DNA of 33,344 bases, taken from the NCBI GenBank assembly GCA_024763245.1, contig JANTFW010000013.1, positions 1 through 33,344 of the forward strand. Direction: 5' to 3'. The stretch comes from Flavobacteriaceae bacterium. Its GTDB lineage: Bacteria > Bacteroidota > Bacteroidia > Flavobacteriales > Flavobacteriaceae. A model generated the notes under the pieces. The model was not told the DNA's origin. It made no database searches and saw nothing but the letters and a program-made list of their open reading frames with translations. Both the position numbers and the translations under genes were made by a program. Below, piece after piece: positions 1 through 33,344 of the stretch (position 1 is the first letter of the stretch; each line of letters begins with the position of its first letter).

Positions 1-114
1 GATCAGCCTTACATTAAACAATTTAAGCGCCCTAATGATTATGAGTTTCAACTAGAAATTTCAGGAGGAACAATTGAAATGAGTTCTAATAAAGTCATTA
101 TTTTGGTAGATTAA
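1..114 (+). CDS. 3' end of an unidentified protein gene
   Basis: An open frame runs from the window edge to a TAA at 112-114 and encodes the last 37 residues of a protein (begins DQPYIKQFKR, ends SNKVIILVD). The piece is hydrophilic with a beta-strand-like end and has no T9SS sorting motif. A strong intrinsic terminator follows 17 bases after the stop, which supports this being a real gene end. Too little remains to name a family. Confidence 0.6.
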   Translation, partial: DQPYIKQFKRPNDYEFQLEISGGTIEMSSNKVIILVD

Positions 115-130
115 GTTACTTATCTACATT

Positions 131-169
131 AAAAAAAGTCCTTAATGATGTATCATTAAGGACTTTTTT
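131..169 (+). terminator. Intrinsic terminator after the left-edge gene
   Basis: A perfect 12-bp stem (138-149 with 152-163) is flanked by an A-tract (131-137) and a T-tract (164-169), which pair to lengthen the stem. It follows the stop codon at 114. The A/T flanks make it potentially active in both directions. Confidence 0.85.
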
Positions 170-252
170 ATGGGTATATAAACGGCTAAATTAGGCCAGT
201 AATAAAAAAGAAATGCAACACAACTATTTACTTGATTTCAGCAGTTGAAATC

Positions 253-290
253 AAAAAAATATGGCAAGCTAAAATTGTTTAGCTTGCCAT
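253..290 (-). terminator. Intrinsic terminator of the subtilase gene
   Basis: A 13-bp perfect inverted repeat (261-273 with 278-290, loop 274-277) lies 28 bases beyond the subtilase stop. On the minus strand it is followed by a T-rich run (plus-strand A run at 253-259), as expected for a Rho-independent terminator of the leftward transcription unit. Confidence 0.8.
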
Positions 291-317
291 ACAACAAATA
301 GGATATTCGCTATATTG

Positions 318-2027
318 TTACTTTCCATTCACAATCTGATCGGCTAAGATTACAGCATTGTAAGCGTTTAAGATTCTACCTGAAACGGATAAAGAATCAA
401 AATCTCTTTTATCTGCTTTAGCTCCTCTATCGGCAGGCATCTTAACTACTTGATGCATAGCTATACCAGAGTCCATAAGTATATTTTTAACCTGACTTGC
501 TGTTAATGAAGGGTAATACGAACGTATCAATGCAGCCACACCGGCTACTTCTGGAGATGCCATAGAAGTTCCTGAAATAGATTGGTAGTTGTCTTTTGGA
601 AAAGTAGCATAAATAGTTTTTCCCGGAGCAAAAATATCGACATTATAAACCCCATAATTAGAAAAACTTGCTGAAATATTTTCATCAAAGTGACGAGTCA
701 TTGCACCTACCGTAATTACATTATCGGCAAATTCATTAATCTTGTCTTTAGAATCATTAGGGAAATTATCTTCCACATCTATATCTTTAGAATCATTACC
801 GGCAGCATGAACTAATAATACATCTTTACTTTCAGCGTATTTTATAGCATCATACACCCATTGGGCATGAGGAGAATAGCTTTTACCAAAGCTCATGTTA
901 ACAACCTTGGCGCCATTATCCACAGCATAACGAATAGCTAAGGCTACATCTTTATCGTACTCATCACCATCAGGTACTGCTCTTACAGACATAAGTTTTA
1001 CGTTACCCGCTACTCCATTCATCCCGATACCGTTATTTCTTTCGGCACAGATAATACCCGAAACATGAGTTCCGTGAATTTCATCATCTTTTGAACCTAA
1101 AGTATAGTTATTACCATAATTAGTGTCGGTAATATCTTCAGGATCATCACCTGTAACACGACCTTTAAAGTCTAGATTATACATAGTTTCAGCCTGACTT
1201 TTAAAGTAGTTAACCCCTTCTTCTATTCCATGAAGGCTTTCTTCAATAGTGGCACCGGAAGCTAGCATTTTTAGCAACATGCCTTTTATCTGAGGTTTCA
1301 CAGATTCGTCATTTAGAGCTGTTAATTCATCTACGGTATATACGTCTTTTCCCAAGGCTTTTTTCACGGCATCATCCGCCTCTTTAATGGTATTTAGCAT
1401 TCCTTGATAAAAAGCCATTTGACCCGCTGCTTGTTTTTGCTTATTGGTTACTTCTTCTTTAAGTTTGTTGTAATAGGCAAATTCTTCTTTGTCTGCATCA
1501 GCGATATCTTCTTCCGTTTTTCCATCATATTTAGGTGTCAATTTAGCCACAATACGTGTTATTTCAAGTTGTTCCGGAGCAGCACTTCCGGGTTTTCCAC
1601 CTAAAAAGTTCCAACCGTGAATGTCATCTACATAACCATTGTTATCATCATCTTTACCATTATTTGGAATCTCATCTTCATTGGTCCAAGCTACATTTTT
1701 TAAATCTTCATGTTCAATGTCAATTCCGGAATCAACCACCGCTACTATTATAGTTTGAGGGGTTTTATCTTTTAAAAATTCATACGCTTTATCTAAGCTC
1801 ATGCCGGGTACAGAATCAGTAAAGATATCCATATGGGGCCATTTTTGGATTTCTTCTTTACTCATTTCTTGTTTTTTAGCAACTACATTGTCAGTGGCTA
1901 TTTGCATAACAAATTCTTTAGGGGCTTTGGGAGCTACTGCTTCTGCAACAGTAGATGGTTTGGTACTACCACAGCTTGAGAGAGTCAAGATGACTCCTAA
2001 TCCTAATACTACTTTTGTAAAATTCAT
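318..2027 (-). CDS. S8 family (subtilase) serine peptidase, lipoprotein
   Basis: A subtilisin-family endopeptidase of 569 aa. A lipoprotein signal peptide ends at the lipobox LSSC with Cys19, so it should be anchored in a membrane facing the periplasm or the surface. The catalytic triad is visible: Asp99 (VVDSGID), His318 (HGTHVSG) and Ser488 (SGTSMASP), with the oxyanion Asn411 (HAAGND). About 150 residues (roughly 145-300) separate the Asp and His blocks; this stretch is rich in Lys/Glu/Ala and looks helical, unlike the short spacing of classical subtilisins. There is no T9SS sorting domain, consistent with lipid anchoring. The MBL hydrolase lies 60 bases upstream on the same strand, so the two may be cotranscribed. 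Family certain; substrate unknown. Confidence 0.93.
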   Translation of the reverse strand: MNFTKVVLGLGVILTLSSCGSTKPSTVAEAVAPKAPKEFVMQIATDNVVAKKQEMSKEEIQKWPHMDIFTDSVPGMSLDKAYEFLKDKTPQTIIVAVVDSGIDIEHEDLKNVAWTNEDEIPNNGKDDDNNGYVDDIHGWNFLGGKPGSAAPEQLEITRIVAKLTPKYDGKTEEDIADADKEEFAYYNKLKEEVTNKQKQAAGQMAFYQGMLNTIKEADDAVKKALGKDVYTVDELTALNDESVKPQIKGMLLKMLASGATIEESLHGIEEGVNYFKSQAETMYNLDFKGRVTGDDPEDITDTNYGNNYTLGSKDDEIHGTHVSGIICAERNNGIGMNGVAGNVKLMSVRAVPDGDEYDKDVALAIRYAVDNGAKVVNMSFGKSYSPHAQWVYDAIKYAESKDVLLVHAAGNDSKDIDVEDNFPNDSKDKINEFADNVITVGAMTRHFDENISASFSNYGVYNVDIFAPGKTIYATFPKDNYQSISGTSMASPEVAGVAALIRSYYPSLTASQVKNILMDSGIAMHQVVKMPADRGAKADKRDFDSLSVSGRILNAYNAVILADQIVNGK

Positions 2028-2087
2028 GTTAATTGTATTAATTGTTTAATTATTATTAGACTTATTTATTGGTTGTTTGTTACATAA

Positions 2088-2948
2088 TTATTCGAAAATC
2101 TCAGAAAAACTAAAGGTTTTATCCAATCGTACTCCTTTCTCTGTCTCTTTAACGGTACACAGTTCATGCTGGGCATCGTGTTCTAAAAAAAGATAATACT
2201 TTTCTTTGGCTGCTTTATTTAAAAACAAGGCCTTCTCTTCCATCGTCAATAAAGGTCTTGTATCATAGCCCATAATATAAGGCAGCGGAATATGACCGAC
2301 AGTGGGGAGTAAATCAGCCATAAAAACTACCGTTTTTCCTTTATACCTAATTTGAGGAATCATTTGCTTTTCGGTATGGCCATCCGGTAAAAAAATGGAA
2401 AAACCCAATTCACTATTGGCTATAAAATTAGTGTCATTCATTGCAACAAATGCTAACTGACCACTACTTTCCATCGGATTAATATTTTCTGATAAAAAAG
2501 AGGCTTTTTCTCTAGGGTTAGGCTGGGTCGCCCACTGCCAATGATTTTTGTTACTCCAAAATTTAGCATTTTTAAAAGCCGGCTCGTAACCGGTTCTGTC
2601 TTTATTCCACTGAATACTCCCTCCACAATGATCAAAATGAAGATGAGTTAAAAAAACATCGGTAATATCATCACGATGAAATCCGTATTTTGCCAAAGAA
2701 CTATCCAAAGAATAATTGCCGTATAAATGAAAATACCCAAAAAATTTATCCGATTGTTTGTTCCCAATACCCGTATCGATTAATATAAGCCGATTACCAT
2801 CTTCAATAAGCATAGAACGCATACTCATAGAAATCATATTGTTCGCATCAGCCGGATTGGTGCGCTGCCATATAGATTTAGGGACAACACCAAACATAGC
2901 CCCGCCATCTAACTTAAAATTACCGGTTTCAATAGGATATATTTTCAT
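2088..2948 (-). CDS. MBL-fold metallo-hydrolase
   Basis: A metallo-beta-lactamase superfamily hydrolase of 286 aa. The zinc motif HLHFDH is at 102-107, with further metal ligands in place: His191 (PDGHTE), Asp212 (FMADLLP) and His257 (LEHDAQ). An early strand carries LILIDTGIG (54-62). There is no signal peptide, so it should be cytoplasmic. The layout resembles the quorum-quenching lactonase / glyoxalase II-like branch, but the substrate cannot be read from sequence. The subtilase gene lies 60 bases downstream on the same strand. Confidence 0.88.
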   Translation of the reverse strand: MKIYPIETGNFKLDGGAMFGVVPKSIWQRTNPADANNMISMSMRSMLIEDGNRLILIDTGIGNKQSDKFFGYFHLYGNYSLDSSLAKYGFHRDDITDVFLTHLHFDHCGGSIQWNKDRTGYEPAFKNAKFWSNKNHWQWATQPNPREKASFLSENINPMESSGQLAFVAMNDTNFIANSELGFSIFLPDGHTEKQMIPQIRYKGKTVVFMADLLPTVGHIPLPYIMGYDTRPLLTMEEKALFLNKAAKEKYYLFLEHDAQHELCTVKETEKGVRLDKTFSFSEIFE

Positions 2949-3004
2949 ATAGGTAAGGAATACGTTACAAAGTTGCGTAAAAATACATTAATTCTTTGTT
3001 AATT

Positions 3005-3038
3005 TAAAAAAAATCCATCCTCAATATAAGGATGGATT
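3005..3038 (-). terminator. Intrinsic terminator of tRNA-Cys
   Basis: A 9-bp inverted repeat (3012-3020 with 3030-3038, extendable by one pair) lies immediately downstream of tRNA-Cys on the minus strand. It is followed there by a T-tract (plus-strand A run 3006-3013). Confidence 0.8.
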
Positions 3039-3040
3039 AG

Positions 3041-3111
3041 AGGCGTCAAGCGGATTCGAACCGCTGTACGTGCTTTTGCAGAGCACTGCCTAGCCACTCG
3101 GCCATGACGCC
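3041..3111 (-). tRNA. tRNA-Cys (anticodon GCA)
   Basis: Read on the minus strand the 71 bases fold as a cloverleaf: acceptor GGCGTCA/TGACGCC with discriminator T, anticodon stem GTGCT/AGCAC around loop CTGCAAA giving anticodon GCA, and T arm GCGG-TTCGAAT-CCGC. CCA is not encoded. A terminator hairpin follows directly and a TAAATTTG promoter element sits 16 bases upstream. Confidence 0.95.
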
Positions 3112-3127
3112 ATTTAGTAAAGGATTG

Positions 3128-3135
3128 CAAATTTA
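3128..3135 (-). promoter_or_regulatory. -7 element for tRNA-Cys (TAAATTTG)
   Basis: It matches the Bacteroidota -7 consensus TAnnTTTG on the minus strand, 16 bases upstream of the tRNA 5' end, which puts the transcription start about 10 bases before the tRNA. No clear -33 TTG at the usual 17-23 base spacing. Confidence 0.55.
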
Positions 3136-3157
3136 CTAAAAAAATTTTTGTGATGAA

Positions 3158-3526
3158 TTATTTTTTTGATTTTTGTTTCTTTGACATAATTACACTCACC
3201 GATTCCACATTTCCTCCAATCGGAGGATTGATTTTTGATACGCTAACTTTTGCTTTGGTAACTATAGGTATTTCCAGCAACAGCCTATTTAGAATTCTTC
3301 TGGCTACATGCTCCAACAAATAGGAACGTATGCTCATTTCTTCTTTGACAATCCGATTCACCAGAACATAATCTGCAGTATCGGATAGTTCATCTGACAA
3401 TGCTGATTTTGAGAGATTTACATTAATTGTAACATCTACACGATAAGCACTTCCTATCTTTCCTTCTTCTTCTAAACATCCATGATTTGCAAAAAGACGA
3501 ATATTCTTTATTTTAATTTTTCCCAT
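3158..3526 (-). CDS. folB: Dihydroneopterin aldolase
   Basis: Folate biosynthesis enzyme that cleaves 7,8-dihydroneopterin to 6-hydroxymethyl-7,8-dihydropterin and glycolaldehyde; cytoplasmic, usually an octamer. At 122 aa it has normal family length. Family landmarks are present: NHGCLEEE (14-21) with the substrate-region acidic residues, the DTADY segment with catalytic Tyr53, LLEHVA with pterin-binding Glu72, and KINPPIGG with catalytic Lys98. The C-terminus is a Lys/Ser-rich tail. It is transcribed divergently from the metallopeptidase gene at 3629. Confidence 0.93.
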   Translation of the reverse strand: MGKIKIKNIRLFANHGCLEEEGKIGSAYRVDVTINVNLSKSALSDELSDTADYVLVNRIVKEEMSIRSYLLEHVARRILNRLLLEIPIVTKAKVSVSKINPPIGGNVESVSVIMSKKQKSKK

Positions 3527-3546
3527 CTATCTATTGTAATACTTTA

Positions 3547-3554
3547 CAAAAATA
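3547..3554 (-). promoter_or_regulatory. Probable -7 element for folB (TATTTTTG)
   Basis: A match to TAnnTTTG on the minus strand, 20 bases upstream of the folB start. No TTG at the expected -33 distance, so support is partial. It sits about 32 bases from the oppositely oriented element at 3587, making this a compact divergent promoter region. Confidence 0.45.
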
Positions 3555-3586
3555 GCTAATAATATATATTGTTGTTAAAAAAATAG

Positions 3587-3594
3587 TAGATTTG
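3587..3594 (+). promoter_or_regulatory. Probable -7 element for the metallopeptidase (TAGATTTG)
   Basis: Matches TAnnTTTG 34 bases upstream of the ATG at 3629. TTG triplets occur upstream at 3569-3571 and 3572-3574, but with spacing of 15 and 12 bases, shorter than the usual 17-23. Confidence 0.55.
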
Positions 3595-3628
3595 TCCATA
3601 TAAGTTTAATTCACCAACATTTCCTAGT

Positions 3629-6600
3629 ATGAAAAACAAGTATCTCCTCATCATTTTTGCGGCAATCTTATTATTTAGCAACCGGCAAACAAATGCACAA
3701 AACACAACACAGCTATGGACAAAGGCTGGGACAGAAAAAACTGAAAACCTAAAAAAAGTCCACCGTAGCTCGCACCCCAAAACATTCGATCTGTACAAAC
3801 TAAATATCGATGCCTTAAAAAATAGGCTTGCTAATGCTCCCTTGAGACAAGCAGCACGAACTTCTACGACTATCATTAGTTTCCCTATGGCAAACGGAAA
3901 GCTAGAGAAATTCAGTGTTTTTGAATCTCCCATAATGCATCCGGACTTGGCCGCAAAATTTCCTATGATAAAAACCTATGCGGCGCAGGGAATTGATGAT
4001 CCCACTGCCACTATGCGTTTTAGCATTACACAATTTGGATTACATACCATGACCTTATCCGGAAAACATAGCGCTCATTACATTGATCCTTACTCTAAAA
4101 ATGGTGATTATTATATGGTTTATGACCGCAAATCTTTACAGGATGATGATAGTTGGATGGATTTTGAATGCTTAACAGAAGAAGGCTATCATATAGATCC
4201 TTCCAGCACTTCGCAACTTGATAGAAATGACACTAATGATCAAAAATTACGCACCTATAGACTAGCACAAACCTGTACGGCTGAATATGGAAATATCTTT
4301 GCCGGTACCGGAACAGATGCCCAAAAGAAAGCCAATATTCAAGCCCAAATGACGATTACAATAAATCGTGTTAACGAGATCTATGAGCGTGATTTGGCCA
4401 TTACTTTAGAATTTATTGCTAATAATGATTTGTTAATTTATTATGGTGATGTCAATGCCGATCCTTGGAATGGAGAATACAATACCAAAACGCAAGAGGT
4501 TATATCTACCACGCTCGATGATGAATCTTTATATGATATAGGTCATAACTTTAACACTTCAGGAGGCGGTAATGCGGGCTGTCTGTCATGTGTTTGTATA
4601 GATGCAGCACCTCCTTACACAGCAGATTCTAAAGGAAGAGGTATGACCGGTCGATCAGATCCAACGGGAGATCCTTTTGATATTGATTATGTAGCTCATG
4701 AAATGGGGCATCAATTTGGTGGCTACCATACAATGAATACCTGTAGTAGAAGTGGTAACGGTATGACAGAGGTGGAGCCGGCTAGTGGAAGCTCCATAAT
4801 GGGCTATGCAGGTATCTGTCCTACAAATGTTCAGATGAATAGTGATGCTCATTTCAATTATGTAAACATTAGAGATATTTCTGCAAACGTACAACCGGGA
4901 GGAAACAGTACTTGTGGTGCTCAAACCAATTTAGCCAACAACCCACCCACAGCAGATGCAGGAAATGATTACACTATTCCCAAAAGAACCGCTTATGTGC
5001 TAGAAGGTACGGCAACAGATCCAGATGGAATGGCATCGTTAACCTACAACTGGTCAGAAAATGATCCTGAACAATCTCCAGGCAGTGCTGAGCCTCAATC
5101 TAGTTATGCAGTAGGGCCACTTTACAGAGCCATATTACCTACCACATCACCTAAGAGGTATTTACCAAAACTTAGTGATGTGCTCGCCGGAAACTTAACG
5201 CCTACCTGGGAAGTTACTCCTTCTGTTGCCAGAACCTTAGATTTTTCTTTTATTGTACGCGATAATTTTGCCGGGGGAGGACAAACCGCTGCCGATTTAA
5301 TGACGGTAACGGTCGATGGTACGGCAGGCCCATTTACCGTAAGCTCTCAATCTACAGCGGCAGCCTGGAATGCCGGAGATAACCAAACCATTACTTGGGA
5401 TGTTGCCGGAACAAATTCAGGAGCTGTCAACACACCCAACGTAGATATATTCCTGATTATTGATGATGGTGCTTCTATCGTTCCAGTTGTTTCAAATGTA
5501 GCCAACAATGGTTCGTATACCATTAGTGTACCCACAGGGTATACTACCAACAATGCAAGAGTAATGGTTAAAGGTCATAATAATATATTCTATGCCGTTA
5601 GTACGGGTACAATTAGTATACAAGATTCTGAATTTGTAATGAACTTTACTACGACAGGTATCGATAGCTGTGTTCCTGATGATGCTACTTATACTTTTAC
5701 GTACAATACATTTAATGGGTTTAACGAAACAACTACATTTTCTGCAACCGGTAATCCGGCCGGATCAACAGTAAGTTTTTCGCCTTCTCAAGCTACGACA
5801 GATGGCACAAGTGTAACGGTGACTGTAAGTGGAATTACAAGTTCAATGCTAGGCAATCATACGATTAATGTTGTAGGGACATCCAATTCTGACACTAAAA
5901 ATGTAGATGTATCCTTACAAATCTATAATGATAGTTTTGATATGATTAGTTTAACATCTCCCACAAATACAGCAGCAGGAATAATAAGCCCTGTTACTTT
6001 AGATTGGACTGCTATTTCAAACACACAAAACTATACGGTACAAGTGGCCACAGATATGGCTTTTACCAATATAGTTGAAAATGCTTCCGTTAGTACTAAT
6101 TCGTATCAAACCGGTGTATTGAATGTTAATACGGAATATTTTTGGCGCGTAATGCCTACCAATCTTTGTGGATCAGGAAACTATTCCAGTGTTTTTAGTT
6201 TTACAACAGCAAATATTGCTTGTAATACCATTGCAGCTACAGATGTCCCACAAAATATTGGGCCAAATGGAGGAACAATAACTAATTCTGTTATTAATTT
6301 TACCGATGATTTAAGCATATCAGAGGTAATTGTTAGTATTAACCTTACCCATACTTGGGATTCCGATTTAGATATTACATTAACAGCACCTGATGGAACC
6401 ACTACTATTGATTTATCTACTGCTAATGGAAGTAGTGGTGATAATTATACGGATACGGTCTTTGATGATGATGCTGCACAATCTATTACTGCAGGCTCTG
6501 CCCCTTTTACGGGGACATTCCAACCCGAACAGCCATTAAGCACCTTTGATGGTTTGTCTTCTAGTGGCGATTGGACCTTATCTATAACGGATAATGCTAA

Positions 6601-6919
6601 TGGTGATGGCGGTCAACTCATCAGTTGGTCTATCTCTATTTGTGGTGGGGTAACCGTAGGTGTTAATGACTATTTAGTAAGCCGTTTGGTGAAACTATAT
6701 CCTAATCCAACAAGTGGTCTTCTCCATATTAATAATCAAGAACAAGTAGATATCCATATATATGATGTACTAGGAAAACAACTAGAGAGCAGTTCTTTAG
6801 AAACCGGAACAAATAGTATTGATTTATCATACTTTACCGCTGGTATATATTTCGTGAAAGTACGTCTATTTAGCAATGGTCAAGAAGGGGTTAAAACCTA
6901 TAGAATCATCAAGCAATAA
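3629..6919 (+). CDS. Reprolysin-like metallopeptidase with P-domain and T9SS sorting domain
   Basis: A large exported zinc peptidase (1096 aa). A signal peptide (about 1-23, ending TNAQ) precedes a propeptide-like region. The metzincin zinc motif HEMGHQFGGYH lies at 357-367 and is followed by a Met-turn-like SIMGY around Met391. Cysteines cluster at about 318-323 and 371. Then come a PKD-like Ig region (about 435-520), further beta-rich modules, a fibronectin III-like module (about 775-860), a proprotein-convertase P-domain (about 865-1005; starts CNTIAATDVP, carries HTWDSDLDITLTAPDGT) and a type A T9SS sorting domain (about 1017-1096; LYPNPTSG, GIYFVKV). The protein should be secreted or held on the surface after CTD cleavage. 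P-domains are best known from serine convertases but do occur on flavobacterial metallopeptidases. It stands alone, divergent from folB and convergent with ribF. Confidence 0.92.
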   Translation: MKNKYLLIIFAAILLFSNRQTNAQNTTQLWTKAGTEKTENLKKVHRSSHPKTFDLYKLNIDALKNRLANAPLRQAARTSTTIISFPMANGKLEKFSVFESPIMHPDLAAKFPMIKTYAAQGIDDPTATMRFSITQFGLHTMTLSGKHSAHYIDPYSKNGDYYMVYDRKSLQDDDSWMDFECLTEEGYHIDPSSTSQLDRNDTNDQKLRTYRLAQTCTAEYGNIFAGTGTDAQKKANIQAQMTITINRVNEIYERDLAITLEFIANNDLLIYYGDVNADPWNGEYNTKTQEVISTTLDDESLYDIGHNFNTSGGGNAGCLSCVCIDAAPPYTADSKGRGMTGRSDPTGDPFDIDYVAHEMGHQFGGYHTMNTCSRSGNGMTEVEPASGSSIMGYAGICPTNVQMNSDAHFNYVNIRDISANVQPGGNSTCGAQTNLANNPPTADAGNDYTIPKRTAYVLEGTATDPDGMASLTYNWSENDPEQSPGSAEPQSSYAVGPLYRAILPTTSPKRYLPKLSDVLAGNLTPTWEVTPSVARTLDFSFIVRDNFAGGGQTAADLMTVTVDGTAGPFTVSSQSTAAAWNAGDNQTITWDVAGTNSGAVNTPNVDIFLIIDDGASIVPVVSNVANNGSYTISVPTGYTTNNARVMVKGHNNIFYAVSTGTISIQDSEFVMNFTTTGIDSCVPDDATYTFTYNTFNGFNETTTFSATGNPAGSTVSFSPSQATTDGTSVTVTVSGITSSMLGNHTINVVGTSNSDTKNVDVSLQIYNDSFDMISLTSPTNTAAGIISPVTLDWTAISNTQNYTVQVATDMAFTNIVENASVSTNSYQTGVLNVNTEYFWRVMPTNLCGSGNYSSVFSFTTANIACNTIAATDVPQNIGPNGGTITNSVINFTDDLSISEVIVSINLTHTWDSDLDITLTAPDGTTTIDLSTANGSSGDNYTDTVFDDDAAQSITAGSAPFTGTFQPEQPLSTFDGLSSSGDWTLSITDNANGDGGQLISWSISICGGVTVGVNDYLVSRLVKLYPNPTSGLLHINNQEQVDIHIYDVLGKQLESSSLETGTNSIDLSYFTAGIYFVKVRLFSNGQEGVKTYRIIKQ

Positions 6920-6941
6920 AAGGGATTAGCCTTATAAAAAT

Positions 6942-6972
6942 AAAGCCTTTGGATTACATTCAAAGGCTTTTT
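6942..6972. terminator. Shared convergent terminator overlapping the ribF stop codon
   Basis: A 10-bp inverted repeat (6942-6951 with 6961-6970; loop 6952-6960) with A and T flanks on both sides sits between the convergent metallopeptidase and ribF genes. The ribF stop codon (6960-6962) and its last codons lie within the hairpin, so one element appears to end both transcripts. Confidence 0.75.
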
Positions 6973-7859
6973 AAATAACTAAGAACAGCCATTTTATCGA
7001 GTTCTAACTGCTTTTTAAGCGCTTCTAAATTTTTAAATTTTAGTTCATCTCGCAATCTTTTTAAGACGACAACACGTAATTGGGTATCATAAAGATTTTT
7101 GTCAAGATTAAAATAATGTACCTCTATAGTTTGTTTGGTACCGTTAACGGTAGGGCGAAATCCAATATTCATCATACCATAAAATAAATTTCCTTCAATC
7201 GTAGATTGTACGGCATACACCCCAAGTTTAGGGACAATTTTATTTGGATAATCCAATACAATATTTGCCGTGTTAAACCCTATTTTACGACCCAGCTGAT
7301 TTCCTTTAACCACCTTACCAAACAGGCAAAAATCATAGCCTAAGTAGATATTGGCTTCCATAATTTTTCCAGAAGAAAGCAACGAACGAATTAAAGAAGA
7401 ACTGATGATTTTAGCGCCCACTTTATAGGCCGAAACTCTTTCAATTGTAAAATCTAATGCTTTGGCTAGTTTTGATAAAGACGAAAAATCGCCGGATTGA
7501 TTTCTCCCAAAACTATGGTCATAACCTACAATAAGTTTCTTCATTCGCCATTTCCCCAATAGCTCTTCCTTGATAAATGTAGTGGCAGATTTTCTGGAGA
7601 AATCTTTAGTAAACTCTTTAATAACAATATGTTCAAGCCCCTGTTTTTTTAACAAAGTAACCCGTTCTTCTAGGCTTGTAATCATTTTTAGTGGATTGTC
7701 CGGACTTAAAACATGTGAAGGATGTGGAAAAAAAGTAACCAAAATAGGCTTATACTGTAATCTTTTAGCTTCTGATAAAAGCTGATTTATTATTTTTTGA
7801 TGGCCTAAATGTACCCCGTCAAAAGTTCCTATTGTTATGATTGATTGTTCTACTTTCAA
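6960..7859 (-). CDS. ribF: Bifunctional riboflavin kinase / FAD synthetase
   Basis: Makes FMN from riboflavin and then FAD; cytoplasmic, 299 aa, close to the family's usual length. The N-terminal nucleotidyltransferase domain carries GTFDGVHLGHQ (12-22), and a downstream block with the ISSSLIR signature sits near residues 152-158. The C-terminal flavokinase domain begins near GRKIGFNTANI. The usual GFPTAN motif reads GFNTAN here, with the Thr-Ala-Asn needed for nucleotide/Mg binding retained. The start is supported by direct entry into the first beta strand (SIITIGTFDG). Its 3' end overlaps a convergent terminator. Confidence 0.95.
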   Translation of the reverse strand: MKVEQSIITIGTFDGVHLGHQKIINQLLSEAKRLQYKPILVTFFPHPSHVLSPDNPLKMITSLEERVTLLKKQGLEHIVIKEFTKDFSRKSATTFIKEELLGKWRMKKLIVGYDHSFGRNQSGDFSSLSKLAKALDFTIERVSAYKVGAKIISSSLIRSLLSSGKIMEANIYLGYDFCLFGKVVKGNQLGRKIGFNTANIVLDYPNKIVPKLGVYAVQSTIEGNLFYGMMNIGFRPTVNGTKQTIEVHYFNLDKNLYDTQLRVVVLKRLRDELKFKNLEALKKQLELDKMAVLSYLKSL

Positions 7860-8096
7860 GATTAATGTTGCTTATAAAGTGTGCTAAAATACGTTTATTT
7901 TTAGTACAAAAGAAAAGGTACTAACAAAACTGTTAGATACAGCGTAAAGTTTAAAGCTTATGGCTTAAATGGGTATTGTACGGATTCGGGAGACGTTCTC
8001 ACAGCGCATTCTATTTTAATTCTGACTTCGGTGAGCGGGAACATTTACAGAGCGTAAAACTTCGAACAGTAGAGATATTATGGGGGTATAAAACAA
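7860..8096. other. Non-coding interval with several small inverted repeats
   Basis: This stretch between ribF and tRNA-Leu holds no convincing gene. It contains a perfect 6-bp hairpin at 7921-7936 (CTAACA-AAAC-TGTTAG), an imperfect TTTAAAGC/GCTTAAA pair just after it, a possible pairing of GTTCTCAC with GTGAG..GAAC (about 7995-8042), and an imperfect direct repeat of ACAG(AG)CGTAAA. It looks less AT-rich than other intergenic DNA here. A small structured RNA is possible but unproven. Confidence 0.3.
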
Positions 8097-8130
8097 AAAT
8101 AACTGACAACATATTGATTGTCAGTTATTT
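8092..8130 (-). terminator. Intrinsic terminator of tRNA-Leu
   Basis: A 13-bp perfect inverted repeat (8097-8109 with 8118-8130, 8-base loop) lies 14 bases downstream of tRNA-Leu on the minus strand. It is followed there by a T-rich stretch. Confidence 0.85.
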
Positions 8131-8144
8131 ATTTTTAATTCCAG

Positions 8145-8228
8145 TACTCGAGGTGGGAATCGAACCCACACGATATTGCTATCACTGGATTTTGAATCCA
8201 GCGCGTCTACCAATTCCGCCACTCGAGC
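8145..8228 (-). tRNA. tRNA-Leu (anticodon CAA)
   Basis: The 84 bases on the minus strand give a class II tRNA with a long variable arm. Acceptor GCTCGAG pairs with CTCGAGT (a G-U first pair), the D arm contains TGGCGGAATTGGTAGACGC, the anticodon stem CTGGA/TCCAG holds loop TTCAAAA with anticodon CAA, and the T arm is GTGGG-TTCGAAT-CCCAC. Discriminator A; no encoded CCA. Divergent from prs. Confidence 0.95.
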
Positions 8229-8248
8229 ATCCTTTTTGAACGGGAAGG

Positions 8249-8256
8249 CAAAAATA
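8249..8256 (-). promoter_or_regulatory. Probable -7 element for tRNA-Leu (TATTTTTG)
   Basis: Matches TAnnTTTG on the minus strand, 20 bases upstream of the tRNA 5' end. A TTG (plus-strand CAA 8270-8272) lies 13 bases further upstream, closer than usual. Confidence 0.45.
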
Positions 8257-8265
8257 ATAATTATT

Positions 8266-8298
8266 TTGACAAAAATGAGCTATATTTTTTTAATTTTG
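8266..8298 (+). promoter_or_regulatory. Promoter of prs-rplY (TTG-N22-TAATTTTG)
   Basis: A TTG at 8266-8268 and TAATTTTG at 8291-8298 are spaced by 22 bases, inside the 17-23 range of the Bacteroidota housekeeping promoter. The prs ATG lies 31 bases beyond. Confidence 0.65.
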
Positions 8299-8329
8299 CT
8301 CTAGTTCTAATCAACACCACAAACGCACG

Positions 8330-9268
8330 ATGTCTTCGAAACTTTCGCCCAAAGTGTTCTCTTGTTCTCAGAGCACCGAATTGGCTGGTAAAATTGCTAC
8401 AGCATTCCATGTTAAATTAGGAAAAGTAAAACTTCAAAACTTCAGTGACGGCGAGTTTCAACCCGCATTTGAAGAATCTGTAAGAGGTAGACGTATCTTT
8501 ATCATTGGATCCACTATAGCTCCTGCCGACAATTTAATGGAATTATTATTAATGTTAGATGCCGCCAAAAGAGCCTCTGCAAGACATATTACCGCTGTAA
8601 TGCCCTATTTTGGTTGGGCTAGACAGGACAGAAAAGACAAACCCCGAGTGGCTATTGGGGCTAAAATGATTGCCAACCTTTTACAAAGTGCCGGTGCCAC
8701 CAGAATTATGACCATGGATCTTCATGCCGATCAAATTCAAGGATTTTTCGAAAAACCGGTTGATCACCTTTACGCCTCTACTATATTTTTACCCTATATT
8801 AAAGATCTTAAACTTCCTGAACTCGTGATAGCTTCACCCGATATGGGGGGGTCAAAACGCGCTTACGCCTATTCTAAATTTTTAGAGTGTGATGTGGTTA
8901 TTTGCTATAAACAGCGAGAAAAAGCCAATGTAATAAGTACTATGGAATTAATTGGGGACGTGAAAGGTAAAAATGTGGTACTAGTTGATGATATGGTTGA
9001 TACAGCCGGAACCCTAGTAAAAGCAGCCGAAATAATGATAGAGCGTGGAGCCTTAAGTGTACGTGCAGTAGCAACCCACGCGATTCTTTCCGGAGATGCA
9101 CACAAGAAAATAGAGCAATCTCAATTGCACGAATTAGTAGTCTCGGATACAATTCCCTTAAAAAGAGAAAACAATAAAATAAAAGTTGTATCTTGCGCCC
9201 CTTTATTTGCACATGTTATGGAAAAAGTTCATTCCAACGAATCCATTAGCGGGCAATTTTTAATGTAA
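8330..9268 (+). CDS. prs: Ribose-phosphate pyrophosphokinase
   Basis: Makes PRPP from ribose 5-phosphate and ATP, feeding purine, pyrimidine, histidine, tryptophan and NAD synthesis; cytoplasmic hexamer. At 312 aa it is full length. Visible motifs are FSDGEF near 40, the flexible loop YFGWARQDRKDKPR (about 103-116), the metal-binding DLHADQIQGFF (about 139-149) and the PRPP-binding loop VVLVDDMVDTAGT (about 220-232). rplY follows after 27 bases on the same strand, the prs-ctc order seen in many bacteria. Confidence 0.97.
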   Translation: MSSKLSPKVFSCSQSTELAGKIATAFHVKLGKVKLQNFSDGEFQPAFEESVRGRRIFIIGSTIAPADNLMELLLMLDAAKRASARHITAVMPYFGWARQDRKDKPRVAIGAKMIANLLQSAGATRIMTMDLHADQIQGFFEKPVDHLYASTIFLPYIKDLKLPELVIASPDMGGSKRAYAYSKFLECDVVICYKQREKANVISTMELIGDVKGKNVVLVDDMVDTAGTLVKAAEIMIERGALSVRAVATHAILSGDAHKKIEQSQLHELVVSDTIPLKRENNKIKVVSCAPLFAHVMEKVHSNESISGQFLM

Positions 9269-9295
9269 AGAATATTAATTTAATTAAATAAATAA

Positions 9296-9934
9296 ATGCA
9301 ATCAATTACAATCAAAGGATCTAAAAGAGAAAGCGTAGGCAAAAAAGCGACAAAAGCACTACGTAATGCTGATAAGGTTCCGTGTGTCATATATGGCGGG
9401 GAGCAACCAATACACTTTTCAGCAGATGAAATTTCATTCAAACAATTAGTGTATACACCACACGTATATATCGCATCGATTGAAATGGAAGATGGTAACA
9501 AATACGACGCTATTGTACAAGATTTACAGTTCCATCCTGTAACCGACCGTTTACTTCATGTTGATTTTTACCAACTACACGATGATAAACCGGTGATGAT
9601 GGATATCCCTGTTAAACTTGAAGGAACCCCACTTGGTGTTAAAAATGGTGGTGTACTGCGTTTCCCTAACAGAAAACTTTCTATTACCGCTTTACCAAAA
9701 GATCTTCCTGACTTTATCCATGTTAATATCGAAAAATTAAAAATTGGAGATAAATTTTTAATAAGTGATATAGAAACAGACAAATACAAATTCAACCAGT
9801 CTGAAAATATGGTGGTCGCTCAAGTACGTATGGCTAGAGCAGCAATTACAACCGAGGCTGAAGAAGACGAAGAGGATGAAGGTGAAGCAGCTGAAGGTGC
9901 TGAAACTACTGATACACCAGAAGCAACTGAATAA
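9296..9934 (+). CDS. rplY: 50S ribosomal protein L25 / general stress protein Ctc
   Basis: 5S rRNA-binding ribosomal protein of the long Ctc type (212 aa). The N-terminal L25 domain (about 1-95) opens with SITIKGSKRESVGKKATKAL and VPCVIYGG. The C-terminal beta domain (about 96-185) contains PVKLEGTPLGVKNGGVL and is followed by a strongly acidic tail of Glu/Asp/Ala/Thr (about 187-212), a common feature of Bacteroidota L25. It is cotranscribed with prs and ended by a clear terminator. Confidence 0.96.
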   Translation: MQSITIKGSKRESVGKKATKALRNADKVPCVIYGGEQPIHFSADEISFKQLVYTPHVYIASIEMEDGNKYDAIVQDLQFHPVTDRLLHVDFYQLHDDKPVMMDIPVKLEGTPLGVKNGGVLRFPNRKLSITALPKDLPDFIHVNIEKLKIGDKFLISDIETDKYKFNQSENMVVAQVRMARAAITTEAEEDEEDEGEAAEGAETTDTPEATE

Positions 9935-9943
9935 CTTACTATT

Positions 9944-9982
9944 AAAAAAAACTTCCGATAAAAATAATCGGAAGTTTTTTTT
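9944..9982 (+). terminator. Intrinsic terminator of prs-rplY
   Basis: A 9-bp GC-containing stem (9951-9959 with 9967-9975, 7-base loop) is preceded by seven A and followed by eight T (9975-9982). It lies 17 bases after the rplY stop codon. Confidence 0.9.
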
Positions 9983-9989
9983 AATAATA

Positions 9990-10020
9990 TTGTGGCAAAT
10001 AGTAAAATATTATATATTTG
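9990..10020 (+). promoter_or_regulatory. Promoter of tRNA-Phe (TTG-N20-TATATTTG)
   Basis: TTG at 9990-9992 and TATATTTG at 10013-10020 are 20 bases apart, a full match to the Bacteroidota promoter. The tRNA starts 57 bases downstream of the -7 element. Confidence 0.7.
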
Positions 10021-10076
10021 CAACCGCTTTTAAAAAGCAACTTTTAATTATAAGAATTTAATTCTTTTGATTAATT

Positions 10077-10149
10077 GGTACCTTAGCTCAGTTGGTAGAG
10101 CATCGGACTGAAAATCCGTGTGTCCGCAGTTCGAATCTGCGAGGTACCA
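10077..10149 (+). tRNA. tRNA-Phe (anticodon GAA)
   Basis: A 73-base cloverleaf: acceptor GGTACCT/AGGTACC with discriminator A, D arm GCTC-AGTTGGTA-GAGC, anticodon loop CTGAAAA (anticodon GAA), and T arm CGCAG-TTCGAAT-CTGCG. The outermost pair of the anticodon stem is a T/T mismatch. CCA is not encoded. It marks the left border of the accessory locus. Confidence 0.95.
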
Positions 10150-10157
10150 CTTCAAAT

Positions 10158-10196
10158 AAAGAGAAATTGTCTTTTGGCAGTTTCTCTTTGTTTTTT
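10158..10196 (+). terminator. Intrinsic terminator of tRNA-Phe
   Basis: A 9-bp inverted repeat (10158-10166 with 10181-10189) with a 14-base loop is followed by G and six T (10191-10196), starting 8 bases after the tRNA 3' end. Confidence 0.75.
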
Positions 10197-10298
10197 ATGG
10201 AACAATCTGAGTTGCTATTAAGGAAAGTTCAAGACTACTGAAACAAGAGTATTAAATAACAAAATCATCAACGATAAGTTAATGTTAATAAAATGTTA

Positions 10299-10306
10299 TA
10301 TCTTTG
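10299..10306 (+). promoter_or_regulatory. -7 element for the ECF sigma gene (TATCTTTG)
   Basis: Matches TAnnTTTG 33 bases upstream of the sigma factor ATG. No exact TTG at the -33 spacing (the best position reads TTA). The form is that of the housekeeping sigma rather than a special ECF site. Confidence 0.55.
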
Positions 10307-10339
10307 TATTCTAAAAGCTACATTCATTATTAACATTGA

Positions 10340-10888
10340 ATGGCTACTACCAAAAATAAACATACAGATTCTATTTCTTTGGAATTGCTTTGGGAACAAT
10401 TTCTAAGCGGTAATATGCCTGCTTTTAGAAAAATCTATGAAGTAAATTATCAGCCTTTATACACCTTTGGGTTAAAATACCTATCCCCTGATGAAGTAGA
10501 AGATTGTATCCAGAATTTATTTCTTTATATTTTACAGCACAGAACGTCAATTGCAAAGGTGCAAAATGTAAAATCCTATTTATTTATTAGTTATAAAAAT
10601 CAAATCACTAAGACGATTAAAGCTAATAAATTTATTTTTGAACAAATCAGTGCTAACCTTAATATCGAACAAAACTCCTACTCCAAAGAAAAAATCCTTT
10701 CTGAAGTGGGTAAATTTTTGCAGAAATTAAGCCCTAGAGAAAATGAAATAGTTCACTTAAAATACTATCAAAATTTTAAAAATATTGAAATTGCCAATTC
10801 CCTAGGGCTAGAATACCAAACGGTTAGAAACACCCTCCATAATGCCCTTAACAAGCTCCGTAAATTTCCCTTACAAAGTACTTATTAA
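10340..10888 (+). CDS. ECF RNA polymerase sigma factor (FecI-like)
   Basis: An extracytoplasmic-function sigma-70 of 182 aa that should direct RNA polymerase to the promoter(s) of the adjoining SusC/SusD locus. Region 2 spans about 20-85 (PAFRKIYEVNYQPLYTFGLK, then EVEDCIQNLFLYILQ, where the DCIQ/DxxQ motif typical of Bacteroidota ECFs is visible). Region 4 spans about 125-178 (LSPRENEIVHLKYYQNFKN, then a helix-turn-helix EIANSLGLEYQTVRNTLHNA). Regions 1 and 3 are absent, as normal for ECFs. The FecR-type anti-sigma gene begins 87 bases downstream, which strongly suggests a cell-surface signalling pair. Confidence 0.93.
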   Translation: MATTKNKHTDSISLELLWEQFLSGNMPAFRKIYEVNYQPLYTFGLKYLSPDEVEDCIQNLFLYILQHRTSIAKVQNVKSYLFISYKNQITKTIKANKFIFEQISANLNIEQNSYSKEKILSEVGKFLQKLSPRENEIVHLKYYQNFKNIEIANSLGLEYQTVRNTLHNALNKLRKFPLQSTY

Positions 10889-10975
10889 AACTTTTCTTTA
10901 CTTTTTTCTTTTTTAACAGTTTTTAATTAGTACAAAACAAGATTTTATACTCTTTATTATAAACAGGCTGTTTTA

Positions 10976-12016
10976 ATGATAAATAAGGACAACATTCATT
11001 CTGAACATATACAACAAAGCTATATTAAACTTCTGGAGGAATCAAATGTAGATTTACACAAAAAGACAAATCCATTTTCCTCTAAAAACATTCTTGTTTA
11101 TAGTGGCTTATTTTTATTTATTGCTTCGATAGTAGTAGCATTTCTTGGCTATTCAAATTCTTCTTCAACTGATATTTTCAAAGATCAACTAGTAGCTACA
11201 CACTACAATACAAATCAAATTCTGCTAGAAACACAATCAGGAGTTTTTTATCAAATAACTAATAATACCGATAAAAAATGGATGGCAACAGATGGCGTCT
11301 TTGTAACTGTCACTAACAAAACGCTAAGCCTTACCACTACAGTACCTTTAGCAAAAGACCAAATTGCTTACTACAGCTTATGGATACCGGATAACAAAAC
11401 ATATACGGTGATTAGCCCTGATGGGACAAAGGTGCTACTAAACTCCAATTCAAAATTAACTTTCAGTAATAGCAGAAATACGTCTAAAACACATGCCATT
11501 TTAGAAGGAGAAGCCTATTTTGACGTAGCTCATAATCCGGATAAGCCCTATCTTATTAGAGCTTCGGAAATGAATATAGAAGTCTTTGGTACTTCATTTA
11601 ATGTCAATAATAAGAACCCAAAAGACAAAACAAGCCTGGCTTTAGTAAAAGGATCTGTTAGAATACGAAAAAATAATAATGAAAGTGTATTTATCAAACC
11701 CGGAGAAGAAGCGGTGCTTAAAGAAAAACAACTCCTGATTTCTTCAGCAAACTTTGCTAAAATTTTATCATGGACATCCAATCAGCTCTATTTTAGTGAT
11801 GAAACTTTGGGAAGCATTACCCAAAAAATTGGGGCTTGGTACAATGTCGATTTTATTATTAAGAATCCCACACTAAGAAATCTTCGCTTTACAGGGAGTA
11901 GTCATAAAGAAGATGGTCTTATACATTTTCTACAAAAACTACAATATACCGAAGGAATACACTATCAAATAACCAATAACAAAATCATACTTGATAAAAA
12001 AGCAAATAACAATTAA
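10976..12016 (+). CDS. FecR-family anti-sigma factor
   Basis: Inner-membrane anti-sigma regulator (346 aa) that should hold the ECF sigma until it receives a signal from the outer-membrane SusC. It has a cytoplasmic N-terminal segment of about 37 residues, one transmembrane helix at about 38-59 (NILVYSGLFLFIASIVVAFL), a periplasmic FecR domain (about 140-232, with the signature LEGEAYFDVAHNPDKPYLI and VFGTSFNV), and a C-terminal DUF4974/STN-like domain (about 266-340). The cytoplasmic part is short compared with many FecR proteins. The SusC gene starts 23 bases after the stop, so sigma, anti-sigma and transporter may share a transcript. Confidence 0.93.
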   Translation: MINKDNIHSEHIQQSYIKLLEESNVDLHKKTNPFSSKNILVYSGLFLFIASIVVAFLGYSNSSSTDIFKDQLVATHYNTNQILLETQSGVFYQITNNTDKKWMATDGVFVTVTNKTLSLTTTVPLAKDQIAYYSLWIPDNKTYTVISPDGTKVLLNSNSKLTFSNSRNTSKTHAILEGEAYFDVAHNPDKPYLIRASEMNIEVFGTSFNVNNKNPKDKTSLALVKGSVRIRKNNNESVFIKPGEEAVLKEKQLLISSANFAKILSWTSNQLYFSDETLGSITQKIGAWYNVDFIIKNPTLRNLRFTGSSHKEDGLIHFLQKLQYTEGIHYQITNNKIILDKKANNN

Positions 12017-12039
12017 CCATAATAAATTTTGAAACAATT

Positions 12040-15000
12040 ATGAATACTAACCTCAGTCAATGGAATTTTGAAAAAATAAGAACGCTAATAGTTCTTACTA
12101 TTCTTGTTTCATTAACAACGATTTATAGTTTTGCTGCAACTAAGAGTTTGCATAAAACTATCTTCAGTCAAAATACTGAACTTACAATTACCCAAGAATT
12201 AAGTATTAAACAGCTTTTTAATGTTATAGCTAAAAAAACAAACTATCAGTTCTTTTATAGTTCCAACATTAAGGAGCTTAACAAGAAAGTCCAAATACAA
12301 GCGGTAAATGCCTCCGTAGAAACTATTCTACAAAAAGCGTTTAAAAACACCTCTTTGGAATATAGCATTAATGGAAACGATATCCTTGTTAGAAATAAAA
12401 ATATTCCAATTCTTAAAAAGCAAAAAGACAAAATACAACAACAAGCCAATGTGGTAACAGGAACCGTAGAAGATGATACCCATATGCCATTGCCCGGCGT
12501 ATCTATTCTTGTTAAAGGGACCAACAAAGGAACCACTACTGATTTTGATGGAAACTACTCCATAGAGGTTGCAAAAGGATCGGTTTTAGTGTTTTCATAC
12601 CTAGGTTTTGAAGATCAATCTATTAAGGTAGAAGATCAAAAAGTAATAAATGTTTCTATGCGTAGTGCCTCAAACTTACTTGACGAGGTGATCATTGCAG
12701 GGGTTGCTTCAGGAACCTCAAAAAAGAAAATGTCTGTATCGGTTTCTAAAGTAAAAGCAGATGATATTACACTCGCACCTCAATCATCTGTATCGTCTGC
12801 TTTATCAGGAAAAGTTGCCGGTGTTAATATCACTTCTCTTAATGGATCTCCCGGTTCAGGAGCAAGCATTACTTTAAGGGGTGCCACCAGTCTTACCGGA
12901 AATCAAGCCCCGATGATTTTAATGGACGGGGTTATTATGCAAGGTTCTTTAGCCGATATTAATGTCGATGATGTAGAATCTATGGAAGTGGTTAAAGGAG
13001 CTGCAGCATCTGCGTTATACGGGTCAAAAGCCGGAAACGGTGTTATTGTAATTACCTCAAAAAGAGGGAAAAAACAAAGTGAGGGTAAGGCTTCTATTAC
13101 CATAAGAAGTCGTTATGAAATGCAACAAGTAGCCAAATATTTGGAATTATCTCAATCGCACCCTTATGAGTTGTCACCGGACTGGTTAGATGTAGACACC
13201 TATACTAAATATAACAATGTAACCTACCCCTCTGATTACGTAACAGGTTGGGATCCAAGAATTATTGGCAATAGAGTTGTAAAACCAGATGCTTATATGG
13301 ATCTCCCTTATAGAGTTAACAATGACTTGCAAAAATCTATGTTTACAAACGGGTCTTCAAACACCAATTATATTAGTCTTGGCTACAACAATGAAAAACT
13401 AAATATTTTTTCTTCCTTCGAAAACAACTCCGATAAAGGTATTGTGGTAGAAACCGGTGGATATCACCGAAAAAGTTTACGCGCTAATATTGATTACCAT
13501 TTTACAGATAAAATAAGCCTTTCCTTAAGTAATAATTTAATTGAGACTAACAATAACTTTATGGGTGGAGGAACCGGCTCGTTTTTTGAAGTATTAATGA
13601 TGGAACCGGATGTAGATCTCTTTAAAAGAAATCCTGATGGTCAAAAATATAATTATTTTCCTAATAACTGGAATACCATAGTTGCCAATCCTTTATATGA
13701 CCTATGGAGAAAACAAAGTAATTCGGCTAAAACCAGATACTTAGGAAGTTATAAATTTAAATGGAATCTAACCGATTGGGTAAGTTTTGATGCCTCTTAC
13801 GCTTTGGAAAGTCAACATTACTTAAGTACCAAAATGACACCGTTGGGAACCTATGTCGGTATGCAAACTAATACAGACACAAATGAGATTACACCCATTC
13901 AATCACAGTATATATTTACAAAATATAACTCTACTATCTTTAATCAGAATGTTCGTGCTACTGCCAATTTTACTAAGTCTTGGGAGCAGCTTGATTTTAA
14001 AGGGAAATTAAGTTATTTATTAGAAGACAACCATTTCGATAGTGAAAGTACAACAGCTGATGATTATCTAGAAAAAATTAGAGCTATTAATTACTTTGCC
14101 ATTGCCTCATTTGTCTATAAAGACCGTTATATATTTGATGGACTCTTTCGCTATGACGGTTCTTCACTGTTTGGAGCCAATGAAAGGTGGCAACCTTATT
14201 TTAGGGTTTCGGCAGCCTATAGAATTAGTAAAGATGTTGAAATACCCGGTATAGAAGAATTGAAACTAAGAGCAGCTTATGGAACATCGGGACAACGACC
14301 TATTTTTGCCGCTCAATATGAAACTTTTAGTGAAAACAATGGGGTATTAACTAAAGCAACACTTGGAAATGAAAATTTAAAACCTTCACATTCAACCGAG
14401 ATGGAATTAGGTTTGGATGCCTCTTTCTTAAAGCTATTTACACTTGAGGCTACGTATTCTCATACCCTTACCGAAGATCAATTTATCAAATCGCCTCTTG
14501 CAGCTCCTTTTGGAGGATTTAATTACCAATGGGCAAATGTGGGTTCTCTAGAATCTAAAACCATAGAAGGTGCTCTTAGAGCATCTATACTTAAAGAAAA
14601 GAATATCACTTGGAATATGGGAGTTACTTTTGATAGAACACGTTCTAAAATTACCAAATTAAATATTCCCGATTATAGTACAGGACCAAGAAATACCTTT
14701 AAAATAGAAGATGGGGGCGAGTACGGTATTATGTATGGTGTTGATTTTGTACGAACACTAGATCAAATGGCAGCACAGCTACCTGATGGGGAAAGTATCA
14801 GCGATTATTCCGTTAACGTAGATGGGGTAGTCGTAAAAACTGCCGACATTGGAACCACAAACGAAAGAGCTTTCCATTTACTCGATGAAAATGGCAATAA
14901 TAAAAATGTTGTAATAGGTAATATCAATCCTAACTTTAGAATGGGACTTAACACAACCTTTACCTATAAAAATTTCTCTCTCTATACCTTATGGAAATGG

Positions 15001-15387
15001 AAAAATGGTGGCGATATTTATAATGGAACAGCCCAATACTTAGTTAGGGATTTACGACATCCTATGATGGATCAAATCCATACGAAACCGGAAAATAAAA
15101 AAACCGTAAACTATTATCAAAGTTTATATGATGCACAAGCATTAAATGGCTTTTGGGTAGAAGACGGGTCTTATGTACGACTAAATGAGGCTTCATTATA
15201 CTATAATGTTTCTTTAGAGAATCGTGCCATAAAATCATTAAAAGTCGGATTAGTCGGTAAAAATTTATACACTTTTACAAACTATACCGGTTATGATCCT
15301 GAAGCAGGATACAGTGGTTTTATTTTTGATAATTACGGTTATCCTAATTTTAGAAACTTCGCCTTATCGGTAGAAGCCAAATTTTAA
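12040..15387 (+). CDS. SusC/RagA-family TonB-linked outer-membrane transporter with STN domain
   Basis: TonB-dependent transporter of 1115 aa. Order of domains: a signal anchor (about 12-32); an STN signalling domain (about 48-120; SIKQLFNVIAKKTNYQFFYS and ending NDILVRNK); a carboxypeptidase-regulatory-like domain (about 138-207; VTGTVEDD, TTTDFDGNYSIEV); a TonB-box-like DEVIIAG (215-221); the plug (about 228-345; PMILMDGVIMQ, VESMEVVKGAAASALYGSKA); and a long beta barrel ending in a C-terminal aromatic strand (SVEAKF). The STN domain is what lets such transporters talk to a FecR, matching the genes upstream. It should form a lidded complex with the SusD protein encoded 18 bases downstream and import oligomers, probably peptides given the linked protease. 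Confidence 0.95.
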   Translation: MNTNLSQWNFEKIRTLIVLTILVSLTTIYSFAATKSLHKTIFSQNTELTITQELSIKQLFNVIAKKTNYQFFYSSNIKELNKKVQIQAVNASVETILQKAFKNTSLEYSINGNDILVRNKNIPILKKQKDKIQQQANVVTGTVEDDTHMPLPGVSILVKGTNKGTTTDFDGNYSIEVAKGSVLVFSYLGFEDQSIKVEDQKVINVSMRSASNLLDEVIIAGVASGTSKKKMSVSVSKVKADDITLAPQSSVSSALSGKVAGVNITSLNGSPGSGASITLRGATSLTGNQAPMILMDGVIMQGSLADINVDDVESMEVVKGAAASALYGSKAGNGVIVITSKRGKKQSEGKASITIRSRYEMQQVAKYLELSQSHPYELSPDWLDVDTYTKYNNVTYPSDYVTGWDPRIIGNRVVKPDAYMDLPYRVNNDLQKSMFTNGSSNTNYISLGYNNEKLNIFSSFENNSDKGIVVETGGYHRKSLRANIDYHFTDKISLSLSNNLIETNNNFMGGGTGSFFEVLMMEPDVDLFKRNPDGQKYNYFPNNWNTIVANPLYDLWRKQSNSAKTRYLGSYKFKWNLTDWVSFDASYALESQHYLSTKMTPLGTYVGMQTNTDTNEITPIQSQYIFTKYNSTIFNQNVRATANFTKSWEQLDFKGKLSYLLEDNHFDSESTTADDYLEKIRAINYFAIASFVYKDRYIFDGLFRYDGSSLFGANERWQPYFRVSAAYRISKDVEIPGIEELKLRAAYGTSGQRPIFAAQYETFSENNGVLTKATLGNENLKPSHSTEMELGLDASFLKLFTLEATYSHTLTEDQFIKSPLAAPFGGFNYQWANVGSLESKTIEGALRASILKEKNITWNMGVTFDRTRSKITKLNIPDYSTGPRNTFKIEDGGEYGIMYGVDFVRTLDQMAAQLPDGESISDYSVNVDGVVVKTADIGTTNERAFHLLDENGNNKNVVIGNINPNFRMGLNTTFTYKNFSLYTLWKWKNGGDIYNGTAQYLVRDLRHPMMDQIHTKPENKKTVNYYQSLYDAQALNGFWVEDGSYVRLNEASLYYNVSLENRAIKSLKVGLVGKNLYTFTNYTGYDPEAGYSGFIFDNYGYPNFRNFALSVEAKF

Positions 15388-15405
15388 TACTAAACACTAT
15401 TACTA

Positions 15406-16902
15406 ATGAAAACAATATATAAACTTATCTTTATTATCTTGATTGCCACTACTTTTGTTACGTGTGTAGATTTAGATATTGAAAACACTAACGATCCCGA
15501 TACCGAAGAGGTGTTGTCAACTGCTGAAGGCGTTAAAGATCTAGCAGGAGGCCTATTTAATAAATGGTTTAACTCGGAACAGCATAATTACGGATCACCC
15601 GGTCCAGCTATGTGGGTTATGGCCGATTGGGGAACAGTAACCTTTGCAAACTATGCTACTAAAGACATGTCCGAAGAACCACGGATCTTTATGAATAATA
15701 CTTCTTCGTATGGTTATCATGCAACCATCAGAAATTTTTGGAGAAATATGTACAGTGTGATTACCTCTGCTAATGATGTAATAAGAGCCATTGATGGTGG
15801 CGTTGAAATTGGTGATAACGGTGATGAAACTATGATGGTAAAAGGAATGGCCTATTTTATGCAAGGCCTAGGGAATGGATATATAGGTCTCGTATATGAT
15901 CAAGGTTTTCCTTCCGATGAGACAACCAATTATGAAACACTGGAAGTTTCACCTTACAGCACCTCTATCTCTATGGCCATTTCACAACTTGAAAAAGCTA
16001 TTGAAATATTTGATAATAACACCTTTATCTTGCCTCAAGAATGGATGAATGGTAGTTATAGCAATACCTATATGTCGCAACTAGCTCATTCGTTTATTGC
16101 CCGACTTATGGTGTACAGCGCCCGAAACACAACAGAATCTGATGCGATAGATTGGCAAGCGGTTCTTACTCATGCTCAAGCTGGTATAACTACTGATTTT
16201 GCTATACAAGGTGATGGAAATATCAGTAATAGAAAATGGATGTCTTGGTACAAATATTATATGGCACGACCATCTTGGGGAAAAGTAGATATGAGAGTTG
16301 TACATATGTTAGATAATAATATTCCGGCCAATTGGCCCGAAGGTGGCATCTCAGAATTACCTAATGATGGTATTATCAATTCTCCTGATTTAAGGGTCTT
16401 TACCGATTTTCAATATGATGCAGCAAACAATCGTCCCGAAAGAGGATTATATCGTTGGTCTACCTATCGTTATGCTCGTTTTGATTCCTATATCAATAAT
16501 TTATTTTTTGCTCCCGTGGTGATGATGCGTAAAGCAGAAAACGATTTGTTTATTGCAGAAGCCTTTGCAAGGCTACATCAATACGATAATGCTGCCGCTG
16601 TCATTAACGCTGGGACACGAACAACACGTGGATTTTTGCCTGCTATTTCAAATGATCCTGACGAAGTTAACAATGCCATTTTATATGAACGTACTATTGA
16701 GCTTCCACTAACAGGAATGGGTATTGAATACTTTGATATGAGACGTAACGGCCTATTACAAGATGGTTCTTTATTACATTTTCCAATACCTGCGCAGCAA
16801 TTAGAGATTATGTTAATGCCTCTTTATACTTTTGGAGGAATAAATCCTCAATACGGAGTGCCTAATCAAGATGTTTCCATAAACGGTTGGTATACTCCTT
16901 AA
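15406..16902 (+). CDS. SusD/RagB-family surface nutrient-binding lipoprotein
   Basis: A substrate-capturing lid protein for the SusC partner (498 aa). A lipoprotein signal ends TTFVTC with Cys20. The following acidic stretch (DLDIENTNDPDTEE) fits the flavobacterial lipoprotein export signal for surface display. SusD-type features include the N-terminal aromatic-rich segment (ADWGTVTFAN), TPR-like helices (ISMAISQLEKAIEIF, AFARLHQYDNAAAVINAG) and the C-terminal ERTIELPLTGMGIEYFDMRR with FPIPAQQLE. It lies between SusC and a LamG lipoprotein in one operon. The bound ligand cannot be read from sequence. Confidence 0.93.
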   Translation: MKTIYKLIFIILIATTFVTCVDLDIENTNDPDTEEVLSTAEGVKDLAGGLFNKWFNSEQHNYGSPGPAMWVMADWGTVTFANYATKDMSEEPRIFMNNTSSYGYHATIRNFWRNMYSVITSANDVIRAIDGGVEIGDNGDETMMVKGMAYFMQGLGNGYIGLVYDQGFPSDETTNYETLEVSPYSTSISMAISQLEKAIEIFDNNTFILPQEWMNGSYSNTYMSQLAHSFIARLMVYSARNTTESDAIDWQAVLTHAQAGITTDFAIQGDGNISNRKWMSWYKYYMARPSWGKVDMRVVHMLDNNIPANWPEGGISELPNDGIINSPDLRVFTDFQYDAANNRPERGLYRWSTYRYARFDSYINNLFFAPVVMMRKAENDLFIAEAFARLHQYDNAAAVINAGTRTTRGFLPAISNDPDEVNNAILYERTIELPLTGMGIEYFDMRRNGLLQDGSLLHFPIPAQQLEIMLMPLYTFGGINPQYGVPNQDVSINGWYTP

Positions 16903-16936
16903 TCATTTTATTATTACAATTACAAAAACACACAAA

Positions 16937-17827
16937 ATGAAAACGTATAAATTAATTCTACTAACTTTACTATTGGGAGTACTAGGCACATCTTGTACTG
17001 AAGAAGAACTACCTACTTATCCCGGACAAATAATTATTCATGGCTCAACCTATCTCAATATGCCGGGAACAGACACTAACAATACTAATATGAGAATGTA
17101 TGCTTTTAGTGGTAGCCACGTCAATGACCTAAGCTCTCTTCCTGCTGAAGATTGGACCTACGAATTGTGGATAAAAGTAGATCCGGATGCGCTTATAGGA
17201 GATAAAAATGCTGAAAGTGGCTTTTATGCCGGTGGTGCAAGTATCTCTGAACGTCGCCATAATTTTGAACTTTATTTAATAGATGATGACGATGCCGATT
17301 ATGCCATAAAATATGGAAAATTAAGAGATGGCGATGATTTACAAGATGCCTCTATGCAATCGGACCAATCTGAAATTAACTTACATTTTAACGAATGGGT
17401 ACACGTTGCCATTTCACGATCTTCTGAAGATGGAATAGCTAAATTCTACATTAATGGAACTTTAATAGATAGTAGTGATGACCCTGTTTGGATTCAACCG
17501 GTTAATGATACTTGGCTAGACTTTAACTATATGTACCGTGGTGGTAGCATGAATTTCTTTAAAGGCTCTATGGATAATATTAGAGTATCAAAAGTAGATC
17601 GTTATCCAACCGAGTTTGAACCCAACCGATTACTACCCTATCCATTACAAAATGATGGTACCACATTGCTTCAATTAAATCTTGACAACCATTTAACACC
17701 CTTTAGTCCTCCTAATGATTTTGATAAACTAGAAATTAGAGGACTTTACGATTACTATATTAAAATACATAATACTAACACTTGGACTAGTGAAGATGAC
17801 ACCTATTTACCCTTAGGTGATTATTAA
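16937..17827 (+). CDS. LamG (concanavalin A-like) domain surface lipoprotein
   Basis: A 296-aa lipoprotein: the signal ends LGTSC with Cys20, then TEEELP, an acidic start suited to surface export. The mature part is one LamG/concanavalin A-like jelly roll (about 30-240) with the family landmarks WTYELWIKV, EWVHVAISRS, FYINGTLID and GSMDNIRVSKVDRYPTEFEP. No catalytic motif is visible. By position, directly after SusC/SusD, it fits a surface glycan- or protein-binding accessory lipoprotein (the SusE/SusF slot). Its closing segment RVSKVDRYPTEFEPN resembles that of the LamG module in the next gene, suggesting shared ancestry. Confidence 0.85.
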   Translation: MKTYKLILLTLLLGVLGTSCTEEELPTYPGQIIIHGSTYLNMPGTDTNNTNMRMYAFSGSHVNDLSSLPAEDWTYELWIKVDPDALIGDKNAESGFYAGGASISERRHNFELYLIDDDDADYAIKYGKLRDGDDLQDASMQSDQSEINLHFNEWVHVAISRSSEDGIAKFYINGTLIDSSDDPVWIQPVNDTWLDFNYMYRGGSMNFFKGSMDNIRVSKVDRYPTEFEPNRLLPYPLQNDGTTLLQLNLDNHLTPFSPPNDFDKLEIRGLYDYYIKIHNTNTWTSEDDTYLPLGDY

Positions 17828-17856
17828 TTCATTATTTCTATTCTAACTCCAAAATT

Positions 17857-20199
17857 ATGATTTCAATCAATAACAAAACAACGAAAAGAATACTTCTACC
17901 CTTTTTCTTACTTATCGGTTTTCTGTTACAAGCTCAAACTGATAAACAAGATATGGCTAAGTATGTTTCCAATTTCTATTATCAAAATTTTGGAGAAATT
18001 AAAACCGTCAAAAATTATTATCTATTAGATTCGGAACAAGAGATTAAAGAGTATGCCTTTAATTTTAAAGAAGGGGGATATATCATTATCCGAGATGAAT
18101 TTCCAAACTATACCGTTTTAGGAATTATTCCAAAAGGAAACTTTAGCCTTAATAATAACCATTTTCTGGGTAATAGTACTGATAAGGCGCAGTTTTATGA
18201 TACTGAATATCCTTTAAATAGAGATGCCTTACCAACGGCAACTACTGCTTCTAGAATAACTGATGATACGGTAGAACCCTTCTTAACCGATTTATGGGGT
18301 GGTGTTAATTGTTTTGATGATCAAGATAATATGGTATACCCTACCAATTATTATACACCTTACCACTGTTCACCGGGTTGTGTTGCCATTTCAAATTCCC
18401 AAATATTACATTATTATGAATGGCCATCAATCGGGGTTGGTAGCAATGTATATTCCGAGAATTATAACGGTTCATTATACCGTCATTCCGCATTTTTCGA
18501 TGAAACACCTTATGATTGGGATCATATGCTGGATAATTATTACAATATTCCTTCGACTGATCAAGAACAAAGAGCTGTTGGTAAATTATTGTACGATGTA
18601 GGTGTTTCTGTAGAGATGGATTACGAGCCTAGTGGTTCAACTAATAATCTTAATAATGTACCTTTTGTTCTTGAAAACTATTTTCGTTTTTCCGGTCATT
18701 ATGAAGAGGCATCGTGGAGCCCTTTCTGGAGTCGTTTGTACACCAGCATGCAACAACAACGCCCTGTACCTGTAGCCGTAGAAGCTACAGAAACAGGAGA
18801 TGGTCATGTATTTGTTGCCAATGGTTATAAGGTAATTAACGGAAACCCTTATTATTATATTAACTGGGGATGGTGGAATGTGGGTCCAACCTATAATGGA
18901 TGGTACTATTTACAAGGATGGAATAGTGGAACTGCCGGTTATAACACAATAATTGGGGCTATTTTTGATATGCTTCCTGAACCTGAAATTACAACAATTA
19001 CACCTACCGGAACAGGAGATGATTTTGAAATACAATGGGAGGTAGCACAACACTTAAACTGGAGTGAGTTTACCTTAGAACAAAAAGTAGATTATGGCTC
19101 TTGGGAAGAAGTGGCTAGTGGTATTACCAATCAAAACTATACCATTACTAATCCAACGGGCAGTGTGTATCAGTTTAGAGTAAAAGCAAAATCTGAAGGA
19201 AGCTATTATGCTAACTCTTGGTCTGAAGTGGCTATATACAGTGTATCAGGATCTTATAACGGTTTTGTTCAATTTGAAGGTAGCCAATATGCCTATGCTA
19301 AACAAACCCCCGATTATGATATTCGTTTTACCAATGATTATACATTTGAAACTTGGATTAACGTTGGCACAAACAATCAAACAGCTGATATCATTTTAGA
19401 TCAAAATAATGTTTTTACACTACGCTTAGATGAGGTTACTGCTAGTGATTATTCGGTACTATTTAAATCATATACCAATACCAGTACCTCATTAAATTCC
19501 AATCAATCCGGCAGTAAGTTACTGACTGATCATTGGCATCATATCGCAGTATCTAAATCGGGAACAACAACCCGTTTATTTGTAGATGGGGAAGTAAGAG
19601 ATAGCTATACGGGTTCTAATTTAAACTTGAGTCTCTCTAATAATCCTTTGAATATTGGTGAAATGTATCATGGATCTTACTCGAATCGAATTGTGGGAAA
19701 AATGGATCAAATGCGTATTTCAGATATCGGTCGATATACAACTAATTTTGCCCCCGATAAAGAAACCGATTTTGTAATGGATGCCAATACGATCTCCTAT
19801 TTTAAGTTTCAAGATGTACATCGTAAACGATTTAAAGATGAAGCGTATAACCTAAGTGTACGGGTGTCTAACAGTTCAGGGTATGTCACTTGGAGTTTTA
19901 CCGGTGTTAACAATAGTTTATCTCTTGAAGATCAAGCGCTATTAAACTCCGTATTACAGGTGTATCCTAATCCTACTTCAGATTATTTAAATATCCAATA
20001 TTCTGATAATGATAGGTTTAATAGTACTGATTTCTCATTGGAAATCTACGACAGCACAGGTAAAATTATTATACATAATGAACCGGATGCTTTTGGTAAC
20101 CCAAGTAGAATCAATATTGAAAATATCAATCCCGGTACCTACTTTATTATCGTTAAAGGAAAAAACTTTACAGCTAGTAAAAAATTTATTAAACAATAA
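17857..20199 (+). CDS. C10-family (streptopain-like) cysteine peptidase with LamG and T9SS domains
   Basis: The only evident enzyme of the locus (780 aa). Signal peptide about 1-27; an N-terminal propeptide with a Spi/streptopain inhibitor-like fold (about 28-130); the C10 catalytic domain (about 138-372) with nucleophile Cys175 in SPGCVAISNSQILHYYEWP, His317 in DGHVFVANGY and Trp338 in INWGWW. The usual WGQ motif before the active site reads WGG (147-149). A fibronectin III-like module (about 377-465), a LamG module (about 468-660; YTFETWI, HWHHIAVSKSG, GKMDQMRISDIGRY) and a type A T9SS sorting domain (about 703-780; VYPNPTSDYLNI, GTYFIIVKG) follow. It should be exported as a zymogen through the T9SS and cleave extracellular protein near the SusC/SusD complex. 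Confidence 0.92.
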   Translation: MISINNKTTKRILLPFFLLIGFLLQAQTDKQDMAKYVSNFYYQNFGEIKTVKNYYLLDSEQEIKEYAFNFKEGGYIIIRDEFPNYTVLGIIPKGNFSLNNNHFLGNSTDKAQFYDTEYPLNRDALPTATTASRITDDTVEPFLTDLWGGVNCFDDQDNMVYPTNYYTPYHCSPGCVAISNSQILHYYEWPSIGVGSNVYSENYNGSLYRHSAFFDETPYDWDHMLDNYYNIPSTDQEQRAVGKLLYDVGVSVEMDYEPSGSTNNLNNVPFVLENYFRFSGHYEEASWSPFWSRLYTSMQQQRPVPVAVEATETGDGHVFVANGYKVINGNPYYYINWGWWNVGPTYNGWYYLQGWNSGTAGYNTIIGAIFDMLPEPEITTITPTGTGDDFEIQWEVAQHLNWSEFTLEQKVDYGSWEEVASGITNQNYTITNPTGSVYQFRVKAKSEGSYYANSWSEVAIYSVSGSYNGFVQFEGSQYAYAKQTPDYDIRFTNDYTFETWINVGTNNQTADIILDQNNVFTLRLDEVTASDYSVLFKSYTNTSTSLNSNQSGSKLLTDHWHHIAVSKSGTTTRLFVDGEVRDSYTGSNLNLSLSNNPLNIGEMYHGSYSNRIVGKMDQMRISDIGRYTTNFAPDKETDFVMDANTISYFKFQDVHRKRFKDEAYNLSVRVSNSSGYVTWSFTGVNNSLSLEDQALLNSVLQVYPNPTSDYLNIQYSDNDRFNSTDFSLEIYDSTGKIIIHNEPDAFGNPSRINIENINPGTYFIIVKGKNFTASKKFIKQ

Positions 20200-20223
20200 T
20201 TTCTAATTTTAAAATCAAATATT

Positions 20224-21261
20224 ATGAAAAAACAATTACTTTTAGTATTAACATTTGCTTTGTTTGCACAAAGTTTTGTGTTTGCTCAGGACAATTGCCT
20301 TAAATTCGATGCCGTCAACAGCAGGGTTCAATACCCAAATGATGCTACATTAGATATAATGAATGGCGCTACAGATTATACGATTGAAGCATGGATAAAG
20401 CCTACTTCTACGAGTATCCATAATAAAGCGATTATAAAGCGTTATTATCAATATGCTCTTTTTATGTATCAAGATGCTAACAGACGTGTCTATTTTACAC
20501 ATTACAACAATAGTGGTCCTAGTGACTATGTAAACTCGACATACAATGTAATTAACATTAACGAATGGAATCATATTGTAGTTATTAATAATGCGGCGGA
20601 GGACACTTGTAAACTATATGTAAATGGTGTAGATGTAACTGCCGATTCCTCTGGAAATCCAATTACACACGCCGCTTTACCATTAGAAGCAGATCCGGAT
20701 GCTTATAGTGCGACCTACCATCCTAATTTTTATATTGGCTATAGTGGTACTTCAGGTATACCGGATGCATACATTGATAAAGTTCGTGTAAAAAATGTAG
20801 CAGAAGATCCCGCTAATTTACAAACTGCTATTACTGATGCCCCTTATACAAGTGACGCTAACACCTCAGTTCTCATGAATCTTAACGAAGGAACCGGCGA
20901 TGTAACTCTTAACGAAGCCTCAGGAAGTAATGCCAATCTTGAATGTACCGGTGGCTGTGCCGAACTTCCTACATGGGAAACAATTGCCAATACGTTATCA
21001 TTTGCAGAGAATAACACTACGGATTTCTCTATTTTCCCAAACCCTGTTGATAGTGAATTCTTTACTATTCAAGCAAGAAATAATGAAACTATTCAAGAAG
21101 TTGAATTAGTTGATATTTTAGGAAAATCGGTTAAAAAAGTAGTTTTCAACACAACTGTAAATGCTGAAAATATTAATATTGACAAATTAACTGGTGGCAT
21201 TTATATTGTAAAAATAAAAACAGATGTTGGTATCGGTACACAAAAAATTGTAATCGAATAA
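20224..21261 (+). CDS. Secreted LamG-domain protein with T9SS sorting domain
   Basis: A 345-aa exported protein: signal peptide about 1-21 (ending FVFAQ), a LamG/concanavalin A-like domain (about 24-235; YTIEAWIKPT, EWNHIVVINN, KLYVNGVDV, AYIDKVRVKNV), a short Cys pair region (ECTGGCAE) and a type A T9SS sorting domain (about 268-345; IFPNPVDSEFF, VDILGKSVKK, GGIYIVKIK). No catalytic residues can be pointed out. As the last gene of the SusC/SusD operon it probably binds the same target as the protease, either held at the surface or released. A terminator follows. Confidence 0.87.
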   Translation: MKKQLLLVLTFALFAQSFVFAQDNCLKFDAVNSRVQYPNDATLDIMNGATDYTIEAWIKPTSTSIHNKAIIKRYYQYALFMYQDANRRVYFTHYNNSGPSDYVNSTYNVININEWNHIVVINNAAEDTCKLYVNGVDVTADSSGNPITHAALPLEADPDAYSATYHPNFYIGYSGTSGIPDAYIDKVRVKNVAEDPANLQTAITDAPYTSDANTSVLMNLNEGTGDVTLNEASGSNANLECTGGCAELPTWETIANTLSFAENNTTDFSIFPNPVDSEFFTIQARNNETIQEVELVDILGKSVKKVVFNTTVNAENINIDKLTGGIYIVKIKTDVGIGTQKIVIE

Positions 21262-21280
21262 GCTAAACACTTTGCATAAA

Positions 21281-21320
21281 AAAAAGCCATAAGCATACCT
21301 AATGCTTATGACTTTTTTTT
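21281..21320. terminator. Bidirectional terminator ending the SusC/SusD locus
   Basis: A 9-bp inverted repeat (21288-21296 with 21302-21310) extends through one mismatch into flanking A and T tracts. It lies between the rightward LamG gene and the leftward amidotransferase-like gene, so it can serve both strands. Confidence 0.8.
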
Positions 21321-21332
21321 TGTAATAAATTG

Positions 21333-22472
21333 CTATTTATCCAAAAAACGGAGTGCATTTTCTATAGCCACTTTAGCTTCAGAATCTTGCTCAACGCTCA
21401 AACTTGATTTTAAATCTTTTACGGCATCTGTATATTCTGCTTTTGCCAATAAAGATGCAGCATTAGCTCTTACTTTCGCATTTTTATCACGAAGTAAGCC
21501 TACATTCCATCGCACTGCAGGCCTAGAACGTAAAGCAAAAAGGGTGTCCATAGCTTGTAGTTTAGCTATTTCATCGTTTGACACCAACTTCCACCACATG
21601 CTTTTCTCAAATTGTGAAGTAGCTTTATCAAATAAAATAGGTTTATCATACCTTTCGGGATTAATCCATTTGGCATTATAAGGAATCGTATTGGTTTTTG
21701 TTACCCATCGAGCCATCCTAGGAATCATCCAGCGCATACCTGGTGTAGATTCAGCATGTCCGGCTATACCAAATATTCTACCCTTTCCCAGTTCTTCATT
21801 ATAAATAAATACTTTTCCGGGGGTTATATTTGATGGATATCCTTTGTGTGGATGAATATCGGTTACATATTGTGCCAATTCCATATATGTTTTTGAAGTA
21901 CCTAAAGATTCCATCACAGGACCGTCATAGTATTGTAAAAATTGCGGTTTATCTTTTAACTCCGGAAAAATAGCAAGTCCATTTTCTCCCAGTTTAAATT
22001 CAACCAAACCTCTACCTCTATCATAATGGGGTCTATCTATGTGTTTAACACTTGCAAACTGTAAGCTGGGGTAACCCTCAGTTTGACAAAGCATATAAGC
22101 CCCGGCACAAATACCTATAAGTCCTTTGCCCTCTTCTTTTACAAATTTTTCGATTTTCTCTTTACCTAAATCCCCTAGATTATTCAACTGTTTGCTACCA
22201 CTTCCTCCAGGGAAAATAAAGGCATCTAATTCGTCTAACTCCCCCGACATTATATCTGATGCACTAACCGCAATAGCTTTTATATTCTTATCAATTTTTA
22301 AGGCTTCAATGGTTTCTATAACACTCACGGCACCGGCACCATTACCGTCAAACACACCTACTGAAATTAAATTTTCATTTTTTTTAGCCGGTGGAACCAC
22401 CGTTTTATCTTGACAGGAACCAAGGGATAAAAAAAGGCTTAATATCAGTAATTTGCTCACAATATACTTCAT
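21333..22472 (-). CDS. BPL-N / class I glutamine amidotransferase-like lipoprotein
   Basis: A 379-aa lipoprotein (signal ends LSLGSC, Cys20). The main domain (about 35-260) has the class I glutamine-amidotransferase-like fold of the BPL-N family: FIFPGGSGSKQ (85-95), the nucleophile elbow GICAGAYM with Cys122, and GHAEST with His239 and Glu241, so a complete Cys-His-Glu triad appears present. The C-terminal part (about 295-379) looks like helical HEAT-type repeats (RDKNAKVRANAASLLAKAEY). It is the last gene of a three-gene minus-strand operon, 11 bases after the Ntn hydrolase. Its location outside the cytoplasm, away from ATP and synthetase partners, points to simple amide hydrolysis or a binding role. 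Substrate unknown. Confidence 0.8.
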   Translation of the reverse strand: MKYIVSKLLILSLFLSLGSCQDKTVVPPAKKNENLISVGVFDGNGAGAVSVIETIEALKIDKNIKAIAVSASDIMSGELDELDAFIFPGGSGSKQLNNLGDLGKEKIEKFVKEEGKGLIGICAGAYMLCQTEGYPSLQFASVKHIDRPHYDRGRGLVEFKLGENGLAIFPELKDKPQFLQYYDGPVMESLGTSKTYMELAQYVTDIHPHKGYPSNITPGKVFIYNEELGKGRIFGIAGHAESTPGMRWMIPRMARWVTKTNTIPYNAKWINPERYDKPILFDKATSQFEKSMWWKLVSNDEIAKLQAMDTLFALRSRPAVRWNVGLLRDKNAKVRANAASLLAKAEYTDAVKDLKSSLSVEQDSEAKVAIENALRFLDK

Positions 22473-22483
22473 TTTCTTATCGT

Positions 22484-23731
22484 TTACATTTTAATTGAAA
22501 ATTCTTTTTCATAAGCATCCTTAATAAAGGAATCTACCCATTTATAAAATTCTTTTATATCCGCTGTGTTACTTTTACCTTCTTTTTCCCATCTACCAAT
22601 CATTTTATAGGTCTTGCCATATATTATATTTTCATATTTTCTAATAATTTGAGCTATTCCTGTTCCTTGATTATCAGCCAATGCATTCACATCTAAATAC
22701 GAATGTTCTGCTTTTCCCCAACGTATATTAACAATCCTTTCATTTTTGAGTTGTAAGGCTGCATGACAAATAGGAGAATCTTTTAAAGAGGTATCATAAC
22801 GTACCGATTTTGGTAAATCGACCTTTCCGTTTACCCAAGTAGGAATCATAATTGAAGCCAGAGGAAATCCTACATTCGACCAAAGTGTTGCCAAATTAGG
22901 GTTTTGTCCTTTCATAACACCCTCTATCACAACAGAAGAAGAAGAACCTGTTCTAGGAATATAATCTCTAAAATGTGCATATTGTGGATGGTTTTCAGGT
23001 AAATTACCATATAAATCAAATAGATCTTGATTGGTAAGCGAATGCTTTAAACTTTTAGCCACATTCTGTTGTATATATTGTGCCGTTAAACCCGTAGTCG
23101 ATGCTTTTTCATAAAATAATTTACTGGCTGTATTATAACGAATATATCCCCCACTTTCATTACCTAATTTTCCGGTATGCGAATAATTTGTTCTTATGAT
23201 ATATCCAAAAGGGGCAACTCTAGGGTCATTGGCATCAAACTTTACAAAGCCTTCATTGTTAAACTCGTAATAGGCGGCACCTCCCTCAGCATCAATAACA
23301 CCAAAATTGGCTTCTAAACCTGTGGGTCTTGGCATCGCATTTAAATAGGCTTCAAAATCTGCTAATGTTCTACAACTTGCCAATGCCTCTTTCATAGCTC
23401 TTCCTTCCAGACCGGTAAGTTTTCCATCATTATCTAAATTTAGATTATACGATGCAGAATTCATAATAGCAAAACCAACACTATTCAGCCCAATCCAGAT
23501 GCTTTTTCCCTTGGTATCTTTTGAATTTACCAATCCAACATAGGAATATTTACCCTCATTAAAGTAACGAAGTATATTATTTATGGACCAAGTATCTCTA
23601 TTTTTCCAAAGCATTGGCTTTCCATCTTTAGTATATTTACCTGAAATAACAGCAGTTGTACAAGCCTGCGTTGGTATTGTAAATAATAAGGTAATTATAA
23701 ACGTAATTCTGATAATAAATTTGTTTTTCAT
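22484..23731 (-). CDS. Ntn-hydrolase, carcinine hydrolase / isopenicillin-N acyltransferase type
   Basis: A 415-aa N-terminal-nucleophile amide hydrolase (C45 / choloylglycine hydrolase clan). The signal peptide ends PTQA and the next residue is Cys24 (CTTAVISG), so signal peptidase cleavage itself would expose the catalytic N-terminal cysteine. Arg45-Asp46 in WKNRDTW match the conserved R-D of the clan, and the IGLNSVGFAIMN segment supplies the usual strand after it. The TQAC context lacks the Leu/Val/Ile at -3 of a good lipobox, but lipidation, which would block the nucleophile, cannot be fully excluded. Second gene of the glutaminase operon, 27 bases after glsA. Candidate substrates are N-acyl amines, bile-salt-like or beta-lactam-like amides; undetermined. 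Confidence 0.83.
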   Translation of the reverse strand: MKNKFIIRITFIITLLFTIPTQACTTAVISGKYTKDGKPMLWKNRDTWSINNILRYFNEGKYSYVGLVNSKDTKGKSIWIGLNSVGFAIMNSASYNLNLDNDGKLTGLEGRAMKEALASCRTLADFEAYLNAMPRPTGLEANFGVIDAEGGAAYYEFNNEGFVKFDANDPRVAPFGYIIRTNYSHTGKLGNESGGYIRYNTASKLFYEKASTTGLTAQYIQQNVAKSLKHSLTNQDLFDLYGNLPENHPQYAHFRDYIPRTGSSSSVVIEGVMKGQNPNLATLWSNVGFPLASIMIPTWVNGKVDLPKSVRYDTSLKDSPICHAALQLKNERIVNIRWGKAEHSYLDVNALADNQGTGIAQIIRKYENIIYGKTYKMIGRWEKEGKSNTADIKEFYKWVDSFIKDAYEKEFSIKM

Positions 23732-23758
23732 TTCTGTATTGCTTATTGATTATTTATA

Positions 23759-24673
23759 TTAAAAAATAGAGGAATCTGTAGCCGAAGTCAGTTGCTCTAA
23801 CAGCTTCATTCCTTTATATGAATTTCCTTTTTTATTGAGTTTTGGGCTCCACACAGCCACGCTATATATGCCGGGATGCACAGCCACTATGCCACCGCCT
23901 ACCCCACTCTTTCCAGGTAAGCCCACTTTAAACGCAAACTCTCCGGCTTCATCATAAAAGCCACAAGTTTGCATAATAGCATTTATTCGTTTTGTTTTAC
24001 TTAAAGATAAAATCCTTTCTTTTGTTTTAGGGACAATTCCACCATTGGCTAAAAACAAAAAGCTTGTCGCTAAGGTTTCTACTGACATCTCTATAGCACA
24101 TACATGAAAATAAAAATCTAAAACCTCTTCGACCGGATTTTTTAAATTTCCAAATGATTTAATCAAATAAGCTATGGCCGAATTGGTATAACCATTTTTG
24201 GCTTCCGATTCTGCTATCTTTTCATTATAACTAATCGTATCATCTACGGCTAATTTCCTTACAAATCCCAAAAAATCATCTTTAGGTTTTGGTAAACTAT
24301 CTATTAATATATCACATAAGACTAAGGCTCCGGCGTTGATAAGTGGATTTCTGGGAATTCCTTTTTCATATTCTAATTGTACTAAGGAATTAAAAGAATC
24401 GCCAGATGGTTCATATCCCATTCTTTTCCATAACAATTCACCATGAATTCCATAGGATTTAGCCAACAGTAAAACTTTAGAAATACTTTGAATAGAAAAT
24501 TTCTCATGACAACTCCCTACACCACATCCTTCTTGGTCTATGGGTTTAATAAAAACACCATACTTATCGGGATTAATTTTTGCTAATTCAGGAATGTAAC
24601 TCGCTACATTACCCGGATCGTTCTTTTCCAGAATATCATAACTAATTCTTTCTATAATATCGCAATAATTCAC
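23759..24673 (-). CDS. glsA: Glutaminase
   Basis: Hydrolyses L-glutamine to glutamate and ammonia; cytoplasmic (no signal peptide), 304 aa, typical for bacterial glutaminase A. The serine-based SxxK active site is at Ser63-Ile-Ser-Lys66 in FSIQSISKV. Other family segments are NPLINAGAL (near 114-122), the Glu/Asn/Tyr-rich ESEAKNGYTNSAIAYL, and the C-terminal GLPGKSGVGGGIVAV loop. First gene of a minus-strand operon with two exported amide hydrolase family proteins. Outside such operons glsA is usually a lone gene. Function of the enzyme secure; purpose of the operon inferred. Confidence 0.94.
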   Translation of the reverse strand: MNYCDIIERISYDILEKNDPGNVASYIPELAKINPDKYGVFIKPIDQEGCGVGSCHEKFSIQSISKVLLLAKSYGIHGELLWKRMGYEPSGDSFNSLVQLEYEKGIPRNPLINAGALVLCDILIDSLPKPKDDFLGFVRKLAVDDTISYNEKIAESEAKNGYTNSAIAYLIKSFGNLKNPVEEVLDFYFHVCAIEMSVETLATSFLFLANGGIVPKTKERILSLSKTKRINAIMQTCGFYDEAGEFAFKVGLPGKSGVGGGIVAVHPGIYSVAVWSPKLNKKGNSYKGMKLLEQLTSATDSSIF

Positions 24674-24777
24674 CTATTTGTTTCTAATTAAAAATAAAGA
24701 GTAAAAATACATTAATTTTCATGTATTTACCTTCTTTTTTACTAAAAAACAATCCCTTAAAAAAGATTTTTTATAAA

Positions 24778-25368
24778 TTAATTATCAACCCAAAACTGTA
24801 CCGTACCATTAAAATCATCACTGTAATAGACAATTTCTATAATAAAACCATCTTGTTTTTGGTTTTGGTTGGATGCAACGACATGAAACCATCCACCGGT
24901 TTCATCTCCTAGGTCAAAAGTAATAGCATCATTTGGGGTTCCATCCTCAAGATTTCTATTTTTATAATTGACTCCAGAGATGGTGTTATAGTTTGTTGCA
25001 CCCCCATAAATAACAACATTCCATATATCGGTGCTATTAGCTGTTTTGTTCTCAACGGTAACTGTCTCCGTAGCGGTGTCAAAACGCACTTCTATTCCTT
25101 TGGGATGTGACCATAATACAAATTCGGATGTGGTCCCTTGATTAATTTTTCGTAACACACGAAACTTGATATTGTCGGTTACATTATCCCAAGAAGCCGA
25201 TCCATTTGCATCTGAGACTAATATGTTTCCATCGGCTTGGTTTCCATCTGTCATTCTAATGCTACCATTCACCTCAAGTGATTCTTGCGGTGAGTTTGTA
25301 CCAATACCCACCTGTGCCCAAGATAGCTGACCTAAAAGTATCAATAGCAACATTAAATAATTCTTCAT
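24778..25368 (-). CDS. Secreted protein of unknown function
   Basis: A 196-aa exported protein not assignable to a named family. Signal peptide about 1-18 (ending LSWAQ). Residues about 19-58 (VGIGTNSPQESLEVNGSIRM and following ILVSDANGSASW) match the short repeat-like module found at the start of many flavobacterial surface proteins and phage tail-fibre-like proteins. The remaining ~135 residues look like a single beta-sandwich domain, with strands such as FRVLRKI, VEVRF-type alternation and a C-terminal GTVQFWVDN. No T9SS domain. It stands alone between glsA and metG. Function not predicted. Confidence 0.7.
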   Translation of the reverse strand: MKNYLMLLLILLGQLSWAQVGIGTNSPQESLEVNGSIRMTDGNQADGNILVSDANGSASWDNVTDNIKFRVLRKINQGTTSEFVLWSHPKGIEVRFDTATETVTVENKTANSTDIWNVVIYGGATNYNTISGVNYKNRNLEDGTPNDAITFDLGDETGGWFHVVASNQNQKQDGFIIEIVYYSDDFNGTVQFWVDN

Positions 25369-25387
25369 AATGAAATTTTACATCAAT

Positions 25388-25419
25388 TAAAGATACAAAA
25401 AAATTCAGCTTTTTAACAA
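25388..25419 (-). promoter_or_regulatory. Possible promoter of the secreted-protein gene (TTG-N21-TATCTTTA)
   Basis: On the minus strand a TTG (plus 25417-25419) is 21 bases from TATCTTTA (plus 25388-25395), one mismatch from TAnnTTTG, about 20 bases before the start codon. Confidence 0.4.
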
Positions 25420-25463
25420 TTTTATAGATTTATTTATAGGTATAAAGTAATCATACTTTTTTG

Positions 25464-25471
25464 TAATTTTG
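25464..25471 (+). promoter_or_regulatory. -7 element for metG (TAATTTTG)
   Basis: Matches TAnnTTTG 20 bases upstream of the metG ATG. No TTG at the -33 spacing, so the promoter call rests on the -7 element and position. Confidence 0.5.
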
Positions 25472-25491
25472 GCATTCTTTAAAACATCACT

Positions 25492-27540
25492 ATGTCAGAT
25501 ACCAAAAGATATACCGTTACTGCTGCTTTACCCTATACTAATGGCCCTGTACATATAGGGCATCTTGCCGGTGTGTACATTCCTGCCGATATTTATGTAC
25601 GTTACTTACGCGCTAAAGAAAAAGATGTTATCTATATCTGCGGATCTGATGAACACGGTGTTCCTATTACCCTTAGAGCTAAAAAAGAAGGAGTGAGTCC
25701 ACAAGAAATTGTCGATAAGTACAATACGATAATCAAAAAATCCTTTCAAGATTTTGGAATTTCTTTTGATAATTATTCTAGAACTTCCTCAAAAATACAC
25801 CATCAAACCGCTTCCGATTTTTTTAAAAAATTATACGATAACGGCAAATTTATTGAAGAAACTTCTATGCAGCTATATGATGCAGAGGCCGATCAATTTT
25901 TAGCCGATCGGTTTGTTATTGGAACCTGTCCAAAATGTGGTAACACCGAATCTTATGGTGACCAATGCGAACAGTGTGGCACAAGCCATAACGCAACGGA
26001 TTTAATCCATCCTAAGTCGGCTATTACGGGAAACATCCCATCACTTAAAGAAACAAAACATTGGTATTTGCCCCTTAACGAATATGAAGATTGGCTTCGA
26101 CAATGGATTGTTGAAGGACATAAAAATGATTGGAAACCCAATGTTTTAGGACAAGTCAAATCTTGGCTCGACGATGGATTACGACCTAGAGCGGTTACCC
26201 GAGATTTGGATTGGGGAATACCCGTTCCGGTTAAAGGGGCAAAGGGAAAAGTACTCTACGTTTGGTTTGATGCACCCATAGGTTATATTTCATCTACCAA
26301 AGAATGGGCATCCAATACAGGAAAAGATTGGGAACCTTATTGGAAAGACAAAGACACCAAACTAATCCATTTTATCGGAAAAGATAATATCGTTTTTCAC
26401 GCTATCATTTTTCCAAGCATGTTAAAAGCCGAAGGTAGCTATATACTACCAGAGAACGTTCCTGCCAATGAATTTCTTAATTTAGAAGGGAATAAAATTT
26501 CTACTTCTAAAAATTGGGCGGTTTGGTTGCATGAATACCTGCAAGATTTTCCGGATAAACAGGATGTATTACGCTATGTATTAACCGCAAATGCTCCCGA
26601 ATCTAAAGATAATGATTTTACATGGAAAGATTTTCAGGCAAGAAACAATAACGAACTGGTAGCTATTTTAGGTAATTTTATCAACCGAGTTACCGTACTA
26701 ACACATAAATATTATAATGGTATAGTCCCCAAAAAAGGAAACCACTTTAAGGAATTAGACAAAATTGCTCAGTTTAGAAATCAAATCGGGCAATCTATTG
26801 AAAATTTCAGATTTAGAGAAGCCTCTCAAGAGTTGATGAATCTTGCCCGTATGGGAAATGTATTCTTACAAGAACAAGAACCTTGGAAAAAGAGTAAAGA
26901 AGATCCGGAGGCCGTAGAAGGTATTATGTTCACTGCCCTACAAATTGCTGCTGCATTGGCACATTTATCGGAACCTTTACTCCCTTTTACCGCAAAAAAA
27001 TTAAGTCACATACTCAATACTAAACACTTAGCATGGGATCTTGTTTTTGTCGATCAAAATCAGTCCTTGTTGGAGGAAGGGCATTCAATAAATGCATCGG
27101 AACTCCTGTTTGAGAAAATTGAAGAGGAAAGTATTCAGCAACAATTAGATAAACTTGCTGCTACCAAAACACAGAACAAAGAAGAGCAGAAAGAAATAGC
27201 GCCCGAAAAAAAAGTAATTAGTTTTGACGATTTTACGGGAATGGATATACGTATAGGGACTATTCTGGAAGCCGAAAAAGTGGCTAAAACAAAAAAATTG
27301 TTAAAATTACTAGTAGATGTTGGTAGCGATAAACGAACCATTATTTCGGGCATTGCAGAAACCTATAATCCTGAAAAAATAATTGGACAAAAGGTCTGTG
27401 TATTAACCAATTTAGCCCCTAGAAAAATTAGAGGTGTAGAAAGCCAGGGTATGCTATTAATGACCGAGACAAAAAAGGGTAAACTCAGTTTTATTACACC
27501 CTCCGATGATGATATACACAATGGAGAAATAGTAAATTAA
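25492..27540 (+). CDS. metG: Methionyl-tRNA synthetase
   Basis: Charges tRNA-Met; cytoplasmic class I synthetase of 682 aa, the long form. HIGH motif at 21-24 (PVHIGHLAG), a zinc knuckle with Cys146, Cys149, Cys159 and Cys162 (CPKCG...CEQCG), and the KMSKS loop as [10 protein letters not shown] near 335. An anticodon-binding helical domain follows, then a charged linker (about 555-580) and a C-terminal EMAP-II/Trbp111-like tRNA-binding domain (about 583-682; [38 protein letters not shown]). All normal for Bacteroidota. Confidence 0.97.
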
Positions 27541-27579
27541 GCCTTTTTTGTGAATTAAAAGGCTCCCAAACTCCGGTTT

Positions 27580-28215
27580 TTACTTATCCGTGGCATGACC
27601 ATTATGCGTATTCATCGTATTTTGCAAACCGGCTGTTCCAAAAGAAAGTATAGCTTCGGCTGCTTTATCAATACGATTTGGCAACTTATCCTTTTCCTCG
27701 TCTTTCCATTTACCCAGTACAAAATCTACCTGTTTTCCTCTAGAAAAATTATTGCCAATCCCAAATCGTAATCTTGGGTATTGACTGGTACCCAATAGAT
27801 CTTGTATGTTTTGTAAACCATTATGACCACCGGCACCTCCTTTTGATTTTAGTCGTAAACTTCCTAAAGGTAAACTCAAATCATCTCCAATAATCAAAGT
27901 GTTTTCTATAGCTATTTTTTCTTTCGTTTGCCAATACCTAACCGCTTTCCCGCTTAAATTCATATAGGTACTGGGTTTTAACAATACAAACGCCCTACCC
28001 TTAAATCTAAACTTAGCAATCGCACCCAATTTTGCCGGTTCAAAAGATACATTTTGCTTTTCCGCCAAGGCCTCTACAACATCAAATCCAATATTATGAC
28101 GTGTATTTTTATATTGTTCGCCTACATTTCCCAAACCTACAATTAAAAATTTTTTCATACGATCTTCCTGCTTTTCCGGTTTAAAAAGTGTTTTGATAAA
28201 CTTTACTAATCCCAT
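27580..28215 (-). CDS. pth: Peptidyl-tRNA hydrolase
   Basis: Recycles tRNA by cleaving peptidyl-tRNA released from stalled ribosomes; cytoplasmic. From the ATG at 28215 it is 211 aa with an 18-residue basic leader (MGLVKFIKTLFKPEKQEDR) before the canonical MKKFLIVGLGNVG; starting at the internal ATG at 28158 would give 192 aa. I prefer 28215 because similar leaders are familiar in flavobacterial homologues. Active-site residues are visible: Asn in GLGN, His in NTRHNIGF, Asn in STYMNLSG, Asp in IIGDDLSL and Asn in GGHNGL. The open frame continues upstream to 28509 over the coaX start, which is not credible. Divergent from coaX. Confidence 0.92.
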   Translation of the reverse strand: MGLVKFIKTLFKPEKQEDRMKKFLIVGLGNVGEQYKNTRHNIGFDVVEALAEKQNVSFEPAKLGAIAKFRFKGRAFVLLKPSTYMNLSGKAVRYWQTKEKIAIENTLIIGDDLSLPLGSLRLKSKGGAGGHNGLQNIQDLLGTSQYPRLRFGIGNNFSRGKQVDFVLGKWKDEEKDKLPNRIDKAAEAILSFGTAGLQNTMNTHNGHATDK

Positions 28216-28320
28216 TATACGAATAAATAGTTTGCTAAAAATTATGCCAAAAATGATTCTTTGCTTACTTTCGTGTTTCTCATTCAATCTTTGAGACAAA
28301 GATACGCGAATAATCGAAAA

Positions 28321-29043
28321 ATGTATGTAATTATTGATATCGGAAATACCCGAATTAAAACCGCTGTTTTTAAAGGCGACAAACTGTACCGCACGAAAGC
28401 TTTTGACAAGGCTTTTTTTCAAGAAGAAATCTACCAGATAAGTAGTACTAATAAAATAGATAAAGCTATTGTTTCGGCTGTGGGAAAATTGTCGGAAACA
28501 GACAGACAATTCCTTTCACAACACCTTGATTATTTTGAATTAAACAGTGGCACTAGTATCCCTTTTAAAAATCAATACGGTACCCCTAAAACTTTGGGTG
28601 TTGATAGAATAGCTTTAGCTGCTGCTGCTGTCACTAATTTTCCAAAAGAAAATGTCCTTATTTTAGATGCCGGAACTTGCCTAACCTATGATTTTGTATC
28701 GAAAGATGCGTCCTATTTGGGTGGTGCTATTTCCCCCGGAATTGGAATTCGCTATAAAAGTTTGGCCGATTATACTGAAAACTTACCCTTACTCAACAAA
28801 ACAGCGCCCATTTCTTTTATTGGTTCTTCTACTGCCGAATCTATCCATTCGGGAGTTGTAAATGGTATTTGCCGTGAAATAGACGGTATTATTGAGCAGT
28901 ATCGAGAAACCTACGAAAAATTAACAATAGTTTTAACAGGAGGGGATGCCAATTTTTTGTCAAGTCAATTAAAAAGTAGCATCTTTGTCCGACCTTTTTT
29001 TGTATTAGAAGGTCTTTACAGTATTTTGAAATATAATTTATAA
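28321..29043 (+). CDS. coaX: Type III pantothenate kinase
   Basis: Phosphorylates pantothenate, the first step of coenzyme A synthesis; cytoplasmic, 240 aa from this ATG. The start is chosen because the protein then opens MYVIIDIGNTRIKTAVF, the family's phosphate-binding strand; a start at 28261 would add 20 residues overlapping the divergent promoter region. Other signatures are GVDRIALAAAA (substrate/dimer motif) and LILDAGTCLTYDF with GGAISPGI. A TACTTTCG sequence at 28266-28273 resembles a -7 element with one mismatch. The stop overlaps the next start (TAATG). Confidence 0.94.
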   Translation: MYVIIDIGNTRIKTAVFKGDKLYRTKAFDKAFFQEEIYQISSTNKIDKAIVSAVGKLSETDRQFLSQHLDYFELNSGTSIPFKNQYGTPKTLGVDRIALAAAAVTNFPKENVLILDAGTCLTYDFVSKDASYLGGAISPGIGIRYKSLADYTENLPLLNKTAPISFIGSSTAESIHSGVVNGICREIDGIIEQYRETYEKLTIVLTGGDANFLSSQLKSSIFVRPFFVLEGLYSILKYNL

Positions 29044-30335
29044 TGATAAAACACACCAGTATACTCCTCATACTTTTTTGGGGAATTTTTAGTTACGCTC
29101 AAATAAATAATACCTCTCCTTATTCTTATTTTGGAATAGGTGATTTTAGTCAACAAAACACTCTTAGTGCCAATGCTATGGGAGGCTTTAGTGTAGCCAC
29201 AAACGGGGCTACAGAAATGAATTTTTCAAATCCTGCCAGCAATGCAGCTTTACGGTTTACCGTTTTCTCTTTAGTAGGAAATACTCGTTTTTTACAAATA
29301 AATGATGGAAGTACAAAACAGTCTTCTTCCTCAACCGCATTATCCTATTTAGCAATGGGAATTCCTATTAGTAAAAAATCAGGTGCCGTTATAGGTCTCC
29401 AACCCAACTCAAGTGTAGGCTATGCCATAACCGATGAAACCCTTGATGATTTAGACAACGTTATAGAAGTTAGTATTTATAATGGAAATGGCGGAACGAA
29501 TCGTTTTTTTGGAAGTTTTGGTTATCAAGTAACAAAAAATTTGAGCTTAGGAATTGAAGGAGAGTATGTTTTTGGTCAAATTGACAATACTATTATTAAC
29601 CAGAGGGATGAAGTTACTTTTGGAACAAGACACCGATTAATTTCTAATGTTACGGGAAGCAGTCTAAAGCTGGGAGCAATTTACCAAAAAGAAATTAAAA
29701 AAGATTTAGAACTTAAAATGGGTGCTAGTGTAAAATTGGCCAACTCATTGGACACGAACAGCGAAGAATATATGTATTCTTTTAGTTATAATAATTTTGG
29801 TGCTGAGTTACCACTTGACACTTTAGTTAACAACACCAATGTTTCCGGAAAAATTAAACGCCCACTTTTGTGGAATTTAGGTATTGGTACGGGTAAACCT
29901 CAAGTTTGGTATGCCGGAATAGAATATAAAGCCCAAAATGCCCTAAATTTTGATGCAAGTGTGTTTCAACAGAATAATAAAATTCAATATAACGCCTCAT
30001 CAAGAATAAGTATGGGTGGTTTCTGGATTCCAAAAGCCGGATCTATTACAAGCTACTGGGATAGAGTAAGGTATAGCGCCGGATTAAAATTTGAAAGCCC
30101 CGGTATCAGTATAAATACCAGCGGGAATCCAAACGATTTTACTAAGATAAATGACTTTGGCATATCTTTTGGTTTAGGTTTACCAATCGGAAACCAATTG
30201 TCCAAAGTAAATCTTGGATTTGAATACGGTAACAGAGGTAACACAACAAATGGTTTAATTAAAGAAAATTATTTTAACTTGCGCCTCGGATTAGATTTAA
30301 CCGATAAATGGTTCCGTAAACGTAAAATTAATTAA
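29043..30335 (+). CDS. Predicted outer-membrane beta-barrel protein
   Basis: A 430-aa exported protein with a signal peptide (about 1-19, ending FSYAQ), an N-terminal segment SPYSYFGIGDF common to a family of Bacteroidota outer-membrane proteins, the motif NPASNAAL, and alternating amphipathic strands ending in aromatic-tipped segments (NFRLGLDLTDKWF-like end). The N-terminal region recalls FadL-type transporters (AMGGFSVATNGATEMNFSNP), so a small-hydrophobe channel is possible, but this is weak. Its ATG overlaps the coaX stop by one base, and a TPR gene follows after 17 bases, indicating an operon. Confidence 0.78.
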   Translation: MIKHTSILLILFWGIFSYAQINNTSPYSYFGIGDFSQQNTLSANAMGGFSVATNGATEMNFSNPASNAALRFTVFSLVGNTRFLQINDGSTKQSSSSTALSYLAMGIPISKKSGAVIGLQPNSSVGYAITDETLDDLDNVIEVSIYNGNGGTNRFFGSFGYQVTKNLSLGIEGEYVFGQIDNTIINQRDEVTFGTRHRLISNVTGSSLKLGAIYQKEIKKDLELKMGASVKLANSLDTNSEEYMYSFSYNNFGAELPLDTLVNNTNVSGKIKRPLLWNLGIGTGKPQVWYAGIEYKAQNALNFDASVFQQNNKIQYNASSRISMGGFWIPKAGSITSYWDRVRYSAGLKFESPGISINTSGNPNDFTKINDFGISFGLGLPIGNQLSKVNLGFEYGNRGNTTNGLIKENYFNLRLGLDLTDKWFRKRKIN

Positions 30336-30352
30336 CTGTAAAAACCTAAACA

Positions 30353-31732
30353 ATGAAGACTTTAACGAAACAGAAATTTTCGGTAGTAGCAATAGTATTC
30401 TTTCTATTTGCAGGGAGTTTTTTAACCAGAGCTCAGGAAGACAAAAAACAAGAGTGTAATATCAAATACAATCTATTTAGAGCTGATTATAAAAGTAAAA
30501 ATTACGATAATGCCTACGATAGTTGGTTATGGACTTTTGAGAATTGTCCTGATTTATCCGTAAATATCTATAAAAATGGGTTGGTTATTGCCAAAAACAA
30601 GTACAATAAAGCTTCAGGAAGTGATAAAATTGCTGCTAAAGCATTAATTGAAAAAATTTACAAACAACGATTAGAGTATTTCCCTAAGGATAAACCGGCT
30701 AAAATGTATAGCGAATGGGCGATGTTTTTGGATAAAGCCGGTGAAGATGAAGCAACAGTATTCGGATTGTTACAAAAAGCCTATGACACTAAACCGGAAG
30801 AAATGGGTATCAAGGCTATATTTAAATTCTTTGATGGGATCATAGAACGAAATAAAGACACCAATATTCAAGCTATCTTTGATATGAACGACAACTTACA
30901 AGATGTCGCCAACAAAAAGATGGATTATTTGTCACAAAAATTAGATAAATTAAGAGAGGTTGAGGAGTCCGGTAAGGAATTAACCCCAAAACAAACAAGA
31001 CATAAAAAAGCCTATTCTATAAATCTATCCAGTTTGGGTAAAGTAGAAGACGGATTGGGAGCTATGCTTGAAAAATATGCTACTTGTGACCGATTAATCC
31101 CCATGTACGAAAAAGAATTTGACGCCAATTCTACCAATGTAGTATGGTTAAAAAGAAGTGTATCCCGACTATATAACAAAGAGTGTACAGACGGAGCTTT
31201 TTATGATAAAATGGTAGAAACCTATGTTAATGCAGATCCTTCTGCTGAAGCCTATAAATTCTACGCCGGCTTATTGATGAAAAAAGAAGAAGAAGCAAAA
31301 GCTATCGAGTACTTCAAAAAAGCAGTTGATTTAGAGACCGATAGCTACAAAAAAGCCAACACTTTGTACTTTATTGCACAATTAATGAAGAAAAAAGGTC
31401 GTTTTGGACAAGCTAGAACCTATGCCTATCAAGCCTTAAAAGCCAGACCAAGTTTAGGGAAAGCCTATTTGTTAATTGCCAGTATGTATGCAAAAAGTGC
31501 TAAATCTTGTGGCAATGGTGTATTTGGAACTCGAATGGTGTATCAAGCCGCTTTAAACAAAGCCAGAAAGGCAAAAGCTATTGACCCAAGTATTTCTTCA
31601 ATAGCTCAAAAACACATCAACAGTTATGCTTCTAAAGCACCTTCTACAGAAGATGTATTTAACGAAGGTATCCCATCAGGTTCTCCTTGGAAAATTGGAT
31701 GTTGGATTGGCGAAACGGTACGCGTACCTTAA
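30353..31732 (+). CDS. Exported tetratricopeptide-repeat protein
   Basis: A 459-aa protein with a signal peptide (about 1-27, ending FLTRAQ) and helical repeats of TPR type. Clear repeat units include FRADYKSKNYDNAYDSWLWT and FYAGLLMKKEEEAKAIEYFK followed by ANTLYFIAQLMKKKGRFGQA and KARPSLGKAYLLIASMYAK. TPR proteins act as scaffolds; the place between an outer-membrane barrel and LptC suggests a role in envelope assembly, but no specific function is shown. A 12-base palindrome lies at 31717-31728 in its last codons. The stop codon is in the same frame as, and 6 bases before, the lptC start. Confidence 0.85.
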   Translation: MKTLTKQKFSVVAIVFFLFAGSFLTRAQEDKKQECNIKYNLFRADYKSKNYDNAYDSWLWTFENCPDLSVNIYKNGLVIAKNKYNKASGSDKIAAKALIEKIYKQRLEYFPKDKPAKMYSEWAMFLDKAGEDEATVFGLLQKAYDTKPEEMGIKAIFKFFDGIIERNKDTNIQAIFDMNDNLQDVANKKMDYLSQKLDKLREVEESGKELTPKQTRHKKAYSINLSSLGKVEDGLGAMLEKYATCDRLIPMYEKEFDANSTNVVWLKRSVSRLYNKECTDGAFYDKMVETYVNADPSAEAYKFYAGLLMKKEEEAKAIEYFKKAVDLETDSYKKANTLYFIAQLMKKKGRFGQARTYAYQALKARPSLGKAYLLIASMYAKSAKSCGNGVFGTRMVYQAALNKARKAKAIDPSISSIAQKHINSYASKAPSTEDVFNEGIPSGSPWKIGCWIGETVRVP

Positions 31733-31738
31733 TCTAAA

Positions 31739-32302
31739 TTGAATACTATAATTCTAAATAGTATCTCTAAAAGCAGTATTGTGATTTTTCTCACAATACT
31801 GCTTTTTTCGTGTACTAATGATATGAAAGAAATTCGTGATATTCTCGAGGATAAAAACCTCCCTATCGCCATTGCCGAAAACATCAATCTGGTATATAAA
31901 GATTCCGGTACTGTCACAACAAAAATGCGAAGCCCCTTACTCTACGATTTTAGTAATCGAAAAAAACATCCCTATTCCGAGTTCCCAGATGGTCTATATA
32001 TTACTAAGATTAGTGAAAAGGGCGATTCTACTAGCATTCAAGGCGATTATGCCATTAGCTATTCTAAAACTAATATCGCTGAAATAAAAGGTGATGTAAG
32101 CGTCGTTAACTATACTAAAAAATACCAGCTAAAGACCTCGCAATTATACTGGGATCAAAAACTACATTACTTTTTTTCAGAAAAAAAATTCACACTTATA
32201 ACCCCTACAGACAGTTTATACGGCACAGGGTTTGAATCTAGCGAGAATCTGAGTAATTGGCACATTAAGAATAATAGTGGTAACTTACAAGTAAGTGACT
32301 AA
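31739..32302 (+). CDS. lptC: LptC/YrbK-family LPS export lipoprotein
   Basis: Component of LPS transport, 187 aa. The fold is a single LptC/OstA-type beta jelly roll: ENINLVYKDSGTVTTKMRSP, GLYITKISEKGDSTSIQGDY, AEIKGDVSVVN and LKTSQLYWDQKLHYFFSEK. I take the TTG at 31739 as start: it gives a good lipoprotein signal (MNTIILNSISKSSIVIFLTI, lipobox LFSC, Cys25), whereas the first ATG (31823) would lack the signal entirely and GTG at 31781 would lack a charged n-region. A strong terminator-like hairpin occupies codons 11-24. Enterobacterial LptC is anchored by a transmembrane helix; a lipoprotein form is usual in Bacteroidota. Confidence 0.85.
   Translation: MNTIILNSISKSSIVIFLTILLFSCTNDMKEIRDILEDKNLPIAIAENINLVYKDSGTVTTKMRSPLLYDFSNRKKHPYSEFPDGLYITKISEKGDSTSIQGDYAISYSKTNIAEIKGDVSVVNYTKKYQLKTSQLYWDQKLHYFFSEKKFTLITPTDSLYGTGFESSENLSNWHIKNNSGNLQVSD
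31769..31808 (+). terminator. Terminator-like hairpin inside the 5' end of lptC
   Basis: A perfect 16-bp inverted repeat (31769-31784 with 31791-31806), 6-base loop TTTTTC, ends in six T (31803-31808). It starts 37 bases after the TPR stop codon, exactly where a terminator would be expected, yet it lies within the lptC signal-peptide codons. Either it ends TPR transcripts or it attenuates lptC expression. Confidence 0.75.
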
Positions 32303-32399
32303 AGATTACATTTTTAGCCGGATATTTAAAATGCTAATAAATTTTTATAATCCATCAGGAAGTTGTATTTTCGCAAACTAATTTTTAACAAAAAAGAAT

Positions 32400-33344
32400 A
32401 TGGCAGTTTTATCCAAAATTAGAGATCGTTCCGTTTTTTTAGTATTAATAATAGGGATGGCTTTATTTGCATTTGTGGTTCCTCCCAAAAAAATAATGAG
32501 TTTTTTCTCTTCTAAAAAAACAAATGCCATTGGTAGTATCAATGGAGAAGATATAACAAGAGAAGAGTTTATCGAAGAGGTTAAAGCTTACAAATCAGGA
32601 CGAAGTACAATAGACGATTCACAAGCGAGCAACGCAGTTTGGGAAAACCTTACCAGCGAAAAAATCTATTCATCGCAACTTAAAGCAGCCGGTATTGTCG
32701 TAGGAGAAAAAGATATATGGGAAGCCATTATCAATGAACCTTCCATTAAAAAAAGTCCGGAGTTTTTAAATGATGCCGGATTATTTGATGAAGAACTTTT
32801 AAAAGGGTATGTAGCTGATTTAGAAGAAGATACCAGCGCCGAAGGTAAAGCCCGTTTTCAAAGTTGGTTATCTTTTGAACGCAGTGTTAAACAAAGCTTA
32901 GAACGCAATGCCTATCTCAATCTAGTAAAAGCAGGTTTAGGAGTATCCAATATCGAAGGAAAAGACTATTACTTTTTAAATAACACCAAAGTAAATGGTA
33001 AATTTGTACTACTTCCCTATAATTCTATACCGGATAGTACAATCAGCGTTTCTGATACTGATGTGAAAAAATACATCGATGCCCATAAAAATAGCTTTCA
33101 GGTAGATGCTTCAAGAAGTTTACAATATGTAAGCTTTGATTTACAAGCCTCTGATTCCGATAAAGAAGCCATAAAGAAAGATTTAACCGACTTGATCAAA
33201 GATAGTGGCAGTTACGAAGGATTACAAAATACAACGGATTACGAGACCTTTGTTTCGGAAAATTCGGATTTACCTTTTACAGATAAAGTAGTCTTAAAAA
33301 ATGGATTAAATCCCGCTATTGCAGATAGCTTATTCAAGCTGCCT
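32400..33344 (+). CDS. PpiD/SurA-type peptidyl-prolyl isomerase, 5' part
   Basis: The first 315 residues of a protein that runs off the window. An uncleaved N-terminal membrane anchor (about 10-30; SVFLVLIIGMALFAFVV) is followed by a SurA N-terminal chaperone domain (about 43-190; NAIGSINGEDITREEFIEEV, ERSVKQSLERNAYLN). This is the PpiD arrangement: inner-membrane anchored, periplasmic, helping outer-membrane proteins fold. The parvulin isomerase domain would lie beyond the edge, so catalytic status is unknown. A TATTTTCG at 32366-32373 resembles a -7 element with one mismatch, 26 bases upstream of the ATG. Confidence 0.85.
   Translation, partial: MAVLSKIRDRSVFLVLIIGMALFAFVVPPKKIMSFFSSKKTNAIGSINGEDITREEFIEEVKAYKSGRSTIDDSQASNAVWENLTSEKIYSSQLKAAGIVVGEKDIWEAIINEPSIKKSPEFLNDAGLFDEELLKGYVADLEEDTSAEGKARFQSWLSFERSVKQSLERNAYLNLVKAGLGVSNIEGKDYYFLNNTKVNGKFVLLPYNSIPDSTISVSDTDVKKYIDAHKNSFQVDASRSLQYVSFDLQASDSDKEAIKKDLTDLIKDSGSYEGLQNTTDYETFVSENSDLPFTDKVVLKNGLNPAIADSLFKLP

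Follow-up and report, generated by a model that had tools for sequence, protein, structure and literature searches.

The window analysed here, a stretch of 33,344 nucleotides from a Flavobacteriaceae bacterium (assembly GCA_024763245.1, contig JANTFW010000013.1), carries a gene cassette that is probably an inducible, self-contained locus for the utilisation of protein (or glycoprotein), with a SusCD gate at its centre, as judged from its predicted genes and their neighbours. Use of protein or glycoprotein had been proposed by an initial annotation of the DNA, a reading now supported by a conserved core free of CAZymes and by the genes for glutaminase, C45-like hydrolase and M14 carboxypeptidase that are linked to it. 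The locus consists of two convergent operons with the following features:

10340..10888, plus strand: ECF-type sigma factor, operon gene 1 (Pfam Sigma70_r4_2, 3.5e-9)
10976..12016, plus strand: FecR-type anti-sigma factor (Pfam FecR_C 4.3e-19, FecR 8.7e-16)
12040..15387, plus strand: SusC outer-membrane TonB-dependent transporter with an N-terminal STN domain (TIGR04056 E 7.8e-180, 600 bits; STN 1.9e-10)
15406..16902, plus strand: SusD lid lipoprotein (Pfam SusD_RagB, PF07980, 3e-5; lipobox ..FVT/CVDLD)
16937..17827, plus strand: LamG surface lipoprotein in the SusE/SGBP position (Laminin_G_3 3.1e-13; lipobox, then acidic CTEEE)
17857..20199, plus strand: secreted C10 cysteine peptidase (Peptidase_C10, PF01640, E 1.8e-37; Laminin_G_3; Por_Secre_tail)
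20224..21261, plus strand: secreted LamG protein with a T9SS tail (Laminin_G_3 5.7e-15, Por_Secre_tail 5.6e-13)
21288..21310, plus strand: terminator-like hairpin and T run between the convergent operons (9-pair stem, TTTTTTTT tail), of a kind no more frequent across the region than in shuffled sequence
21333..22472, minus strand: exported BPL_N/class-I glutamine-amidotransferase-like protein, convergent operon gene 3 (Pfam BPL_N 2.1e-9)
22484..23731, minus strand: exported C45-like N-terminal-nucleophile amide hydrolase, convergent operon gene 2 (NF040521 C45_proenzyme 7.5e-13)
23759..24673, minus strand: glutaminase of cytoplasmic type, convergent operon gene 1 (NF002133 3.5e-127, above cut-off)

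The seven codirectional genes reported by the initial annotation were all recovered as open reading frames, with short intergenic gaps of 87, 23, 18, 34, 29 and 24 bp in order, and Pfam or NCBIfam matches agree with every assignment, including a sigma-70 region 4 match (Pfam) for the sigma gene. The SusC protein combines STN, CarbopepD_reg_2, Plug and TIGR04056 domains (Pfam/NCBIfam). Both members of the tandem SusC and SusD pair score above their curated cut-offs (600 bits against 368 for TIGR04056, and 24.3 against 23.1 for PF07980), and by these family memberships the locus is a SusCD-type nutrient uptake locus. The domain search found no CAZyme among the seven operon genes, as had been claimed. 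The description of the locus as a cysteine protease plus three LamG proteins stands in that all of these are present, but it counted the protease twice, since the protease is itself one of the three LamG proteins. The limits of 10340-21261 were drawn too narrowly; judged by its recurrent linkage, the convergent operon at 21333-24673 belongs to the locus. A sigma-70 promoter scan was uninformative, with 68 sites found against 68.4 expected. The ECF gene is preceded, at a distance of 190 bp, by a tRNA-Phe gene (10077-10150, plus strand), which is a possible insertion point of the cassette. Outside the locus, the same window encodes a reprolysin-like (M12B) metallopeptidase with a P-domain and a T9SS tail (3629-6919, plus strand) and an S8 subtilase (318-2027, minus strand).

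The host genome is a MAG of 2.28 Mb in 142 contigs, 91% complete. Scanning the genome showed that its sole SusC above the TIGR04056 cut-off and its sole PF07980 SusD match are those of the cassette, and its sole C10 peptidase is likewise the cassette protein. The host is therefore a clean case, in which the SusCD pair is not one glycan paralogue among many. In addition, the two secreted LamG proteins require a T9SS, and the genome carries one (SprA, 2484 bits in a profile scan, together with about 40 type A sorting tails), so that the TIGR04183 C-terminal domain and the T9SS expected of type A cargo occur in the same genome.

By searching 299 Flavobacteriaceae genomes with SusD, full cassettes were found in L019, from the same genus, and in L020, from the complete 4.0-Mb genome of another genus; a SusD-profile scan of named genomes gave 15 loci, one of them on the same contig as L019. 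The cassette is uncommon, being present in 2 other genomes of the 299 and, by the LamG lipoprotein profile, in 2 of the 396 genomes of an order sample. SusC, SusD and C10 follow each other in the same order in 17/17 distinct loci (the window locus and 16 others from Polaribacter, Muricauda/Allomuricauda and MAGs), and the LamG lipoprotein stands between SusD and C10 in all except L048, from which it is missing. The conserved synteny that the initial annotation had proposed to look for across Flavobacteriaceae is thus present, and the recurrence of the core order in 16 other loci indicates that the seven-gene arrangement is not due to chance. ECF and FecR genes lie upstream of the core wherever the contig extends so far, except in L035, where no ECF gene was called. 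The LamG-T9SS gene is found in 12 of the 17 loci; the Muricauda-type loci either lack it or have an FnIII lipoprotein and a second C10 gene in its place, in L043 it is absent, and in L039 its place lies past the contig end. In the sister species, this gene is short (L019:12312-12800, 162 aa compared to 345) and is probably broken or affected by an assembly error. Pairwise distances among SusC, SusD, C10 and the LamG lipoprotein correlate (r 0.85-0.92), which implies that the core moves or is inherited as one unit.

Homologous loci containing CAZymes had been named in advance as evidence against the protein reading, and none of the 17 cores contains a CAZyme. Going by its predicted genes, the locus does not qualify as a PUL under the definition that asks for CAZymes co-located with SusCD. 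It is worth considering that an ordinary polysaccharide utilisation locus might keep its CAZymes elsewhere in the genome and use the protease as an accessory, since most SusCD pairs belong to glycan systems and distant CAZymes could serve it in a MAG that is split into 142 contigs and 91% complete. This is highly improbable, however, given that all 17 cores are CAZyme-free and that the only carbohydrate enzymes among the Pfam-scanned neighbours, a glycosyltransferase and a debranching-type hydrolase outside the core of L040, are absent at the same place in the sister loci L045 and L046. The more distant SusCD pairs L021-L033 (28-45% SusD identity) were rejected as members of the cassette, as none of them has C10 or LamG. 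These nearest other relatives (L022, L024, L025, L028, L029, L031 and L033, with the related L021, L023 and L030) mostly adjoin genes of 124, 158, 708 and 101 aa that, judging from their lengths and order, resemble rpsL-rpsG-fusA-rpsJ of the str operon; the searches recognised neither C10 nor CAZymes beside them, and they possibly represent a conserved flavobacterial SusCD of uncharacterised cargo.

The C10 protein consists, in order, of a signal peptide, a Spi-like propeptide, the C10 domain (aa 163-350), an FnIII-like domain, a LamG domain (483-623) and a T9SS type A tail (702-778). Its C10 domain scores 129.9 bits against a PF01640 cut-off of 26 and is homologous to, and aligns with, streptopain and interpain A. 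The catalytic residues C175, H317, N336 and W337 are invariant in the primary C10 proteins of all 17 loci. By PF01640 and by these Cys, His, Asn and Trp residues, the protein is a peptidase of family C10 with predicted activity, and the inactive C10 domain that the initial annotation had listed as a possible objection is contradicted by their invariance. In 13 of the 17 primary C10 proteins, about 160-174 residues precede the catalytic Cys and include the Spi-like propeptide, whereas L020, L036, L044 and L049 have only 65-66 residues there, which indicates that the propeptide has been lost; these four may be made active or controlled otherwise. Five loci have a second C10-LamG-T9SS protein, and the one examined, in L046, retains the catalytic residues. 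C10 occurs in 11 of the 299 Flavobacteriaceae genomes, and the three with the cassette have SusCD adjoining. No SusCD lies next to C10 in five other Flavobacteriaceae C10 neighbourhoods (a sixth, L088, has no C10 match in its open reading frames) or in 12 Bacteroidota C10 neighbourhoods, some of them short, so a general C10-SusCD linkage outside the cassette is unsupported. In several loci without the cassette (L085, L089, L092, L121, L122, L124 and L128), the direct neighbour of C10 is a gene for a short protein (about 155-190 aa), possibly a Spi-type inhibitor; no small gene of this size was seen beside the cassette C10.

The relationship to streptopain raises another reading, in which a streptopain-like surface C10 does damage to the proteins of a host or prey and SusCD serves chiefly for sensing. 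The virulence candidates of Tenacibaculum maritimum do include a T9SS C10 protease (PMC5561996). However, homology to streptopain identifies a protease and not virulence, and the linkage with a SusCD importer, glutaminase and M14 points to feeding. To our knowledge, none of the named carriers, Polaribacter and Muricauda/Allomuricauda, is a pathogen. A role in host or prey interaction is therefore improbable.

The linkage with amide hydrolases begins with the minus-strand operon at 21333-24673, in which the glutaminase, C45-like and BPL_N/GATase-like genes are separated by gaps of 27 and 11 bp. Glutaminase adjoins the cassette in 8/12 informative loci and in four arrangements, among them upstream in the same direction (L036, L040, L045 and L046), upstream and divergent (L043), and downstream and codirectional (L048). 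Similarly, the C45-like and BPL_N genes lie near the cassette in 5/13 loci and in three arrangements, being downstream and codirectional at L041, L043 and L048; the BPL_N/GATase-like gene, whose product has a GICAGAYM nucleophile elbow and C-terminal HEAT-like repeats, is kept with the cassette in L019, L041, L043 and L048. The C45-like gene occurs in 2 of the 299 Flavobacteriaceae genomes, both of the host's genus, and glutaminase in 43 of 100 genomes. The rough binomial chance of lying within 10 genes is 2e-8 for the C45-like gene (5/13) and 2e-18 for glutaminase (8/12); these figures overstate the linkage because some loci are close relatives, although the differing arrangements are still independent in kind. 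In addition, a secreted M14 zinc carboxypeptidase is encoded in 7/13 loci and in two positions, in the ECF/FecR interval in six and downstream in L043. Since L043 combines M14, glutaminase, C45-like and BPL_N genes, mutual exclusion of M14 and C45/BPL_N was rejected. L035 and L049, both well flanked, are without glutaminase, C45-like or M14 genes nearby.

The C45-like protein begins with a signal peptide followed by CTTAVISGKYTKDGKPMLWKNRD, and its Cys24, right behind the predicted signal peptide, does not vary among 5 orthologues; its AlphaFold model is poor (pLDDT 45) and was set aside, and no Pfam match was found for the protein. It scores 48.5 bits against the curated NF040521 cut-off of 85, and by this measure it is related to C45 and lies outside the curated family. 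Other orders of Bacteroidota commonly carry members of the C45-like family, in many different contexts (L069-L082 and L093-L104), and Pfam covers this family poorly. Phylum-wide, the gene is not cassette-specific: 16 other Bacteroidota genomes carry C45-like genes, and the cassette was in none of the 12 neighbourhoods examined. By family assignment, every enzyme of identifiable type that is repeatedly linked to the cassette hydrolyses amide bonds, and the presence of glutaminase, C45-like hydrolase and M14 carboxypeptidase among them lends weight to the protein reading.

The binding protein and the transporter bear on the nature of the cargo. The lipobox of the LamG lipoprotein is retained and is followed by acidic residues in many orthologues, which fits surface export in flavobacteria. 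Its AF2 model (pLDDT 70) has as its top PDB match 4dqa, a putative carbohydrate-binding PUL protein composed of DUF1735 and LamG3, followed by PAPP-A, pentraxins and laminin G. BT3986, a LamG lipoprotein of this fold, belongs to a high-mannose N-glycan PUL under ECF/anti-sigma control, and such PUL LamG lipoproteins bind sugars where tested (PMC11216935); the cassette cargo could thus be a glycan or glycopeptide. The closest solved SusC by sequence is, moreover, a glycan transporter, the dextran transporter 8aa4 of B. thetaiotaomicron (6e-59), ahead of RagA (1e-46). On these grounds, the locus might serve glycoproteins or proteoglycans, with LamG binding the sugar, C10 only freeing the glycan, and SusCD importing mainly glycan or glycopeptide. 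This is rather unlikely, as glycosidase, lyase, sulfatase and sugar-catabolic genes are absent from 17/17 cores, and the linked enzymes target amides and include a glutaminase whose linkage has no role in sugar catabolism. Going by its model, the LamG lipoprotein might dock to the sugar part of a glycoprotein.

Based on the results presented above, uptake of protein-derived peptides may proceed as follows. A proteinaceous substrate would be tethered by the LamG lipoprotein, and by the LamG modules that the two T9SS-secreted proteins carry, at the surface, where the T9SS-delivered C10 zymogen, which has its catalytic residues and a Spi-like propeptide, could cut it into peptides. SusD and SusC, assigned by family, would then take up these peptides using TonB energy. 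As in other members of its family, the STN domain of SusC may signal the presence of cargo to FecR, so that the ECF sigma factor is freed and the operon is upregulated. The exported C45-like and GATase-like proteins, and likewise the M14 carboxypeptidase in other loci, are placed here by their linkage and might trim the peptides in the periplasm, and finally the cytoplasmic glutaminase would convert released glutamine to glutamate and ammonium. More tentatively, the cassette could represent a distinct, horizontally shared SusCD class devoted to one kind of protein, with C10, LamG docking and a C45-like/M14/glutaminase chain, an amide-rich or N-capped substrate, and the role of sole SusCD in some hosts, the present one included.

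CAZymes are the usual guide to finding and interpreting SusCD loci, and in one flavobacterial study PULs were detected by CAZyme clusters (PMC6298971); a conserved, CAZyme-free and protease-bearing class is invisible to such an approach, and glycan use may be wrongly read from SusCD expression at sea. If the protein reading is true, Bacteroidota have, outside oral pathogens, a counterpart of PULs for feeding on protein that is regulated and encoded in an operon. The cassette is present in cultured Polaribacter and Muricauda, among them Polaribacter marinus MSW13 and Muricauda yonaguniensis 334s03, so the reading is testable there.

The combination of SusCD with peptidases is not new as an idea, since earlier work had already recorded peptidases close to SusCD in flavobacteria: they lie beside SusCD in Zunongwangia profunda (PMC2864250), and one mannose-rich flavobacterial PUL with peptidases was read as glycoprotein-directed (PMC6298971). 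In those marine loci, unlike the cassette, CAZymes are intermixed or are the defining feature. Literature searches returned no description of the C10-LamG-glutaminase/C45/M14 set, which is weak evidence, as subscription journals and preprints were outside their scope and many matches were off-topic. The catalytic domain and Spi-like propeptide are shared with streptopain, interpain A and the Bacteroides/Prevotella C10 proteases, whereas the cassette C10 adds FnIII-like, LamG and T9SS parts, stands in a SusCD operon and has lost its propeptide in four loci. The levan and dextran utilisomes of B. thetaiotaomicron likewise combine SusC, SusD, a surface binding lipoprotein and a surface enzyme, 8aa4 being the dextran SusC (PMC7618045), and PUL72 of the same species shares ECF/anti-sigma control and a LamG3 lipoprotein (PMC11216935); in contrast to these systems, the cassette is CAZyme-free and its enzyme is a T9SS-secreted protease rather than a lipoprotein glycoside hydrolase. 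The parallel with RagA/RagB drawn by the initial annotation does not extend to membership by sequence. Glycan SusCs are at least as close to the cassette SusC as RagA is, and the SusD profile of the cassette does not retrieve RagB; with the dextran SusC ranking ahead of RagA, a RagAB label is unjustified and was rejected. Further differences are that the protease is C10 and not C25 and is encoded in one operon with the gate, that control is by ECF/FecR/STN, and that LamG proteins are present. In a possible way of working, however, the parallel holds: RagAB and the gingipains of Porphyromonas gingivalis combine a SusCD-type gate with a T9SS-secreted cysteine protease that feeds it from a proteinaceous nutrient (PMC11817032), and the cassette, whose cargo is probably of the same nature, may do likewise.

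Follow-up and report, generated by a model that had tools for sequence, protein, structure and literature searches.

Terminators are normally sought between genes. The hairpin described here resembles an intrinsic terminator in its A-tract, stem, short loop and U-tract, and in its location about 30 nt past a stop codon. It differs in lying wholly within the signal-peptide codons of the next gene, lptC, a placement that is kept across the family.

Partial terminators inside operons set the relative expression of the genes on either side. The lptC hairpin would likewise lower a downstream gene relative to an upstream one, although at lptC one set of bases serves both as coding sequence and as terminator, and read-through is presumed. 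In leader-peptide attenuation of the trp type, folding of the terminator depends on the ribosome. The lptC hairpin is similar in that its folding could depend on a ribosome, but the DNA examined here lacks a leader ORF (the lptC codons themselves play that part; locus L078 of one relative, described below, is the exception) and an antiterminator was not found. A further comparison is with transcript 3' ends located inside ORFs in E. coli, some of them produced by intrinsic termination, which are described in the relevant part of one report (PMC7815308). Those transcripts also end within coding sequence; the sites treated in that part of the report are individual ones rather than a covarying, family-wide element.

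A literature search did not find a terminator element internal to lptC, and a search combining lptC, terminator and Bacteroid returned none, within a scope that left most subscription papers and preprints outside; the main text of PMC9723704 contains no occurrence of lptC. The kind of element (an intrinsic terminator) is known, whereas we found no precedent in the literature searched for one fixed in the codons of a following gene's signal peptide, covarying family-wide and with sparser parallels elsewhere in the class.

The TPR-lptC junction and its hairpin

The window (the whole stretch of 33,344 nucleotides of Flavobacteriaceae DNA that was analysed) contains a run of genes on the forward strand. 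The bamG gene (29043–30335; NF053685 BamG, E=4.9e-116) lies two genes 5' of lptC and is preceded by an ORF that we take to be CoaX-like, which probably shares a transcription unit with bamG and the TPR gene. The gene for a TPR-repeat protein of 459 aa (30353–31732; Pfam TPR_12 above cut-off) follows and ends in a TAA stop codon at 31730–31732; in nearly all relatives' loci an ORF of, as a rule, ~430–500 aa likewise stands directly 5' of lptC. The lptC ORF itself (31739–32302, 187 aa) begins with a TTG codon at 31739 and encodes a lipoprotein signal peptide with the lipobox LFSC, its Cys codon being TGT at 31811–31813. Matches to TIGR04409 (E=1.9e-15, 56.8 bits against a cut-off of 38) and PF06835 (E=2.3e-7), together with the lipobox, identify the product as LptC. 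Downstream, a SurA-N/PPIase-like gene (32400–33344; PF13623, E=5.6e-25) is truncated by the end of the window. The gap between lptC and this gene (32303–32399) is without a CNNM/hemolysin-type gene, unlike in relative G189, where the same two genes are separated by a 424-aa ORF that is presumably of that type.

A sequence-only reading of the window had described a perfect 16-bp stem with a 6-base loop and a six-T tract at the usual place of a terminator, 37 bases past the TPR stop and inside lptC codons 11–24, with the TPR stop and the lptC TTG six bases apart in the same frame. All of this was borne out on re-examination. The 5' arm AAAAGCAGTATTGTGA occupies 31769–31784 (lptC codons 11 to the first base of 16), the loop 31785–31790 and the 3' arm TCACAATACTGCTTTT 31791–31806. 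The two arms are 100% complementary, forming 16 pairs of which 5 are G-C, so that the stem is AT-rich. The hairpin begins at the 37th base past the TPR stop, and the T6 tract (31803–31808) falls in the Leu-Phe-Ser codons of the lipobox.

The predicted folding energy of the hairpin is −21.1 kcal/mol, and the surrounding 98-nt region folds with z = −6.7, a stability equalled by 0 of 200 shuffles. Four of the six T's pair with AAAA in the 5' arm. Their involvement in the stem is the probable reason that a simple terminator scan of the window did not list the site. Membership of a repeat family was rejected, the sole other match in the window's assembly being the palindrome's own reverse strand. 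Rfam gave no match at gathering score, its best being a microRNA family at 22.1 bits against a cut-off of 47.

Conservation and selection on the RNA

We collected LptC loci from 230 genomes, taking some but not all of the matches listed and leaving out duplicates within one genome. Two loci (L148 and L188) in which a lipobox was not found were dropped, leaving 228 that were scored, and a locus was called hairpin-positive at a score of at least 21 with a stem of at least 9 and a T-run of at least 4. By this threshold 160 of the 228 loci were positive. These comprise 130 of 144 loci of the Flavobacteriaceae (the window's own family, f1, assigned via nearest named relatives; sampling is uneven, with genus g35, whose stems are mostly 8–12 bp, well represented), 24 of 56 from other families of the order and 6 of 28 from other orders. 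The hairpin was also present in four of four named relatives, and Lutibacter oricola DSM 24956 (locus L291) carries it in its long form. The sequence-only reading had named disappearance of the stem from close relatives as an outcome that would refute it, and this is not what the loci showed.

The 14 Flavobacteriaceae loci below threshold include several with recognizable hairpins: L025, L145 and L172 have strong stems followed by just three T's, the stems of L093 and L102 are 8 bp long and carry T6, and L064 combines a 9-bp stem with three T's. No comparable hairpin was seen in the other eight of the 144 (L013, L065, L077, L092, L104, L142, L191 and L193). Across families, hairpins are frequent in f1 and f7, occur in 0 of 11 loci of f11 and are scattered in others. 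A further class-level set of 40 loci (one dropped for want of a lipobox) gave 11 positives among 39, one of which (L297) is doubtful, lying 149 nt from the TPR stop. Hairpins of 13–22 bp with unrelated sequence stand at the TPR/lptC junction in distant families of the class (L310 in G168, L324 in G097, L309 in G098 and L328 in G137), which suggests, as far as sequence comparison goes, either repeated origin or deep age.

Among the 144 Flavobacteriaceae loci, 105 have the hairpin axis at exactly 23 nt from the lipobox Cys codon, on its 5' side, and pairing was analysed in a set of 105 distinct gapless sequences sharing one axis. These sequences were picked for having the hairpin there, a choice that in itself raises pairing. 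In this set 92.1% of the 1575 cells are paired, compared with 73.3% when partners are shuffled and 28–56% when the arms are slid. Double-sided changes numbered 332 cells (83 shuffled, 39–78 slid) and were present at 13 of the 15 stem pairs, and the covariation score was 0.653 (0.272 shuffled, 0.06–0.15 slid). RNAalifold recovered the identical stem unaided.

In some pairs both partners are third codon positions. Three such pairs (−28/−19, −31/−16 and −34/−13) are paired in 100, 99 and 98% of the sequences, with five to six pair types. For the three inner third/third positions, the corresponding values in all 144 loci, unselected and at a fixed axis, are 85, 81 and 89%. On the LptC tree both sides of the three pairs changed on 22, 11 and 20 branches, and only 0, 1 and 2 branches, respectively, led to an unpaired state.

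Could the palindrome simply follow from the protein sequence, codon bias and a quasi-symmetric hydrophobic signal peptide together yielding complementary arms? The null score is somewhat higher in the Flavobacteriaceae (16.3, versus about 12–13 in many other families), as that explanation would have it. When codons were shuffled synonymously with the protein held fixed, however, the observed hairpin exceeded the null at p<=0.05 in 127 of 143 Flavobacteriaceae loci and at p<=0.005 in 97 of 143. Codon choice points the same way. Every Phe codon in the T-tract of relatives is TTT (174 of 174, against a background of 76%), including 72 of 72 at −3 and 102 of 102 at −2; TCN accounts for 82 of 83 Ser codons at −1 (58% background); and Val at −11 is encoded by GTC in 63 of 77, although GTC is a rare codon (5% of Val). 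The synonymous shuffles, the wobble-wobble covariation of 98–100%, the codon choice and the covariation of the 105-sequence set together refute a protein-driven palindrome, to which we attach a practically negligible probability. Chance origin was rejected as well, by the region shuffles and the synonymous shuffles.

A general habit of lipoprotein signal peptides was examined with BamD as a control, in 30 Flavobacteriaceae genomes (30 of the 40 genomes above the BamD cut-off had loci). Among these signal peptides, synonymous shuffles gave p<=0.05 in 2 of 30 and p<=0.005 in 0 of 30; a hairpin score of at least 24 was reached in 0 of 30, and the explanation was rejected on that basis. The comparisons show that RNA structure and T-tract are strongly selected at synonymous sites across the Flavobacteriaceae. 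Most letters have changed among relatives, yet the same bases keep both a hairpin and a signal peptide. The locus offers a clean system for asking how selection at the RNA and protein levels shares bases.

Placement of the hairpin relative to the two genes

In hairpin-positive Flavobacteriaceae loci the distance from the TPR stop to the hairpin has a median of 29 nt (IQR 28–33). For comparison we took 40 ordinary terminators from 400 kb of G189, a complete relative; these have a median distance of 23 nt, a stem of 14 and a T-run of 6 (the lptC sites being included among the 40); the lptC hairpins match these values. The hairpin thus has a stable stem-loop, a U-tract directly after the stem, a site shortly past a gene end and compensatory change, as an intrinsic terminator should, and its loop is free in both length and sequence among relatives. 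In the same 400 kb, terminators in the first 100 nt of a next ORF were limited to both copies of lptC and one questionable site, at which the ORF start was probably called too early; clear examples inside an ORF start are confined to lptC.

The two lptC copies of G189 belong to a partial tandem duplication (L277:6600–10286 on G189:C1) with two TPR genes and two copies of lptC, the second of which is internally deleted and encodes just 104 aa. Identical sequence recurs 1976 nt apart and takes in parts of the TPR gene, the hairpin and the start of lptC. This duplication could be real or an assembly effect.

In several loci the hairpin and the lptC start have parted. In L078 (genome G205) lptC has a new signal peptide and restarts 84 nt past the TPR stop, and the hairpin stays at +30; an overlapping ATG opens a 27-codon ORF that reads NYIVIAHAVTMFFY through the intact hairpin and represents the former LptC signal peptide. 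From its sequence, this arrangement looks like a leader peptide plus terminator. In L024 (G012) the LptC ORF opens with a pair of consecutive signal-peptide-like segments; the first has lost its lipobox Cys, and the hairpin is still at +28. In L223 a hairpin with T8 lies at +23 in an intergenic gap and lptC begins at +81, and in L039, of family f30, the hairpin is at +18 in a gap 5' of the lptC start; L313 and L314, also of f30, look like L039 in this respect. The hairpin remains beside the TPR stop in all of these (L078, L024, L223 and the three f30 loci), and the element can therefore stay with the TPR 3' end.

Other loci show the converse. Five relatives of the same genus gave an lptC match; in these the hairpin lies 34–98 nt past the TPR stop and is still in lptC codons, and in L005–L007 and most of g35 the TPR stop is 72–98 nt away with the hairpin again in lptC codons. 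For most of g35 taken separately the distance is about 72–92 nt, and the hairpin there is mostly 8–9 bp. A hairpin kept in lptC codons at such distances implies that the signal-peptide position also holds it, or that the TPR end changed later. Part of the pull on its position thus appears to come from the lptC side.

Proposed partial termination and the alternatives

We think it likely that the hairpin is an intrinsic (Rho-independent) terminator of the bamG-TPR unit, co-encoded with the LptC signal peptide and read through in part. It would close the transcription unit comprising bamG and the TPR gene, the stem coding for the hydrophobic core of the signal peptide and the U-tract sitting in the lipobox codons for Leu/Phe-Phe-Ser. 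On leaving the TPR gene, RNA polymerase would stop at the hairpin in part of the rounds. Since lptC starts 5' of the hairpin, its full-length mRNA would come solely from the remaining rounds. Each full-length lptC transcript would have to read through the hairpin or be rescued by a ribosome, and the terminator would set LptC (and perhaps the downstream PPIase too) lower than the TPR protein. We infer termination in the cell, its partial nature and the resulting expression ratio; partial read-through is supposed solely because lptC is presumably needed. Points that count against the terminator reading are the AT-rich stem, the absence of the site from the generic scan's list, the loci in which the hairpin lies far from the TPR stop yet in lptC codons, and the 14 of 144 Flavobacteriaceae loci below threshold. 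The motif TAnnTTTG is the Bacteroidetes −7 box. It occurred near the TPR end in 12 of 112 loci and in a control stretch in 9 of 112, giving no sign of a promoter of lptC's own. We believe that a partial terminator lowering lptC relative to the TPR gene is the simplest reading.

The sequence-only reading had gone further and proposed that ribosomes finishing the TPR gene and restarting on lptC mask the hairpin, so that it acts as an attenuator. In such a translation-gated arrangement ribosomes ending the TPR gene would re-initiate at lptC and enter the hairpin, and read-through would track upstream translation. This is a possible special case of the terminator reading with an added regulatory layer, and we consider it unlikely while granting it a real chance. 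An in-frame lptC start codon lies within −8 to +11 of the TPR stop in 111 of the 129 hairpin-positive Flavobacteriaceae loci with a TPR stop, 37 of those 111 being ATG overlaps of the TAATG type, and L078 retains its discarded signal peptide as an ORF spanning the hairpin, with lptC restarting downstream. In addition, Bacteroidota are not named among the phyla classed as 'runaway' in the pertinent part of a 2026 study of transcription (PMC13323073), and RNA polymerase and ribosome may therefore run coupled here. Stop and start adjoin in loci that lack the hairpin too, however (9 of 14), and in L223 and L039 the hairpin stands before the lptC start. A hairpin at a median of 29 nt past the stop probably also clears a ribosome sitting on that stop, given the usual ribosome footprint. 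Nor was there an excess of antiterminators: in complementarity the 5' arm scored 14.2 with its own 150 nt of upstream sequence and 13.8 with swapped sequence, with 0 of 112 loci at a value of at least 24, and a mutually exclusive antiterminator was rejected over those 112 loci and 150 nt. A stronger version, in which a dual-code attenuator operates across the Bacteroidia, LptC being made only when a re-initiating ribosome breaks the hairpin and LPS export being tied to bamG-TPR translation, strikes us as rather unlikely; were it true, L078 would be a natural uncoupling of the signal-peptide and terminator codes. The earlier interpretation as a whole is thus partly supported, in that the element appears terminator-like, lies at the TPR 3' end and overlaps signal-peptide codons.

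Covariation establishes a conserved RNA structure and not its activity, and the hairpin might instead serve the RNA in some other way, as a processing or stability element, a binding site for a protein or sRNA, or a pause in translation of the signal peptide. We regard this as improbable, since synonymous-site selection also acts on the T-tract directly 3' of the stem, the distance from the upstream stop is typical of ordinary terminators, BamD signal peptides are without such a structure, and the loop is unconstrained. A misplaced lptC start, which would leave the hairpin plainly intergenic, deserves mention because the window uses TTG and has no in-frame ATG from the TPR stop to the lipobox. 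It seems to us very improbable: in 144 of 146 Flavobacteriaceae loci the lptC frame contains a hydrophobic segment that ends in Cys, almost all of them have that frame uninterrupted across the hairpin, and the next in-frame start in the window (a GTG) would shorten the signal peptide.

Under the partial-terminator reading, expression of lptC, a probable LPS-export gene, would have to pass a stop signal placed family-wide inside the gene's own start. Synonymous changes in these lptC codons should then alter expression, which matters for genetics in Flavobacteria, and the junction provides a system in which to ask whether ribosome-polymerase coupling in Bacteroidota sets the levels of outer-membrane biogenesis.

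Elsewhere in the window, further strong inverted repeats are located at 260–291, 9937–9989 and 21278–21320; these are probably ordinary terminators.
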